This document shows, one piece after another, positions 1-64,000 of a DNA stretch of 64,000 bases (the first letter of the stretch is position 1; every line of letters starts with the position of its first letter). The notes beneath the pieces are model-generated. The model worked only from the letters and a program-made list of their open reading frames with translations. It made no database searches and was not told the origin of the DNA. Position numbers and translations under genes: made by a program. Source of the stretch: Modestobacter sp. VKM Ac-2986 (GTDB lineage Bacteria > Actinomycetota > Actinomycetes > Mycobacteriales > Geodermatophilaceae); the NCBI RefSeq assembly GCF_026967795.1, contig NZ_JAPVBH010000003.1:1-64000 (forward strand), in the 5' to 3' direction.

Positions 1-60
1 GGTGGAAGCGGCGCAAGTCGTGGAGCTGACCGGTACTAATAGGCCGAGGGCTTGACTCAC
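1..60 (+). rRNA. rrl: 23S ribosomal RNA, 3' end (partial)
   Basis: The window opens inside a 23S rRNA gene. The stretch ending in gaccggtactaataggccg followed by agggcttg is the conserved 3' terminus of bacterial 23S rRNA (helix 1 region and the last helix). The exact 3' end is set by processing and is uncertain by several bases. A 5S gene follows about 135 bases later, as in a normal 16S-23S-5S operon read left to right. Confidence 0.9.
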
Positions 61-196
61 ACAACACCCAGCCCTTTCTGCTAGATGTCTCGCGTCCACT
101 GTGTGGTTCTGAACGTACGGAACCCACCCCCCACTCACCCCACATGTTCGTCGTGGTGGTGAGGCCGGTCGGGGTGGGCCCGATAAGTTCACAGCG

Positions 197-313
197 TTAC
201 GGCGGTCATGGCGAAAGGGAAACGCCCGGTCTCATTCCGAACCCGGAAGCTAAGCCTTTCAGCGCCGATGGTACTGCCCCGGGGACGGGGTGGGAGAGTA
301 GGACGCCGCCGGA
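197..313 (+). rRNA. rrf: 5S ribosomal RNA
   Basis: A 117-base segment beginning ttacggcggtcatggcg and ending ggacgccgccgga carries the conserved 5S core (aaacgcccggtc, ccgaacccggaagctaag, gatggtactg, gtgggagagtagg). The two ends pair to form helix I (acggcgg with ccgccg). It is the last gene of the rRNA operon. Ends are by comparison with actinobacterial 5S genes and may shift by one to three bases. Confidence 0.95.
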
Positions 314-322
314 CACAACTCA

Positions 323-365
323 ACGAAACGGGGGTCGGAGCTTAATGCTCCGGCTCCCGTTTCGT
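323..365 (+). terminator. rRNA operon terminator hairpin
   Basis: Two 19-base arms, 323-341 and 347-365, pair almost perfectly (acgaaacggg with cccgtttcgt outside, cggagc with gctccg inside) around the loop ttaat. A short t-rich run follows (tgcgtttgt). The position directly after 5S fits an intrinsic terminator of the rRNA operon. Confidence 0.9.
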
Positions 366-484
366 GCGTTTGTCCGCTCTCGTCGACCGACCAGCCCCCC
401 GCGCAGCGGAGGTGGGCCGCGTGCGATGCCGTTCAGGTGCCCCCACCGGGCGTGCGCCGTTCATCAGTGAGGTACGTACACACC

Positions 485-2956
485 ATGACTTCTCCCCGAC
501 GCGGGCCCGCGGGCTCCGATCGAGGCCGCGGCAACAGCGGCGGCGGGAGTGGCGCTCCCCGACAGGGTGGCGCCGGCCGTCCCGCACGTCCGGCCGGTCA
601 CCGCGGGTCCCGGCCCACCGGGTACGGCGCAGGCGCTGGTGGTGCCGGTGGCTCCAGTGGCGGCTCCGGTTCGTCACGTGACGATGCCTACCGTGCTCGC
701 GGTGGTGCTGCCGGCGGCGAGTGGGGAGCCCGCCCCTCCGGTGGTCGTCCGCAGCGCGGCCGACCCCAGGGTGACGGTGCCCCCCGGCGCGACGCACAGG
801 ACCGCGGCCCGCGCACCGACCGCCCGGCTGGTGCCGGCCGCCCCCAGGGCGACCGGCCGTCGTACCAGGACCGCGCCCCCCGTGGGGAGCGATCCACGGG
901 TGGCGGACGCCCCGCCGGTGGTGCCGGACGTCCCAGCGCTGGTGGTCGCCCGTCCGGTGACCGCCCGTCGTGGCAGGACCGCCGTCCGGCGGGCGCAGGC
1001 CGCCCGTCGGGTGACCGTCCCTCCTGGCAAGACCGCGCGCCCCGCGGTGACCGCCCCCAGGGTGGTGGCCGTCCCTCGGGTGACCGTCCCACCGGTGGCC
1101 GCCCGTCCGGTGACCGTCCCTCCTGGCAGGACCGCGCGCCCCGTGGTGACCGTCCCCAGGGTGGTGGCCGTCCCTCGGGTGACCGTCCCACCGGTGGGCG
1201 CCCGTCCGGTGACCGTCCCTCCTGGCAGGACCGTCGCCCGGGTCAGGACAGCCGGCCCGGTCAGGACCGCTCCGGTGGGAGCCGGCCCGCGTGGCAGGAC
1301 CGTCGCCCCAGTGGCGACCGGCCTGCTGGTGGTCGTCCCTCGGGTGACCGCCCCGCGTGGCAGGACCGCCGTCCCGCTGGGGACCGTCCCAGCGGTGGCG
1401 GTCGCCCGTCCGGTGACCGCCCGGCGTGGCAGGACCGCCGCCCGGGTCAGGACAGCCGGCCCGGCCAGGACCGCCGTCCCGGTGGGGACCGCCCCGCGGG
1501 TGGTCGCCCGTCGGGTGACCGTCCCGCGTGGCAGGACCGCCGTCCCGGCGGGGACCGTCCCGCCGGTGGAGGTCGTCCCGCTGGGGACCGCCCCGCGTAC
1601 CAGGACCGTGCGCCGCGCGGTGACCGGCCGCAGGGCGACCGGCCCTCGTGGCAGGACCGTCGTCCCGGGCAGGAGAGCCGACCGGGGCAGGACCGCCCGG
1701 CCGGCGGTCGTCCCTCCGGAGACCGCGCACCGCGCAGCGACCGTCCCTCGGGCGACCGCCCGACATGGCAGGACCGCCGTCCCGGCGGCGACCGGCCTGC
1801 CGGCGGTGACCGTCCGGCGGCCGGGGGGCGCCCCTCCGGCGACACCCCCTCGTGGCAGGACCGCCGTCCCGAGCGCCGTCCGGCTGCCGGACGTGACGAG
1901 GAGGGCGGCAGCCGGCCCGCCGGCCCGCCGATCCCGGAGTGGGCCGACCCCCGCGAGCTCGACCCGGTGGTCCGCTCCGCGCTGCGCAGCCTGGACTCCC
2001 GCAACGCCGAGCTGGTCGGCAAGCACCTCGCCGCCGCCGGTGGTCTCGTCGACGACGAGCCCGAGCTCGCCCTCCAGCACGCCCGGGCCGCCCGTGACCG
2101 CGCGTCGCGCATCGCCCCGGTGCGCGAGGCCGTGGGCGTCGCCGCTTACCTCGCGGGTGACTTCGCCGAGGCCGCCCGGGAGATCCGCGCCTACGCGCGG
2201 ATGAGCGGCGACCAGAGCTACCGCGCCGTGCTCGCCGACTGCGAGCGCGCCCTGGGCCGACCGGAGAACGCGCTGCGGCTCGTGGCCGAGGCCTTCGAGG
2301 CACAGCCTGACGACGAGGAGCTCGTCGAGCTCCAGCTGGTCGAGGCCGGCGCCCGGCAGGACCTCGGTGAGCTCCCCGCCGCGGCCCTGATCCTGGAGGC
2401 CGCGCTCGGCGGCCGGCCGACCCCGGCCGGTCTCGGGCACCCCGACCTCGGCAAGCTCCGGCTGGCCACCGCCTACGCCGACCTGCTCGCCGCCCGCGGC
2501 GAGGAGGAGCTGGCCATGGAGTGGTACGGCGCCATCGCCGCAGCTGACCCCGACGACCTCACCGGCGTCTCCGACCACTTCCTCGACGACGAGGACGAGG
2601 AGGGCGACGAGCTCGACGGTGACGTGCTGGACGACGACGTGCTGGACGACGACGTGCTGGACGACGACGACGATGTCGAGGGCGACGACCTCCCCGGTGC
2701 CGACGCCGACGGGTCCTCGGCCGACGAGCCCGTCGTCGCGCCGGCCGTGGCGGCCGCGGTGGCCGACGCAGTCGACGCCGCTGAGGACGCCGATGACGAG
2801 GACGACGTCGACGAGGACGAACTCGACTTCGTCGCCGACGACGACATCGAGGCCGAGGTCGCGGAGCTGCTCGGGGAGGCGCCCCCGCCGCCGGTGGAGC
2901 GGGACCACAGCCGGCTCTTCCAGCAGGCGACGGAGCAGCAGCCGCCGACGAACTGA
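485..2956 (+). CDS. Repeat-rich TPR protein with acidic tail (Rv1691-type)
   Basis: About 823 residues in three parts. Residues 1-480 are low-complexity, built of Gly/Arg/Pro/Asp repeats with the recurring core RPSGDRPSWQDRRP. Residues 480-695 are an alpha-helical TPR-like region (begins IPEWADPRELDPVV, helices rich in Ala/Leu/Glu). Residues 700-800 are strongly acidic with DDDVLDDDVLDDD. The helical part is the conserved portion by position in the tlyA-side cluster. ATG 485 is preferred: gtgagg lies 12 bases upstream, whereas the in-frame GTG at 437 has no such site. The basic N-terminus and acidic C-terminus suggest a flexible scaffold or an RNA/ribosome-linked protein; the biochemical role is not known. 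Repeat unit number probably varies between strains. Confidence 0.8.
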   Translation: MTSPRRGPAGSDRGRGNSGGGSGAPRQGGAGRPARPAGHRGSRPTGYGAGAGGAGGSSGGSGSSRDDAYRARGGAAGGEWGARPSGGRPQRGRPQGDGAPRRDAQDRGPRTDRPAGAGRPQGDRPSYQDRAPRGERSTGGGRPAGGAGRPSAGGRPSGDRPSWQDRRPAGAGRPSGDRPSWQDRAPRGDRPQGGGRPSGDRPTGGRPSGDRPSWQDRAPRGDRPQGGGRPSGDRPTGGRPSGDRPSWQDRRPGQDSRPGQDRSGGSRPAWQDRRPSGDRPAGGRPSGDRPAWQDRRPAGDRPSGGGRPSGDRPAWQDRRPGQDSRPGQDRRPGGDRPAGGRPSGDRPAWQDRRPGGDRPAGGGRPAGDRPAYQDRAPRGDRPQGDRPSWQDRRPGQESRPGQDRPAGGRPSGDRAPRSDRPSGDRPTWQDRRPGGDRPAGGDRPAAGGRPSGDTPSWQDRRPERRPAAGRDEEGGSRPAGPPIPEWADPRELDPVVRSALRSLDSRNAELVGKHLAAAGGLVDDEPELALQHARAARDRASRIAPVREAVGVAAYLAGDFAEAAREIRAYARMSGDQSYRAVLADCERALGRPENALRLVAEAFEAQPDDEELVELQLVEAGARQDLGELPAAALILEAALGGRPTPAGLGHPDLGKLRLATAYADLLAARGEEELAMEWYGAIAAADPDDLTGVSDHFLDDEDEEGDELDGDVLDDDVLDDDVLDDDDDVEGDDLPGADADGSSADEPVVAPAVAAAVADAVDAAEDADDEDDVDEDELDFVADDDIEAEVAELLGEAPPPPVERDHSRLFQQATEQQPPTN
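940..1870 (+). repeat. Degenerate coding repeat, RPSGDRPxWQDRRP units
   Basis: Within the TPR gene, about 25 imperfect units of 24-45 bases with the core cgtccggtgaccg and tggcaggaccg follow one another, some near-identical over more than 80 bases (for example 1075-1130 and 1165-1220). They encode Arg/Gly/Pro/Asp-rich peptide units with a periodic Trp-Gln-Asp. Because each unit length is a multiple of three, several wrong frames stay open on both strands across this interval. Confidence 0.85.
2621..2665 (+). repeat. Three tandem 15-base units encoding DVLDD
   Basis: The unit gacgtgctggacgac is repeated three times exactly (2621-2635, 2636-2650, 2651-2665), followed by further gac codons. It lies in the acidic tail of the TPR protein and is a likely slippage site whose copy number can change without a frameshift. 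Confidence 0.9.
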
Positions 2957-3040
2957 CCCGCTCCGTCCACACCGGCCGGCGTCGTCCACAGAGTCGTGGC
3001 GACGCTGGCCGGTGGGGGAGCGGGCGGCCAGGCTCGAGAC

Positions 3041-3400
3041 ATGAGCCTGGCCGTCATCGATCGGAACGACGTCGTGCTGCGGGGGCGGCTGAGCGCGCCC
3101 CCGGAGCTGCGCCCCATGCCCAGCGGGGACACGCTGCTGCTGTTCAAGCTCGTCGTGCGACGGGAGAGCCCGCGGCCACGCGGCCCGAGGTCCGACGTGA
3201 TCACCTGCGTCAGCTACGCACCCGCCCTGCAGCGCTACGCGGCGGCCTGGACCGTCGAGGACGTCGTCGAGGTCGAGGGGTCGCTGCAACGCCGGTTCTG
3301 GCGCACGCCCACCGGCACGGCCGTCGCCTACGAGGTCAACTGCCGCCGCGGCCGCAAGATCAGTCGCGGGACGCAGCGCGCTCCGGCTCGACCTGCCTGA
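3041..3400 (+). CDS. SSB-like single-stranded DNA-binding (OB-fold) protein
   Basis: 119 residues. The N-terminal part has the SSB/PriB-type pattern (NDVVLRGRLSAPPELRPMPSGD, then FKLVVRR, DVITCVSYAP, VEDVVEVEGSLQRRFWRT), i.e. a single OB fold binding ssDNA. It lacks the long Gly-rich linker and acidic DDDIPF tail of the replicative SSB, so it is a short paralogue, perhaps for competence, repair or a special condition. ATG 3041 is chosen because the OB fold starts right after it; an ATG at 2996 would add 15 Gly/Ala-rich residues. It ends 3 bases from the convergent DUF1015 gene. Confidence 0.75.
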   Translation: MSLAVIDRNDVVLRGRLSAPPELRPMPSGDTLLLFKLVVRRESPRPRGPRSDVITCVSYAPALQRYAAAWTVEDVVEVEGSLQRRFWRTPTGTAVAYEVNCRRGRKISRGTQRAPARPA

Positions 3401-3403
3401 CGG

Positions 3404-4714
3404 TCAGTCCTCGTGCGGACGCAGCACCAGGCCGGTGCGGGGCTTGGGCACGAACAGCGTCGACTTGCGGGGCATGCGGGCCCCGGCCCGTGCCACCGCG
3501 GCCACGTCCGAGGGCGACGGCGAACGCAGCAGCAGCGCCACCCCGGCGCGCTCCTGCGCCGAGCGCAGCGCCTCGGCCACGTCGTGGCCGATCAGCACCG
3601 ACCCCGGGTCGTCCGGCAGACCCCACAGCCGCGACAGCACCGCAGCGTGGGCCAGCACGACGTCCAGCCCGCGCCAGGCCGCCGGTGCCTCCGCCGGCAC
3701 GGCCGCGAGCATCTCCGGGGCGGGGTCGGACAGCTCGGCGACGCGCACGCCGTCGGTGACCAGGAAGGCCGGCGCACCGCGATGCGCGGTCCAGTCCTCG
3801 ACGACCCGGCGCAGGTCGCCGTCGGCGGGGGACAGGTCCTGCACCCGGAAGCCGGCGGCGGCCGAGGCCAGTGCGGCGTCGAGGCCCAGGTCGGGCACGA
3901 CCCGGTGGATGGCCTGCAGGCGCAGCCCGCCGGCGCCCATGGGGGTCAGCAGTGCCAGCACGCTGCCGTGCCCGCCGACGGACTGCTGGTGGTCGCGGGC
4001 GGCGGCGAAGCGGTGGTGCCCGTCGGCGATCACCGCCCCGGTGCCGGCCAGTGCCCGGGTCAGCTGCGCGAGCACCTCGGGGTCGGTGACCCGCCACAGC
4101 CGGTGCACGACCCCGTCGGGGTCGCCGACCTCCAGGGTGGGCGGGCTGCCGGCGGCGACCCGGCGGGTCAGCTCGGCGACCTCGGCGTCCGGGTCGTGCG
4201 CCAGCACGATCGGCTCCAGGTCGGTGTGGGTGGCCGCGAGCAGGGCGGCGCGTCCGGCCACGGCGGGGGCGAAGGTGTCCTCGTGCGGCAGCACCGCCGC
4301 CGACCCGGGCGGGGGCACGGTGACCGCGCCCAGCCAGCCCGTCGTCGGCGCGCTGCCCGGGGCGCTCATCTCGTAGCGCCACAGCGCGGGCTCCTCGTCG
4401 CGCACCAGCACGCCGTCGGCCAGCCAGTTGCCCAGGGTGGTCGCCGCGACGGTGGCCGAGGCGCGGTCCCGGCCGGCACGGGTGCCCTCCGGGGTCTCCA
4501 CCGGGTCGACGTCCGGCAGGATGAGGCGGACGATGTTGTGCGGATCGGCCGCGGCCAGTCGTTCGCGGCCCGCCGCGGTCACCAGGTCGTAGGCCGGCGA
4601 GCTCACCCTCGCCAGGTGCCCGGCGTCCTGGTCGCGGTAGAGCAGGGCACGGAACGGCCGGACGTCGAGGCCCGCTTCGTCAGGAGGCGGGGCGTCCGCC
4701 GACGTCGAGGGCAC
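3404..4714 (-). CDS. DUF1015 family protein
   Basis: 436 residues, matching the usual length of DUF1015 proteins (Thermotoga TM1086 type). Recognisable parts are the N-terminal LDVRPFRALLYR, SSPAYDLVT and DPHNIVRLILPD, and the family hallmark VIADGHHRFAAAR near residue 230. Some members are annotated as SerC- or HTH-linked, but no activity is established. GTG 4714 is chosen because the conserved region starts 15 residues later and a TACGAT -10 box ends 7 bases upstream, so the message is probably leaderless. Upstream in-frame codons would give an 85-residue Arg/Pro-rich extension typical of shadow translation. It is divergent from the small TPR gene. Confidence 0.85.
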   Translation of the reverse strand: MPSTSADAPPPDEAGLDVRPFRALLYRDQDAGHLARVSSPAYDLVTAAGRERLAAADPHNIVRLILPDVDPVETPEGTRAGRDRASATVAATTLGNWLADGVLVRDEEPALWRYEMSAPGSAPTTGWLGAVTVPPPGSAAVLPHEDTFAPAVAGRAALLAATHTDLEPIVLAHDPDAEVAELTRRVAAGSPPTLEVGDPDGVVHRLWRVTDPEVLAQLTRALAGTGAVIADGHHRFAAARDHQQSVGGHGSVLALLTPMGAGGLRLQAIHRVVPDLGLDAALASAAAGFRVQDLSPADGDLRRVVEDWTAHRGAPAFLVTDGVRVAELSDPAPEMLAAVPAEAPAAWRGLDVVLAHAAVLSRLWGLPDDPGSVLIGHDVAEALRSAQERAGVALLLRSPSPSDVAAVARAGARMPRKSTLFVPKPRTGLVLRPHED

Positions 4715-4721
4715 GTACTCG

Positions 4722-4727
4722 ATCGTA
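4722..4727 (-). promoter_or_regulatory. -10 box TACGAT of a leaderless DUF1015 transcript
   Basis: Read on the minus strand, TACGAT is followed by seven bases (cgagtac) and then the GTG start at 4714. This spacing places transcription start at or next to the start codon. No Shine-Dalgarno sequence is present. Confidence 0.55.
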
Positions 4728-4806
4728 GGAGCGCGTCGGCACACGGCCCGCAGCGGCGTCGGCCGTGGCGGGCACCTGCTGCCGGTGCACGCCAGGGAGG
4801 AGCGCG

Positions 4807-5208
4807 GTGGTCGACCCAGGACAGCCCGACGGCGGGGTCTACGAGTGGTACCAGCGTGGCCTGCAGCTGCTGGGGGACCGCAACCCGGCGGCGGCCGCGA
4901 CCCTGCTCGAGCGCGCCGTCGCCGCCGAGCCCACCTCCCGGAGTGCGCGCGAGGCGCTGGCCCGGGCACAGTACGACGCCGGTCGCTACCGCGACGCGAT
5001 CGACAGCTTCACCCACCTCATCGCCGCCAACCCCACCGACGACTACGCCCAGTTCGGGCTCGGCCTGGCCGCCAGCCGGGCCGGCGAGCTCGAGCTGGCC
5101 GCCGAGCACCTCGCCCTGGCCGTGGCCATGCGCCCCGACCTCGACCACTACGCCCGCGCGCTGCGCGGGGTCCGGGCCCGCCGTGGCCTGGCGGAGGAGC
5201 TCCCATGA
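4807..5208 (+). CDS. Small tetratricopeptide repeat protein
   Basis: 133 residues, all alpha-helical. Three TPR units can be read: YEWYQRGLQLLGDRNPAAAA, SAREALARAQYDAGRYRDAI and YAQFGLGLAASRAGELELAA. TPRs mediate protein-protein contacts; no catalytic motif is seen. GTG 4807 has a strong ggagg (4796-4801) at good spacing; an ATG at 4765 would add a Cys/Arg-rich peptide unlike a TPR. The gene sits just before the HAD phosphatase, to which it is probably translationally linked through the mini-ORF at 5205. Partner unknown. Confidence 0.85.
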   Translation: MVDPGQPDGGVYEWYQRGLQLLGDRNPAAAATLLERAVAAEPTSRSAREALARAQYDAGRYRDAIDSFTHLIAANPTDDYAQFGLGLAASRAGELELAAEHLALAVAMRPDLDHYARALRGVRARRGLAEELP

Positions 5209-5252
5209 CCTGCACCCACATCTCCACCCGCACCCGGTGGTCCCGACGGTGA
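5205..5252 (+). CDS. Possible 15-residue coupling ORF (MTCTHISTRTRWSRR)
   Basis: An ATG overlaps the TPR stop (ATGA at 5205-5208) and the short frame ends in a TGA that overlaps the GTG of the HAD gene (GTGA at 5249-5252). All three frames are thus chained by 4-base overlaps. Nearly all its codons end in G or C, as in its neighbours, which is weak evidence in so GC-rich a genome. It may simply carry ribosomes from one gene to the next. No homology is recognised and the reading could be chance. Confidence 0.3.
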   Translation: MTCTHISTRTRWSRR

Positions 5253-6322
5253 GCGGCGACCACGTCCCGCTGTCCGCTGGCACCGACGCGCCGCCCACCA
5301 CCACGCACGACGTGGCGCTGCTCGACCTCGACGGGGTCGTCTACGTCGGGCCGGCCGCCGTCCCCGGGGTGCCCGAGGCGCTCACCGCCGCCCGCGCCGC
5401 CGGCATGCGCCTGGGGTTCGTCACCAACAACGCCGCGCGCACCCCCGAGCAGGTGGCCACCCACCTGACCGAGCTCGGCGTCCCGGCCGAGCCCGGCGAC
5501 GTGATCACCAGCTCGCAGGCGGCCGCCACCGTGGTGGCCGGACTGGTCGGCGCGGGCGGCCGGGTGCTGGCCGTGGGCGGTCCGGGGGTCGCGACCGCGC
5601 TGACCGCCGCCGGGCTGACCGTCGTCGAGCGCGCCGAGGACTCCCCGGCCGCCGTCGTGCAGGGCTACGGCCCGGCGGTCGGGTGGGCGCAGCTGGCCGA
5701 GGCCGTCGTCGCCGTCCGCGGCGGGGCGCGGCACGTCGCGACCAACACCGACGCGACCATCCCCTCCCCGCGCGGCGTGCTGCCGGGCAACGGGGCGTTC
5801 GTCGGCGTGGTCAGCACGGTCACCGGGCAGCAGCCGCTGGTCACCGGCAAGCCGGACCCGGCCATGCACGCCGAGTGCGTGCGCCGCACCGGTGCCCGCC
5901 GGCCGCTGGTCGTGGGCGACCGGCTCGACACCGACATCGAGGGCGCGCGGCGGGCCGGCGCGGACAGCCTGCTGGTCCTCTCCGGTGTCGCCACCCCCGC
6001 GCACCTGCTGGCCGCCGGGCCCGACCACCGGCCCGACCTGCTCGCACCCGACGCCGCGGGGCTGCTCATCGGGCACCCGCCGGTGACGGGCGCCGGGGAC
6101 GGCTGGGACTGCCGCGGGTGGCGGGCGGCGGCGACCGACGGGGTGCTCACCCTGCACGGGGCCGGCGCGGACGGCGGACCGACCGATGGGCTCGACGGGC
6201 TGCGGGCACTGGCCGTCGCCCACTGGGCGCAGCACCCGGACGCGGGCGCGCCCGCGGTGGTCCGCAGCGGCGACGCCGCGGCCGCCGAGGCACTCCGCGG
6301 CTGGGGGCTGGCCGGGGACTGA
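5249..6322 (+). CDS. HAD-IIA family phosphatase (Rv1692-like)
   Basis: 357 residues. HAD motifs appear in order: motif I LLDLDGVVYVG, motif II FVTNNAART, the Lys of TGKPDPAM, and motif IV VVGDRLDTDIEGA. The cap between motifs II and III is the NagD/C2 type of subclass IIA (p-nitrophenylphosphatase, phosphoglycolate or glycerol-3-phosphate phosphatase). The M. tuberculosis gene at this place, Rv1692, is known as a glycerol-3-phosphate phosphatase in lipid recycling, so the same role is likely here. About 70 residues follow the HAD core. No clear ribosome site precedes GTG 5249 or the alternative GTG 5237, which supports coupled translation from upstream. Confidence 0.88.
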   Translation: MSGDHVPLSAGTDAPPTTTHDVALLDLDGVVYVGPAAVPGVPEALTAARAAGMRLGFVTNNAARTPEQVATHLTELGVPAEPGDVITSSQAAATVVAGLVGAGGRVLAVGGPGVATALTAAGLTVVERAEDSPAAVVQGYGPAVGWAQLAEAVVAVRGGARHVATNTDATIPSPRGVLPGNGAFVGVVSTVTGQQPLVTGKPDPAMHAECVRRTGARRPLVVGDRLDTDIEGARRAGADSLLVLSGVATPAHLLAAGPDHRPDLLAPDAAGLLIGHPPVTGAGDGWDCRGWRAAATDGVLTLHGAGADGGPTDGLDGLRALAVAHWAQHPDAGAPAVVRSGDAAAAEALRGWGLAGD

Positions 6323-6350
6323 CCGGCGGGCCGTGCGCAGGGCCCGCCGG
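6323..6350. terminator. Bidirectional hairpin between HAD and SCP2-like genes
   Basis: Perfect 10-base arms ccggcgggcc (6323-6332) and ggcccgccgg (6341-6350) around an 8-base loop, beginning immediately after the HAD stop codon and 30 bases from the convergent gene. There is no T-run, as is usual for actinobacterial terminators. Confidence 0.7.
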
Positions 6351-6380
6351 CTCAGCAGCGGCCGGCGGGCCGCCGGGTGC

Positions 6381-6719
6381 TCAGAGCAGGGAGCGCAGCC
6401 GCAGCATGTCGCGCAGCCCGGCCTCCAGCTTGACCCGGCCGGCGGCCCAGGCCGGGGCGAAGGCGAGCTCGCCGGAGGTCAGCGCCAGCAGGTCGTCGCT
6501 GACCATCGTCAACCGGATGTCGGCCTTGGGCAGGGTCGGGGAGTCGGGCAGCGCGGTCATGTCGTGCACCTGACCGAGGGCCAGCCGACCCTGCACCACC
6601 TGGCCGAGGTCGGTGAGCCGGCAGGACACGGTGCGGTCGAGGTCCCGGGCGCCCTCGGCGGCGGCCAGCTTCCTGACGAAGCCGTCCAGGGCGGTCGTGC
6701 ACTGCTCCAGCGTGGCCAC
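6381..6719 (-). CDS. SCP2 sterol-binding-domain protein
   Basis: 112 residues from GTG 6719, which is preceded (minus strand) by gaggagga at 9-base spacing. The pattern fits the SCP2/sterol-carrier fold: LTDLGQVVQGRLALGQV, then ADIRLTMVSDDLLALTSG, AFAPAWAAGRVKLEAG and DMLRLRSLL, the last two being the hallmark GRVKxxGD(xx)LRLxxL region. Such stand-alone domains bind hydrophobic ligands; the ligand here is unknown. It is transcribed against the surrounding tlyA-cluster genes and is flanked by a hairpin on its 3' side. Confidence 0.8.
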   Translation of the reverse strand: MATLEQCTTALDGFVRKLAAAEGARDLDRTVSCRLTDLGQVVQGRLALGQVHDMTALPDSPTLPKADIRLTMVSDDLLALTSGELAFAPAWAAGRVKLEAGLRDMLRLRSLL

Positions 6720-7007
6720 GTGCGGCGTTCCTCCTCGAGCAGGGGACCGGGTCGACCCGCCGGAGGGCCCGGCGGTGCCGTCCGGCCGGGTGCCCGGCCG
6801 GGTGGTCCGGGGCGCGACGCTACCGGCGGTGCCCTCCCGCCGCCGAGGTCGGGAGGGCCGGGGCAGGTCTGTGTCCACCGTCCCGGCCGTGCACCGCCGC
6901 CCGTCGGTCCCGGCCGGTAACCTCGGGTCGCGCCGCCCCCCGGCGGCCGGCCCGCAGTGCCGCAGCAGGTGACCCGGCAGCGACGGACGACGGACGAGGA
7001 GGAGCGC

Positions 7008-7375
7008 GTGAGCCAGCCCGACCAGCCCCGACCGGTCCCCGGCCCGGCTGTCCCGCGCCCAGGCGCCGTCCCCGGCCCTGCCGTCCCGCGCCCAGGCGCC
7101 GTCCCCGGCCCGGCTGTCGCGCGACCTGGCGCCGTTCCGGGGTCGCCCGTCGCACCCACCGGTGCCGTGCCCCGTCCGGCCGTCCCGCGTCCGGGCGCCG
7201 TCCCGGGTCCGGGTGCGCCGCGTCCGGCCGCCGTCCCGGGTCCGGCGGTGGGCGTCCCGGCCGGCCCGTCGCCCTTCGCCGGGCTGACCGAGCGCCCGGT
7301 GTCCGAGCACGTCGCCGTGTTCGAGGCCGAGCACGACCGGCTGCAGCGCGAGCTGGCCACCATCGACCAGCTCTG

Positions 7376-7376
<1 letters not shown>
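7008..7376 (+). CDS. Pro-rich repeat protein with conserved C-terminal helix
   Basis: 122 residues. Residues 5-90 are imperfect repeats of PGPAVPRPGAV (period about 11 to 14 residues), with no charged residues except Arg. The last 30 residues (ERPVSEHVAVFEAEHDRLQ and the following RELATID) form a charged helix and look like the functional, conserved part; a short hypothetical gene occupies this place just before tlyA in other actinomycetes (Rv1693). GTG 7008 follows gaggagga at ideal spacing. The stop overlaps the tlyA start by one base (TGATG). Function unknown; the tail could bind a partner such as TlyA or the ribosome. Confidence 0.7.
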
Positions 7377-8169
<793 letters not shown>

Positions 8170-8173
<4 letters not shown>

Positions 8174-9240
8174 CCCAGAGCACCGTCGCTCCGGCCGGTC
8201 AGCCCACCCGCCGCGTGCTCCTGGCCGTGCACACCGGACGGGCCGACATCGTCGAGCTCGCCCGGGACACCGCGGCCCGGCTGACCCGGGCGGGCATCGT
8301 CGTCCGGCTGCTGGAGGACGAGGCCGAGGACCTGGCCGTGCCCGGTGCCGAGGTCTGCCCGTTCGGGCCCGGTGCCGCCGACGACGTGGAGCTCGTGCTG
8401 GTCCTGGGCGGTGACGGCACCTTCCTGCGCGCCGCGGAGCTCGCGCACAACAGCGACGCGGCCATCACCGGGGTCAACCTGGGCCGGGTCGGCTTCCTGG
8501 CCGAGACCGAGCCCGACGGCGTCGACGAGATGATCGGGGCCGTCGAGCGCCGCGAGTACCAGGTCGAGGAGCGGCTCACCCTCGACGCGACCGTCTTCGA
8601 CGCGGCGGGCCGGCAGGTCGGCGACACCTGGGCGATGAACGAGGTGTCCATCGAGAAGGTGGAGCGAACCCGGGTGCTCGACGTGGTCCTGGAGGTCGAC
8701 GGGCGGCCGCTGACCAGCTTCGGCTGCGACGGCGTGCTGTGCGCCACCCCGACCGGCTCCACCGCCTACGCGTTCTCCGCGGGCGGTCCGGTCGTGTGGC
8801 CCGACGTCGACGCCCTGCTCGTGGTGCCCACCAACGCCCACGCCCTCTTCGCCCGGCCGCTGGTGGCGTCCCCGTCCTCGGTGCTCACCGTCGCCATCCC
8901 GGCCGACGGCAACCGGGCCCGGGTGTCGGCCGACAGCCGCCGCGTCGTCGACGTCCCCGACGGCGGACGGGTCGAGGTCCGCCGCTCCGCCCGGCCCGTG
9001 CGCATCGCCCGGGTCAACCCGACGACGTTCAGCGACAAGCTGGTGGCCAAGTTCGGGCTGCCGGTGCGCGGGTTCCGTGACGCCCGCTCGCACGGCCCCG
9101 GCCACGAGGCCCCGGTCTTCACCCAGAACGTGCTCACCCGCGGCATCGCCACCGCCGGCACCGTGCTCCCCGGCACCGTGCCCGGCGCCGGTGCCCCGAC
9201 CGAGGAGGCAGCCGGTGGCCACCCGCACCGCACGGCCTGA
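8170..9240 (+). CDS. nadK: NAD kinase
   Basis: 356 residues; ATP/polyphosphate-dependent phosphorylation of NAD to NADP in the cytoplasm. Seen in order: VLGGDGTFLRAAEL (GGDG motif near residue 79), VNLGRVGFLAE, CATPTGSTAYAFSAGGP (conserved second motif near residue 193) and NAHALFARPLV. GTG 8170 overlaps the tlyA stop (GTGA) and has aggaagga upstream. The C-terminus carries about 60 Gly/Ala/Pro-rich residues beyond the core (after KFGLPVRGF), longer than in E. coli and perhaps disordered. The gene's last 26 bases overlap recN. Confidence 0.96.
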
Positions 9241-11083
9241 CCGGACGACGGCCCGGAAGACGGCCGCCGCACCCGCCGGCACCACACCGGCCGACACCGC
9301 ACCTGCGGACACCGCTCCCACCGGCGCGGCTCCGACCGGCGGCGCGCCCCGCAACGGCGCGCTGTCCGAGCTGCACCTGCACGGGCTCGGCTCGATCGAC
9401 GACGTCACGCTGGAGCTGGGCCCGGGCCTGACCGTGGTGACCGGGGAGACCGGCGCCGGCAAGACCATGGTCGTCACCGGCCTGACCCTGCTGTTCGGTG
9501 GCCGCGCCGACCAGGGGCGCGTCCGCGCCGGGGTGCGTGCCGGGGTCGAGGGCCGGCTGGTGCTGCCCGCCGACTCCCCGGTGTGGGCCCGGGCGGCCGA
9601 GGCCGGTGCCGAGCCCGACGAGGACGGCAGCCTCATCCTGGCCCGCACGTTCAGCGCCGAGGGCCGCTCCCGGGCGCACCTGGGCGGACGCAGCGTGCCC
9701 GTCGGCGTGGTGTCCGAGCTGGCCGAGCAGCTGGTGGCCGTGCACGGCCAGACCGATCAGCTGCGGCTGACCCGCCCGGCCGAGCAGCGCCGCGCGCTGG
9801 ACCGGTACGCCGGACCCGCGCACCTGGCCCTGCTGGAGCAGCACCGCGCCGCGCACGCCACCTGGCGCGCGCTGGCCGAGGACCTGGACCGCCGCCGCAG
9901 CCAGGCCCGTGAGCTGGCCCAGACCGCCGACGTCCTGCGGCACGGCCTGGAGGAGATCGCCGCCGTCGCGCCCGAGGAGGGTGAGGACGACGCGCTCGAC
10001 GCCCAGGCCCGCCGGCTCGGTGACGCCGACGCGCTGCGGTCGGCCGCCGACGCGGCCCGGTTCGCGCTGGTCGGCGACGTCACCGGTGACCTGGGTGGGG
10101 GAGGGGACGCCGAGAGCGACGCCTCGACCGCCCTGGCGGTCGCCGAGCGGGCGCTGGCCGGTTCCGACGACCCGGCGCTGGTGCTGCTGGCCCGCGACCT
10201 GGCCGACGCCGTCGCCGTGGTCTCCGACGTGGCCGTCCAGCTGGCCGGCTACGTGGCCGACCTGGACGCCGACCCCGCACGGCTGGCCGAGGTGCTGGAC
10301 CGGCGGGCGGTAATCACCGCGCTGGTCCGCAAGTACGCCGACGCGGGCGAGGGGCTGGCCGGGGTGCTGGCCTGGGCTGCCGACGCGGAGTCCCGGCTGT
10401 CCCAGCTCGACGTCTCCGACGAGGCGTTGGAGGCCCTGCAGGCCCAGCGCGACGCGGCCCGGGCCGAGCTCGACGCGCTCTCGGCGCAGGTGACCGCCGG
10501 CCGGCAGGCCGCCGCCACCGGGTTCGCCGCGGAGGTCGGTGCCGAGCTGGCGGGGCTGGCGATGAAGAACGCGCAGGTGTCCTTCCAGATCGACACCGAC
10601 CCCACGCACCCCGGCCCTGAAGGTGTCGACGAGGTGCTGCTGCTGATGTCGCCGCACCCCGGCGCCCCGACCCGTCCGGTGCACAAGGGCGCCTCCGGCG
10701 GTGAGCTCTCCCGGGTGATGCTGGCCATCGAGGTGGTCTTCGCCGGTGCCGACCCGGTGCCGGTCATGGTCTTCGACGAGGTCGACGCCGGCGTCGGTGG
10801 CTCCGCGGCCGGGGAGATCGGTGCGCGGCTGGCCCGGCTGGCCGCCGAGCACCAGGTCGTGGTGGTCACCCACCTGGCCCAGGTCGCCGCCTTCGCCGAC
10901 ACCCACCTGGTGGTCGACAAGTCCCCGGACACCGCGCAGGGCGTCACCGCCACCGACATCCGCGCGGTGCGCGGGGAGGACCGGGTGCGCGAGCTGGCCC
11001 GGATGCTGTCCGGTCTGGCCGACAGCGACACCGGCCAGGCCCACGCCCGCGAACTGCTCGCCGTCGCCGCCGAGCGCCAGTAG
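9215..11083 (+). CDS. recN: DNA repair ATPase RecN
   Basis: 622 residues; an SMC-like ATPase acting in double-strand-break repair. Walker A GETGAGKTM lies near residue 78, the ABC signature GASGGELSRVMLAIE near 491 and Walker B PVMVFDEVDAGVGG near 516, followed by the D/H-loop region VVVTHLAQVAAFAD. The central part is a coiled-coil (EALQAQRDAARAELDAL). GTG 9215 has gaggaggca upstream and gives an Ala/Thr-rich leader of about 45 residues before LSELHLHGLGSI; shorter starts are possible but lack an SD. Last gene of the tlyA-nadK-recN operon. Confidence 0.96.
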   Translation: MATRTARPDRTTARKTAAAPAGTTPADTAPADTAPTGAAPTGGAPRNGALSELHLHGLGSIDDVTLELGPGLTVVTGETGAGKTMVVTGLTLLFGGRADQGRVRAGVRAGVEGRLVLPADSPVWARAAEAGAEPDEDGSLILARTFSAEGRSRAHLGGRSVPVGVVSELAEQLVAVHGQTDQLRLTRPAEQRRALDRYAGPAHLALLEQHRAAHATWRALAEDLDRRRSQARELAQTADVLRHGLEEIAAVAPEEGEDDALDAQARRLGDADALRSAADAARFALVGDVTGDLGGGGDAESDASTALAVAERALAGSDDPALVLLARDLADAVAVVSDVAVQLAGYVADLDADPARLAEVLDRRAVITALVRKYADAGEGLAGVLAWAADAESRLSQLDVSDEALEALQAQRDAARAELDALSAQVTAGRQAAATGFAAEVGAELAGLAMKNAQVSFQIDTDPTHPGPEGVDEVLLLMSPHPGAPTRPVHKGASGGELSRVMLAIEVVFAGADPVPVMVFDEVDAGVGGSAAGEIGARLARLAAEHQVVVVTHLAQVAAFADTHLVVDKSPDTAQGVTATDIRAVRGEDRVRELARMLSGLADSDTGQAHARELLAVAAERQ

Positions 11084-11151
11084 GGACTCGGCCCCGAGGG
11101 GACGGCGCGGAGGGTGTGCGTCGTGGCCGCGCAGGGTGCCACGATGCCCGC

Positions 11152-11445
11152 GTGACCCATGACGCCCCGGCGGAGGTCAGCGCTCTGGCCATCAACGTGA
11201 CCATCCCCGAGCAGCTCCGGTGGACCGACACGCGGCGCGGTGAGGAGTTCGTGCTCACCACGCTCAACGTCCGGCTGCTGCCGGACGGGCACCTGGCGGC
11301 CAAGGCCTACGGCCGGCCGGTCGCCGGTGGGCGGGGCGGCTACGTCTCCTTCCCCGTGCCCGACACCGAGGAGCTGGCGGCCCTGCTGTCGGAGGCTGCC
11401 GGCCAGGCCGGGGCGCTGTGGACGGCGCACCGCGGCCTCGGCTGA
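11152..11445 (+). CDS. Small conserved hypothetical protein
   Basis: 97 residues starting at GTG 11152. A CACGAT box six bases upstream and lack of an SD suggest a leaderless message. Predicted alternating beta strands (SALAINVTIPEQL, EFVLTTLNVRLLPDG, HLAAKAYGRPV) and a C-terminal helix (DTEELAALLSEAAGQAGAL). No motif or family is recognised. It stands alone between recN and a convergent TetR gene. Codon use is like its neighbours. Confidence 0.65.
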   Translation: MTHDAPAEVSALAINVTIPEQLRWTDTRRGEEFVLTTLNVRLLPDGHLAAKAYGRPVAGGRGGYVSFPVPDTEELAALLSEAAGQAGALWTAHRGLG

Positions 11446-11529
11446 CCGGCCCGCCCGTCCTCGGCAGCCCGCGGGCCCGGAAACAGCCCGCGCATCGGGA
11501 CGCCGGCCCGACGACGGACGGGTCCGTCC

Positions 11530-12582
11530 TCAGCGGCGCTTGGCGTACCCCGCCAGGCCGAACTGCAGCAGCGACAGCCCGCGCTGACCACGGGTGCGCA
11601 GCTCGGCGACCAGCGCCGGCCCCGACGCCCCGGCCAGGATGCGGTCGCGGGCCAGCTCCAGCAGCGACGAGTACAGCCCCAGCACCGCGTTGGCGGCCAG
11701 CCACGGCTCCAGCTCACCGGGCGTGGCCCGGGTCTCCAGGATGATCTGCTCGGCCAGCGACTCGGTCAGCGTGCCGAGGATCTCCCGCTCGCGCGCCTGG
11801 AGGGTGCGACTGCCCCTGATCACCCGCGCCATCTCCGTCATGCCCTCGGCCGCGGCAGGGGAGCCCAGCTGGCTCACCGCGGCGACGACGAAGCCCCCGG
11901 CGGCCGCGGCCACGGACTCCCCGGCGGGCCGCCGGCGGACGGCGTCGAGCAGGGCGGCGCGCATCGGCGGGTCGGCCTCGAAGACCAGGCCCTCCTTGAC
12001 CGGGAAGTGGTTGAACACCGTCTTCTCGACCACGCCCGCGCGCTGGGCGATCTCGCTCACGCTCACGGTGTCGAAGCCGCGCTCGACGAACAGCTCGGCG
12101 GCCGCGTCGACGATGGCCTCCCGGGTGCGCTGGCGGCGCTGCTCCCGCAGGTTGGGTCCCCGCCGGTCGCGGCGGCGCGCACGGCGTCCGGGGCCGGGGG
12201 CGTCGGCGGGCACCGCCTCACCCTCGGCGACCTCGGCGGGCACCGCCTCGCCCTCGTCGGCCTCGGCTGCGGCCGGGACGTCGTCCGGCTGGGGTGCGGT
12301 GGTGTTCGGCTCGATGCCGGCCTGCTCGATGCCGGCCTGCTCGGGGGCAACGGCCACCTCAGTGGTGAGCACGGCCGCGGGCGGCGCAGCGGTGGGGGGC
12401 ACGGACGTGACCGCAGGCTCGGGCACCGGCGGGCGCGAGCGCAGCTCCACCACGGCCGCGGAGGTCTCGGGCTGCTCCTCCGGGGGCGCCGGCTGGACGG
12501 TCGTGGCGCCGTCCGGGGTCTCGGCGGGGTCGTCGAACACGACAGTCGCTGTACTCCGGCGCGCGGAGGCCCCTGCAGTCAC
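11530..12582 (-). CDS. TetR-family regulator with long disordered N-terminus
   Basis: About 350 residues from GTG 12582. The C-terminal 200 residues are a standard TetR protein: helix-turn-helix REAIVDAAAELFVERGFD then VSVSEIAQRAGVVEKTVFNHF, with a helical ligand/dimer domain after it. Before the HTH lie about 150 residues rich in Pro, Ala, Glu and Val with internal duplications (EQAGIEQAGIE; EGEAVPAEVAEGEAVPAD) and a basic patch (RRARRRDRRG), presumably disordered. GTG 12582 is favoured by a TAGCGT -10 box seven bases upstream (leaderless); in-frame GTGs at 12591 and 12642 are alternatives. A palindrome on the -10 suggests autorepression. Target genes unknown. Confidence 0.85.
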   Translation of the reverse strand: MTAGASARRSTATVVFDDPAETPDGATTVQPAPPEEQPETSAAVVELRSRPPVPEPAVTSVPPTAAPPAAVLTTEVAVAPEQAGIEQAGIEPNTTAPQPDDVPAAAEADEGEAVPAEVAEGEAVPADAPGPGRRARRRDRRGPNLREQRRQRTREAIVDAAAELFVERGFDTVSVSEIAQRAGVVEKTVFNHFPVKEGLVFEADPPMRAALLDAVRRRPAGESVAAAAGGFVVAAVSQLGSPAAAEGMTEMARVIRGSRTLQAREREILGTLTESLAEQIILETRATPGELEPWLAANAVLGLYSSLLELARDRILAGASGPALVAELRTRGQRGLSLLQFGLAGYAKRR

Positions 12583-12586
12583 AGCA

Positions 12587-12600
12587 GTCACGCTAGTGAC
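12587..12600. promoter_or_regulatory. Palindrome GTCAC-N4-GTGAC on the TetR-gene -10 box
   Basis: gtcacgctagtgac is an inverted repeat of GTCAC around a 4-base centre. On the minus strand it contains the -10 candidate TAGCGT (12590-12595), so a protein bound here would block transcription of the TetR gene. A second symmetric sequence, acaccggtgt, lies at 12658-12667 between this gene and steA. Operator function is inferred from position only. Confidence 0.5.
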
Positions 12601-12743
12601 GGGCCGGTCCCGTCCTGCTGCAGCGACGCGCACCCAGATCACGGGCGTGTCGCGGTCACACCGGTGTCGTCACTGTGCGTGGTCGATTGCTCGCTGATGC
12701 GCGTCGGGATCATGGCCAAGGGCGCCCGTGGGAGCATCCCGCC

Positions 12744-13928
12744 ATGCGGATCGGCACGGTGCGGCGCGGACGAGTGCCCGACCCGGGACCGGGCGTGAGC
12801 GGTCCGGCGCGGCTGGACCGACGGACGAAGAACCTCACCAAGCGCCTGCGGCCCGGCGACATCGCCGTCATCGACCACCTCGACGTCGACCGGGTGGCCG
12901 CCGACGCCCTGGTGTCCTGCCAGGTCGCCGCCGTCGTCAACGCCGCGCCCAGCACGTCGGGCCGCTACCCCAACCTCGGCCCCGGCGTCCTGGTCGACGC
13001 GGGGATCCCGCTCATCGACGGGGTCGGCAAGGAGGTCTTCACCCGGGTCAAGGAGGGCGCACGGCTGCGGGTCGAGGGCGACCGGGTCTTCGCCGGGGAC
13101 ACGCTGGTCGCGCAGGGTGTCGAGCAGACCCCGGACAGCGTGGCCGAGGCCATGGTCGACGCCCGCGCCGGGCTGTCGGCGCAGCTGGAGGCCTTCGCGG
13201 CCAACACCATGGAGTACATGAAGCGCGAGCGCGCGCTGCTGCTCGACGGCGTGGGCGTGCCCGACGTGACCACCCGGATCGAGGGCCGGCACGTGCTGAT
13301 CGTCGTCCGCGGCTACGACTACCGGGAGGACCTGCAGGCGCTGCGGCCGTACATCCGCGACTACCGGCCGGTGCTGATCGGCGTCGACGGCGGGGCCGAC
13401 GCGCTCAAGGAGGCCGGCTACCAGCCGGACATGATCATCGGGGACATGGACTCGGTCAGTGACGCGGTGCTCCGCTGCGGCGCCGAGGTGGTCGTGCACG
13501 CCTACCCCGACGGCCAGGCGCCCGGCCTGAAGCGGGTCACCGACCTCGGCGTCCCCGCGATCACCTTCCCCGCCGCGGCCACCAGCGAGGACATCGCGAT
13601 GCTGCTGGCCGACGAGAAGGGCGCCTCGCTCATCGTCGCCGTCGGCACGCACGCCACGCTCGTGGAGTTCCTGGACAAGGGCCGCGGCGGCATGGCCTCG
13701 ACCTTCCTCACCCGGCTGCGGCTGGGCGGCAAGCTCGTCGACGCCAAGGGCGTGAGCCGGCTCTACCGCAGCCGCATCTCCACCCTCGCCCTGGTGTTCC
13801 TCGTGGTCGCCGCGCTCGCCTCGATCGCCGCGGCCCTGGCCGTGTCCACCGCCGGCCGGGTGTACTTCGACCTGTTGATCGACCAATGGGACAGCTTCGT
13901 GTTCTGGCTGGAGAACCTCTTCACGTGA
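12744..13928 (+). CDS. steA: SteA-like cytokinetic/cell-envelope protein (Rv1697-type)
   Basis: 394 residues. The central domain has a thiamin-pyrophosphokinase-like core (VLIGVDGGADALKEAG, MIIGDMDSVSD) and the C-terminus one membrane segment (ALVFLVVAALASIAAALAV, about residues 348-367) followed by a short amphipathic tail. In Corynebacterium, SteA and SteB form a complex at the septum that supports daughter-cell separation through RipA. ATG 12744 has gggag at about 9 bases; a GTG/ATG at 12675 would add a short Arg-rich leader. The stop overlaps steB (GTGA), consistent with the known pair. Confidence 0.88.
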   Translation: MRIGTVRRGRVPDPGPGVSGPARLDRRTKNLTKRLRPGDIAVIDHLDVDRVAADALVSCQVAAVVNAAPSTSGRYPNLGPGVLVDAGIPLIDGVGKEVFTRVKEGARLRVEGDRVFAGDTLVAQGVEQTPDSVAEAMVDARAGLSAQLEAFAANTMEYMKRERALLLDGVGVPDVTTRIEGRHVLIVVRGYDYREDLQALRPYIRDYRPVLIGVDGGADALKEAGYQPDMIIGDMDSVSDAVLRCGAEVVVHAYPDGQAPGLKRVTDLGVPAITFPAAATSEDIAMLLADEKGASLIVAVGTHATLVEFLDKGRGGMASTFLTRLRLGGKLVDAKGVSRLYRSRISTLALVFLVVAALASIAAALAVSTAGRVYFDLLIDQWDSFVFWLENLFT

Positions 13929-14872
13929 TCGACTTCCGCTACCACCTGGTCTCGCTGATCGCGGTCTTCCTGGCCGTGGCGCTCGGGATAGTCATCGGCA
14001 CCACCCAGCTCAACGGGCCGGTGCTGACGAACCTGCAGGGCCAGGTCAGCGCGCTCCAGACGGACAAGCGGGCACTGGAGGACCAGAGCCGGGAGCTGCA
14101 GGCGCAATTGGACGACGTCGGCAGCTTCGACGAGGCCGTCGGCCCGGCGCTGGTCGAGGGCAGCCTGTCCGGGCGCAGCGTCGTCCTGGTGGTCGGCTCC
14201 GAGGACGTGGCCCCCGACGTGCTCGAGGGGCTCACCGCCCTGCTGGGCAGCGCGGGCGCGACCGTGACCGGCACCATCCGGCTCACCCCCGGGTACGGCG
14301 ACCCGGCCAACGACGCCGCGGTGGAGGCCTACGTCTCCGGCCCCGGCCGGCCGGCCGGCCTGGACCCGGCGGACGCCGGCGACCCCGCGGGCCTGGCCGC
14401 CGACCTGCTCGCCGAGGTGCTGATGGTGCCCCCGGCCGACGCCGGCACCGCCGGGCCGGTCCCCGCCTCGGCCACCTCCTCGGTGCTGGCCGGGCTGGAG
14501 GAGCTGGGGGTGCTCAGCCGGGACACCTCCTCGGTGACGCCGGCCGACCACGCCGTGCTGCTGACCGCCGGGGTGCTCACCGACGAGAACGCCCTGCCCC
14601 GCACCGAGGCCCTGGTGCAGCTGGTCACCGCCCTGGACCGGCGCGGTTCCGGCGCCGTGGCCGCGGGCGACCCGACCACCGTCGACGACGGCGGCCTCCT
14701 GCGGGCCCTGCGCGCCGACACCTCGGTCTCGGCGGTGGTCTCCACCGTCGACAACGTGACCGTGCCCGCCGGCCGGATCAGCACCGTGCTGGCGCTGGCC
14801 GCCGAGAGCCGCGGCACGACCGGTGCCTACGGGAGCGGCGAGGACACCCAGCCCGTCCCGCCGGCGTCGTGA
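13925..14872 (+). CDS. steB: SteB/MctB-like envelope protein (copper transporter family)
   Basis: 315 residues. A single N-terminal membrane segment (LVSLIAVFLAVALGIVIGT, residues 7-25) is followed by a coiled-coil (QVSALQTDKRALEDQSRELQ) and a periplasmic domain with a Rossmann-like pattern (RSVVLVVGSEDVAPDVLEGL). The M. tuberculosis protein at this place, Rv1698/MctB, has been described as a copper-related outer-membrane protein, and the corynebacterial one as SteB, which activates RipA with SteA. The overlap with steA and the TM plus coiled-coil layout favour the SteB role. GTG start overlapping the steA stop. Confidence 0.85.
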   Translation: MIDFRYHLVSLIAVFLAVALGIVIGTTQLNGPVLTNLQGQVSALQTDKRALEDQSRELQAQLDDVGSFDEAVGPALVEGSLSGRSVVLVVGSEDVAPDVLEGLTALLGSAGATVTGTIRLTPGYGDPANDAAVEAYVSGPGRPAGLDPADAGDPAGLAADLLAEVLMVPPADAGTAGPVPASATSSVLAGLEELGVLSRDTSSVTPADHAVLLTAGVLTDENALPRTEALVQLVTALDRRGSGAVAAGDPTTVDDGGLLRALRADTSVSAVVSTVDNVTVPAGRISTVLALAAESRGTTGAYGSGEDTQPVPPAS

Positions 14873-15681
14873 CCGGCCGCCGGGGTCTGACGGCGGCCGC
14901 GGCCGGGGTGCTGGGCGCCCGGACCGGGCTGGCCGTGGCCGGGCGCGTCCCGGGTGCGCGCTGGCAGCGCACCAACTTCGCCGGCCGGCCGGTGAGCCTG
15001 CTCGGCGGACCGGTGCTGGCCGCCGCCGCGACCGGCGCCGCCGTGCTCGGCGCCCCGACCGGGCACCGGGCCGCCGCAGCGGTGGTGGGCACGGTCGCCG
15101 GGCTCGTGGGCAGCTACGACGACCTGGCCGGCGCCCGCCCCGAGCAGGCCCGGGACAAGGGGCTGGCCGGGCACCTGGCCGCGCTGCGGGATGGCCGGGT
15201 GTCCGCGGGCGCGGTCAAGGTCGTCGGGATCGGTGCCGCCGCATCCGTCGCCGCGGTCCTCACCCGGCGGGGGAGCGCGGCCGACGCCGTCCTCACCGTC
15301 GGGCTGGTCGCCGGGACGGCGAACCTGGTCAACCTGCTGGACCTGCGACCGGGGCGGGCCGGCAAGGCCGCCGTCCTGCTGGCCGGGGCGACCCTCGGCG
15401 GTCCGGCCGGTGGGCTGTCCGCCGGGGCGCTGGGCGCGACCGCCGGACTGCTGCCGGCCGACCTCGGCGAGCGGGTGATGCTCGGCGACTGCGGGGCCAA
15501 CGCGCTGGGCGCGCTGCTGGGGCTGCGGCTGGCCGACCTGCCCGGGCGCCCGGGCCGGGCTGGCCTGCTCGCGGTCGTCACCGCGCTGACCCTGGCCAGC
15601 GAGAAGGTGAGCTTCACCCGGGTCATCGAGTCGACCCCCGGTCTGCGCGAGCTCGACCAGCTCGGCCGCCGCAGCACGTGA
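14869..15681 (+). CDS. MraY/WecA-like phosphoglycosyl-transferase-related membrane protein
   Basis: 270 residues, very hydrophobic with about 8 membrane segments, shorter than MraY (about 360). MraY/WecA-type motifs are visible: the Asp pair in SYDDLAGARPEQARDKG, NLVNLLDLRPGRAGKA in place of NxxNxxDGxDGL, and LGDCGANALGALLGL, equal to the GDxGANxLG motif. Family members transfer a sugar-1-phosphate to a polyprenyl phosphate. The Asp of the DGxDGL loop is retained as LDLRPG, but the catalytic pattern is weakened, so activity is uncertain. GTG overlaps on both sides tie it to steB and the murJ-like gene. Confidence 0.75.
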   Translation: MTGRRGLTAAAAGVLGARTGLAVAGRVPGARWQRTNFAGRPVSLLGGPVLAAAATGAAVLGAPTGHRAAAAVVGTVAGLVGSYDDLAGARPEQARDKGLAGHLAALRDGRVSAGAVKVVGIGAAASVAAVLTRRGSAADAVLTVGLVAGTANLVNLLDLRPGRAGKAAVLLAGATLGGPAGGLSAGALGATAGLLPADLGERVMLGDCGANALGALLGLRLADLPGRPGRAGLLAVVTALTLASEKVSFTRVIESTPGLRELDQLGRRST

Positions 15682-17301
15682 CCCCCTCCACCCGGCGGGC
15701 CCTGGTGCAGGGGGCGGCCGGTGCGGCCCTGCTGATCTCGGTGCTCACCGTGCTGTCCCGGCTGGCCGGGTTCGGCCGCACCGTCGTGTTCACCAACACC
15801 GTGGGCGCCGGCAGCACCGGGGACACCTACCTGGCCGCCAACACCGTCCCCAACGTCGTCTTCGAGGTCGTCGCCGGCGGTGCGTTGGCGAGCCTGGTCG
15901 TGCCGATGCTGGCCGGGGGGATCGCCGCCGGGGACCGCGAGCAGGTGCGGCGCACCGCCTCGGCGCTGCTGGGCTGGACCCTCCTGCTGCTGGTCCCGCT
16001 CGCCCTGGGCGTGGCGCTGCTCGCCCGGCCGATCGCCGCCGGGCTGCTGGGCGGCGGCGACCCCGCGCAGGTCGACCTGGCGGCGCGGCTGCTGCTGGTC
16101 TTCGCGCCGCAGGTCGTGCTCTACGGCATCGGCATCGTGCTCACCGGCGTCCTGCAGGCCCATCGCCGGTTCGCCGGGCCGGCGCTGGCGCCGCTGCTGT
16201 CCTCGCTGGTCGTCGCCGGCGCCTACCTGGTGTTCGCCGCGATCGGCGGCAGCCGGGACGTCGCCGGCCTGGGCACCGCCGCCGAGCTCGTGCTGGGCAT
16301 GGGGACGACGCTGGGCGTGGTCGCGCTGAGCCTGTCGCTGCTCGGCCCGCTGCGCCGGCTGCGGCTGGGCCTGCGCCCGGCGCTGCGGTTCCCGGTCGGG
16401 GCCGCACCCCGGGTGCGCCGGCTCGCGCTGGCCGGGGTGGTCACGCTGGCCGGGCAGCAGCTGGTCACCGTGGTGGCGATCCGGCTGGCCAACGACGGCG
16501 CCCCCGACGGCACCCAGGTCGTCCTCGTCGCGGCCATGACGCTCTTCCTGCTGCCCTGGGCGGCGCTGGCGGTGCCCCTGGCCACCTCGGTCTACCCGGC
16601 GCTGAGCGAGCGCGCGGCGGCCGGCGACGAGGCCGGCTACCGGCGGGCGCTGGCCCCGGCCGCGGTGCTCACCGTGGTCACCGCGGCGGTCGCCGCCGCC
16701 GGGCTGGTCGCGGTCGCGGGGCCGGTCGCCCGGGTCTTCCTCGCCTCGGCCACCGACGCCGCCGCAGCACCGGCGCTGCGGGCCGCCGTCCTCGGGTTCG
16801 CCCCCGGGCTGGTCGGCTACGCGCTGGTGGCGCTGCTGTCCCGGGCGCTGTACGCCCGCGGCACGTGGCGGGCACCGACGGTCTGCCTCACCGCCGGCTG
16901 GCTGGTCGCGGTCGCTGCCGACCTGGTGCTCGCCGCCGCCCTGCCGCCCGCGGACCGCGCGCTGGCCCTGGGTGCCGGGCACAGCATCGGGGTCACCGTG
17001 GCCGGGGCGTCGCTGCTGGCCGTCGTCGTGCGGGTCGCCGGGCCCGGTGCGCTCACCGGCGTGCTGCGCACCGGGGTGCCCGCCCTCGGCGCCGCGGTGC
17101 TCGCCGGGGCCGCCGGCCTGCTGACGTCCGCCGCGCTGGGCGCCGACCCGGTGCCGCGTGGCGGGGTGGCGTCGGCGGTCGGCGTCGGCGTGGTGAGCGG
17201 GGGAGTCGTCCTGCTCGTCGCGGCCGCCGTGCTGGCGGCCACCGCCCGCCGGCCGCTCACCGCGGCCCTGCGGGGGCTGCGCACACCGGAGGGGGAGACG
17301 A

Positions 17302-17309
<8 letters not shown>
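15678..17309 (+). CDS. MurJ/MviN-like lipid-linked oligosaccharide flippase
   Basis: 543 residues with about 14 membrane helices, as in the MOP-superfamily MurJ proteins. Conserved N-terminal LLISVLTVLSRLAGFGRTVVF matches the SRxxGxxRxxxxA region and ANTVPNVVFEVVAGGALAS the NxxPNxxxxxxxxGxxxS motif. MurJ flips lipid II across the membrane. This copy lies in an envelope operon and is probably not the mviN next to the chromosome origin, so it may flip a different polyprenyl-linked precursor, for example that made by the MraY-like neighbour and the GT4 enzyme. GTG 15678 overlaps the preceding stop. Confidence 0.88.
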
Positions 17310-20146
<2,837 letters not shown>

Positions 20147-20147
<1 letters not shown>

Positions 20148-20731
20148 TGAGTCACGACTACGAGGTGCTGTCGACCGAGACGGTCTACGACGGGCGGGTC
20201 ATCTCGCTGCGGAGGGACACCGTGGCCATGCCCGGCGGGGGCGAGAGCGTCCGCGAGGTCGTGCACCACGGCGGCGCGGTCGGCATCGTCGCCCTCGACG
20301 ACGAGGACCGGGTCGTGATGCTGCGCCAGTACCGGCACCCGGTCGGGGAACACATGTGGGAGGTGCCGGCCGGCCTGCTGGACGTCGACGGCGAGGCCCC
20401 CGTCGACGCCGCCCGCCGCGAGCTGGCCGAGGAGGTGCAGCTGTCGGCGGAGCGCTGGTCGCTGCTGACCACGCACCACCCCTCGCCGGGCTTCTGCGAC
20501 GAGAAGGTGCTGCTGTACCTGGCCGAGGGCCTGGCGTCGGTCGACCGGCCCGAGGGCTTCGTGGTCGAGCACGAGGAGCTGGACATGACCGTCGAGCGCG
20601 TGCCGCTGACGGAGGCCGTGCAGTGGGTGTTCGACGGCACGATCCGCAACTCCCTCGCCGCCATCGGGGTGCTCGCCGCCGCCCAGGTGCGGGCCACCGC
20701 GCCGCGGCTGCGCCCGCTCGACGCGGTCTGA
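20147..20731 (+). CDS. NUDIX hydrolase, ADP-ribose pyrophosphatase type (Rv1700-like)
   Basis: 194 residues. It has the ADPRase layout: N-terminal dimer strand region (VYDGRVISLRRDTVAMPGG), RVVMLRQYRHPVGEHMWEVPAG and a Nudix box LLDVDGEAPVDAARRELAEE. The metal-binding REx2EE core is intact, but the final Gly of the box is replaced (EEVQL instead of EExGL) and one residue is inserted before the first Glu. Rv1700 in the same place hydrolyses ADP-ribose to AMP and ribose-5-phosphate. The start overlaps the pyrG stop, so the two are co-translated; a strong hairpin follows 27 bases after the stop. Confidence 0.92.
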
Positions 20732-20758
20732 GCCCTCGGTCCCAGCCGCCTGCACCGG

Positions 20759-20788
20759 CGGACGGCCGCGCCACAGCGCGGCCGTCCG
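20759..20788 (+). terminator. Hairpin terminator after pyrG-NUDIX
   Basis: A perfect 12-base stem (ggacggccgcgc at 20760-20771 with gcgcggccgtcc at 20776-20787), extended by one further pair, with loop caca. GC-only hairpin without T-run. Confidence 0.75.
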
Positions 20789-20828
20789 TGCGCCGGCCCG
20801 TGCCGCCGCGCGGGTCGAGCCGCTCCAC

Positions 20829-20866
20829 CTGACGTTGAGCCGCGCCACGGCCCGGCTCAACGTCAG
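20829..20866. repeat. 14-bp perfect inverted repeat in intergenic spacer
   Basis: ctgacgttgagccg (20829-20842) and cggctcaacgtcag (20853-20866) are perfect complements around a 10-base loop. Related words (gggtcgagccg, gcgggtcaagccgg, gggtccagccg, gggtcaacccgg) recur in the surrounding 200 bases. It could be a second terminator, since the flanking genes converge, or one unit of a dispersed extragenic repeat. Confidence 0.7.
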
Positions 20867-20881
20867 CTGAGGCGGGTCAAG

Positions 20882-20929
20882 CCGGTCGGTGGTGGACCCG
20901 GTCGGTGGTGGGGCGCCCGGTCGGTGCGG
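20882..20929 (+). repeat. Three direct copies of ccggtcggtgGTGG-type unit
   Basis: ccggtcggtggtgg occurs at 20882-20895 and 20898-20911 and, as ccggtcggtgcgg, at 20917-20929. Spacing is 16 then 19 bases. It lies in the same non-coding spacer as the inverted repeats, and no gene is supported here. Confidence 0.65.
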
Positions 20930-20953
20930 GTCGACCTGCACCGGGCGGGGTCC

Positions 20954-20973
20954 AGCCGCGTGCGCACGCGGCT
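20954..20973. repeat. Perfect 20-bp palindrome
   Basis: agccgcgtgc followed directly by its complement gcacgcggct, with no loop bases. It is 20 bases from the stop of the small membrane-protein gene on the minus strand and may act as its terminator or as part of the repeat cluster. Confidence 0.7.
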
Positions 20974-20992
20974 CCACACTGCGCCGCCCGGG

Positions 20993-21637
20993 TCAACCCG
21001 GCTGGGTCGCGGCGCCCTCGTCGGTCGGCAGCGTCAGCCCGAGTCGCTGCAGCTCCAGCCCGGCCAGGGCCCGGACGGCGGCCGGGTCGCCGGCCCGCCA
21101 CCCGGCGCCGGTGCCGGGGGGCAGCGCGGCCAGCCGGCTCAGCGGTGCGGTCGCCATCGCCCGCGCCGCGAGCAGCTCGAGGTCGCCCACGCCCTGCGCG
21201 CCGTGCGCCAGCAGCCGGTCGGTGGCCCGGGCCTCGCGCAGCCAGCCCAGCCGCCACGGCAGCCAGCGCAGCAGCAACCAGCCCACCGGCAGCACCACCA
21301 GGACCACGGCCAGCACCGTGGCCAGCGTCGAGACGGCGTCCTGGGCGCCCTGCCCGGCCCCGGTGACCTGCGCCCCGGCGTCCCCGAGGGCGTCGAAGGG
21401 CGTGGCGAGCTCGTCGCCGACCACCGGGACGCCGTCGGCCGCGCCGGCGGCGCTGCCCATGGTGTCCGAGATCGACCGGCCCAGGTCCGACAGCGCGCGG
21501 CCGGGCTCGGCCAGGACCAGCACGGCCCGGTGCACCACCCGGGCGACCAGCAGCCACGCCACCAGCCAGACCACCAGGCCCAGGTCGGCGGCCACCTGCC
21601 GGGCGCGGCGGTCGGGTCGGTCGGCGTACAGGCGCAT
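20993..21637 (-). CDS. Two-helix membrane protein, function unknown
   Basis: 214 residues from ATG 21637, preceded on the minus strand by gggag at 8-base spacing. Two strong membrane segments: LGLVVWLVAWLLVARVV (about 19-35) and LATVLAVVLVVLPVGWLLLRW (about 104-124). Between them is a Gly/Ala/Asp-rich loop of about 65 residues presumably outside the membrane; the C-terminus (PLSRLAALPPGTGAGWRAGD...) is cytoplasmic if the N-terminus is inside. No catalytic motif. Similar small proteins occur in many actinomycetes without assigned role. Confidence 0.75.
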   Translation of the reverse strand: MRLYADRPDRRARQVAADLGLVVWLVAWLLVARVVHRAVLVLAEPGRALSDLGRSISDTMGSAAGAADGVPVVGDELATPFDALGDAGAQVTGAGQGAQDAVSTLATVLAVVLVVLPVGWLLLRWLPWRLGWLREARATDRLLAHGAQGVGDLELLAARAMATAPLSRLAALPPGTGAGWRAGDPAAVRALAGLELQRLGLTLPTDEGAATQPG

Positions 21638-21762
21638 CAGCGGGGCTCCCGGGAACGGGCGGGTGGGTCCCCGGCATGGTGCGGCACCCCGGCCCGGGAC
21701 GGCGATCCGGGTGCGCAAGAACGGTCGGGCGCCGGGACCGCCGCGCGCGACAGACTGCCCGC

Positions 21763-22695
21763 ATGCCCGAGGACACCCCGGCCGCCGGACGTGACCGGCT
21801 GCGCGAGCTGCTGGACGCCGTCCTGGACGAGGACAACCGCACGCTGACCGAGATGGCCGGCGACGCCTTCGCCTCACCGTGGCACTTCGCCCGGCAGGTG
21901 AGCCGCGGCGCGGGGGAGGCGCCGGTCGCACTGCGCCGCCGGGTGGTGCTGGAGCGCGCGGCCTGGCAGCTGCGCGAGGGCCGCAGCGTCACCGACGTCG
22001 CCTTCGCCGCCGGCTACGAGTCGGTGGAGGGCTTCAGCCGCGCGTTCAGCCGGGCCTACGGCTGCTCCCCCGGGCAGGCGGGGACGGCGCCCGGGCGGGA
22101 CGCGCACTGGCTGCCGGCGCCCAACGGCATCCACTTCCACCCGCCGGCCTCGCTGTGGGTCACCGGCCGGCCGGGGCAGCGCGGTGGCGACGAGGTGACC
22201 GCACTGCTCGTGCACCACGACCTCGAGGACACCCGCGCCCTGCTGGAGATCGCGAAGGGCTGTCCGGAGGCGGAGTACCGGCGGGTGCGCGTCCCCGGCC
22301 AGCAGGTGCTGCCTTGGGACGGTCCGGAGGAGTCGCTGGCCGCGGTGCTGGAGCACCAGGTCTGGACGACCGAGGTGTGGCTGGCCGCCGTGGAGGGCGC
22401 CGACCACCCGGCCCGCGGCCGCGACGACCCGGCGGCCCTGCTGGCCCGGCACGACGCGGCCGCCCCCCGCTGGCTGGCGTTCGTCCGGGAGGTCTCCCGC
22501 CGCGGCGCGTGGGGCGACCGGCTGGTCGACGCCCTCTGTGACCCGCCGGAGTCGTTCGTGCTCGGCAGCGTCGTCGCGCACGTGCTCACCTACGGCGCCC
22601 ACCGCCGGCAGCTGGCCCGGCACTGGTTCCGCGCAGCCGGCCTCGACGTGGACGCCGGCGACCCGATCGACTGGCTGAGCAGGAGGACCTCGTGA
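21763..22695 (+). CDS. AraC-type regulator fused to DinB-like domain
   Basis: 310 residues. An AraC/XylS helix-turn-helix pair is at the N-terminus (ASPWHFARQVSRGAGEAPV, then SVTDVAFAAGYESVEGFSRAF, residues 10-105), the reverse of the usual AraC order. Residues 130-300 are a helical domain with scattered His residues (LVHHDLEDTRALLEIA, EHQVWTTEVWLAAVEG, HVLTYGAHRRQLARHW) resembling the DinB/YfiT metal-binding four-helix fold. ATG 21763 lacks an SD and a CAGACT box sits six bases upstream, so it is probably leaderless. It overlaps the RibD-like gene (GTGA), which is its likely target. Confidence 0.85.
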   Translation: MPEDTPAAGRDRLRELLDAVLDEDNRTLTEMAGDAFASPWHFARQVSRGAGEAPVALRRRVVLERAAWQLREGRSVTDVAFAAGYESVEGFSRAFSRAYGCSPGQAGTAPGRDAHWLPAPNGIHFHPPASLWVTGRPGQRGGDEVTALLVHHDLEDTRALLEIAKGCPEAEYRRVRVPGQQVLPWDGPEESLAAVLEHQVWTTEVWLAAVEGADHPARGRDDPAALLARHDAAAPRWLAFVREVSRRGAWGDRLVDALCDPPESFVLGSVVAHVLTYGAHRRQLARHWFRAAGLDVDAGDPIDWLSRRTS

Positions 22696-23222
22696 CCCGC
22701 ACCGTGTACTACACCGCCACGTCCCTGGACGGCTTCATCGCCACCGCCGACCACTCCCTGGACTGGCTGCTCACCCGGGACAACGACCCGGCCGGGCCGA
22801 TGGGCTACGACGGCTTCATCGCCGGGGTCGGCGCGGTGGCCATGGGGGCGACCACCTACCGGTGGGTGCGGGAGAACGACCCGGGCTGGGTGCCCGAGCG
22901 GCCGACGTGGGTGTTCACCCACCGGGAGCTCGACCTCGTCCCGGGAGCGGACCTGCGGCCCACCGCCGACGACCCGGCCCGGGTGCACGCCGCGATGGTC
23001 GAGGCGGCCGCGGGCCGGGACGTGTACGTGGTCGGCGGTGGGGACCTGGCCGGCCAGTTCGCCGACCGCGGCCTGCTCGACGAGGTCGTGGTGGCCATCG
23101 CCCCGGTCACCCTCGGCGCCGGCGCCCCACTGCTGCCACGGCGGGTGGAGCTGGCGGTGCAGGAGGTCGACCGCAACGGCGAGTTCGTCGTCGTCCGGTA
23201 CGCCGTCGTCCGGCCGGCCTGA
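22692..23222 (+). CDS. RibD C-terminal-domain / dihydrofolate reductase-like protein
   Basis: 176 residues, the size of stand-alone RibD-C proteins. The DHFR-like NADPH fold is seen in VYYTATSLDGFIATADHSLDWL, GAVAMGATTYRWV, TWVFTHREL, DVYVVGGGDLAGQF and LLDEVVVAIAPVTLGAGAPLL. Members of this group (such as YyaP/YwjB) are paralogues of RibD, often without known substrate. Co-translated with the AraC-DinB regulator (GTG overlapping its stop). Confidence 0.88.
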   Translation: MTRTVYYTATSLDGFIATADHSLDWLLTRDNDPAGPMGYDGFIAGVGAVAMGATTYRWVRENDPGWVPERPTWVFTHRELDLVPGADLRPTADDPARVHAAMVEAAAGRDVYVVGGGDLAGQFADRGLLDEVVVAIAPVTLGAGAPLLPRRVELAVQEVDRNGEFVVVRYAVVRPA

Positions 23223-23325
23223 GCTGCTGACCCACACGAACGACGTCCTGGCCGCCCGGACCGAGCACGACTCTCGCGACCGGCCGGAGAGTGCTCCCTG
23301 ACACACCCGGGACACCCGCCGTGCC

Positions 23326-23331
23326 TAGACT
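23326..23331 (+). promoter_or_regulatory. -10 box TAGACT upstream of ald
   Basis: tgcctagactcc contains TAGACT, the form most typical of actinobacterial housekeeping promoters. Transcription would start near 23338, leaving an 84-base leader before ald. No convincing -35 at 17-18 bases. Confidence 0.5.
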
Positions 23332-23421
23332 CCGCCCGAGGCAGGCCCCGACCGGGCCGCCCGGACACGGTGGCGCCACCGACACCCTGGTGGTCGCGCA
23401 CCGGGACAGTGGAGAGCTGCG

Positions 23422-24537
23422 ATGCGCGTCGGGGTCGCCCGAGAGGTCAAGAACCGTGAGTACCGGGTCGCGCTGACCCCCTCCGGGGTCACCGAGCTGG
23501 TCGCCGCCGGGCACGAGGTGCTGGTCGAGACCGACGCCGGCGCGGGGTCCTCCATCCCGGACGCCGACTACGTCGCCGCCGGCGCGCGGATCGTGCCGAC
23601 CGCCGACGACGTGTGGGGCGCGGCCGACCTGCTGCTGAAGGTCAAGGAGCCGATCGCCGAGGAGTTCGGCCGGCTGCGGGCCGGGCAGACGCTGTTCACC
23701 TACCTGCACCTGGCCGCGTCGCGGGAGTGCACCGACGCGCTGCTGGCCTCGGGCACCACCGCGATCGCCTACGAGACCGTGCAGACCGACGGCGGGGCGC
23801 TGCCGCTGCTGGCCCCGATGTCCGAGGTCGCCGGCCGGATGGCCCCGCAGGTGGGCGCGCACACCCTGGAGCGCGCCTCCGGCGGCCGCGGCGTCCTGCT
23901 CGGTGGGGTGTCCGGGGTGCATGCGGCCAAGGTCGTCGTCCTGGGTGCGGGGGTGTCGGGGATGAACGCGGCCACCATCGCCCTGGGCATGCAGGCACAG
24001 GTGACCGTGCTGGACCGGGACCTGGAGAAGCTGCGCGCCGCCGACCGGCTCTACCGCGGCCACCTGCAGACCGTGGCGTCCAACGCCCTGGAGGTCGAGC
24101 GTGCCGTGCTGGACGCCGACCTGGTCATCGGCGCCGTCCTCGTCGCCGGGGCCAAGGCGCCGGTGCTGGTCAGCGATGAGCTGGTGTCCCGGATGAAGCC
24201 CGGCTCGGTGCTGGTGGACATCGCCGTGGACCAGGGCGGCTGCTTCGAGTCGACCCGGCCCACCACCCACGACGACCCGACCTTCGGCGTCGCCGACTCC
24301 GTCTTCTACTGCGTGGCCAACATGCCCGGCGCGGTGCCGCACACCTCGACCTACGCGCTGACCAACGTCACGCTGCCCTACGTCATGGCGCTGGCCAACC
24401 GGGGCACCGCGGCCGCGCTGGCCGCCGACCCGGCGCTGGCCCGCGGGGTCAACGTCGCCGCCGGACGGCTGGTGCACGCCGGGGTGGCGGATGCGCACGC
24501 ACTGCCGTCGGTGCCGTGGCAGGAGGTCCTGTCCTGA
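23422..24537 (+). CDS. ald: Alanine dehydrogenase
   Basis: 371 residues, the standard length. NAD-dependent L-alanine to pyruvate and ammonia (or the reverse). Seen: [20 protein letters not shown], the pyruvate/substrate Lys in [12 protein letters not shown], catalytic His in [10 protein letters not shown], the NAD fold [15 protein letters not shown] and the Asp loop [23 protein letters not shown] 23422 has ggagag at 8 bases. Its last codons contain the AGGAGG that appears to serve xerD. Confidence 0.96.
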
Positions 24538-25514
24538 CCGGCGCGACCCTGAGCAGTGCGACGTCGGCCGGCCCCGACGTCGCCCGCACCGTCACCGGCT
24601 ACCTCGACCACCTCACCGTCGAGCGCGGGCTGGCGGCCAACACGATCAGCTCCTACCGCCGGGACCTGCGCCGCTACGCGGAGTTCCTCACCGCCGCCGG
24701 GGTGCGCGGGCTCGGCGAGGTGGGGGAGTCCGACGTGGCCGCGTTCCTCGTCGCCCTGCGCACCGGGGACGACGACCACCCACCGCTGTCGGCCACCTCG
24801 GCCGCGCGTGCGGTGGTCGCCGTCCGCGGGCTGCACCGGTTCGCCCTGCTCGACGGGCTGATCACCGACGACGTCGCCGCGGAGGTCAAGCCCCCGGCCC
24901 CGGCCCGGCGGCTGCCCAAGGCCATCCCGGTCGAGCAGGTGGTGGCGCTGCTGGAGGCCGCCGCCTCCGTCGAGGGCCCCCGCGGGCTGCGCGACCGGGC
25001 GCTGCTGGAGCTGTTGTACGGCACCGGCGCCCGCATCTCCGAGGCCGTGGGGCTGGCCGTCGACGACCTGGCGCTGGGCGCGGACCCCAGCACCGCGGCG
25101 GTGCGGCTGGCCGGCAAGGGCGGGAAGGAGCGCGTCGTCCCGGTGGGCAGCTACGCCGTCCGGGCCGTGCAGGACTACCTGGTGCGCGCGCGACCGGCGC
25201 TGGTGGCCAAGGCCCGCACCGGGGTGCGCGGGGGAGCGCTGTTCCTCAACGCCCGCGGCGGCCCGCTGTCCCGGCAGAGCGCCTGGACGATCCTGCGCGA
25301 GGCCGCCGAGCGGGCCGGGATCGGCGCCGAGCTGTCCCCGCACACCCTGCGGCACTCCTTCGCCACCCACCTGCTCGACGGCGGCGCCGACGTCCGCGTC
25401 GTGCAGGAGCTGCTCGGCCACGCCTCGGTGACCACCACCCAGGTCTACACGCTGGTCACCGTCGAGCGGCTGCGCGAGGTCTACGCCACCAGCCACCCCC
25501 GCGCGCTGCGCTGA
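24534..25514 (+). CDS. xerD: Tyrosine recombinase XerD, with probable CTG start
   Basis: 326 residues from CTG 24534. XerC/D acts at dif to resolve chromosome dimers. SAM-like N-terminal domain ([20 protein letters not shown]) and catalytic domain with Arg in [12 protein letters not shown], Lys in [34 protein letters not shown] and the Tyr in VYTLVT. CTG 24534 sits seven bases after a perfect AGGAGG (24521-24526) and overlaps the ald stop as CTGA, mirroring the GTGA/ATGA junctions seen elsewhere here. The only other in-frame start nearby is GTG 24516, which has no SD. Same place as Rv1701. Confidence 0.9.
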
Positions 25515-25538
25515 GCCCACCGCCGGGCGGGCGGGGCA

Positions 25539-25552
25539 ACTTGTCGACAAGT
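25539..25552. promoter_or_regulatory. Palindrome ACTTGTCGACAAGT upstream of parA
   Basis: A perfect 14-base palindrome 154 bases before parA in the xerD-parA gap. It is not a ParB parS site (consensus TGTTTCACGTGAAACA). The TTGT-n-ACAA form is like operators of GntR-family regulators, so it may be an operator for the parA-scpAB operon. Function inferred from symmetry only. Confidence 0.45.
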
Positions 25553-25706
25553 CGTCCCGCGTTCGGGTCACGGTCACCGCCCACCCTGCCGATGAGGGAC
25601 GCAGGAGAACGGACCGGCGGCTTCCCCCCGCCGGGGACAGCGTCCTCCTCCCGCGACCGCCAGCCGGCGGACGCGGCAGCGACGGTCCAGGGAAGAGGCA
25701 GAAGCG

Positions 25707-26627
25707 ATGTCGACACGAGCCGAGGCGGCGGCGTCCGCCGTCGGGCTCCCGTACGACGGGGGCCTGTCCGGCGGTGCCGAGATGGGTGCCCCGACGAGCC
25801 GGGTCGACCCTGCCCGGGCCCGGCAGCGGAAGCTGACCGAGCCCAAGCGCCTGACCTCCCACGGTCCGGCGCAGGTCATCGCCATGTGCAACCAGAAGGG
25901 CGGGGTCGGCAAGACGACCTCGACCATCAACCTCGGGGCCGCGCTGGCCGAGCACGGCCGCAAGGTCCTGCTCGTCGACCTGGACCCGCAGGGTGCGCTC
26001 TCGGTCGGCCTGGGCATCCCCTCGCAGGGCCTGGACCGCACCATCTACAACGCGCTCATGGAGCCGGCCACCACCCTGGCCGACGTCCGGGTCGCCACCG
26101 GCATCCCCGGCCTGGACCTGGTGCCCAGCAACATCGACCTGTCCGCCGCCGAGGTGCAGCTGGTCAGCGAGGTCGCCCGTGAGCAGACCCTGCTGCGGGT
26201 GCTGGCGCCGATCCGGGCCGAGTACGACTACGTGCTCATCGACTGCCAGCCCTCCCTGGGGCTGCTGACGGTCAACGCGCTCACCGCCGCCCAGGGCGTG
26301 ATCATCCCGCTGGAGTGCGAGTTCTTCTCCCTCCGCGGCGTCGCGCTGCTGGTCGACACCATCGACAAGGTCAAGGAGCGGCTCAACCCGTCGCTGGAGA
26401 TCTCCGGCATCCTCGCCACGATGTACGACACGCGGACCGTGCACTGCCGCGAGGTGTTCAGCCGGGTCGTCGAGGCCTTCGGCGACACCGTGTTCCAGAC
26501 CGTCATCTCCCGCACCGTGCGCTTCCCGGAGACCACGGTCGCCGGGCAGCCGATCACGCAGTGGGCCCCGACGTCCGGTGGCGCTGCCGCCTACCGCGAC
26601 CTGGCCAAGGAGGTCCTCGCCCTGTGA
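25707..26627 (+). CDS. ParA-family ATPase (Rv1708-like, orphan)
   Basis: 306 residues. Deviant Walker [17 protein letters not shown] near residue 61 with the signature Lys, then [33 protein letters not shown] and [15 protein letters not shown]: the ParA/MinD/Soj fold that dimerises on ATP and binds DNA. It is not the origin-proximal parAB pair and no parB follows; instead a basic, RHH-like protein and scpA-scpB do. N-terminal 50 residues are non-conserved. ATG 25707 with gaagagg upstream. Expected role: positioning of a cargo or chromosome region together with the SMC loader. Confidence 0.9.
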
Positions 26628-26701
26628 ACGAGCGAGCGAGTTCACCGATGGGCACAGCACCCGTCACGCCGACGACGAGCGCCAGCGAGGAGGACGCGTG
26701 A
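26624..26701 (+). CDS. Possible 25-residue coupling ORF between parA and its partner
   Basis: GTG 26624 overlaps the parA stop (GTGA) and the frame ends in TGA at 26699-26701, overlapping the GTG of the next gene (GTGA). It encodes [14 protein letters not shown]... and ends SASEEDA. The 5' part, gtgaacgagcgagcgagttcaccg, resembles the aroH-cmk junction at 43574. An internal ATG at 26648 is another start. It may only relay ribosomes; a real peptide is unproven. Confidence 0.3.
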
Positions 26702-27201
26702 CCCGCCGTCCTGTGCTCCCCGGTGCGTCCGAGCTGTTCCGCCGGACCGACACCCCGGCAACACCGCCGCCGGCCCCGGTCACCGAGCTGCCGAACCTGG
26801 CCGCCACGACCTCCTCGCCTGCGCTGCGCGGGTCCTCCGCCGCGCGCGAGGCCGAGGCCGGTGCCCCGCCGCTGACGCTGGTGCCCGACGTCGCCGGTGG
26901 TGCCCCGCGCATCGTCGTCGACGAGCTGGCCGCGCACCGGTCCACGCTGCCGGCCGCGCCGGCCCAGCGGACCCGCGGTGCCGCGGACAAGAACCGCACC
27001 CGGCACGAGGAGAAGATCACCGTCTACTGCTCGGCCGACGAGCTGCTGGCCCTGGAGACCGCGCGGCTGACCCTGCGCGGGCAGCACGGCGTGGCCGCCG
27101 ACCGCGGCCGGATCGTCCGCGAGGCGATCAACGTCCTGCTGGCCGACCTCGAGGTGCACGGCGAGGACTCCGTCCTCGTCCGCCGCCTGCGCAAGCACTG
27201 A
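26698..27201 (+). CDS. Putative ParA partner with C-terminal RHH-like domain
   Basis: 167 residues. The N-terminal 95 are Ala/Pro-rich and disordered. The last 65 are basic and look like a ribbon-helix-helix/ParB-small type DNA-binding domain: a strand [18 protein letters not shown] and helices ending [21 protein letters not shown] proteins often pair with ParA in partition and use their unstructured arm to stimulate the ATPase. GTG 26698 has gaggagga just upstream. Position between parA and scpA suggests a chromosome-maintenance role; DNA site unknown. The family is poorly described. Confidence 0.75.
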
Positions 27202-27207
27202 GGACAG

Positions 27208-27237
27208 GCGGGACCTGTCAGGGGTCCCGCTTAGGCT
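27208..27237 (+). promoter_or_regulatory. Hairpin plus -10 (TAGGCT) of leaderless scpA promoter
   Basis: gcgggacc (27208-27215) and ggtcccgc (27223-27230) form an 8-base inverted repeat; TAGGCT (27232-27237) follows and lies six bases before GTG 27244. The repeat covers the expected -35 and spacer, so it may end the parA transcript and also serve as an operator. No SD precedes scpA, consistent with a leaderless mRNA. Confidence 0.5.
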
Positions 27238-27243
27238 GGTGCG

Positions 27244-28092
27244 GTGACGACGGTGGCGGTCCCGGAGGCGGGCACCGGGCGGTTCACCGTCCGGCTGACC
27301 AACTTCGAGGGCCCGTTCGACCTGCTGCTGCAGCTGATCGGCAAGCACAAGCTCGACGTCACCGAGATCGCCCTGTCGGTGGTCACCGACGAGTTCATCG
27401 CCCACCTGCGCGACCTCTCCGACGAGCTGCACCTGGACCAGGCCAGCGAGTTCCTGGTCGTCGCCGCCACGCTGCTGGACCTCAAGGCCGCCCGGTTGCT
27501 GCCCGCCGCCGACGTCGAGGACCCCGACGACCTCGACGTCCTGGAGGCCCGCGACCTGCTGTTCGCCCGGCTGCTGCAGTACCGGGCCTACAAGCAGGCC
27601 GCCGCCTTCCTGCGCACCCGCGAGTCCGAGGCCGCCCGCCGGTACGCCCGCGACGCCGGCCTCGAGCCGCAGTTCGCCCAGCTGCTGCCCGAGGTGCTCC
27701 TCGGGGTGACGCCCGAGCAGTTCGCCGCCCTGGCGTTCGAGGCGCTCACGCCCAAGCCCCCGCCCACGGTCAGCGTCACCCACCTGCACGCCCCGGCGGT
27801 CAGCGTCACCGAGCAGCTGGTCCTCGTCCGCAGCCGGGTCGCCGAGGCCGGGACGGCGACCTTCCGGTCGTTGAGCCGCGACTGCGCGCACACCCTCGAG
27901 GTGGTCGCCCGGTTCCTCGCGCTGCTGGAGCTGTACCGCCAGCAGCTGGTGACCTTCGACCAGGCGGTGCCGCTGGGGGAGCTGCACGTGCGCTGGACCG
28001 GCCCGGCCCTGGTCGACGGCCGGCTGCCCGCCGACCTGTCGCTGCCCGCGGACCTGGACCTGGACGCGGACCTGCCCGAGGACGATCGATGA
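27244..28092 (+). CDS. scpA: Segregation and condensation protein A
   Basis: 282 residues. The kleisin subunit of SMC-ScpAB, which bridges SMC heads in chromosome condensation. Hallmarks: FTVRLTNFEGPFDLLLQLI, KLDVTEIALSVVTDEFI, FLVVAATLLDLKAARLLP at the N-terminus, and a C-terminal winged helix (LEVVARFLALLELYRQQ, then VTFDQAVPLGELHV). GTG 27244 is six bases after TAGGCT (leaderless). The stop overlaps scpB (ATGA). Confidence 0.96.
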   Translation: MTTVAVPEAGTGRFTVRLTNFEGPFDLLLQLIGKHKLDVTEIALSVVTDEFIAHLRDLSDELHLDQASEFLVVAATLLDLKAARLLPAADVEDPDDLDVLEARDLLFARLLQYRAYKQAAAFLRTRESEAARRYARDAGLEPQFAQLLPEVLLGVTPEQFAALAFEALTPKPPPTVSVTHLHAPAVSVTEQLVLVRSRVAEAGTATFRSLSRDCAHTLEVVARFLALLELYRQQLVTFDQAVPLGELHVRWTGPALVDGRLPADLSLPADLDLDADLPEDDR

Positions 28093-28955
28093 CCGACGAG
28101 CCGGAGGCCCCGCGCCCGTTCTCCTGGGACGCCGTCGTCGCCGAGGTCGCCGCCGGCCTGGCCGAGGGCGAGGAGCGGGGCACCGCCCGGGACCAGGGCT
28201 GGGACGCCGTCGCCGCCCGGCTGGCCGCCGAGTTCGGCCGGCCCGAGGCGCGCAGCGACCCCGCCGACGCCCCGTCCTCCCGCGGGCTGGGCCGGGCACC
28301 CGCCGATCCGCCGGTGGAGCTGGTCGTCGTCCCCGAGCCGGAGGCGCCGGTCGAGGAGACCGTCGCCGCGGTGCCGGACGAGCTCCCGCTCGACCTCACC
28401 CCGCTGGACGACGTCGCACTGCACGGCGGACTGGAGGCGCTGCTGTTCGTCACCGACACCCCGCTGGACGAGCCCTCGCTGGCCGCGGCGCTGCAGGTGC
28501 CGGTCCACCGGGTGCGCGCCGCGCTGGTGGCACTGGCCGCCGCGTACGACGAGCGCCGGGCCGGCACCACGCTGCGCCGGGTGGGGGAGGGGTGGCGGCT
28601 CTACACCCGGGAGGAGCACGCCGCGGTGGTGGAGCGGCACCTGTTGGAGGGGCAGCGCAGCCGGCTGACCCAGGCGGCGCTGGAGACGCTGGCGGTGATC
28701 GCCTACCGGCAGCCGGTCACCCGCGCCCGCATCTCGGCGATCCGCGGGGTCGGGGTGGACGCCGTCGTCCGCACGCTCACCGCCCGCGGGCTGATCCGCG
28801 AGGCCGGCGCCGACCCCGACACCGGCGGCGGGCTGTACGTGACCACCCCGCTGTTCCTCGAGCGGCTCGGGCTCACCGGCCTCGACGAGCTGCCCGAGCT
28901 CGCCCCGCTGCTGCCCGACACCCGCACCCTGCTCGACGAGCACCCCGACAGCTGA
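28089..28955 (+). CDS. scpB: Segregation and condensation protein B, with N-terminal extension
   Basis: 288 residues. The C-terminal 175 are the tandem winged-helix ScpB: GGLEALLFVTDTPLDEPSLA, GEGWRLYTREEHAAVVERHL, LTQAALETLAVIAYRQPVTR, ISAIRGVGVDAVVRTL, LIREAG and TTPLFLERLGL. The first 110 residues are acidic, Ala/Pro-rich and absent from the usual ScpB (about 180-200 residues). ScpB dimers bind ScpA and regulate the SMC ATPase. ATG 28089 overlaps scpA. Confidence 0.94.
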   Translation: MTDEPEAPRPFSWDAVVAEVAAGLAEGEERGTARDQGWDAVAARLAAEFGRPEARSDPADAPSSRGLGRAPADPPVELVVVPEPEAPVEETVAAVPDELPLDLTPLDDVALHGGLEALLFVTDTPLDEPSLAAALQVPVHRVRAALVALAAAYDERRAGTTLRRVGEGWRLYTREEHAAVVERHLLEGQRSRLTQAALETLAVIAYRQPVTRARISAIRGVGVDAVVRTLTARGLIREAGADPDTGGGLYVTTPLFLERLGLTGLDELPELAPLLPDTRTLLDEHPDS

Positions 28956-29005
28956 CGTCTGCCGACCGGTAGGAGCACCGGCGCGCAGGTGGGAGACTGG
29001 AGGGG

Positions 29006-29848
29006 ATGGACACGACTGCAGACGACACTCCCACCACCTCCGGCGGTGAGGGCTGGTCCGAGGACATGGAGCTCGCACCGATCCGCCCCGGTGACGTCGA
29101 GGAGCCCCAGCACGACGACGACAGCCCCGGCGAGCGGCTGCAGAAGGTGCTCGCCCGCGCGGGTGTCGGCTCCCGGCGCGTCTCCGAGGACATGATCGAC
29201 GCCGGCCGGATCAGCGTGAACGGCCAGGTCGTGCGGGTGCAGGGCATGCGCGTGGACCCCGACACCGCGGTCATCGCTGTCGACGGGCGGCGGATCGACA
29301 TCCGCAACGACAAGGTCACCTACGCGATGAACAAGCCCGTCGGGATCATCACCTCGATGAGCGACGACCGGGGCCGCCCCACCGTCGGGGACATGATCGG
29401 CGACCTCGCCGTCGGGCTGACCCACGTGGGCCGCCTCGACCAGGACACCGAGGGCCTGCTGCTGCTCACCACCGACGGCGAGCTCGCCCACCGGCTGGCG
29501 CACCCCTCCTACCTGGTGTCCAAGACCTACCTCGCCCAGGTCACCGGCTCGGTGCCGCGCGACCTGCACCGCACGCTGCGCAAGGGCATCGAGCTCGAGG
29601 ACGGCCCGGTCAAGGTGGACTCCTTCCACGTCGTGGACGCCCACGCCGGCCAGTCGGTCGTCGAGGTGGTCCTGCACGAGGGGCGCAAGCACATCGTCCG
29701 CCGGCTGCTGGCCGAGGTCGGGCTGCCCGTCACCCGGCTCACCCGCACCGCCGTCGGCCCGATCGAGCTGGCCCGGATGCGCACCGGCACCATCCGCAAG
29801 CTCACCCGCACCGAGGTCGGCGCCCTCCACGAGCTCGTCGGCATGTAG
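29006..29848 (+). CDS. rluB: 23S rRNA pseudouridine synthase, RluB/RsuA family
   Basis: 280 residues. After a 40-residue acidic leader come an S4 RNA-binding domain (GERLQKVLARAGVGSRRVSE, about 42-90) and the RsuA/RluB catalytic domain: YAMNKPVGIITSM, the catalytic Asp in HVGRLDQDTEGLLLLTTDG, SYLVSKTYLAQV and EGRKHIVRRLLAEVGLPVTRL. Modifies uridine to pseudouridine in 23S helix 74-80 region by family analogy. ATG 29006 has ggagggg at 6 bases. Same position as Rv1711, after scpB; two strong hairpins follow. Confidence 0.95.
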   Translation: MDTTADDTPTTSGGEGWSEDMELAPIRPGDVEEPQHDDDSPGERLQKVLARAGVGSRRVSEDMIDAGRISVNGQVVRVQGMRVDPDTAVIAVDGRRIDIRNDKVTYAMNKPVGIITSMSDDRGRPTVGDMIGDLAVGLTHVGRLDQDTEGLLLLTTDGELAHRLAHPSYLVSKTYLAQVTGSVPRDLHRTLRKGIELEDGPVKVDSFHVVDAHAGQSVVEVVLHEGRKHIVRRLLAEVGLPVTRLTRTAVGPIELARMRTGTIRKLTRTEVGALHELVGM

Positions 29849-29853
29849 AAGGA

Positions 29854-29907
29854 CCCCCTTGCAGGGCCCCACCGCTCGCGAGCTCGCGGCGGGGCCCTGC
29901 AAGGGGG
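29854..29907. terminator. Terminator after rluB (17-bp perfect stem)
   Basis: cccccttgcagggcccc (29854-29870) pairs perfectly with ggggccctgcaaggggg (29891-29907). The interior itself contains a self-complementary gcgagctcgc, giving a long rod. It starts 6 bases after the rluB stop. Confidence 0.85.
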
Positions 29908-29911
29908 CCGG

Positions 29912-29961
29912 AACGCACACCGGCCGGCGTCCCCTCTCGGGGACGCCGGCCGGTGTGCGTT
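29912..29961. terminator. Bidirectional terminator, 23-bp perfect stem
   Basis: Arms 29912-29934 and 29939-29961 are perfect complements over 23 bases (outer aacgcacacc with ggtgtgcgtt, inner ggcgtcccc with ggggacgcc) around the loop tctc. Read in either direction it has two or three Ts at the foot. It separates rluB from the convergent GH3 gene. Confidence 0.88.
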
Positions 29962-29972
29962 GCGGGTGTTGA

Positions 29973-32447
29973 TTACAGGGCGGTGATCTCCACCGGGGTG
30001 GTGAGCACGCGGTCGACGCCGACGACGCGGTCCGGGCCGGTGACCCGGACGGTGGTCTCCAACGGCAGGTCGGTGCTCGACGTGCCGACCTTGAGCACCA
30101 GGTCGCCGGACTCCACGATGCGGGTCAGCTCCCGGCCGGTGAACGACGTCCGGTCGGCGTGCAGGGTGAACGACACGCGCGCGCCCGCACCCGCGGCCAG
30201 CTCGACCCGGGCGAAGCCGGCGAGCTGAGTGACCGGGCGGACCACGCTGGCGACCGGGTCGTGCAGGTAGAGCTGCACGACCTGGGCGCCGTCCCGCTCA
30301 CCGGTGTTGCGCACCGTCGCGGAGACCGTCACCGAGCCGTCGGTGGCCAGCTCCTCCGTCGCCGCGCCGTCGACACCGGCGACCTGCAGGTCGGCGAGGT
30401 CGAAGGTGGTGTACGACAGGCCGTGCCCGAAGGGGAAGGCCGGCGTGGGGTCGGCGGAGCTGATGCCGCTCTGCGCGCCGAGGATCGGGTGCAGGTAGGT
30501 GGCCGGCGACCCGCCCGGGGTGGCCGGCACCGAGACCGGCAGCCGACCGGAGGGGTTGACCCGGCCGCTCAGCACACCGGCGACCGCGCCGGCGCCCTCC
30601 TCGCCCGGGAAGAACGCCTGGACGATCGCGGCGGCCCGGTCGACGACGGCGCCCAGGGCGTAGGGCCGCCCGGTGAGCAGCACGACCACGACCGGCTTGC
30701 CGGTCTCCAGCAGCGCGTCCAGCAGCTCGCCCTGCAGGCCGGGCAGGCGCAGGTCGTCGGCGTCGCAGCCCTCACCGGAGGTGCCGCGGCCGAACAGCCC
30801 GGCGACGTCACCGAGGACGGCGAGGACGACGTCGGACTCACCGGCCACCCGCACCGCCTCGTCGATGCCGCTGCGGTCGAGCTCCTGCACCGGGACGCCG
30901 CGGGCGGTGGTGACCTCGGCGTCGGGGAACTCGGTGCGCACCGCATCGAGCAGCGTCGGCAGCTCGATGCCCAGCGGCATGTCCGGGTGCTGCACGCCCA
31001 CGTGGTTGGGGAAGGCGTAGCAGCCCATCAGCGACAGCACCTCGTCGGCGGCGGGGCCGACGACGGCGAGCTTCGCCGGGGCCTGCAGCGGCAGCGCCGA
31101 GGTGCGGTTGTCCAGCAGGACGACGGACCGCTCGGCGAGCGTGCGGGCCAGCGCCCGCATGTACGGCGGGTCGAAGTCCAGGGTCTCCGCGCCCTCGCGC
31201 AGCACCGCGGGCTCGGGGTCCCAGCCGGCGTCGAGCAGGCCGAGCTCGCCCTTCTGCAGCAGCACCCGCTCCAGCGCGCGGTCGATGACGTCCATGCCGA
31301 CCTCACCGGAGCGGATGCGCTCCAGCAGCGGCTCGCCGTAGCAGCGCACCGTGGGCAGCTCGACGTCGATGCCGGCCCGCAGCGCCTGCGCGGCGGCGTC
31401 ACCGGGGGAGGAGGCCACGCCCTGGGTGGTCTCGAGCATGGAGACGGCGAAGTAGTCGGCGACCACGACGCCGTCGAAGCCCAGGGTCTCCCGCAGCAGG
31501 CCGGTCATCAGCGCGGGGTCCGCGGCCGGGGGCAGGCCGTCGACGGCGGCGTAGGAGTTCATCACCGAGCGGGCACCGCCCTCGCGCAGCGCGGTCTCGA
31601 ACGGGGGCAGCACGATGTCGGCGAAGTCGCGGGGGCCCAGCCGCACCGGGGCGTGGTTGCGGCCCGAGCCGGAGCCCGAGTAGCCGGCGAAGTGCTTGAG
31701 GGTCGCGACGATGCCCGAGCTCTCCAGCCCGCGGGTGTAGGCCGAGCCCAGGACGGCGACGAGGTAGGGGTCCTCGCTGATGGTCTCCTCGGTGCGGCCC
31801 CAGCGGTGGTCGAAGCTCACGTCCAGCACCGGGGACAGGCCCTGGTGCACACCGACGGAGCGCATGAGCTCACCGATGCCGGCGGCCATGGTCTCGACCG
31901 AGGCGGTGTCGAAGGAGGCGCCCCAGGCCAGCGGGGTGGGGAAGACGGTGGCCTGCCAGGCGGTGAAGCCGGTCAGGCACTCCTCGTGGGCCACGGCCGG
32001 GATGCCGAGGCGGGAGTTGGCGACCAGGTCGCGCTGGGTCTGGGCGAGCACCCGGGCGCCGGTGAGCGGCTCCACCGGGCCGGTGCCGAAGACGCGGGTC
32101 AGCTGGCCGAGGCCCGGCTTGGTCAGCTCCTCCCACGGCGGGAGCGGCTCGGAGAACTCGTGCTGGTTGGGGGCCACCTCCTCGCCGTCGGAGATCGTCG
32201 TCCAGATGCCGTAGAGCTGGGCGACCTTCTCCTCGAGGGTCATCACGTCCATCAGGGCGCGGACGCGCTCGGGCAGCGGGCGCGCGGGGTCGCTCCACAC
32301 GTCGGCGGCGGGGGCGCCCGAGTCGAGGTCGGACGGGGACGGTGACGAGGTCACGGGACGGGCTCCTGGGGTCGGTTCGGGCGCCGGAGGAGGCGCTGAC
32401 TGGTCGCCGGTGTCGGCGCCGGAGGGCAGGGGAGGGGAGGTGGTCAT
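29973..32447 (-). CDS. Glycoside hydrolase family 3 (beta-xylosidase/beta-glucosidase type)
   Basis: 824 residues, apparently cytoplasmic: no signal peptide, but a 45-residue Pro/Ser-rich N-terminus. GH3 N-domain: ERVRALMDVMTLEEKVAQL, GIPAVAHEECLTGF, PVLDVSFDHRWGRTEETISED, TLKHFAGYS and nucleophile Asp in GFDGVVVADYFAVSM near residue 330 (Ala replaces the common Ser before Asp). C-domain: LLTGRPYALG, QAFFPGEEGAGAVAGVL, PFGHGLSYT, then a fibronectin-III-like end. The xylose genes nearby make short xylosides the best-guess substrate. ATG 32447 is five bases from the lacI stop, so the two are one operon. Confidence 0.92.
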   Translation of the reverse strand: MTTSPPLPSGADTGDQSAPPPAPEPTPGARPVTSSPSPSDLDSGAPAADVWSDPARPLPERVRALMDVMTLEEKVAQLYGIWTTISDGEEVAPNQHEFSEPLPPWEELTKPGLGQLTRVFGTGPVEPLTGARVLAQTQRDLVANSRLGIPAVAHEECLTGFTAWQATVFPTPLAWGASFDTASVETMAAGIGELMRSVGVHQGLSPVLDVSFDHRWGRTEETISEDPYLVAVLGSAYTRGLESSGIVATLKHFAGYSGSGSGRNHAPVRLGPRDFADIVLPPFETALREGGARSVMNSYAAVDGLPPAADPALMTGLLRETLGFDGVVVADYFAVSMLETTQGVASSPGDAAAQALRAGIDVELPTVRCYGEPLLERIRSGEVGMDVIDRALERVLLQKGELGLLDAGWDPEPAVLREGAETLDFDPPYMRALARTLAERSVVLLDNRTSALPLQAPAKLAVVGPAADEVLSLMGCYAFPNHVGVQHPDMPLGIELPTLLDAVRTEFPDAEVTTARGVPVQELDRSGIDEAVRVAGESDVVLAVLGDVAGLFGRGTSGEGCDADDLRLPGLQGELLDALLETGKPVVVVLLTGRPYALGAVVDRAAAIVQAFFPGEEGAGAVAGVLSGRVNPSGRLPVSVPATPGGSPATYLHPILGAQSGISSADPTPAFPFGHGLSYTTFDLADLQVAGVDGAATEELATDGSVTVSATVRNTGERDGAQVVQLYLHDPVASVVRPVTQLAGFARVELAAGAGARVSFTLHADRTSFTGRELTRIVESGDLVLKVGTSSTDLPLETTVRVTGPDRVVGVDRVLTTPVEITAL

Positions 32448-32451
32448 GGGG

Positions 32452-33450
32452 TCAGCGGCGCGGGGGAGCGGTGGAGGCGCGGGTGACCAGGTGGGTGGCC
32501 AGCTCCATGCGCTGGCTGCCGAGCACCCGGCCGTTGACCAGGTCGTGCAGCATCCGCCCGGCCATCCGCCCCATGTCGGCCAGCGGCTGGCACACGGTGG
32601 TCAGGGGCGGGGAGGACCAGCGGGCCATCGGCAGGTCGTCGAAGCCGACCACGCTCAGGTCGTCGGGCACGGAGAGCCCGGCCTGGCGGGCGGCCTCCAT
32701 GACGCCGAAGGCCTGCTCGTCGCTGCCGGCGAAGATCGCCGTCGGCGGGTCGGGCAGGGCCAGCAGCGCCTGCGCCTGGTCGTAGCCGCCCTGGTGGCGG
32801 AAGGTGCCGTGCACCACCAGCGTGGGGTCGACCGCGATGCCGGCCCGCTCCAGCGCTGCCCGGTACCCGTCGATGCGGGCCCGGCTGCACAGGTAGGCCT
32901 GCGGCCCGCCGACCACGGCGATCCGCCGGTGGCCCAGCTCGACCAGGTGCTCGGTGGCCGCCAGCCCGCCGGCCCAGTTGGTCGCCCCGACACTGGGGAC
33001 GTCCTGGCCGGGCATGTCGACCGGGTCGATGACGACGACCGGCAGCTTGGACCGGCCCAGCCGGCGCTGGTCGGCCGCGGTGAGCCGGGAGGTGACGACC
33101 AGCGCGCCGCGCCGTCCGCCGGCGACCAGGGCCTGCACCCAGTCGACGTCCGACGTACGGGACTGGGAGGAGACCACGACCTCCAGGCCGCTCTCGGTGA
33201 CCCCGCGGAGGATCTCCACGGCCCAGGGGCTGTCCAGTGCGGTGAAGACGACGTCGACCAGCAGGTCCTCGGCCGGGCGGCGGGTGACCGGCACGTAGTT
33301 GTGCGCGTCCAGCAGCTGCTGGACGTGGGCGCGGGTGGCCGGGGCGACGTCGGCCTTGCCGTTGACGACCTTGGACACGGTGGGCAGCGAGACCCCGGCA
33401 GCTGCGGCGATGGAGGCCAAGGTCGGTCGGCCCAGCTGGTGCGGTGGCAC
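32452..33450 (-). CDS. LacI-family transcriptional regulator of xyloside genes
   Basis: 332 residues. HTH TLASIAAAAGVSLPTVSKVVNGKADV with hinge helix RAHVQQLLDAHNYVP, then a periplasmic-binding-like sensor domain (VDVVFTALDSPWAVEILRG, ALVVTSRLTAAD, GHRRIAVVGGPQAYLCSRAR, TAIFAGSDEQAFGVMEAA, DDLSVVGFDDLPMARW). GTG 33450 has gggagg at 8 bases. It is the first gene of an operon with the GH3 gene and divergent from the ABC importer; identical operator-like sequences at both promoters suggest it represses both and itself until a xylo-oligosaccharide binds. Confidence 0.95.
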   Translation of the reverse strand: MPPHQLGRPTLASIAAAAGVSLPTVSKVVNGKADVAPATRAHVQQLLDAHNYVPVTRRPAEDLLVDVVFTALDSPWAVEILRGVTESGLEVVVSSQSRTSDVDWVQALVAGGRRGALVVTSRLTAADQRRLGRSKLPVVVIDPVDMPGQDVPSVGATNWAGGLAATEHLVELGHRRIAVVGGPQAYLCSRARIDGYRAALERAGIAVDPTLVVHGTFRHQGGYDQAQALLALPDPPTAIFAGSDEQAFGVMEAARQAGLSVPDDLSVVGFDDLPMARWSSPPLTTVCQPLADMGRMAGRMLHDLVNGRVLGSQRMELATHLVTRASTAPPRR

Positions 33451-33550
33451 TGGACGGCCTCCCGGTCCGTTTGCGGTGGCGGCTCGGCACGGAGCCTGCC
33501 CCCGGCAGGACCGGTGCGGTCAGGCCGGCGTCGCTGTCGGCGTGACGCGC

Positions 33551-33570
33551 ACGTTATCGAAACTTTCGGT
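33551..33570 (-). promoter_or_regulatory. lacI promoter -10 with adjoining LacI operator
   Basis: On the minus strand TAACGT (33551-33556) is a -10 box. Directly upstream of it is accgaaagtttcga (33557-33570), containing the palindrome CGAAA-c-TTTCG (33558-33568). The same 14 bases occur at 33713-33726. A repressor bound here would sit in the -10/-35 spacer. Confidence 0.65.
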
Positions 33571-33671
33571 ACTTGGATAGCCATCACACCCGGAATCCGG
33601 CTGATCTGCGGGCTGACGTGGCGGCGGAGAGGTCACGGTTCGGACACGTCGACGTATGCCTGGCGGGACCG

Positions 33672-33726
33672 TTGACAGGTGCCGGTGACGTGGCTTACGT
33701 TCTCGCAACTGCTCGAAACTTTCGGT
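33672..33726 (+). promoter_or_regulatory. Importer promoter with LacI operator at +6
   Basis: TTGACA (33672-33677), an 18-base spacer and TACGTT (33696-33701) form a good -35/-10 pair. Transcription would begin near 33708. The operator tcgaaactttcggt (33713-33726), identical to the one at the lacI promoter, covers the start of the transcript, as expected for a LacI roadblock. Confidence 0.75.
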
Positions 33727-33758
33727 TTTCAACGACGAAACAGGAAGGTGGCGGTGGG

Positions 33759-35084
33759 ATGTCCCCCCGGCGTCTGACCAAGGTGGCCGTGTCGGCCACC
33801 ACCCTTGCTCTGCTCGGCTCGATGGCAGCCTGTGGCTCCGACAACACCGCCGGTGGTTCCGGTGGCGGTGAAGGCGGCGGCACGGCTGACGTGTGGGCCC
33901 TGCAGGACACGACCCTCAACCCGATCGAGGAAGCCTCGATCCAGCGCTACAACGACGGCGACGGTCCGGGCTCGGTGAAGCTCTCGACCTTCGGCAACGA
34001 CCCGTACAAGCAGCGGCTCCGCACGGCGATCAACTCGCCCCAGGCGCCCGACGTCTTCTTCAACTGGGGCGGCGGCTCCCTCAAGGAGTACGTCGACGCC
34101 GGCAAGATCGAGGACCTGACCCCGATCCTGGACGCCGACCCCGCGCTGCGCGACGCGTTCCTGCCCAGCGTGCTGGCCGGTGCCGAGATCGACGGAAAGC
34201 AGTACGGCCTGCCGATGCGCGGTGTCCAGCCGGTGCTGATGTACGGCAACAAGGAGGTCCTGACGGCCAACGGCATCGACGGGATGCCCGCCACCTGGGA
34301 CGAGCTCCTCGCCGACGTCGCGACCCTCAAGGCCGCCGGGCTCACCACGCCCATCGCGCTCGCCGGTTCGCAGTCGTGGACCGAGCTCATGTGGGCGGAG
34401 TACCTGCTCGACCGCGTCGCCGGCCCGGAGGTCTTCCAGGCCATCCGTGACGGCGAGGGCCAGGGCTGGAACGACCCGGCCGTGCTCGAGGCGATGACCA
34501 TGCTCAAGCAGCTCATCGACGCCGGCGCGTTCGGCACGGCGAACGACTTCTCCGCGACCGAGTACGACGCGGGTGGCACCACGCAGCTGCTGGCCAACGG
34601 CGACGCGGCCTTCCACCTCATGGGCTCCTGGGAGTTCACGAACCAGAAGGGCACCAACCCGGACTTCGTGTCGGCCGGCAACCTGCTCTACGCGCCGTTC
34701 CCGGCCGTCGAGGGTGGCGCGGGCGACCCGAGCAACCTGGTCGGCAACGTGTCGAACTTCTACTCGGTGACCAGCGCGTCCCCGAACAAGCAGGCGGCGC
34801 TGGAGTACGTCAAGACCCAGCTCAACAACCCCGACTACGTCTCCGAGCTGATCGCGGCCGGCGACGTGATGCCGATCGCGGGGGCCCGCGAGCAGCTGGC
34901 CGCCACGGAGGACGGTGACTACCTCACCACCGTCTACGACCTCACGGAGAACGCGAGCAACTTCCAGCTCTCGTGGGACCAGGACCTGAGCGCCGACGAG
35001 GCGACCAAGATGCTGACCGAGCTGAGCAACCTGTTCCTGGGTGTGCAGACGCCGGAGGGCTTCGTCGCAGCCATGGCTGGCTGA
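33759..35084 (+). CDS. ABC sugar-binding lipoprotein
   Basis: 441 residues, extracytoplasmic solute-binding protein of the SBP_bac_1 family. Lipoprotein signal with Cys25 as anchor (LALLGSMAACGSD), a Gly/Ser linker, then family pattern (LSTFGNDPYKQRLRTAIN, PDVFFNWGGGSLKEYVDAGK, YGLPMRGVQPVLMYGNKEVL, PATWDELLADVATLKAAG, FHLMGSWEFTNQ). ATG 33759 has aggaagg upstream. First gene of an importer operon with the two permeases; likely binds xylosides, by its shared operator with the GH3/LacI operon. Confidence 0.93.
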   Translation: MSPRRLTKVAVSATTLALLGSMAACGSDNTAGGSGGGEGGGTADVWALQDTTLNPIEEASIQRYNDGDGPGSVKLSTFGNDPYKQRLRTAINSPQAPDVFFNWGGGSLKEYVDAGKIEDLTPILDADPALRDAFLPSVLAGAEIDGKQYGLPMRGVQPVLMYGNKEVLTANGIDGMPATWDELLADVATLKAAGLTTPIALAGSQSWTELMWAEYLLDRVAGPEVFQAIRDGEGQGWNDPAVLEAMTMLKQLIDAGAFGTANDFSATEYDAGGTTQLLANGDAAFHLMGSWEFTNQKGTNPDFVSAGNLLYAPFPAVEGGAGDPSNLVGNVSNFYSVTSASPNKQAALEYVKTQLNNPDYVSELIAAGDVMPIAGAREQLAATEDGDYLTTVYDLTENASNFQLSWDQDLSADEATKMLTELSNLFLGVQTPEGFVAAMAG

Positions 35085-35130
35085 CGCACACCCTCCCGAC
35101 CGCACCGCTGACTACACAGAGGACCTGATC

Positions 35131-36009
35131 TTGGCTGTCACGGGACGAGAGCGTCCTTCCGGCTGGTACATGGCACCGGTGTTGACCTTCTTCGGGGTCT
35201 TCGCCGTCCTGCCCATGGTGCTGGTCGTCTACCTCAGCTTCACCGACTGGGACGGCTTCGGCTTCCCCTCGCTCTCGGGCGGGGGGAACTGGAGCCGGGC
35301 CCTGCAGGACCCCGAGGTGGGGCGCTCACTGGTGCTGACGCTGGTGTTCATGGTCCTCGGCTGGGTCGTCCAGACCCCGATCGCGATGATGATCGGGGTC
35401 TGGGCGGCCGGGCGGCAGCGCAACCGTGCCGTCCTCAGCTCGATCTTCTTCCTGCCGGTGCTGCTGTCCACCGCTGCCATCGCGCTGCTGTGGAGCGCCG
35501 TGCTCGACGGCAACTTCGGGCTCACCCAGCAGCTGCCCTTCCTGGACCGGTTCAGCTTCCTGGGTGACCAGAGCCTGGTCATCTACACGGTCGCCTGGGT
35601 CCTGACCTGGCAGTACGTGCCCTTCCACACGCTGCTGTACCAAAGCGCGGCGCGCGGCATCCCGGTCTCGATCTACGAGGCCGCGACCATCGACGGCGCC
35701 GGTCGGTACAAGCAGTTCTTCCGGATCACGCTGCCGCTGCTGCGGTACACGCTGATCACCTCGACCGTGCTGATGCTGGTCGGCTCGGTCACCACGTTCG
35801 ACACCATCCTGCTGCTCACCAACGGTGGGCCCGGCACGTCGACCCGGATCGCGCCGCTGTACATGTACATCACCGGCTTCGGCGCCTTCGAGTTCGGCTA
35901 CGCCAGTGCGATCGCGGTCATCCTGCTGGTGCTCGGCGCCGGCCTGTCCCTGGCGGTCACCCGGCTCACCGGCTTCCGCAAGATGTCCAGCCAGCAGGAG
36001 GGCTCGTGA
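35131..36009 (+). CDS. ABC sugar transporter permease (MalF type)
   Basis: 292 residues from TTG 35131, which is preceded by agagga at 8-base spacing. Six membrane helices; EAA loop YEAATIDGAGRYKQFFRITLP contacts the ATPase. The N-terminal segment WYMAPVLTFFGVFAVLPMVLVV is helix 1. ATG 35170 is an alternative but would cut into helix 1. Overlaps the second permease (GTGA). Confidence 0.92.
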   Translation: MAVTGRERPSGWYMAPVLTFFGVFAVLPMVLVVYLSFTDWDGFGFPSLSGGGNWSRALQDPEVGRSLVLTLVFMVLGWVVQTPIAMMIGVWAAGRQRNRAVLSSIFFLPVLLSTAAIALLWSAVLDGNFGLTQQLPFLDRFSFLGDQSLVIYTVAWVLTWQYVPFHTLLYQSAARGIPVSIYEAATIDGAGRYKQFFRITLPLLRYTLITSTVLMLVGSVTTFDTILLLTNGGPGTSTRIAPLYMYITGFGAFEFGYASAIAVILLVLGAGLSLAVTRLTGFRKMSSQQEGS

Positions 36010-36917
36010 GCATCACCCAGTCCGGCACCCCGATGGCCAGGCCGCCGGCCTCCGCCGGCCCCTCCGCCTCGGTCATCGGGCCCAAGCGGCGCAAGGTCGG
36101 CCGCGAGAAGCCGAACTACCTGGCCGGAGTGCTGTCGGCGATCTGGCTCGTCCTGGTCGTCGTGCCGCTGTACTTCATGATCAGCAGCAGCTTCCGCACC
36201 CGGCAGGACTACCTGCGCGACAACCCGCTGAAACTGCCCTCCAGCCCGACGTTCGAGAACTACCAGTCGGTGTTCACCGGCGGGTTCGGCCGGTACTTCC
36301 TCAACAACATCATCGTCACGGTGGGCACGGTCGCCATCGTGGTCGCGCTGGTGGTGCCGGCGGCCTACGCGGTGGCCCGCAACCCCTCGCCGATGGTGCA
36401 GCGCGGCTTCTCGCTGATGCTGGTCGGCCTGGCCGTGCCCGCGCAGGCCGTGATCATCCCGGTGTACCTGCTGATCAACCAGATGCAGCTCTACGACACC
36501 CTGCTGGCCATCATCCTGCCGACGGCGGCGTTCGCGTTGCCGGTGGCGATGCTGGTGATGACCAACAGCCTGCGCGACATCCCCAACGAGCTCTACGAGG
36601 CACAGACCCTCGACGGCGCGGGTGCGCTGCAGACGCTGCGCAACCTCGTCCTGCCGCTGGCGAAGCCGGCGATCACGACGGTGACGGTGTTCACCGCCAT
36701 GAGCGCCTGGAACGGCTTCCTGTTCCCCCTGGTGCTGACCCAGTCGGCCGAGCAGCGCACGCTGACCCTGGGGCTGCAGACGTTCTCGAGCCAGTTCGGC
36801 ACCAACGTGCCGGGACTGCTCGCGGCCATCACGCTGTCCCTGCTGCCGATCTTCTTCGTCTACCTCTTCGGACGGCGGTACCTGCTGGGCGGCCTGACGG
36901 CCGGTTTCGGCAAGTAG
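36006..36917 (+). CDS. ABC sugar transporter permease (MalG type)
   Basis: 303 residues. Six membrane helices after a 30-residue cytoplasmic leader; EAA loop YEAQTLDGAGALQTLRNLVLP and C-terminal LFGRRYLLGGLTAGFGK, typical of MalG-like permeases. No ATPase gene is in this operon; the MsiK-type ATPase at 41032 probably serves it. A long hairpin lies 12 bases after the stop. Confidence 0.93.
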   Translation: MSITQSGTPMARPPASAGPSASVIGPKRRKVGREKPNYLAGVLSAIWLVLVVVPLYFMISSSFRTRQDYLRDNPLKLPSSPTFENYQSVFTGGFGRYFLNNIIVTVGTVAIVVALVVPAAYAVARNPSPMVQRGFSLMLVGLAVPAQAVIIPVYLLINQMQLYDTLLAIILPTAAFALPVAMLVMTNSLRDIPNELYEAQTLDGAGALQTLRNLVLPLAKPAITTVTVFTAMSAWNGFLFPLVLTQSAEQRTLTLGLQTFSSQFGTNVPGLLAAITLSLLPIFFVYLFGRRYLLGGLTAGFGK

Positions 36918-36928
36918 CGTCGCCCGCC

Positions 36929-36968
36929 CACCCGGCCCGTCGGATCAGCTGATCCGGCGGGCCGGGTG
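36929..36968. terminator. Bidirectional terminator between permease and ROK gene
   Basis: A 20-base-pair rod: cacccggcccg (36929-36939) with cgggccgggtg (36958-36968) outside and the perfect palindrome cggatcag/ctgatccg (36941-36956) inside. It overlaps the ROK gene's stop codon. Confidence 0.85.
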
Positions 36969-38147
36969 CGTGAGGACGTCCTCCAGCACCTGCAGGGCGG
37001 CGCCGCTGGCACCGGCCGCGGGCGGTCCGGGCACGCTGACCACCCGCGGCCGGCGCCAGCGGGCGGAGAGCACTCGCGCGGCCAGGTGCTCCTCCAGTGT
37101 CGGGCGCAGCAGGTCGGCCAGTTCCGCGAGGTGCCCGCCCAGCACGACGGTCGGGATGCCGACCACGTTCACCACCCCGGCCAGGGCCACGCCGAGGGCC
37201 CAGGCGCTGGCGTCCAGCGCCGCCACCGCGGCCGGCTCGCCGGCCGCCGCCAGCCGGGCGAGGTCACCGGCAGGGGTGTCCAGGGGCAGACCGGCGGCCC
37301 GCAGCAGTGCGTGCCGGCCCGCGAAGAGCTCCAGGCACCCGGTCGAGCCGCAGCTGCAGGCCGGACCGTCGGGGTCGACGCACACGTGGCCCACCTCCCC
37401 GGCCCACCCGGAGCTGCCGGTGACCCGGCCGCCGAGGACGACCGCGCCGCCGATGCCGATCTGGCCGGAGAGGTACACGAAGTCGCGGTGCGGGCCGGGG
37501 CGGCCCGGTGCCTCCTCGGCGACGGTCCGGGCGGCGAGGTCGGCCTCGTTGCCGAGGACGACGTCGAGCCCGGCCGGGAGGTGGCCGGCCAGCAGGGCCG
37601 CGGGCCGGAGGTCCGACCAGCCCAGGTTGGGAGCACGCAACAGCACCCCGGCCTCGGCGTCGACCACGCCGGGCAGCGCCAGGCCGGCCCCGACCAGCAG
37701 GGAGTCGGAGGGCAGCTCGGTGAGGACGCCGGCGGTCAGCGCACCGAGGGCGGCCAGCGTCTCGGCCGGGTCGCTGCCGCGCAGGTCGCCGGGCTCGACG
37801 CGCTCGGCCACCACCCGGCCCCGCAGGTCGACCACCCGGGCGGCGAGCAAGCCGGCGTCGGACTGCAGGCCCAGCGCGGTGAACCGGGCACCGGGCACCA
37901 GCGGGGTGGCCGGCCGGCCACGGCGGGGGACCGGCTCGCGCTCCAGCTCGTCCAGCAGCCCGCCGGCAACCAGCTCGTCGGCCAGCCGGGCGGCCGTGGC
38001 CCGGGTCATCCCCGTGACGCCGGCGATGTCGGCGCGGGAGAGCGGCCCGGTCGCGGCACACACCGTGCGGAGCACCAGGGCCAGGTTCGTCGTCCGGACG
38101 GTGGACTGGCGGGCACTGCTCGGCGCTCCCGCCAGTCGCTGCGTCAC
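36945..38147 (-). CDS. ROK-family xylose repressor (XylR type)
   Basis: 400 residues. N-terminal winged HTH ([40 protein letters not shown]) and a ROK sugar-kinase-like domain with [32 protein letters not shown] and the zinc motif [14 protein letters not shown]. Divergent from xylA, hence a likely xylose-responsive repressor of xylAB. GTG 38147 is six bases after a TAACCT -10 (leaderless). Confidence 0.92.
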
Positions 38148-38150
38148 CGC

Positions 38151-38192
38151 TTGAGGTTAGCGGCTCCGTGCCTTATGTTTCAGGGCAGAACA
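38151..38192 (+). promoter_or_regulatory. Overlapping divergent promoters of xylA and the ROK gene, with operator
   Basis: For xylA, TTGAGG (38151-38156), 17 bases, TATGTT (38174-38179). On the minus strand TAACCT (38154-38159), six bases before the ROK start, shares its bases with this -35. The inverted repeat TGTTTC-agggca-GAACA (38176-38192) covers the xylA -10 and start point and is the likely XylR operator. The two promoters cannot be occupied at once. Confidence 0.7.
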
Positions 38193-38269
38193 AAAGACCG
38201 CCCGGGTGGGCGACACGCTTCGGCCCCCTCACCCGCGCTCCCGGCACCCCCCGCGAGAGGAACTCACTG

Positions 38270-39457
38270 ATGAGCACCCCCCAGGCCACCCCCGAGGACA
38301 AGTTCACCTTCGGCCTCTGGACGATCGGCTGGACGGCCCGCGACCCCTTCGGTGACGCCACCCGCGACGCCGTCGACGTGGTCGAGTCCGTGCACAAGCT
38401 CGCCGGGATGGGCGCCTACGGCGTCACCTTCCACGACGACGACGTCATCCCCTTCGGCAGCGAGGCCGCGGCCCGCGACAAGGTGATCGCCCGCTTCAAG
38501 GGCGCCCTGGAGGAGACCGGCCTCAAGGTCCCCATGGTGACCACCAACCTGTTCACCCACCCGGTGTTCAAGGAGGGCGGGCTCACCGCCAACGACCGCG
38601 AGGTCCGCCGCTACGCCATGCGCAAGGTCATGCGCAACATGGACCTCGCCGCCGAGCTGGGTGCCGAGACCTACGTCCTGTGGGGTGGCCGCGAGGGCAC
38701 CGAGGTCGACACCGCCAAGGACCTCATCGCCGCCCTGGACCGCTACGCCGAGTCCATCGACACCCTGGCCCAGTACTCCGAGGACAAGGGCTACGGCCTG
38801 AAGTTCGCCCTGGAGCCCAAGCCGAACGAGCCCCGCGGCGACATCTTCCTGCCCACCGTCGGGCACGCCATCGCCTTCATCTCCAAGCTGCAGCACGCCG
38901 ACCTGGTCGGGATCAACCCCGAGGTCGGCCACGAGCAGATGGCGAACCTGAACTTCACCCACGGCATCGCCGAGGCGATCTGGCTGGGCAAGCTCTTCCA
39001 CATCGACCTCAACGGCCAGCACGGGCCCAAGTTCGACCAGGACCTGGTCTTCGGCCACGGCGACCTGCTGCAGGCCTTCAGCACCGTCGACCTGCTGGAG
39101 AACGGCGGCCTGAACGGCGGCCCGTCCTACGACGGCCCCCGTCACTTCGACTACAAGCCGCTGCGCACCGAGGACATGGACGGTGTGTGGCGTTCGGCCC
39201 AGGCCAACATCACCACCTACCTCCTGCTCAAGGAGCGGGCCGCTGCGTTCCGCGCCGACCCGGAGGTCCAGGAGGCCATGGCCGCGGCCCGCGTCGCCGA
39301 GCTGCGCACGCCGACCATCGGTGAGGGTGGCTACCAGGAGCTGCTCGACGACCGCTCGGCGTTCGAGGACTTCGACGCCGACACCGTGGGCAAGCGCGGC
39401 GCCGGTGTGGTCCGCCTCGACCAGCTGATGATCGAGCACCTGCTCGGCGCTCGCTGA
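38270..39457 (+). CDS. xylA: Xylose isomerase
   Basis: 395 residues, the class I (actinobacterial, shorter) form. D-xylose to D-xylulose with two divalent metals. Seen: catalytic His in [14 protein letters not shown], the Lys/Glu metal site [31 protein letters not shown] and the metal-2 loop [19 protein letters not shown] 38270 has gagagg at 9 bases; the 5' leader is about 85 bases. Heads the xylA-xylB unit opposite the ROK repressor. Confidence 0.97.
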
Positions 39458-39494
39458 TCAGGTCGGGTCGGGCTCGGGCGAGGAGAGGTCTGTC

Positions 39495-40925
39495 GTGACG
39501 CTGGTGGCCGGGGTCGATTCGTCGACCCAGTCGTGCAAGGTCGTGATCCGCGACGCCGAGAGCGGCGCCCTGGTCCGTGAGGGGCGGGCGTCGCACCCCG
39601 ACGGCACGGAGGTCGACCCGGCCGCCTGGTCGGCTGCGCTGGAGACGGCGATCGAGGCGGCGGGCGGCCTGTCCGACGTCGCCGCGGTCGCCGTCGGCGG
39701 CCAGCAGCACGGCATGGTGTGCCTGGACGCCGAGGGCGAGGTGGTCCGTCCCGCGCTGCTGTGGAACGACACCCGCTCGGCCCAGGCGGCCACCGACCTC
39801 ATCGCCGAGCTCGGCCCGGGTGAGACCGGCCGCCGTGCGTGGGCCGACGCGGTCGGCCTCGTGCCGGTCGCGTCGTTCACGGTGACCAAGCTGCGCTGGC
39901 TGGCCGAGCACGAGCCGGCCAACGCCGAGCGCACCGCGGCGGTGTGCCTGCCGCACGACTGGCTCACCTGGAAGCTGGCCGGGGCGTCGGGTCTCGACGC
40001 CCTGGTCACCGACCGCGGTGACGCCAGCGGCACCGGCTACTGGTCCACCCACACCAACGAGTACCGCCCCGACCTGCTCGAGCGCGCGTTCGGCCGCACC
40101 CCGGTGCTGCCGCGCGTGCTCGGGCCGGCCGAGCAGGCCGGCACGGTCGCCGGCGGCGCCCTCGGTGCCGCCGGTGGCGCGCTGCTGGGCCCGGGCACCG
40201 GCGACAACGCCGCGGCCGCGCTCGGGATCAACGCCGAGCCCGGCGACGTGGTGCTGTCCATCGGCACCTCCGGTGTGGTCTCCACGGTGTCGAGCACGCC
40301 CAGTGCCGACCCCTCGGGCACCGTCGCCGGCTTCGCCGACGCCACCGGCAACTACCTGCCGCTGGTGGTCACGCTGAACGCCGCCCGGGTGCTCGACGCC
40401 ACCGCGCGGCTGCTCGGGGTCGACCACGAGGAGCTGTCCCGGCTGGCGCTCACCGCGCCGGCCGGCTCCGGCGGCCTCGTCGTCGTGCCCTACCTCGAGG
40501 GCGAGCGCACCCCGGACCGCCCGCAGTCCACCGGCGCGCTGCACGGCCTCACCCTCGCCACCTCCGACCCGGCGCACCTGGCACGCGCCGCGGTCGAGGG
40601 GCTGCTCTGCGGCCTGGCCGACGGACTGGAGGCCATCGCTGCGCTGGGCAACCCGGTCCGCCGGGTGTTCCTCGTCGGTGGCGGTGCCCGCTCGGAGGCG
40701 GTGCGCCGGCTGGCGCCGGCCGTCCTCGGCGTGCCCGTGCTCGTCCCGCCGCCGGGGGAGTACGTCGCCGACGGCGCCGCCCGCCAGGCGGCGTGGGTCC
40801 TGGCCGGGGGCAGCACGCCGCCGGTCTGGCCGGCCACCAGCACCGAGGTGTACGAGGCCGACCCGGTCCCGTTCGTCCGGGAGCGTTACGCCGAGGTCCG
40901 CGAGATGACCGCCGACCGGGTGTGA
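39495..40925 (+). CDS. xylB: Xylulokinase
   Basis: 476 residues, FGGY sugar kinase making xylulose-5-phosphate for the pentose phosphate pathway. Seen: [15 protein letters not shown] phosphate loop, [20 protein letters not shown], catalytic Asp in [23 protein letters not shown] and [18 protein letters not shown] 39495 has gaggagagg upstream, 37 bases after xylA. Confidence 0.96.
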
Positions 40926-41031
40926 CCTGCACTACCCCAACGGCTCGCGAGCGGGCATGATCTGCACTGCACCACCCCGTCCCACCCACTCGGATCGTCC
41001 GGCACGTTCCTGCCGGTAGGAGGACTTCACA
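40926..41031 (+). promoter_or_regulatory. Regulatory gap before the MsiK-type gene
   Basis: The gap holds two direct copies of ctgcact followed by an accccg-like end (40928 and 40961) separated by the palindrome gctcgcgagc (40943-40952), then a good SD (aggagg) before ATG 41032. This arrangement suggests a separate promoter and regulator site; a -10 box is not obvious. Confidence 0.35.
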
Positions 41032-42101
<1,070 letters not shown>

Positions 42102-42105
<4 letters not shown>

Positions 42106-43019
42106 CGGTGCTGCCCACCGGCGAGCAGTACACGCTGCGTCAGGCCGGAGCTGAGGCCGTCGTCACCGAGGTCGGCGGCGGCCTGCGGAGCTACCGCGCC
42201 GGTGGGCGGCACCTGGTCGACGGGTTCGGCGAGCAGGACATGGCCCCCAACGCGCGGGGCCATGTCCTGGCGCCGTGGCCCAACCGGCTGCGCGACGGTC
42301 GCTACACCTGGGACGGCGAGGAGCACGAGACGCCGGTCTCGGAGCACGAGACCGGCAACGCCATCCACGGCCTCGTGCGGTTCGTGGCCTGGCAGGTGGT
42401 GGAGCGCACGAGCGAGCGGGTCGTGCTCGAGCACCTGCTCCACCCCCAGCCCGGATACCCGTTCACCCTCCGGCTGCGGATCGCCTACGAGCTGTCCGCC
42501 GCCGGGCTGCGGGTGCAGACCACGGCCACCAACGAGGGCGACCGCGCGCTGCCGTACGGGGAGGGGCACCACCCCTACCTGGCGGCCGGCGCCGGGCTGC
42601 ACGTCGACGACTGCATGCTCGTCGCCCCCGGCCGGACCCGGCTGGAGACCGACGAGCGGGCCATCCCGACCGGGGCGGTCGACGTCGCCGGCACCCGTTA
42701 CGACCTGCGGGCGGGGGAGAAGGTCGGTGACCTGCTCATCGACCACGCCTTCACCGACCTCGAGCGGGACGGCGACGGCCTGGCCTGGGTGCGGCTGACC
42801 GCTCCCGACGGCCGGGGCGTGGCGGTGTGGATGGACAGCGCCTACGGCTACCTGCAGCTGTTCACCGGCGATGTGGTGCCCGAGCCGCGGCGTCGCGAAG
42901 GGCTGGCCGTCGAGCCGATGACCTGCCCGCCGAACGCCCTGGCCACCGGCGAGGCCGTGCTGCGGCTCGAGCCGGGGGAGTCCACGACGGCCGCGTGGGG
43001 GATCGCCCCGCTGGGCTGA
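42102..43019 (+). CDS. galM: Aldose 1-epimerase
   Basis: 305 residues, galactose-mutarotase fold. Interconverts alpha and beta anomers of free sugars, supplying the alpha-pyranose to isomerase or kinase. Seen: LAPWPNRLRDGRY, the catalytic His region GNAIHGLVRF and EGHHPYLAAG, and the Glu region GLAVEPMTCPPNAL. GTG overlaps the ATPase stop. Confidence 0.92.
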
Positions 43020-43031
43020 CGCCCGCCGTCC

Positions 43032-43077
43032 CGGTGCCCGGGCCCGGCCTCCGCGAGGAGCCGGGACCCGGGCACCG
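43032..43077 (+). terminator. Terminator after galM
   Basis: cggtgcccgggcccggc (43032-43048) pairs with gccggg-a-cccgggcaccg (43060-43077) with a single bulged A and an 11-base loop. It closes the xylose island before aroH. Confidence 0.8.
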
Positions 43078-43158
43078 TCGTGTCCGGTCCCGTGGCCCGT
43101 CGGGGTGCCCGGCCACCGGGTGCCCGACTGCTGGCGCGGCGGGGTGGCGCGGCCTCCT

Positions 43159-43164
43159 TAGACT
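43159..43164 (+). promoter_or_regulatory. -10 box TAGACT upstream of aroH
   Basis: cctccttagactcgac holds TAGACT; transcription would begin near 43171, giving a 44-base leader. This promoter restarts transcription of the conserved aroH-cmk-der unit after the xylose island. No clear -35. Confidence 0.5.
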
Positions 43165-43214
43165 CGACCGAGGTGCCCGGCGATCCGGGTACCGCATCGA
43201 TCGAGGAGAGTGCT

Positions 43215-43577
43215 GTGGCCGTCCGAGCCATCCGGGGTGCGACGCAGGTGGCCGCCGACGACCGCGCCGAGGTGCTGGGCGCCACGCGGGAGCTGGTGAG
43301 CGCGGTGCTGGAGCGCAACCAGGTCGACCCCGCCGACCTGATCAGCATCCTGTTCACCGCGACCCCCGACCTGGTGTCGGAGTTCCCGGCGCTGGCCGCG
43401 CGCGAGCTGGGCCTGGGCGACGTGCCGCTGATGTGCGCGACCGAGATCGCCGTCCCGCACGCGCTGCCGCGGGTGCTGCGGCTGATGGCGCACGTGGACA
43501 CGCCCCTGCCCCGCGCCGACGTCCAGCACGTCTACCTGCGCGGGGCCGTCGCCCTCCGCCGGGACATCGCGCAGTGA
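43215..43577 (+). CDS. aroH: Chorismate mutase, AroH type
   Basis: 120 residues, the AroH (trimeric alpha/beta barrel) family. Chorismate to prephenate for Phe/Tyr. Seen: VRAIRGATQVAADDRAEVL with the active-site Arg, ISILFTATPDLVSEFPALAA, VPLMCATEIAVPHALPRVLR and the C-terminal VQHVYLRGAVALRRD. GTG 43215 follows gaggaga; earlier in-frame codons give a Gly/Arg-rich leader. Overlaps or abuts cmk through a GTGA. Confidence 0.94.
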   Translation: MAVRAIRGATQVAADDRAEVLGATRELVSAVLERNQVDPADLISILFTATPDLVSEFPALAARELGLGDVPLMCATEIAVPHALPRVLRLMAHVDTPLPRADVQHVYLRGAVALRRDIAQ

Positions 43578-43624
43578 GCGAGCAACGAGTGAGCGCACCG
43601 AGAGCAGTGAGTGGAGTGGACGTC

Positions 43625-44317
43625 GTGAGTGCAGAGCAGTTCCGCGGTCAGGTGACCCTCGACGGGCCCTCGGGCACGGGCAAGTCCAGCGTCGCCCGCG
43701 ACGTGGCGACCCGGCTGGGTGCGGCGTACCTGGACACCGGCGCGATGTACCGCGCCGCGACCGTCGCGGTCCTGGACGCCGGTGTCGACCTCGACGACCC
43801 CGAGGGCATCGCCCGCGCCGTCGGCGCCGCCGACATCCAGGTCGGGACGACGGCCGACGTTGAGACCGTGACCGTGGACGGCGTCGACGTGGCCGAGCGG
43901 ATCCGCGGCGCCGAGGTCACCCGCACCGTCTCACCGGTCTCCGCCGTCCCGGCCGTGCGCCGGATGCTGGTGGACCGGCAGCGCTCGCTGGTCGCCGCCG
44001 CGGATGCGGTGGTCGTGGAGGGCCGGGACATCGGCACCGTGGTGCTGCCCGACGCGACCGTGAAGATCTACCTGACCGCCGCCCCCGAGGCGCGGGCGCA
44101 GCGGCGGGCCGGCCAGCTCGGCGTGACCGACGCGGCCCGGATCGCCGAGATCGCCGCGGACCTGCGCCGCCGGGACGAGTACGACAGCAGCCGGGCCGAC
44201 AGCCCGCTGCGCCCAGCTGCCGACGCCGTGGTCGTCGACAGCACCGGGCTGGACCGCGACGCCGTCGTCGAGCGTGTGCTCGACCTGGCGCGCACTGCAG
44301 TGGGAGAACTGGCATGA
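43625..44317 (+). CDS. cmk: Cytidylate kinase
   Basis: 230 residues. Phosphorylates CMP/dCMP. Seen: [20 protein letters not shown]-loop, [55 protein letters not shown] and [22 protein letters not shown] 43625 puts the P-loop about 15 residues from the N-terminus, as is usual. GTG 43574, which overlaps the aroH stop as GTGA, is in frame and would add 17 residues (VSEQRVSAPRAV...). The stop overlaps der (ATGA). Confidence 0.95.
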
Positions 44318-45687
44318 GCACCGACAACGACGCGCCCTTCGGCGGCGGCGACGAGCCCACCGGCCCGCTGCCGGTGGTGGCCATCGTGGGGCGGCCCAAC
44401 GTGGGCAAGTCCACGCTGGTCAACCGCTTCCTGGGCCGCCGCGCCGCGGTGGTGCAGGACGTCCCGGGCGTGACCCGCGACCGCATCCCGTACCAGGCGC
44501 TGTGGAACGGCAAGAACTTCACCGTCGTCGACACCGGCGGCTGGGAGCCCAAGGCGACCGGCATGGCCGCCTCGATCGCCCGGCAGGCCGAGTACGCGAT
44601 GAAGACCGCCGACGTGATCGTGCTGGTCGTCGACGCCTCGGTGGGCGTCACCGAGACCGACCTGGCGGCTGCGCGCGTGCTGCGCCGCAGCACCACCCCG
44701 GTGATCGTGGTGGCCAACAAGGTCGACGACGAGCGCGGGGAGTCCAACGCCGCCGAGCTGTGGTCGCTGGGCCTGGGCGAGCCGTTCTCGGTCAGCGCGC
44801 TGCACGGCCGGGGGAGCGGTGACCTGCTCGACCTCGTGCTGGACGCCATGCCCGAGGCGCCCCGGGAGACCGAGGACCTGGGCGGCCCGCGCCGCGTCGC
44901 GCTGGTCGGGCGGCCCAACGTGGGCAAGTCCAGCCTGATCAACCGGCTGTCGAAGGAGGAGCGCTCGGTCGTCGACTCGGTGGCCGGCACCACCGTCGAC
45001 CCGGTCGACTCCATCGTGACGCTCAACGGCGAGGACTGGCGCTTCGTCGACACCGCCGGCCTGCGCCGCCGGGTCAACACCGCCAGCGGCACCGAGTACT
45101 ACGCCAGCCTGCGCACCGAGGCCGCGATCGAGGCCGCCGAGGTCGCCGTCGTCCTGCTCGCCGCCGACGAGGTGATCAGCGAGCAGGACCAGCGGGTGAT
45201 CACCCAGGTCATCGAGGCCGGCCGCGCGCTGGTCATCGCCTTCAACAAGTGGGACAACGTCGACGAGGACCGGCACGCCCAGCTGGAGAAGGAGATCGAC
45301 CGCGACCTGGCCCGGATCCAGTGGGCCAGCCGGATCAACATCTCCGCGACCACGGGCCGTGGCGTGAACAAGCTGGCCGGTCACCTGAAGTCGGCGCTGG
45401 CCGGCTGGGAGACCCGGGTGCCGACCGCGGAGCTGAACACCTTCATCCGCACGCTGGTGCAGGAGACCCCGCCGCCGGCCCGCGGTGGTCGTGCCCCGAA
45501 GATCAAGTACGTGACGCAGGCCGACATCCGGCCGCCGCGGTTCGTCGTGTTCTCCACCGGGTTCCTCGAGGCGGGGTACCGGCGGTTCCTGGAGCGCAAG
45601 CTGCGTGAGCAGTTCGGCTTCCACGGGACGCCGATCGACGTCTCGGTCAAGGTCCGCGAGGGCCGGGAGACCGGCCGGCGCAACTAG
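44314..45687 (+). CDS. der: Ribosome biogenesis GTPase Der (EngA)
   Basis: 457 residues with two tandem GTPase domains and a C-terminal KH-like domain. G1 motifs [12 protein letters not shown] and [13 protein letters not shown]3 DTGGW and DTAGL; G4 NKVD and NKWD. The C-terminal [20 protein letters not shown] to [17 protein letters not shown] is the KH part. Needed for 50S subunit maturation. Same order as Rv1712-Rv1713. Confidence 0.97.
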
Positions 45688-45718
45688 GGCCGGAGTCAGG
45701 CCGGGGGAGGGCGTGCGG

Positions 45719-45724
45719 TAATCT
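45719..45724 (+). promoter_or_regulatory. -10 box TAATCT upstream of tRNA-Pro
   Basis: gcggtaatctctc contains TAATCT 55 bases before the tRNA. No convincing -35. Between them lies a short direct repeat (ccggggggt-ctcccg-ccggggggt). Confidence 0.4.
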
Positions 45725-45778
45725 CTCCCGGCAGCGATCGAGCGCACCGGGGGGTCTCCCGCCGGGGGGTTCGGAGCT

Positions 45779-45852
<74 letters not shown>

Positions 45853-45868
45853 CCGAGAAGTTGCAGGT

Positions 45869-45905
45869 GAGAGGCGGGTCGCCCGGATCGGGCGGCCCGC
45901 CTCTC
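45869..45905 (+). terminator. Terminator after tRNA-Pro
   Basis: gagaggcgggtcgccc (45869-45884) pairs with gggcggcccgcctctc (45890-45905), one wobble pair, loop ggatc. Confidence 0.85.
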
Positions 45906-46190
45906 GCGTTCGGTGCAGCACCACGCCGCCCGACCACCCCGAGCGGGGGGCCGGTCCCCCGGCCGTGCCAGGCCGCCGGGCAGTCCGGCCGCGGTCCCCG
46001 ACGACGAGGTCGCGGTCGCGCCGGCCCTCGCCACGGACTCCCGCTCCGGCAGCCCCGTCGGCTCACCGGCGGTGCCCGCCCGTGATGCGGGGGCAGCGCC
46101 GCCCTCACACAGCCCGACGGCGGAGCGTGCGTCCCGTTGCTCGGGGCCGTGCGCCGCGCGCGGGGGGCTGCGTCAACGTCCGCCCTTGCC
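45906..46190. other. Gap with no supported gene
   Basis: About 285 bases between the tRNA terminator and the riboswitch region. Open frames here read as Arg/Pro/Ala-rich shadow peptides on both strands, with no start signal or recognisable domain. It probably contains the promoter for the riboswitch-terC transcript, but I cannot point to a clear -35/-10 pair. Confidence 0.6.
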
Positions 46191-46196
46191 GCGCAC

Positions 46197-46216
46197 AGGT
46201 GAAGAGTGCTTCACTT
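46197..46216. promoter_or_regulatory. Inverted repeat GTGAAG-N4-CTTCAC before the riboswitch
   Basis: gtgaag (46199-46204) and cttcac (46209-46214) with outer pairs extend to 46197-46216. It lies 10 bases before the aptamer, near where the promoter should be, and could be a site for a metal-responsive repressor. Inference from symmetry and position. Confidence 0.4.
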
Positions 46217-46226
46217 GTCTCGTCGT

Positions 46227-46322
46227 GGAGGGGAGTACCCCGCGCCACCTCGTCGTCAGCACGGCCCTCGGGCCCGGCGGGGTGGGGTCCCTGGTCTCGG
46301 GCCAGGGACAGGGGAGACCTCC
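46227..46322 (+). ncRNA. yybP-ykoY-type (manganese) riboswitch
   Basis: The leader of the terC gene carries the features of the yybP-ykoY aptamer: P1 pairing ggagg (46227-46231) with cctcc (46318-46322), the 5' strand ggggagta right after P1, the internal cgtcgtcagcacgg segment, a GC-rich hairpin (gtccctgg-tctcgg-gccagggac) and the 3' strand gggagacc closing P1. The family binds Mn2+ and controls efflux genes, often TerC/Alx-type membrane proteins. The SD (gggagg, 46338-46343) is 16 bases beyond P1, so control may be at translation. Confidence 0.72.
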
Positions 46323-46349
46323 GGTCGCAACCTGACCGGGAGGTGCCCT

Positions 46350-47384
46350 GTGAACGTCCCCCTCTGGACCTGGCTGGCCGTGCTGGCGGTCATCCTCGTC
46401 ATGCTCGCCGTCGACCTGTTCGCCCATCGCCGAGCGCACGTGATCGGCGTGCGCGAGGCCGCCGTGTGGTCGGCGGTCTGGGTGGCGCTCGGCGTCGGCT
46501 TCGGCGCCCTCGTGTGGTGGCAGGCCGGCGCCGACTTCGGCCAGCAGTACTTCGCCGGCTACCTGATCGAGAAGTCCCTGGCCGTGGACAACGTCTTCGT
46601 CTGGGCGATCGTGCTCACGTACTTCGCCGTCCCGCGGGAGTACCAGCACCGGGTGCTGTTCCTCGGCGTGCTGGGCGCACTGGTGTTCCGCGGGGTGTTC
46701 ATCGCCGCCGGGTCGGTCCTGATCGCCAGCTTCAGCTGGGTGCTCTACGTCTTCGCCGCCGTCCTGCTGGTCACCGGGGTGAAGATGATCCGGGCGCGCG
46801 ACGAGCACCTGGACCCCGAGCGGTCCCGGGCGCTGCGGCTGTTCCGCCGGTTCGTGCCGATGGCCGACGCGTACCACGGTCAGCGCCTGGTCGTGCGGGT
46901 CGCCGGGCGGCTGGTGGCCACCCCGCTGCTGGCGGTGCTGGTGGTCATCGAGGTGACCGACGTCGTGTTCGCCGTCGACTCGATCCCGGCGATCTTCGCC
47001 GTCACCGACGAGCCGTTCCTGGTCTTCACCGCCAACGCGTTCGCCGTCCTGGGGCTGCGGGCGATGTACTTCCTGCTCGCCGACCTGGTGCACCGGTTCG
47101 TCTACCTGAAGACCGGCCTGGCCCTGGTCCTGATCTGGGTGGGGGTCAAGATGCTGCTCAAGGTCGACGTCGTCTACGTCCCGACGACGGTCTCGCTGGC
47201 CGTGATCGCCACGATCATCGGGATCTCGGTCGCGCTGAGCCTGCGGGCCACCCGCGGCCAGGGGCGGACCCCGGTGACCGTGGCCGGCGCGGCGCCCTTC
47301 CGGGTCGCCACGGCCGAGGAGACCGCGCAGCTGGAGCCGGTGCTGCGGCGGCGCCGGGAGTCGACGAGTGAGCAGGTGCGGTGA
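46350..47384 (+). CDS. TerC/Alx-family membrane protein, probable Mn2+ exporter
   Basis: 344 residues with about 9 membrane helices. The two TerC acidic-motif helices are present: YLIEKSLAVDNVFVWAI and VVIEVTDVVFAVDSIPAIFA. These Asp/Glu residues line the metal path in Alx/TerC proteins. GTG 46350 has gggagg at 6 bases; the annotated tellurite-resistance name of the family is historical. The upstream yybP-ykoY-like leader supports Mn2+ export. The stop overlaps a winged-helix gene (GTGA). Confidence 0.92.
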   Translation: MNVPLWTWLAVLAVILVMLAVDLFAHRRAHVIGVREAAVWSAVWVALGVGFGALVWWQAGADFGQQYFAGYLIEKSLAVDNVFVWAIVLTYFAVPREYQHRVLFLGVLGALVFRGVFIAAGSVLIASFSWVLYVFAAVLLVTGVKMIRARDEHLDPERSRALRLFRRFVPMADAYHGQRLVVRVAGRLVATPLLAVLVVIEVTDVVFAVDSIPAIFAVTDEPFLVFTANAFAVLGLRAMYFLLADLVHRFVYLKTGLALVLIWVGVKMLLKVDVVYVPTTVSLAVIATIIGISVALSLRATRGQGRTPVTVAGAAPFRVATAEETAQLEPVLRRRRESTSEQVR

Positions 47385-47677
47385 GCGCTGACCGGCCGTG
47401 GACCTTCCTGACCAACCACGCGCACGTCCTGCTCGCCGTCGCCGGTGCCCCGGACGCCCGGGTGGTGGAGATCGCCGAGGTCGTGGGCGTCTCCACCCGC
47501 TCGGCCCTGTCGATCCTGGGCGACCTGGAGGAGGCGGGCTACGTGACCCGGGTGAAGGTGGGCCGGCGCACGCACTACGCCGTGCGACCGCACCAGCCCT
47601 TCCGGCACCCCGCGGACGCGGCCCACGAGGTGGACGAGCTGCTGGCGGTCTTCCGGCAGCCGCCGGGGTCCGGCTGA
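47381..47677 (+). CDS. Small winged-helix (ArsR/MarR-like) regulator
   Basis: 98 residues. HTH pattern HAHVLLAVAGAPDARVVEIA, EVVGVSTRSALSILGDLEEA then the wing GYVTRVKVGRRTHYAV. No Cys-metal site and few His residues, so it is not a classical ArsR metal sensor. GTG overlaps the terC stop; co-translation suggests it responds to the same condition. DNA target unknown. Confidence 0.85.
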   Translation: MSADRPWTFLTNHAHVLLAVAGAPDARVVEIAEVVGVSTRSALSILGDLEEAGYVTRVKVGRRTHYAVRPHQPFRHPADAAHEVDELLAVFRQPPGSG

Positions 47678-47774
47678 CCTGCGAGCGGACGCCCGCTGAC
47701 CACCGGGAGCGCGCGCGGAGAGGGCCGCCTGCCGCTCGGCGTCGCCGTCGGTGGGCGGGACGATCTCGTGTCGG

Positions 47775-47780
47775 TAGGCT
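47775..47780 (+). promoter_or_regulatory. -10 box TAGGCT upstream of the ROK gene
   Basis: TAGGCT is followed by a start point near 47787 and a 28-base leader with an aggggag SD before ATG 47815. Confidence 0.45.
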
Positions 47781-47814
47781 GACCGGTACTTCCGGCGGCC
47801 AGGGGAGCGGTTGC

Positions 47815-49089
47815 ATGCCCAGTGAGCGGTTCACCGGGCTGGTCGCCGTCCTCGACGCGATCCGCAGCGGGCCCGGCATCACCCAGCCGGAGCTGACCGA
47901 GCGGGTGGGGCTGGGCCGCAGCGTGGTCGCGCAGCGGGTGGGCGAGCTCGAGTCGGCCGGGCTGGTGGCCAACGACGGACTCGGGCCCTCCACCGGAGGT
48001 CGCGCGCCGCGCCGCCTGCGCCTGCGCGCCGAGGCCGGTCACGTCCTGGGTGTCGACATCGCGTCCAACGAGCTCGTGGTCGGCCTGGCCGACCTGGCCG
48101 GCGACATCGTCGCCGTGCGGCACGAGCACGTCGACGTCACCAGCGGCCCCGAGCTGACCCTGGCCGCGGCGGAGCGGATGGGGGACGCCCTCGTCCGGGA
48201 GGCCGGGCTCACCGGCGGGGTCTGGGCCGTCGGCGTCGGGACGCCGGGCCCGGTGGCCTTCGAGCGGGGCGACTTCCTGGCCGGGCCGCACATGCCCGGC
48301 TGGGCGCGGTACCCGCTCCGGGCCCGCCTGGCGCGGCACTGGTCGGCGCCCACCTGGATCGACGACCGGGTGAACCTGCTGGCCCTGGGCGAGATGTGGC
48401 GCAACCCCGCGGCCGCCGACGCCGCCCAGCTGCTCTACGTGGGCGGTGGCACGACGATCGCCGCCGCCGTGGTCGTCGACGGCCGGGTGTACCGGGGCGC
48501 CAACGGCCTGTCCGGGGCCATCGGGCACATCCCGGTCGCCGGGTCGGGCGACGTCGTCTGCGCCTGCGGCCAGACCGGCTGCCTCGAGGCGGTCGCCGGC
48601 GGCACGGCGCTGGCGCAGAACGCCCGGCTGCTGGCCGAGTGCGGGCAGAGCGACGCCCTGCTGGCCGTGCTCCGCGAGAGCGGCCGGATCCGGCCGGTCG
48701 ACATCACGATGGCCGCCGAGGCCGGCGACCAGGCCGCGCGCGCCCTGCTGCACCGCACCGGTCTGCTGCTCGGGGACAGCCTGGCGACGCTGGTGAGCCT
48801 GTTCGACCCGGAGCTGCTCGTCATCGGCGGTGGCATGGCCCGGGCCGGGGCGCACGTCCTGCCCTCGATCGGGGAGGCGGTGCGTGCCCGGGTGTCCTCG
48901 ACGACCGGGCAGCGCCTGCGCATCGAGCTGTCCGCGGTCGACGAGGAGGTGGCCGGCGTGACCGGCGCCGTGCAGCTGGCGGTGGGGGAGCTCTTCTCCC
49001 GCGACCAGCTCTCCTCGTGGCTCGACGACCGGTCACCCGCCGGCCGGCCCGAGCTCGCCGGCGTCGACGCCGAGGACCTCTCCGCCTGA
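47815..49089 (+). CDS. ROK-family regulator of the C-glycoside locus
   Basis: 424 residues. N-terminal winged HTH (VAVLDAIRSGPGITQPELTE, GLGRSVVAQRVGELESAG) plus ROK domain: VLGVDIASNELVVGLADLAG, GTPGPVAFERGDF, YRGANGLSGAIGHI, zinc motif CACGQTGCLEAVAGG and ELLVIGGGMARAGAH. The kinase phosphate loop is not DxGGT, in line with a regulator that only senses sugar. Adjacent importer and deglycosidase genes share a 23-nt palindrome that is the likely target. Confidence 0.92.
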   Translation: MPSERFTGLVAVLDAIRSGPGITQPELTERVGLGRSVVAQRVGELESAGLVANDGLGPSTGGRAPRRLRLRAEAGHVLGVDIASNELVVGLADLAGDIVAVRHEHVDVTSGPELTLAAAERMGDALVREAGLTGGVWAVGVGTPGPVAFERGDFLAGPHMPGWARYPLRARLARHWSAPTWIDDRVNLLALGEMWRNPAAADAAQLLYVGGGTTIAAAVVVDGRVYRGANGLSGAIGHIPVAGSGDVVCACGQTGCLEAVAGGTALAQNARLLAECGQSDALLAVLRESGRIRPVDITMAAEAGDQAARALLHRTGLLLGDSLATLVSLFDPELLVIGGGMARAGAHVLPSIGEAVRARVSSTTGQRLRIELSAVDEEVAGVTGAVQLAVGELFSRDQLSSWLDDRSPAGRPELAGVDAEDLSA

Positions 49090-49205
49090 CCCGCCGGCTG
49101 GGGTGTCACGGGGCGGCCTGGGCATCGACCGTTGCTGTGTGGGAGCAGTGTCCATCAGCGGTGCTGATGACGACCATCAGGAGGTCGGCGGCAGCGGTCC
49201 ATTGA

Positions 49206-49228
49206 CTTCTTCCGGTGGTAGGCAGAAG
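49206..49228. promoter_or_regulatory. Shared operator copy 1: CTTCTTCC-N7-GGCAGAAG
   Basis: A 23-nt imperfect palindrome with half-sites CTTCTtCC and GGcAGAAG, 64 bases before the importer SBP gene. A near-copy (17 of 23 identical) lies at 52511-52533 ahead of the deglycosidase genes. TTGACT at 49202-49207 touches it and could be the -35. Probable ROK binding site. Confidence 0.6.
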
Positions 49229-49291
49229 GCTGTGGTGGTCATCACGTAGTCCTGCACCGCAACGCCGCGGTGCACCACGAGAGGTCCCCCC

Positions 49292-50587
49292 ATGACACAG
49301 CGAGGCCCCTGGCGTCTCCGCCGCGTGAGCGTCCTGCTGGCTGCACCGGCGGTCGGCGCCCTCACCCTCACCGGGTGCGGCGGCAGCGAGTCCGGCGGCG
49401 AGGCCGGCGGCTCGGCCGCAGCCGCTGACGGCTTCACCTTCACCTTCGAGAACGCCAGCGGTGGCGAGAGCCCGTGGCAGCTCCTGGCCGACGAGTACAC
49501 CGCGGCCACCGGTGTCGAGATCGAGACCCAGGGGCTGCCGCCGGACAGCTACGGGCTGACCGTGCGCACCCAGCTCCAGGGCGGCAACGCCTCGGACCTG
49601 ATGATGTTCTCCCCGGGTGCGGGCAACTCCAACGCGGTGATGCCGCTGGCCGAGGCCGGCTACATCGAGCCGCTGGGCGAGAGCTCCACCGAGCTCATCC
49701 CCGAGGGCAACGAGGACCTGTTCGTCCTCGACGGCAAGACCTACGCCCAGCCCACGGACCTCGTCCCGGTCGGCATGGTGTGGAACGCCGGCGCGGCGAC
49801 CGAGGCCGGGGTCGAGGTGCCCGGCGACTTCGACGCCATGATCGAGGCCTGCAAGGCAGTCGGCGAGGGCAAGTCGCTGTTCGCCCTGGCCGGGTCGGTG
49901 CCGCAGAACGCCGGCCTGATGACCATGTCGATCTCGGCGACCCGGGTCTACGCCGAGGATCCCGACTGGAACAGCAAGCGCGCCGAGGGCTCGGTGTCCT
50001 TCGCCGACAGCAAGGGCTGGCAGGACACCCTGCAGACGGTCGTGGACATGAACGAGGCCGGCTGCTTCCAGGACGGCGCCGCCGGTGGCGGGTTCGACGC
50101 CATCACCCAGGGGCTGACCCAGGGCAGCGCACTGGGTGCCTTCGTGCCCGGCGCCGCCGCCACCGAGCTCGCCAAGGCCACCCCGGGTGCGAAGTTCGAG
50201 GTCGAGCCGTTCCCGGCGCCGACGGGTGCGGACCCCTACATGTTCGCCAGCCCGAACTACGCGCTGGCGGTCAACGCCAAGGCCGAGCCCGGGGCCAAGC
50301 AGGCGGCCATCGACTTCCTCGCCTGGGCCGCGCAGCCGGAGAACTCCAGGACCTTCACCGAGCTGCAGGGCGGCGTCGCGATCACCGGCCCGGACGAGAA
50401 CCTCGCCCCGGTGTACGCCCCGGTGGCCGACCTGCTCGAGGCCGGCGACTACTCGCCGCTGCCGCTGCTGTCCTGGCCGAACCCGGGCGTCTACGACGCG
50501 CTGTCCACCGGTGTGCAGGGGCTGCTGACCGGTCAGGGCGACATCCCGTCCGCGCTCGCCGCCGTCGACGCCGCGTGGGACCAGTAG
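49292..50587 (+). CDS. ABC sugar-binding lipoprotein (C-glycoside locus)
   Basis: 431 residues. Lipoprotein signal with Cys29 in LTLTGCGGSE, a Ser/Gly linker, then an SBP_bac_1/8 fold: FTFENASGGESPWQLLADEY, TVRTQLQGGNASDLMMF, YAQPTDLVPVGMVWN, GAFVPGAAATELAKATPG. ATG 49292 with gagagg upstream. Its neighbours suggest it binds a glycosylated plant compound or a related sugar; the ligand is not evident from sequence. Confidence 0.92.
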   Translation: MTQRGPWRLRRVSVLLAAPAVGALTLTGCGGSESGGEAGGSAAAADGFTFTFENASGGESPWQLLADEYTAATGVEIETQGLPPDSYGLTVRTQLQGGNASDLMMFSPGAGNSNAVMPLAEAGYIEPLGESSTELIPEGNEDLFVLDGKTYAQPTDLVPVGMVWNAGAATEAGVEVPGDFDAMIEACKAVGEGKSLFALAGSVPQNAGLMTMSISATRVYAEDPDWNSKRAEGSVSFADSKGWQDTLQTVVDMNEAGCFQDGAAGGGFDAITQGLTQGSALGAFVPGAAATELAKATPGAKFEVEPFPAPTGADPYMFASPNYALAVNAKAEPGAKQAAIDFLAWAAQPENSRTFTELQGGVAITGPDENLAPVYAPVADLLEAGDYSPLPLLSWPNPGVYDALSTGVQGLLTGQGDIPSALAAVDAAWDQ

Positions 50588-50624
50588 GACCCGACGTCCG
50601 ACCGACCCGAGGGACTGACTGACG

Positions 50625-51575
50625 ATGACTGCGACGATCCGGAAAGGCCCCGTCGTGGGAGAGGGCAGTTCGGCCGCCGGGGGTGGGGCAGTGTCCCGCT
50701 CCCGGCGCGCCCGGCCGCTCATCACCTACGGCCGGTGGTGGTGGGCGCTCCCGGCGATCGCGATGGTGGCGTTGGTCCACTACGCGGCGACCGCGGGTGG
50801 CGCGGTGTACGCGTTCACCGACTGGACCGGCATCGGGGACTTCGACTTCATCGGGCTGGACAACTTCCGGCGGATCTTCGACGACCCCAAGCTGATCGGC
50901 TCGCTGAAGAACACGCTCTTCCTGGCGTTCGGCTTCCTGGTGCTGACCAACGTGGTGGGGCTGTGTCTGGCCCTGGCCCTCAACCGCACGCTGAAGAGCC
51001 GCTACCTGCTCCGAGTGCTGTTCTTCATGCCGGTGGTGCTCAGCCCGCTGGCGGTCTCCTACGTCTGGAAGTTCATCTTCGACTTCAAGGGCCCGCTCAA
51101 CGGCGTCCTCGGCTGGGTGGGCATGGAGCCGCGGACCTGGCTGGCCGACCCGACCCTCGCGCTGTGGGCGGTGCTGCTGGTGATGGCCTGGCAGACCACC
51201 GGCATGGTGATGGTGATCTTCCTCGCCGGCCTGGCCACCGTGCCGATCGAGATCGAGGAGGCCGCCGCGATCGACGGGGCCGGCACCTGGCGACGGTTCC
51301 GGCACATCACGATCCCCTCGATCCGGCCCTCGATCGCCATCGCCTCGACCCTGATGCTCATCCAGGGCCTGCGCGTGTTCGACCAGGTCATGGCGCTGAC
51401 CGGCGGTGGCCCGGCCGGGGCCACCGAGACGCTGGCCACGCAGGTCTACAAGCAGACGTTCGCGCTGAGCAACTTCGGCTTCGGCGCGGCGCTGGCCCTG
51501 CTCCTCACCCTCATCATGCTCGTGTTCTCGGTGCTGCAGCAGGTGGCCACCCGAGACCGCTCACAGGGAGCGTGA
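50625..51575 (+). CDS. ABC sugar transporter permease (MalF type)
   Basis: 316 residues. A 38-residue basic leader, then six membrane helices with EAA loop EEAAAIDGAGTWRRFRHITI. GTGA overlap with the next permease. No ATPase in the operon. Confidence 0.92.
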   Translation: MTATIRKGPVVGEGSSAAGGGAVSRSRRARPLITYGRWWWALPAIAMVALVHYAATAGGAVYAFTDWTGIGDFDFIGLDNFRRIFDDPKLIGSLKNTLFLAFGFLVLTNVVGLCLALALNRTLKSRYLLRVLFFMPVVLSPLAVSYVWKFIFDFKGPLNGVLGWVGMEPRTWLADPTLALWAVLLVMAWQTTGMVMVIFLAGLATVPIEIEEAAAIDGAGTWRRFRHITIPSIRPSIAIASTLMLIQGLRVFDQVMALTGGGPAGATETLATQVYKQTFALSNFGFGAALALLLTLIMLVFSVLQQVATRDRSQGA

Positions 51576-52414
51576 CCGCTGTGTTCCGTTACTCGCCGGC
51601 CACGGCCGTGCGCGAGGGCGTCGTCTGGGTCTTCGCGCTGCTGACCCTGCTGCCGTTCTACTTCCTGGTCGTCACCGCGCTCAAGCCCAGCGAGGAGCTG
51701 CTCACCACGAGCACCTCCGCGCCGCCGAGCCGCCCCACCCTGGAGAACTTCACCGAGGTGCTCAGCGGTGGCGGGGACAACAACATCCTGCTGGCCCTGG
51801 GGCACAGCGTGGTCATCACCGCGGCCAGCATCGTCGGGCTGGTGGCCTTCGGCTCGCTGGCGGCCTACGTGCTGTCCCGGACCACCCGGCGCTGGGGCAC
51901 GATCACCTTCTACGGGTTCCTCATCGCCATCCTGCTGCCCACCCAGCTGGGTCTGGTGCCGCTCTACATCGGCGCCCGGCAGATCGGGCTGGTCGGGACG
52001 ATGTGGGGGATGGTCGTCCTCTACGTCGGCACGCTGATGCCGCTGGCGGTCTTCCTCTACGCCGGCTTCTTCCGCAACCTGCCGCGCGACTACGAGGAGG
52101 CGGCGTCGCTGGACGGCGCCAGCCCGGGGCGGGTGTTCCTGCGGGTCGTGTTCCCGCTGATGTCGCCGGCGACCGGCACCGTGGCCATCCTGGCCGGGCT
52201 CATCGTGTGGAACGACTTCTTCTCCGCGCTGATCTTCCTGGGCGGCTCGGACAACCAGACCCTGCCGGTGTCGATGTACTACTACGTCGGCTCGCTGGTC
52301 TCGGCGTGGAACAAGATCTTCGCGATCGTGCTGATCTCGATGGTCCCGATCCTGGCCTTCTACCTCTTCGCGCAGAAGAAGTTCATCCAGGGCTTCGCCG
52401 GCGGGATCAAGTAG
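51572..52414 (+). CDS. ABC sugar transporter permease (MalG type)
   Basis: 280 residues from GTG 51572, overlapping the preceding stop. EAA loop YEEAASLDGASPGRVFLRVV and C-terminal FYLFAQKKFIQGFAGGIK, typical of MalG-type permeases. GTG 51581 is an alternative start. The 254 bases after it carry the second 23-nt operator. Confidence 0.92.
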   Translation: MTAVFRYSPATAVREGVVWVFALLTLLPFYFLVVTALKPSEELLTTSTSAPPSRPTLENFTEVLSGGGDNNILLALGHSVVITAASIVGLVAFGSLAAYVLSRTTRRWGTITFYGFLIAILLPTQLGLVPLYIGARQIGLVGTMWGMVVLYVGTLMPLAVFLYAGFFRNLPRDYEEAASLDGASPGRVFLRVVFPLMSPATGTVAILAGLIVWNDFFSALIFLGGSDNQTLPVSMYYYVGSLVSAWNKIFAIVLISMVPILAFYLFAQKKFIQGFAGGIK

Positions 52415-52510
52415 CCCGCACGACCGCCGCCGGGCCGCTGCCGCCGGTCCGCCACCGCCATCAGTCGCCCTGATGCCGGTCATCGACGGTGTGACGACGC
52501 GCGTCCTCGA

Positions 52511-52533
52511 CTTCCTCCGAGTGTCGGCAGAAG
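52511..52533. promoter_or_regulatory. Shared operator copy 2: CTTCCTCC-N7-GGCAGAAG
   Basis: cttcctccgag-tgtc-ggcagaag aligns with the site at 49206-49228 at the same 23-nt length, keeping CTTC, TCCG, GTG and GGCAGAAG. It is 136 bases before the deglycosidase alpha gene. Both copies are in the same orientation relative to the gene they precede. Confidence 0.6.
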
Positions 52534-52668
52534 AATGGGGACGTCGTCCCGTCTGAGGCGACGGGTGCCTCCCGCCGTCCGCCCACCACCCCCGGCCCGT
52601 CCTCCGGACAGGCCGTCACCCCCACCGCCCGGCAGCTCGCCGGCGCGGCAGCCTGAGACGAGGCCCCC

Positions 52669-53676
52669 ATGACCACGCCCGCCCACCGCATCCAGCGGGG
52701 CGTCAGCCTGTACTCCTACCAGGAGGAGTTCTTCCTCCGGACCATGACGCTCGAGGACTGTGTCCGCGCCGCCGCGGAGTGCGGTGCCCTCGGGATCGAG
52801 ATCATCCCCGAGCAGTCGATCCCCGGGTACCCGCAGCTGACCGAGGAGTTCCTGCAGACCTGGCACGGGTGGATGGCGCAGTACGGCACCCACCCGGCCG
52901 CGACCGACCTCTTCCTGGACACCAAGCGCCACCCGGGCCGCTGGCTGACCCTCGAGGAGCAGGTCGCCTCGGTCCGCCAGGACGTCGACATCGCCGTCCG
53001 GCTGGGGGCGCCGGTGGTGCGCGCCATCATCAACACCCCGCCGGAGGTGATGGAGGCGGCCGCGCCGTACGCCGAGGAGGCCGGGGTGCGGCTGCTGCTG
53101 GAGGTGCACGCCCCCTTCCACTACGAGCACCCGTGGGTCCTCCAGCACCTGGAGGTCATGTACCGCACCGGGTCGCCGGCGCTGGGCCTGATGCCGGACA
53201 TGGGCACCTACGTGCGGCGGTTCCCCCGCGTGGTCAGCGACCGTGCCCTGCGCGACGGCGCCAAGCCCGAGCTGGTCGACCTGATCGTGTCCACCTACGA
53301 CGACCACGGCGACACCCACGCCCTGATGGACGTCGTCAACTACCGCGGCGGGGGGCCGGTCGAGTTTGGCCTGGCCCGCCAGGCCACGCACTACATCTGG
53401 TCCGAGCCCAAGGCGATGCTCGAGCACATGGGGCTCATCGGCCACGTGCAGGCGAAGTTCTACGAGATGACCGACGAGGGCGTCGAGTACTCGATCCCCT
53501 ATGACGAGATCGTCCCGGTCCTGATCGAGGGCGGGTTCGCCGGCCACCTGTCCAGCGAGTACGAGGGCAACCGGCACGTCCAGGACGCCTTCCCGGTGGA
53601 CAGCGTCGAGCAGGTCCGCCGTCAGCACGCCATGTTCGCCCGCCTGCTGGGCGAGACCACCGGAGAGGACGCCTGA
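52669..53676 (+). CDS. C-glycoside deglycosidase alpha-subunit-like (sugar isomerase/epimerase fold)
   Basis: 335 residues, xylose-isomerase-like TIM barrel (AP endonuclease 2 superfamily). Candidate metal ligands are Glu in RLLLEVHAPFHYEHP, Asp in LMPDMGTYVRRF, His in HVQAKFYEMTDEG and Glu in LSSEYEGNRHVQD. The next gene is a CGD beta-subunit homologue and the one after is a sugar oxidase, the order known for C-glycoside-cleaving enzymes (CarB/CarC, Dfg and Dgp types), where the alpha subunit breaks the C-C bond of a 3-keto-C-glucoside. ATG 52669 has gag/gagg upstream; TGATG overlap with the beta gene. Confidence 0.82.
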   Translation: MTTPAHRIQRGVSLYSYQEEFFLRTMTLEDCVRAAAECGALGIEIIPEQSIPGYPQLTEEFLQTWHGWMAQYGTHPAATDLFLDTKRHPGRWLTLEEQVASVRQDVDIAVRLGAPVVRAIINTPPEVMEAAAPYAEEAGVRLLLEVHAPFHYEHPWVLQHLEVMYRTGSPALGLMPDMGTYVRRFPRVVSDRALRDGAKPELVDLIVSTYDDHGDTHALMDVVNYRGGGPVEFGLARQATHYIWSEPKAMLEHMGLIGHVQAKFYEMTDEGVEYSIPYDEIVPVLIEGGFAGHLSSEYEGNRHVQDAFPVDSVEQVRRQHAMFARLLGETTGEDA

Positions 53677-54065
53677 TGTTCGACCAGTACATCGTCTGCG
53701 AGGAGGGCTTCCGGGCCCACGAGGACGGCCGCCCCGGTGGGGTCGTCGAGGTGCGGATGCCCTACTACCGGGGCCTGGCCCTGTCGATGGTCGAGGCCGT
53801 CGACCTGGTCCTGGACGGCCGCCCGGTGCCGGCGGACCGGACCACCTTCACCGTGCACGGCCACACCTACGGCTTCGACCAGCTGCCGCACACCACCGAC
53901 GACCGGTGGGAGATGGGGGAGCGGGCGCAGCTGGCGTTCACCACCGACGAGCCGCTGGCGCCCGGTGAGCACGACGTGGCCGTCTCGGTGCGGCTGCGGA
54001 TCTCCTACATGCCGGTGCCGGGCGGGGGTCGCGACAGCAAGCGGCTCACCCTCGCCGGCGCCTGA
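53676..54065 (+). CDS. C-glycoside deglycosidase beta-subunit-like protein (DUF6379)
   Basis: 129 residues, all-beta. The pattern DQYIVCEEGFRAHED, VEVRMPYYRGLALSMVEAVD, VLDGRPVPADRTTFTVHG, TTDDRWEMGERAQLAFTTDE and VSVRLRISYMPVPGG is the family of CGD beta subunits (DUF6379), as I recall it. It forms a complex with the alpha subunit and shapes the active site. Overlaps the alpha gene by one base (TGATG), so strict stoichiometric translation is expected. Confidence 0.82.
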   Translation: MFDQYIVCEEGFRAHEDGRPGGVVEVRMPYYRGLALSMVEAVDLVLDGRPVPADRTTFTVHGHTYGFDQLPHTTDDRWEMGERAQLAFTTDEPLAPGEHDVAVSVRLRISYMPVPGGGRDSKRLTLAGA

Positions 54066-54085
54066 CCCGGACCAGGGGACCGACG

Positions 54086-55648
54086 ATGAGCGAGTCGGAG
54101 GGACGGGGCGTGGCGACCGAGGCCTACGACGTGGTGGTCGTCGGCTCCGGGCCGGTGGGCACCGCGGTGGCCCGCGAGCTGGCCGACCTGGACCCGGGGC
54201 TGCGGCTGCTGGTGCTCGAGGCCGGCGGGGTGCTCGGCGAGACGCCGGGCGGGCACGTGAAGAACATCGCCGACGCCGGTGCCCGCGAGGCGGCGCTGGC
54301 GGCGCTCCCGCCCAGCCGGGACGCCCTGCCCGGTGGGCGGCCGGCGCGGCCGGGGACGGCCCTGGTCGGCGCCCCGGACATGCCGAACGCGGCCATCTCC
54401 ACCAACGTCGGCGGCATGGGCGCGCACTGGACGGCGGCCTGCCCGCTGCCCGGTGACGACGAGGTGCCGGACTTCCTGGACCGGGACTCCTTCGACGACG
54501 CCCTGGCCCGCGCCGCCGACCTGCTCGCGGTGACCACGCACGCCTTCGACGGCGCACCGCTGACCCCGGCGGTGCTCCGCGTGCTCGGCGAGGTCTTCGA
54601 CGGGCCCGGCCGCCGTCCGGTCGGGCCGATGCCGGTCGCGGTGCGCCGCGAGGCCGACGGCCAGCTGCACTGGACCGGGCCCGCGGTCGTCGCCGGCGAC
54701 CTGTGGGAGCGGCCGCAGGTGACCCTGCGGGCCGGCACGCTGGCCCGGCGGGTGCGGATCGAGGGCCCGACGGTCACCGGGGTCGAGGTGGTGGACGTGG
54801 CCACGGGCCGGTCCGAGGTGCTCGCCGCCCGGGCCGTGCTGGTCGCCGCGGACGCCTTCCGGACCCCGCAGCTGCTCTGGACGTCAGGCATCCGGCCGGC
54901 GGCCCTGGGCCGCTACCTCAACGACCAGCCGCAGGTCATGCTGGCCTCCCTGGTGGCCGAGGAGCACGTGCCCGCCGACGCGGTGGGTCTGGGCGCGGTG
55001 CCCACGTCGGTGGCCACGACGCCGGGGGGCGGGGCGATCGTGCCGCTGTCCGGGGTGTCCTGGGTGCCCTACGCCGCCGACCGGCCCTTCCACGGCCAGG
55101 TCATGCAGCTGGACGCCTCGCCGGTGCCGCTGGAGCCCGACGTCACGGTCCGGCCGGGCCAGGTGGTGGGGCTGGGCTGGTTCTGCCGCAAGCAGCTGTC
55201 GGCCCAGGACCGGGTGTGGTTCGACGAGCGCGAGCTCGACGAGCACGGGATGCCGGCGATCCGGATCGACTACACGCTCACCGCGGCCGACGAGGAGTCG
55301 ATCGCCGCGGCGACGGCGGAGATCCGCCGGGCCGCCGCGGCGCTGGGGCGGACGCTGGGGGAGCCGTTCACCATGCCGGCCGGCACCTCGCTGCACTACC
55401 AGGGCACGACCCGGATGGGCCCGGTCGACGACGGCACCAGCGTCTGCGACACCACCGGCCGGGTCTGGGGCACCGAGAACCTCTACGTCGGCGGCAACAA
55501 CGTCATCCCGACCTCCACGGCCTGCAACCCGACGGTCACCGCCGTCGCGCTCGGCGTGCTCTCCGCCCGGGCACTGCTGGGCCGGCTGGCGGGGGTGGAG
55601 GGGGACGCGGTCGCCGCCCGCGCCGTGCCCGAGGGCGCGCAGGCCTGA
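54086..55648 (+). CDS. GMC oxidoreductase, pyranose oxidase / C-glycoside 3-oxidase-like
   Basis: 520 residues. FAD-binding VVVVGSGPVGTAVARELA at residues 16-33; GGMGAHWTAACP with His114 at the place where pyranose 2-oxidase links FAD covalently; C-terminal HYQGTTRMG and YVGGNNVIPTSTACNPT with the catalytic His/Asn pair. Pyranose-oxidase relatives oxidise glycosides at C2 or C3, and the CarA-type enzyme makes the 3-keto-C-glycoside cleaved by CarBC. Position after the deglycosidase subunits supports this. ATG 54086 with agggga upstream. A hairpin follows. Confidence 0.85.
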   Translation: MSESEGRGVATEAYDVVVVGSGPVGTAVARELADLDPGLRLLVLEAGGVLGETPGGHVKNIADAGAREAALAALPPSRDALPGGRPARPGTALVGAPDMPNAAISTNVGGMGAHWTAACPLPGDDEVPDFLDRDSFDDALARAADLLAVTTHAFDGAPLTPAVLRVLGEVFDGPGRRPVGPMPVAVRREADGQLHWTGPAVVAGDLWERPQVTLRAGTLARRVRIEGPTVTGVEVVDVATGRSEVLAARAVLVAADAFRTPQLLWTSGIRPAALGRYLNDQPQVMLASLVAEEHVPADAVGLGAVPTSVATTPGGGAIVPLSGVSWVPYAADRPFHGQVMQLDASPVPLEPDVTVRPGQVVGLGWFCRKQLSAQDRVWFDERELDEHGMPAIRIDYTLTAADEESIAAATAEIRRAAAALGRTLGEPFTMPAGTSLHYQGTTRMGPVDDGTSVCDTTGRVWGTENLYVGGNNVIPTSTACNPTVTAVALGVLSARALLGRLAGVEGDAVAARAVPEGAQA

Positions 55649-55669
55649 CGTCCGGACCGCGGGCGCAAG

Positions 55670-55697
55670 GGCCGGCGGGCGGCGCGGCCCGCCGGTC
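55670..55697 (+). terminator. Terminator after the oxidase gene
   Basis: ccggcgggc (55672-55680) with gcccgccgg (55687-55695), six-base loop, flanked by a further g-c pair. It ends the deglycosidase transcript. Confidence 0.7.
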
Positions 55698-55855
55698 CGT
55701 CGGGGGAGCTCGCGCCCCGGCGGACGAGCGGTCCCGGGACGACGCCGGTGGTCGGCCACGGACGCCGCCGGGCTGTGCCGTCCGCCGCGCCCTCCCGCCC
55801 GCCGTCCGGCCCAGCGCCGCACCGACGGGGCCGCTGAGGGCACCGCAGTCGCTCG

Positions 55856-55910
55856 TTGACGTGTGGCGCAGCGCACTCTACCGTCAGAACCCGAACCAAC
55901 ATTCTGATTC
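55856..55910 (+). promoter_or_regulatory. Promoter of flavin-reductase operon with TetR-type operator
   Basis: TTGACG (55856-55861), 17 bases, TACCGT (55879-55884); start near 55891. Immediately downstream gaaccaacattctgattc (55893-55910) matches the right-edge element read on the other strand (gaaccaacgtgttgattc) at 14 of 18 positions. A repressor here would block the start of transcription. Confidence 0.65.
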
Positions 55911-55935
55911 ACCAACGATCGACGAGGAGGCCGGG

Positions 55936-57096
55936 ATGTCCGGGAACGCACCGCTCGCCACTGCGCCGGCAGGGTTCCGCCGGGCGCTGGGCCACTACCC
56001 GACCGGGGTCTCGCTCATCACCGCCCGGCAGGCCGACGGGACGCCGGTGGCGATGGTCGTGGGCACCTTCACCTCCGTCTCGCTGGACCCCCCGCTGGTG
56101 GGCTTCCTGCCCGACCGCGCCAGCACGTCCTGGCCGCTGATCCGGGAGGCGGGGCGCTTCTGCGTCAACGTGCTCGCCGCCGACCAGGAACAGGTCTGCC
56201 GGGCGTTCGTGTCCAAGGACCCCGACCGGTTCGAGCGCTGGACCAGCGTCGGCGACGTGCACCGCCCGCCGCTGCTGCGGGGTGCGGTGCTGCAGGTCGA
56301 CTGCGACCTCGCCGACGTGCTGCCCGCCGGTGACCACGACGTGGTGCTGGGCCGGGTGACCGGCATCTCCGTGTCCGAGGAGGCCGGTCTGCCCCTGCTG
56401 TTCCTGCGGGGCGGCTACGGGTCTCCGTCGCTGCCCTCGGTCCAGGCCGAGGGCCCCGGCCTCGCCGACCAGCTGCGGCTGGCCGACCTGATCCGCCCCG
56501 AGGCCGAGGCGCTGTCCGCCGAGCTCGGGCTGGTGTGCCTGGTCAGCGCCGCCGTGGGCGACGCCGTCGTCTCCCTCGTGGCGGCCGGCATCGGCTCGGC
56601 GCCCGGCGGGAGCGACACCCGGGTGGGCACCACCTTCCCGCTGGCGGCCCCGATCGCGCCGCTGTTCCTCGCCTGGGCCCCGGCCGCCGACCAGCAGGCC
56701 TGGCTGGCCCGGGGCGCCCGGCTCACCGGGAGCGACACGGCCGGGTGCGCCGCGGACCTGGCGGCGGTGCGGGCGCTCGGCCACACGGTCACCACCGGCC
56801 GCGCCAGCGCCGACCGGTTCGAGCGCTCCCTGTTCGACCGCGACGCCCCCGGCGGTGTGGCCGGGGTGCTCGGGGAGCTGCTGCAGCGCGGGCCCGAGCC
56901 CGGGTTGCGCCGGCCGCTGGCCGAGCTCACCGACGTCACCTCGATCGCCGCGCCTGTCCGCGACCGCGACGGGCAGGTCGTCCTGGCGCTGCACCTCATG
57001 GGCTTCACCGGCCAGGAGACCCCCGACCGGCTCACGACCTGCCTGGACCGGCTGCTCGTCGCAGCCCGCCGGGCGACCGACCGCACCGCTGCCTGA
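55936..57096 (+). CDS. Flavin reductase fused to an IclR-type ligand-binding domain
   Basis: 386 residues. Residues 10-165 are a flavin reductase (HpaC/ActVB-like): FRRALGHYPTGVSLITAR, VVGTFTSVSLDPPLVGF, FCVNVLAADQEQVCRAFVSK, HDVVLGRVTGISVSE. Residues 175-385 look like the IclR effector domain: ELGLVCLVSAAVGDAVVSLV, RVGTTFPLAAPIAPLFLAWA, VRALGHTVTTGRASADRFER, ITSIAAPVRDRDGQVVLALHL-type ending. No IclR helix-turn-helix is present. It should supply reduced flavin to the adjacent monooxygenase, with the extra domain perhaps sensing substrate. ATG 55936 has gaggagg upstream. Confidence 0.85.
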   Translation: MSGNAPLATAPAGFRRALGHYPTGVSLITARQADGTPVAMVVGTFTSVSLDPPLVGFLPDRASTSWPLIREAGRFCVNVLAADQEQVCRAFVSKDPDRFERWTSVGDVHRPPLLRGAVLQVDCDLADVLPAGDHDVVLGRVTGISVSEEAGLPLLFLRGGYGSPSLPSVQAEGPGLADQLRLADLIRPEAEALSAELGLVCLVSAAVGDAVVSLVAAGIGSAPGGSDTRVGTTFPLAAPIAPLFLAWAPAADQQAWLARGARLTGSDTAGCAADLAAVRALGHTVTTGRASADRFERSLFDRDAPGGVAGVLGELLQRGPEPGLRRPLAELTDVTSIAAPVRDRDGQVVLALHLMGFTGQETPDRLTTCLDRLLVAARRATDRTAA

Positions 57097-57129
57097 CCCC
57101 GCCCGTCCCGCCCCGACCAGGAGGTCGTC

Positions 57130-58227
57130 GTGCACTTCTCCGCATTCCTCACCAGCCGCTCCATGGCCCCCGAGCAGGACCGGGCGGTGACCCTGGCGAT
57201 GGTCCAGCACGCCACGGACGCCGAGCGGCTCGGCTTCGACGCCGTCTTCCTGCCCGACCACCACTTCACCGGCTACACCCCGCCGGCCAGCGACCCGATG
57301 ATGTTCGCCGCCTACCTGACGGCCAAGCTGCCGCGGCTGCACCTCGGCTTCTCCGTGCAGACCATCCCGCTGCACCACCCGGTGCGCTTCGCCGAGCGGC
57401 TGAACATCATCGACCAGCTGACCGAGGGCAAGGTGCTGGTCGGGGTGGGCAGCGGCACCACCCCGGAGGAGATGATCGGCCTCGGGGTCAACTACAAGGA
57501 CGCCGCGGACCTGGCGATCAGCAACCTGGAGATCGTCGAGCGGCTGTGGGCGAAGAAGCCCACCGACGAGCCCGTCGTCTTCGACAACGGCCGTTACCAG
57601 GGCGCGGTCGTCTCCCGCATCGCACCGGCGGCCTACTCGCCCGACGGCCCGCAGGTCATGTCCGTGGCGCTGCGTCCCAGCAGCGTCCAGCGGGCTGCGG
57701 CCAAGGCCCAGCCCGCGTTCATCCCGGCCTTCACCCCGCCCGGCTTCGACGGGGACCCGATGCCGCACCTGCGCCGCTACTTCGCCGCCTACCGCGAGGC
57801 CCTCGAGGCGGCCGGCCACCCGGAGGAGAAGGTGGCCCACGCCCTGGAGTGGACGACGCACACCTACCAGCACGTGCACGTCGCCGAGACCGACGAGCAG
57901 GCCGAGGACGAGTTCCAGACGCTGATGGCGGAGTACCAGGAGGCCATCGACCACGAGTACGAGGCGAACAAGGCGGCCGAGGAGCTCAGCGGGGTCGACC
58001 TGCGCCGGGCACCGGACGCCCGGGGGCCGGAGTACCAGGGCACCTGGTGCCTGCGCGGCAGCGTCGAGACCGTGAGCGCGCACCTGGCGGAGGTGCACGA
58101 CCTCGGCATCGGCAACCTGCTCGGTGGGTTCATGGGCGGCCCGCTGACGCCGGGCCGGCAGGAGCTGGGCACCCGGTCCATGGAGCTGTTCGCCACCCGG
58201 GTCATGCCCCGGTTCCGGTCCGCGTGA
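57130..58227 (+). CDS. Luciferase-like (LLM class) flavin-dependent monooxygenase
   Basis: 365 residues, bacterial-luciferase fold. Seen: MVQHATDAERLGFDAVFLPD with HHFTGY, PRLHLGFSVQTIPLHHPVRF, ERLNIIDQLTEGKVLVGVGS and GLGVNYKDAADLAISNLEIV. It uses reduced FMN from a separate reductase, which is the preceding gene. Substrate unknown; an aromatic aglycone or its ring-opening product is a guess from context. GTG 57130 with aggagg; overlaps the GH3 gene (GTGA). Confidence 0.9.
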   Translation: MHFSAFLTSRSMAPEQDRAVTLAMVQHATDAERLGFDAVFLPDHHFTGYTPPASDPMMFAAYLTAKLPRLHLGFSVQTIPLHHPVRFAERLNIIDQLTEGKVLVGVGSGTTPEEMIGLGVNYKDAADLAISNLEIVERLWAKKPTDEPVVFDNGRYQGAVVSRIAPAAYSPDGPQVMSVALRPSSVQRAAAKAQPAFIPAFTPPGFDGDPMPHLRRYFAAYREALEAAGHPEEKVAHALEWTTHTYQHVHVAETDEQAEDEFQTLMAEYQEAIDHEYEANKAAEELSGVDLRRAPDARGPEYQGTWCLRGSVETVSAHLAEVHDLGIGNLLGGFMGGPLTPGRQELGTRSMELFATRVMPRFRSA

Positions 58228-60680
58228 CCACCGTCGACCACGGCCGCCCCGGCGACGCGGCGCTGCACGCCGTCCTCGAGCAGCTGGACCCCGCGCAGCG
58301 CGCGGCGCTGACGGCCGGGGAGACCGGCTGGAGCACCGTGCCGGCGCCGGAGGTGGGGCTGGGGTCGGTCGTGCTCGTCGACGGCCCGCTCGGGCTGGTG
58401 AGCCCGACCTTCGACGAGCGGGACACCTCGCTGCTGCTGCCCTGCGGCACGGCGCTGGGCGCCACCTGGGACCCCGCGGTCGTCCGGGCCGTGGCGGCCG
58501 CCGAGGCCTCGGAGGCTCGCCGCCGCGGCCACGACGGCGTGTACGCGCCCAACCTGAACCTGGCGCGCACCGGCCTGTCCGGGCGCACCTTCGAGATGCT
58601 CTCCGAGGACCCGCAGCTCGCCGGCGTCCTCGGTGCGGCCTTCGTGCAGGGCGTGCAGGGGCAGGGGGTGGCCTCCTTCCCCAAGCACCTGGTCTGCAAC
58701 GACACCGAGACGCAGCGGCAGCGGATGAGCGCGACCGTCGACCCGGTGACCCTGCGCGAGGTCTACCTGCGCCCCTTCGAGCTGGCCGTCCGCGCCGGCG
58801 CCTGGGGCGTGATGACGGCCTACAACGGGGTCAACGGCGTGCCCTGCGCCGAGGACGCCGGGCTGCTGTCGGTCCTCAAGGACGAGTGGGGCTTCGACGG
58901 GCTGACGGTGTCGGACTACTTCGCCCTCAAGCAGACCCTCGGTCCGGCGCTGGCCGGGCTGGACCTGGAGATGCCGGGCCCGGCCATCCACCTCGGCCCG
59001 CAGCTGGCCGCGGCGGTGGCCGCCGGGCAGGTGCCCCAGGAGCGGGTGGACGACGCCGTGCTCCGGCTGCTGCGGCTGGCCGGCCGGGTCGGCGCGCTGG
59101 CCGGCCACGAGCGCGTGGTCGGTGCACCCGGGGAGCAGGTGGACGCCGACGGCGCCGCGGACGTGCTCAGCACCGCCGCGGCCGCCGCCTTCACCCTCGT
59201 CCGCAACGAGGGTGCGGTCCTGCCGCTGGACGGCGCGGAGGTGGCCCGCCTCGCCGTCCTCGGCCCGAACGCCGCCCGGCCGTGCTTCCAGGGGGCCACC
59301 TTCGGCCGCATCCGGCCCGCCTCCCCGCCCGTCCCGCCGCTGGACGCCCTCCGCGCGCGGTTCGCCGGCGAGGTCGTGCACGAGCCGGGCATCGCCCTGA
59401 CCCGGCCCGAGCCGCTGGGCGCCTTCGCGGTGACCGCCCCGGACGGCACCCCGGGCGTCCTGCTGGAGCACCACGTCGGGGAGGCCGGCGCCGAGCCGGT
59501 GCTCACCGAGGTGCGCGGCGACAGCAGCTTCATCTGGTTCGGCACCGTGCCCGGCGTCGGCCCCACGACGCGGCCCGGGTCGCTGCGGCTGACCGCCGTC
59601 CTCACCCCGCAGGTCAGCGGCGTGCACCTGCTGGGTGCCGGCGGCTCCGGGGACACGACGCTGACCGTCGACGGGCGGCCGGTGGCCGACCGGCCGGCGC
59701 CCGCGCCGCAGGACGTGATGGGCGAGGTGGCCCGGGCCGAGATGAGCACCGGCGCGGTGGAGCTGACCGCCGGGGTGCCGGTGACCGTCGTGGTCGAGAT
59801 GCACTCGGCGGGGTCGCGGGTGCAGGCGCTCACCGTCGGCTGCCTGGCCCCGCAGCCCGACGGTGCGCTGGCCCGCGCCGTCGCCGCTGCCGCGGACGCG
59901 GACGCCGTCGTGCTGGTGGTCGGCGACGTGCTGGAGACCTCCCGGGAGAGCCGCGACCTGGACGACTCGGCCCTGCCGGCCGCCCAGGAGCAGCTGATCC
60001 GCGAGGTCGCCGCGGTCAACCCCCGCACCGTCGTGGTGGTCAACGCCGGCCGCCCGGTGCACGCGCCGTGGGCCGACGAGGTCGCCGCCGTGCTCTTCGC
60101 CTGGTTCCCGGGCCAGGAGTTCGGCCCGGCGCTGGCGGGCGTGCTGGCCGGGGACCGGGAGCCCGGCGGGCGGATGCCGGTCACGGTGCCGCTCGCCGAC
60201 ACCGACCGCTCGACCTGGGGCGAGCAGCTGGACGCCGACCTCGCGCTGGACTACACGGCCACCGAGCCGGTGGGGTACCGGTACCTGCAGCGGACGCACC
60301 GCCCGGCCCGCTTCCCGTTCGGCTCCGGGGAGGGCTACACCAGCTGGGACGTGCGGGACGCCGACCTCGCGGTCGACCGGGCCGGCCCGGCGGTCCGCGC
60401 CGAGGTCACCGTGACGGTCGCCAACACCGGTGCCCGGGCCGGCCGCGACGTCGTCCAGGTGTACGTCCAGGGACCCGGGGAGGACTCCGCCCGGCTGGCC
60501 GGGTTCACCGGGGTGCGGCTGGCGCCGGGGGACAGCGACCGGGTGTCCGTCGTGCTGGACGAGCGGACCTTCCAGCGCTGGGAGGTCGGTGCCGGCTGGG
60601 TCGTTCCGGCCGGCCGGCACGAGGTCCGGGTCGGCCGCTCCTCCGCCGACCTGCCGCACGTGCTGGCCGTGGACCTGTGA
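58224..60680 (+). CDS. Glycoside hydrolase family 3 beta-glucosidase with PA14-like insert
   Basis: 818 residues, no signal peptide. GH3 catalytic parts: GPLGLVSPTFDERDTS, YAPNLNLARTGLSGRTFEMLSEDP, FPKHLVCNDTETQRQRMSA, nucleophile Asp in GFDGLTVSDYFALKQTL near residue 232. Between the two GH3 domains is a PA14-like beta insert (about 410-530: FIWFGTVPGVGPTTRPG, LLGAGGSGDTTLTVDGRPV). C-terminal fibronectin-III-like end. Probably cleaves beta-O-glucosides inside the cell, complementing C-deglycosylation. GTG overlaps the LLM stop. Confidence 0.92.
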   Translation: MTTVDHGRPGDAALHAVLEQLDPAQRAALTAGETGWSTVPAPEVGLGSVVLVDGPLGLVSPTFDERDTSLLLPCGTALGATWDPAVVRAVAAAEASEARRRGHDGVYAPNLNLARTGLSGRTFEMLSEDPQLAGVLGAAFVQGVQGQGVASFPKHLVCNDTETQRQRMSATVDPVTLREVYLRPFELAVRAGAWGVMTAYNGVNGVPCAEDAGLLSVLKDEWGFDGLTVSDYFALKQTLGPALAGLDLEMPGPAIHLGPQLAAAVAAGQVPQERVDDAVLRLLRLAGRVGALAGHERVVGAPGEQVDADGAADVLSTAAAAAFTLVRNEGAVLPLDGAEVARLAVLGPNAARPCFQGATFGRIRPASPPVPPLDALRARFAGEVVHEPGIALTRPEPLGAFAVTAPDGTPGVLLEHHVGEAGAEPVLTEVRGDSSFIWFGTVPGVGPTTRPGSLRLTAVLTPQVSGVHLLGAGGSGDTTLTVDGRPVADRPAPAPQDVMGEVARAEMSTGAVELTAGVPVTVVVEMHSAGSRVQALTVGCLAPQPDGALARAVAAAADADAVVLVVGDVLETSRESRDLDDSALPAAQEQLIREVAAVNPRTVVVVNAGRPVHAPWADEVAAVLFAWFPGQEFGPALAGVLAGDREPGGRMPVTVPLADTDRSTWGEQLDADLALDYTATEPVGYRYLQRTHRPARFPFGSGEGYTSWDVRDADLAVDRAGPAVRAEVTVTVANTGARAGRDVVQVYVQGPGEDSARLAGFTGVRLAPGDSDRVSVVLDERTFQRWEVGAGWVVPAGRHEVRVGRSSADLPHVLAVDL

Positions 60681-62140
60681 TCCCGGCCGAGCAGACGACC
60701 GCGGTGGACCGGGCGCCGGGCCGGCGCGGACGGCCGCGGATGGCGCTGGCGATCGCGTGTGCGACCCAGTTCATCTGCGTCCTGGACGTCTCGATCGTCA
60801 ACGTCGCCCTGCCGGCCATGCGCACGGACCTGTCGCTGTCGCCGGTCGGGCTGCAGTGGGTGGTCAACGGCTACACGCTCACCTTCGCCGGCTTCCTGCT
60901 GCTGGGCGGCCGTGCCGCGGACCTGCTGGGCCGGCGGAACGTCTTCATCGCCGGCCTCGCCCTGTTCACCCTCGCCAGCCTGGCCGCCGGGTGCGCCCAG
61001 GAGGGGTGGCAGCTGGTGGCCGCCCGGGTGGTGCAGGGCCTGGGTGGCGCGGTGCTGGCCCCGACGGCACTCAGCCTGATCACTACGACGTTCACCGAGC
61101 CCGCCGCCCGGGCGCGCGCGCTGGCTGTGCTCACCGGGGCCGCCGGTGCCGGCGGAGCCCTGGGCGGCGTCATCGGCGGGGTGCTCACCGGGCTGCTCAA
61201 CTGGCGGTGGGTGTTCTTCGTCAACGTCCCGCTGGGGGCGCTGCTCGTCGTCGGGGCGCTGACGGCCCTGCCCGCGGCGGTCCGGCAGCCACTGCGCGGT
61301 CGGCTGGACCTGCCCGGCTCGGCCACCGTGACCACCGGTACGGCCGCCCTGGTGGCCGCCATCGTGGTGAGCGAGCAGCGCGGCTGGACGTCGGCCTCGA
61401 CGCTGCTGCTGCTCGCGGTCGCCGTCCTGCTGCTGACCGCGTTCGTGCTGCGCGAGCGCCGGGCCGCCCACCCGCTGGTGCCGCTGGCGGTCTTCCGGGT
61501 CCGCTCCCTGGCCCTGGCCAACGGGCTGTCGGCGCTGATCGGCGGGGTGCTGCCGGCGACCATGTTCTTCCTGTCCCTGCACCTGCAGCAGGTGCTGGGC
61601 ATGAGCCCGCTGCGCGCCGGGCTGGCCCTGCTGCCCAGTGCGGTGGGCATCGCCGCCGGGGCGTGGGCGGCGTCCCGGCTGGTCGCCCGGGGTGCGAAGG
61701 CGACCTTCATCGGTGGCTGCCTGCTCAGCGGCGTGTCACTGGCATGGCTGTCGGGGATCGACCCGGACGCCGGCTACGCCCTCCCCGTCGCCGTCCCGCT
61801 GTTCACCGCGATGTTCGGCTTCGGGGTCTCCGGCCTGCCGCTGACCGTCGCGGCGACCTCGGGGGTGGGCCCGCACTGGGCGGGTCTGGCGTCCGGGCTG
61901 CTCAACACCGCCAAGCAGGTCGGGGGAGCGGTCGGGCTGGCCGCGCTCGTCACCATCGCCGCCACCCGCACCGCCGGGCTGACCGGCGGGGGAGCGCCGG
62001 AGGACGTGGCGACCACGTCCGGCTTCGGCACCGCCCTGCTGGTGGGCGCCGCGATCATGGTCCTGGCGGCCCTGGGCGGATCGGCCCTCCCGCGTGCCTC
62101 CCGCGGCCGCGCCCGTCCCGAACCGGTGGCGGGCACGTGA
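60677..62140 (+). CDS. MFS transporter, DHA2-type drug:H+ antiporter family
   Basis: 487 residues, about 14 membrane helices. Hallmarks: FICVLDVSIVNVALPAMRTDL (motif D1), GLQWVVNGYTLTFAGFLLLGGRAADLLGRR (motif A in part), ARVVQGLGGAVLAPTALSLI and GAAGAGGALGGVIGGVLTG (motif C). May export a toxic aglycone or take in a substrate. GTG overlaps the GH3 stop; GTGA to the next gene. Confidence 0.92.
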   Translation: MIPAEQTTAVDRAPGRRGRPRMALAIACATQFICVLDVSIVNVALPAMRTDLSLSPVGLQWVVNGYTLTFAGFLLLGGRAADLLGRRNVFIAGLALFTLASLAAGCAQEGWQLVAARVVQGLGGAVLAPTALSLITTTFTEPAARARALAVLTGAAGAGGALGGVIGGVLTGLLNWRWVFFVNVPLGALLVVGALTALPAAVRQPLRGRLDLPGSATVTTGTAALVAAIVVSEQRGWTSASTLLLLAVAVLLLTAFVLRERRAAHPLVPLAVFRVRSLALANGLSALIGGVLPATMFFLSLHLQQVLGMSPLRAGLALLPSAVGIAAGAWAASRLVARGAKATFIGGCLLSGVSLAWLSGIDPDAGYALPVAVPLFTAMFGFGVSGLPLTVAATSGVGPHWAGLASGLLNTAKQVGGAVGLAALVTIAATRTAGLTGGGAPEDVATTSGFGTALLVGAAIMVLAALGGSALPRASRGRARPEPVAGT

Positions 62141-63111
62141 CGGGCACCCTCCGGGCCGCTGCGGTGGCCGGCTCGTCCGAGGACCGGGGCGCGGTGCCCC
62201 CGACCGGGGCGGACCGGGTGGCCGTGGGCGGCCCGGACGCGGCGGCCGACCGGCTGGCCGCGGCCTTCACCGCGCGGTTCGGGCGCGCACCCGGCGGGGT
62301 GTGGACCGTGCCGGCGGTGCTGCCCCTGCTGGGCGGCCCGGATCCCGGCCGGAGTGCCGCGCTGTTCACCACGGTGGACCGCCGGGCGGTGGTCGCGGTC
62401 GGGCGGGCACCCGGCGGCGGGACGGACCTGCTGGGCGAGGACGACGGCCGGCCCGCGCCACCGCTGCTCCGGACGGCCGCCGAGCGCGTGGGCCGGGGTC
62501 TCGCGGCGCAGCAGCCGGCCGCGGGGCCGGGTGCCGGTGGGCCGGTGCGCGGGGTGGCGGCCGCCGAGCTCGAGGCCGCCCTCGCCGCGCCGGGCACGGC
62601 CGTGGCCGTGCGCGCCGCCGGAGCGCGCTGCGTCCCGGTCGCGCCGAGCCTCGGCGCCGGGGAGTGGTCCCTGGTGCTGCTGGACTCCGGGCAGCGCGAC
62701 CCGGCTCGCGACGTGGGCCACGACCGTCTCCTGTCCCGGGGCGGGTCCGCCCGGTGGGCCGGCTGGGCAGCGGGCGAGGAGGCCCGGGTCGAGGCGGCGG
62801 TGCCGGCCCTGCGCGCCGGGGACCTGGGTGCGGTGGGGCAGCTGATGACCGACTCCCACGTCGCGGCCCGGGAGGACCTGCGGCTGTCCTCGGTCCAGGT
62901 CGAGGCGACGGTGGCCGCGGCCCTGCAGGCCGGCGCGGCCGGGGCGCGGCTGGTGGAGGCGGCCTTCTGGGGTCCCGTGCTCGCGCTGGTGCCGGCCGCG
63001 CGGGTGGCGGACGTGGCGGCAGCGGTCCGCGAGTCGGCCCTCCGCCTGGGCTTCCCCCGCCCGTCGGCGACCCGGCTGCGTCCGGGCGTCCGGGCCCGGC
63101 GGGTCCGGTGA
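62137..63111 (+). CDS. Degenerate galactokinase-fold (GHMP) protein
   Basis: 324 residues, shorter than galactokinase (about 380-400). The C-terminal half aligns by eye with GalK (WSLVLLDSGQRDPARDVGHD, VPALRAGDLGAVGQLMTDSH, ALQAGAAGARLVEAAFWGPV), but every catalytic motif is lost. APGRVNLIGEH is replaced by TVPAVLPLLGGPD; the PxGxGLSSSA ATP loop and the following Asp (MDQ) are missing; GARMTGGGFGGC has become GARLVEAAFWGP. An open, full frame with normal codon use argues against a dying gene. It may be a sugar-binding pseudokinase, as yeast Gal3p is. GTG overlaps the MFS stop. Confidence 0.72.
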   Translation: MTGTLRAAAVAGSSEDRGAVPPTGADRVAVGGPDAAADRLAAAFTARFGRAPGGVWTVPAVLPLLGGPDPGRSAALFTTVDRRAVVAVGRAPGGGTDLLGEDDGRPAPPLLRTAAERVGRGLAAQQPAAGPGAGGPVRGVAAAELEAALAAPGTAVAVRAAGARCVPVAPSLGAGEWSLVLLDSGQRDPARDVGHDRLLSRGGSARWAGWAAGEEARVEAAVPALRAGDLGAVGQLMTDSHVAAREDLRLSSVQVEATVAAALQAGAAGARLVEAAFWGPVLALVPAARVADVAAAVRESALRLGFPRPSATRLRPGVRARRVR

Positions 63112-63154
63112 GGACGTGACGACACCGGGCAGGCGCCTTCCGTACGGTCGCGGC

Positions 63155-63802
63155 GTGGAGAACCCCAACGCCTACGCCCGCGAACCCAAGCAGGAGCGCA
63201 GCCGGCTGTCCTTCGACCGGGCCGTGGACGCCGCGGTGTCGTTGCTGGTGGAGCGGCGAGCCGCCACGTTCACCCTGGCCGAGGTGGCCGAGCGGGCCGG
63301 CGTCTCCACCGGGTCGATCTACGGCCGGGTCGACAGCAAGGACGACCTGCTGCGCACGGCGCACGCGCGCGAGATGGCCCGGATGTCGGTCGAGCAGGCC
63401 GAGGCGTTCCCCGCGACGGCACCGGCGGGGGAGACCTTCCCGGACACGGTCAGCCGGTTGGTGCACACCGTCGGTGACCTGCTCCGCCGCAACGCCCCCG
63501 TGCTCGCCCCGTTCATGCTCATGGGCCCGCACGACCCGGTCATCGCCGAGCTCGGCAGCAACGGCTACCGGGAGCTCAGTGCGGCCTTCAGCGCCGCACT
63601 GCTGGCCCGCGGCGACGCGATCACCCACCCCGAGCCGGAGCGCGCAGCCGCTTGGAGCTGCACGGTCGTCTACAGCGTCCTCGCGCGCTGGCTCGGGCTG
63701 GGCAGTGCGCCCGAGGCGGCCGGCGAGGGGGACTGGGAGCTCATCCTGGCCGACCTCGCGGAGATGGTGACCGCCTTCCTCACCGGCGGCCCGCGGAGCT
63801 GA
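63155..63802 (+). CDS. TetR-family regulator of the flavin-reductase operon
   Basis: 215 residues. N-terminal HTH: FDRAVDAAVSLLVERRAATF, TLAEVAERAGVSTGSIYGRV, DSKDDLLRTAHAREM; then the helical ligand domain (TVSRLVHTVGDLLRRNAPVL). GTG 63155 is six bases after TACGGT, so it is probably leaderless and has its own promoter at the end of the operon; GTG 63116 is an in-frame alternative overlapping no SD. Its binding site is likely the gttggttc/gaaccaac element at the right edge and its relative at 55893. Confidence 0.88.
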   Translation: MENPNAYAREPKQERSRLSFDRAVDAAVSLLVERRAATFTLAEVAERAGVSTGSIYGRVDSKDDLLRTAHAREMARMSVEQAEAFPATAPAGETFPDTVSRLVHTVGDLLRRNAPVLAPFMLMGPHDPVIAELGSNGYRELSAAFSAALLARGDAITHPEPERAAAWSCTVVYSVLARWLGLGSAPEAAGEGDWELILADLAEMVTAFLTGGPRS

Positions 63803-63842
63803 GCTCCAGGGCCCGGACCTCCGGCCGGCACCGGCCGAGGGG

Positions 63843-63895
63843 TTGAGACGACGAGCACAGCAGGACTAGAATCAACACGTTGGTTCTGAACCAAC
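63843..63895 (+). promoter_or_regulatory. Rightward promoter with TetR-type palindrome at the window edge
   Basis: TTGAGA (63843-63848), 18 bases, TAGAAT (63867-63872), then gttggttc-t-gaaccaac (63879-63895), a perfect 8-base inverted repeat around one base, covering the expected start point. It drives a gene beyond the window; no start can be fixed in the last 105 bases (GTG 63918 opens a frame to the end, Arg/Pro-rich, unconvincing). Confidence 0.7.
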
Positions 63896-64000
63896 GGCGA
63901 GAGGTCGGCGCACGGGGGTGCATCGACCACGTACCTCGTCCGGGCCCGTCCGCCGTCGTGCTGACGGCGTCCGCACGCGCCCACCCGCGGGGCCCCCACC

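Follow-up and report, generated by a model that had tools for sequence, protein, structure and literature searches.

The window analysed here comprises 64,000 nucleotides, positions 1–64,000 of contig NZ_JAPVBH010000003.1 of Modestobacter sp. VKM Ac-2986 (Geodermatophilaceae; soil; genome of 4.19 Mb). The original prediction placed seven genes between 47815 and 55648, and all seven were confirmed in that order and at those positions on the forward strand, each with Pfam support. The first gene (47815–49089) encodes a ROK1-type repressor-like regulator (ROK, 2.1e-45; HTH_24, 4.5e-8). It is followed by genes for a solute-binding lipoprotein (SBP) of a CUT1-type sugar ABC importer (49292–50587; signal sequence with an LTGC lipobox, recognized by eye) and for two permeases, the MalF/GlcT-like PermF (50625–51575; BPD_transp_1, 1.9e-17) and the MalG/GlcU-like PermG (51581–52414, GTG start; BPD_transp_1, 2.3e-14). 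The last three genes encode the TIM-barrel alpha subunit of a C-glycoside deglycosidase (CGD) (52669–53676), the CGD beta subunit (53676–54065), whose ATG shares one base with the TGA stop of alpha, and a GMC-family, FAD-dependent enzyme resembling C-glycoside 3-oxidases (54086–55648). The description of the locus as complete had to be abandoned: no ABC ATPase was found between 47815 and 55648, and conserved genes continue beyond this interval, the conserved neighbourhood extending to 63802 and then past the window end. An enzyme for the released 3-keto-glycal was not evident within 47815–55648 either.

The beta subunit matched the Pfam family CGDB (PF19906; 1.2e-29, 102.9 bits against a cut-off of 27.6). 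It is the sole CGDB match in the host genome and adjoins the C-glycoside oxidase gene. The alpha subunit has a TIM barrel of the xylose-isomerase-like kind and matches CGD alpha chains of solved structure; the 13 best structural matches of its model were all CGDs. The closest known system is that of Deinococcus aerius TR0125, represented by PDB 8qvc, 8umc, and 8qve, the last listed only as 'Pyranose oxidase' and presumably from the same organism. Identity of the alpha subunits was 53% over 324 residues, and the beta subunit (8qvc chain B) and the oxidase were matched with E-values of 4.8e-27 and 5.9e-118, respectively.

The oxidase matched PsPOx/PsG3Ox, the C-glycoside 3-oxidase of Pseudarthrobacter (PDB 7qf8; E=3.8e-125), with which it shares clade motifs and five named substrate and catalytic residues. 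It carries GAHW, satisfying the flavinylation motif (G/A)AHW, and its loop LDASPVPLEPD keeps the LDASPVPL of the clade IV motif LDASPVPL(A/G)(D/E)DD and differs in the last residues (both motifs as given in PMC10807413). In an alignment inspected by eye, counterparts of K55, R94, Q297, H440, and N484 of PsPOx/PsG3Ox were all kept; of these, H440 and N484 are catalytic, and K55, R94, and Q297 anchor the glycoside (PMC10807413). These motifs and residues suggest assignment of the oxidase to the actinobacterial POx/CGOx clade IV. Together with the CGDB match and the 53% alpha identity, they uphold the reading of the three genes as a CGD alpha/beta pair with a C-glycoside-oxidase-like GMC enzyme.

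Downstream, the forward strand encodes a flavin reductase with an IclR_C-like C-terminal domain (55936–57096; Pfam), found also beside CGD in three Amycolatopsis loci, followed by genes with syntenic counterparts: a luciferase-like flavin monooxygenase (57130–58227; Pfam, 3.6e-40), a GH3 beta-glucosidase-like enzyme (58224–60680; NCBIfam beta-glucosidase, 5.5e-167, under the model cut-off), a DHA2-family MFS transporter (60677–62140; NCBIfam EmrB family, 2e-66, just under the cut-off), and a TetR-family regulator (63116–63802; TetR_N, 5.5e-9). Two downstream IolE-like proteins had PDB sequence matches to IolE entries only, two each. An exact palindrome, TTGGTTC-N-GAACCAA, is present at 63880–63894; since it was missing (at up to two mismatches) from the stretches of nine relatives, representing seven genomes, a shared TetR operator for the downstream block was rejected, and no second regulon is claimed.

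The GH3-like gene fits a locus for O-glycosides, alone or along with C-glycosides, in which the oxidase would make 3-keto-O-glucosides, CGD alpha/beta would eliminate the aglycone, and C-glycosides would be side substrates. Such substrate breadth has precedents: a gut CGD/CGE eliminates both 3-keto O- and C-glucosides (PMC10628242), and PurA of Paenarthrobacter oxidises daidzin, genistin, and apigetrin (PMC12724307). We nevertheless find this rather unlikely. The nearest solved alpha relative was deposited as a C-glucosyl deglycosidase, and the oxidase has the motifs of the C-glycoside-preferring clade. Besides, 3-keto-O-glycosides reportedly decompose non-enzymatically, and there would therefore be less need for a lyase (PMC12724307).

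The alpha subunit was also compared with AgCGD2 of soil actinobacteria (PDB 7dnm), which, like CarA/CarBC, belongs to a two-step route of oxidation and then elimination. Identity to the AgCGD2 alpha subunit is only 26%, but E147, H149, D179, K271, E305, and E307 of AgCGD2 all have counterparts (E145, H147, D177, K263, E297, and E299). Thus, the catalytic His149 and Glu307 are represented by H147 and E299. The metal site (AgCGD2 H269, E147, E305, D179, and K271) is incomplete: E145, D177, K263, and E297 are retained, and Gln261 replaces the metal-binding His of known CGDs, which is also present in the D. aerius alpha subunit. The expectation that both the metal ligands and the catalytic His would be found was therefore borne out for H147 and failed for one ligand, and we file the subunit with a variant clade and not with canonical CGDs because of Gln261. 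Gln occupies this position in 32 of 75 alpha rows, counted with at most three hits per locus and leaving out L037–L043 and L047–L049, which repeat genomes represented in L050–L056, L079, and L081, as well as L040 (G088, a genome of the same genus). The alpha tree, built without L086 (a truncated sequence), shows Gln fixed throughout a clade of 26 rows and with a second origin in a clade of six; the His-to-Gln change thus arose twice in Actinobacteria.

Given how common Gln is at this place, the alpha subunit could be imagined to have another TIM-barrel activity on the keto sugar, such as that of a hydratase or isomerase, or to be inactive. Replacing any of five metal-site residues with Ala, this His among them, dramatically lowered the activity of two CGDs (PMC8563793). 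Such an alternative role or loss of function is nevertheless very unlikely in our estimate: Gln is fixed in one clade and recurs in another, and in the loci inspected a CGDB match adjoins these Gln-type alphas; every best row that spans the relevant positions retains the catalytic His with its Glu partner as well as the four remaining ligands; and the only CGDB match of the genome lies here, beside the C-glycoside oxidase.

Since no signal peptide was apparent by eye in the oxidase or in CGD, breakdown would require prior uptake of the glycoside. The lipoprotein and the two MalF/MalG-type permeases fit a CUT1 sugar ABC importer; other sugar permeases of the window are only 31% and 25% identical to the importer permeases. 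With, in most genomes, only the best 15 first-look candidates scored, an SBP orthologue was identified in 11 of the 112 genomes of the family, and each of these belongs to the 17 that encode CGDB (hypergeometric 2.4e-11, a value not corrected for kinship). Both permeases had counterparts of at least 45% in 15 of 40 CGD loci, taken as reaching up to 10 kb from alpha. Two genomes of the same genus, G088 and G093, encode CGDB but not this SBP; CGD is therefore not dependent on the importer. The fold of the SBP is that of an ordinary sugar-binding protein and gives no pointer to an aromatic cargo. Its best structural matches, chitooligosaccharide-, xylooligosaccharide-, and raffinose-binding proteins, speak for an importer of free sugar or oligosaccharide that merely neighbours the CGD genes. 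We assign this a low probability, as the importer co-occurs with CGDB and shares the operator described below, and similar permeases lie near CGD in Micrococcaceae and in one Nocardioidaceae strain.

An importer for the glycoside itself would need its energy from an ATPase encoded elsewhere. Shared, distantly encoded ATPases are usual in Actinobacteria. The gene at 41032–42105 on the forward strand encodes a stand-alone MalK/MsiK-like ABC ATPase (Pfam ABC_tran, OB_MalK, TOBE_2), 59% identical to the ATPase of locus L079 (residues 1–326 of the latter; 52% over 366 residues by blastp). The gene at C15:24839–25990, which scores slightly higher, is the second candidate for energising the importer. 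Among nine relatives with ROK plus ABC genes, eight encode an ATPase at the equivalent locus. This set was taken with one copy per genome; G107, in which an SBP of 39% adjoins a separate CGD cluster, was left out as that cluster was not fully read.

The 23-nt site proposed before both transcripts does exist. Promoter 1, ahead of the SBP gene, contains the operator-like palindrome CTTCTTCC-N7-GGCAGAAG (49206–49228), overlapping a putative forward-strand promoter (49202–49231) with a -35-like TTGACT, an 18-bp spacer, and a probable -10 element AAGGCT. Promoter 2 contains CTTCCTCC-N7-GGCAGAAG (52511–52533) and a -35-like TCGACT (52507–52512). When the window was shuffled 100 times, no shuffled sequence contained two matches to the 23-nt site, and at up to three mismatches these two were the only ones in the 4.19-Mb genome (reversed control pattern, one). 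A looser palindrome pattern with one mismatch hit two extra places elsewhere in the genome, equal to the control level. A second palindrome, missed in the original prediction, is CATCAG-N5-CTGATG, located at 49153–49169 and 52459–52475, with a further conserved CATC at 49175–49178 and another CATC at 52481–52484, respectively. These are its only two exact matches genome-wide; two more places have one mismatch. At both promoters the two palindromes are spaced by 52–53 bp, about five helical turns.

The pattern of this composite element gave 15 matches in the 112 family genomes, all at the CGD locus and in eight genomes, and the reversed control gave none; as the pattern was derived from these sites, its recall is circular and its specificity is not. 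Each base of the TTGA ahead of the operator is kept in 14–15 of the 15 sites. The operator precedes SBP in all nine ROK-plus-ABC relatives (0–2 mismatches) and the second transcript in seven of them (0–1 mismatches); at up to two mismatches it was absent from all nine CGD loci in which a ROK orthologue was not observed. Two genomes, G020 and G059, combine ROK, ABC, and CGD genes but show neither a composite match nor a second operator (up to two mismatches). Of the claim that seven genes form one regulon, the shared site before two operons with six genes stands; the ROK gene is without it, none with up to three mismatches being found in the 815 bases scanned upstream. As judged from sequence, the case for a shared regulon is stronger than originally appreciated, owing to a composite element exclusive to this locus in the family.

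The regulator has an N-terminal winged HTH, a ROK domain, and CxCGxxGCxE, the Cys motif of the ROK family; an Arg occupies the place of the catalytic Asp of the kinases. It groups with the ROK1 proteins of relatives with a support of 1.000. A search for a ROK2 orthologue elsewhere in the host genome returned the window ROK itself as the best match (53%), and the next reached only 45%, so there is no clear ROK2 in this genome. The promoters of the relatives' ROK2 genes, one of which (L044) runs off its stretch, contain operator-like sites in four of eight cases at up to two mismatches and in all eight at up to three; the sites are weak, with three mismatches in four of the eight, and therefore only hint at autoregulation. 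Binding of the composite element by some regulator besides ROK, for example the downstream TetR protein or a global factor, seems unlikely. In favour of such a regulator, the two palindromes differ from each other, no site precedes the ROK gene, and in G020 and G059 the upstream palindrome is unrecognizable before SBP though the ROK genes remain. Against it, the element occurs within the family only where ROK genes adjoin, the relatives' ROK2 promoters carry the operator-like sites, and the HTH motif GLGR(S/T)VVAQRV is common to 12 of 16 ROK1 and ROK2 rows. The ROK protein is thus our preferred candidate for binding the element.

We consider it probable that the locus serves the inducible breakdown of plant C-glycosides, most likely of flavonoid or xanthone C-glucosides, with import, C3 oxidation, C–C cleavage, and repression by ROK. 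Gene identities, residues, the shared element with its family-wide exclusivity to the locus, and the importer–CGD co-occurrence are what the sequences show, and from them we infer the cargo, the reactions, the binding of the element by ROK, the inducer, and the use of a distant ATPase. The lipoprotein and permeases would bring in the intact glycoside, the cytoplasmic FAD oxidase would oxidise C3 of the sugar with formation of H2O2, and the CGD alpha/beta pair would split the C–C bond by metal-assisted beta-elimination, yielding the aglycone and 2-hydroxy-3-keto-glycal. The ROK protein would repress the two promoters via the operator overlapping the -35/-10 region until an inducer binds, with the second palindrome 52–53 bp upstream aiding repression. 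More tentatively, and with less confidence than we place in the locus function, a dedicated ATP-driven importer of intact C-glycosides might be joined here to a private two-operator ROK switch of about five-turn spacing, whose degenerate sugar-kinase site would sense a C-glycoside or keto-sugar, and to a C–C lyase with a Gln-for-His metal site evolved twice in Actinobacteria.

Related pathways share parts of this scheme. Paenarthrobacter sp. No. 37 is likewise a soil actinobacterium, with inducible puerarin breakdown by a GMC oxidase and a heterodimeric lyase, PurA/PurBC (PMC12724307); the N-terminus of PurB, ending in TLYSF, seems nearer to the AgCGD2 type than to the alpha subunit of the window. 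The Agrobacterium OGE operon (GlycDH, AtOGE, AtHYD, Gfo) also proceeds by oxidation and elimination, then hydration and reduction, with TIM-barrel and Gfo enzymes, but its eliminase is unrelated in sequence and a dehydrogenase replaces the oxidase (PMC10628242). A transporter, operon, or regulator is unmentioned in the main text on PurA/PurBC (PMC12724307), and the word 'transporter' is absent from the CarA/CarBC and AgCGD2 study (PMC8563793). In the accessible literature on C-glycoside degradation, we found no description of how bacteria take up C-glycosides or switch on their breakdown. The original view that C-glycoside use with a dedicated ABC importer seems little described in this group agrees with this for a CGD-linked importer. 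The oxidase type is not new for the group, since a published POx/CGOx study had already used an oxidase of the relative Geodermatophilus nigrescens as a seed sequence (PMC10807413). The kind of enzyme is known; the dedicated importer, the shared two-part switch, and the altered metal site of the lyase look new. The locus provides a concrete importer, operator, and regulator for studying the uptake and control of C-glycosides, and its natural variant of the lyase metal centre would show whether an essential His is replaceable.

The interval 47815–55648 of the window (C9:1–64000 of a 4.19 Mb Geodermatophilaceae genome) carries genes for a ROK regulator, an SBP, two ABC permeases, the alpha and beta proteins of a C-glycoside deglycosidase (CGD), and a GMC oxidase. 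The seven genes were arranged as in the original prediction, and their positions were confirmed in the sequence. Pfam matches of the products were ROK, SBP_bac_8, BPD_transp_1 (twice), AP_endonuc_2, CGDB, and GMC_oxred, and one base is common to the CGD alpha stop and the CGD beta start. The chemistry of C-glycoside oxidation and cleavage is already known from CarABC, PurABC, and D. aerius. Neither "transporter" nor "ROK" occurs in PMC10807413, PMC10646112, and PMC12724307, and "transporter" is absent from PMC8563793 and PMC10628242; transporters are named only in a general way in the accessible text of PMC11170127. None of the literature matches listed tied a transporter or ROK regulator to C-glycoside cleavage, and the D. 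aerius cluster could still have a transporter.

According to the accessible text of PMC8563793, the metal ligands of AgCGD2 (PDB 7dnm) are E147, D179, H269, K271, and E305, its chemistry is done by H149 with E307, and activity fell dramatically in two enzymes when metal residues were changed to Ala. With the CGD-locus stretch L075 as a bridge, the metal residues were mapped onto E145, D177, Q261, K263, and E297 of the window's alpha and the catalytic ones onto H147 and E299. Of the expected histidines, the catalytic one was thus retained, but the metal His position is occupied by Gln. Among the 44 best alpha rows (including the window), this position was Gln in 25, His in 18, and truncated in 1; the other six positions were invariant where covered. 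In the alpha tree of 75 rows, certain long-branch joins of which are unsure, the 32 Gln rows require two changes: the first group comprises 26 rows (support 100/99) and the second 6 rows (100/97), the latter being the second alpha of relatives' clusters. Every Gln row is of actinobacterial origin, and the remaining 43 rows have His. Each solved CGD that was aligned across this position (8qvc, 9m3b, 9m3a, and 7dnm) likewise has His, and we know of no characterised CGD with Gln there. In the predicted alpha model, Gln261 lies within strand 260–264, and E145, D177, and E297 are close to the ends of their own strands. The N-terminus of PurB, as printed in PMC12724307, resembles the other type of alpha rather than the window's.

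CGD loci of relatives are larger and additionally encode a further oxidase, another CGD pair, and more TIM barrels; some of them also include a Gfo/Idh/MocA-like gene. In the window, a conserved block at 55936–63802 contains flavin reductase, luciferase-like monooxygenase, GH3, MFS, and TetR genes; just beyond the window end are Hyi-like and two IolE-like TIM barrels (stretch L115 2034–4765, G000:C9 64033–66764). Outside the window, CGD is bordered by large subsets of this downstream set in Klenkia, a same-genus genome and, among other actinobacterial families, Amycolatopsis and Streptomyces. The flavin reductase (55936–57096) is fused to an IclR_C-like domain, an architecture known from the phenol-gated reductases that serve two-component hydroxylases. 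By analogy with AtHYD (PMC10628242), the Hyi-like/IolE-like TIM barrels may hydrate the 3-keto-glycal. Between the TetR and Hyi-like genes (63880–63894) lies an exact palindrome, TTGGTTC-N-GAACCAA, for which no counterpart with up to two mismatches was found in nine relatives' stretches (7 genomes). In one relative, the region G107:C1:4823813–4870588 has 8 CGDB matches spread over some 44 kb, next to which stands a diverged SBP (39%); it appears to be an expanded C-glycoside island.

The layout of 47815–55648 is that of Goekera and Geodermatophilus. The window's alpha was 88–90% identical to those of Goekera and 82% to that of the same-genus genome URHA0031, whose stretch (L055) showed no genes for a ROK, SBP, or permease of this kind. 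Transfer or differential loss may account for this pattern.

The 23-nt site before the SBP gene (promoter 1) and CGD alpha (promoter 2) is a palindrome, CTTCYKCC-N7-GGMRGAAG, with no further matches at up to three mismatches in the whole genome. Upstream of this operator, both promoters have a second palindrome, CATCAG-N5-CTGATG (start-to-start spacing 53 and 52 bp, respectively), which has no other exact match in the genome and two with one mismatch. In nine relatives with ROK, ABC, and CGD genes, the operator preceded SBP in all (0–2 mismatches) and the second transcript in seven (0–1 mismatches), and the composite sites again had a 52–53 bp spacing. Across 112 family genomes, the composite pattern gave 15 matches in 8 genomes, every one at this locus, and its reversed control gave none; no composite match was found in G020 and G059, two genomes with the same genes. 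The 15 sites also have in common two features that were not demanded by the pattern: TTGA directly preceding the operator (each base in 14 or 15 of 15 sites) and a third CATC (15/15). The operator is thus flanked by a -35-like TTGACT and a putative -10-like AAGNNT, a position agreeing with expectation for a repressor. It was absent, at up to two mismatches, from nine CGD loci without a visible ROK orthologue, one of which (L045) spans only part of its cluster.

The ROK protein is the predicted binder of this element. Seven of the nine relatives' stretches have two ROK genes in tandem, and the window retains the ROK1 type only (tree support 1.000). At the position of the catalytic kinase Asp, all 8 ROK1 rows, including the window, have Arg, and all 8 ROK2 rows keep Asp; the HTH motif GLGR(S/T)VVAQRV is common to 12 of the 16 rows. 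The tandem paralogues at L054 604–3197 and L079 1608–4245 have near-identical recognition helices, one with Arg for the kinase Asp and the other with Asp. The Arg/Asp split together with the common HTH motif suggests that in relatives one operator may be read by two ROK sensors, a two-sensor switch; of the two, the window has kept the one with the altered pocket.
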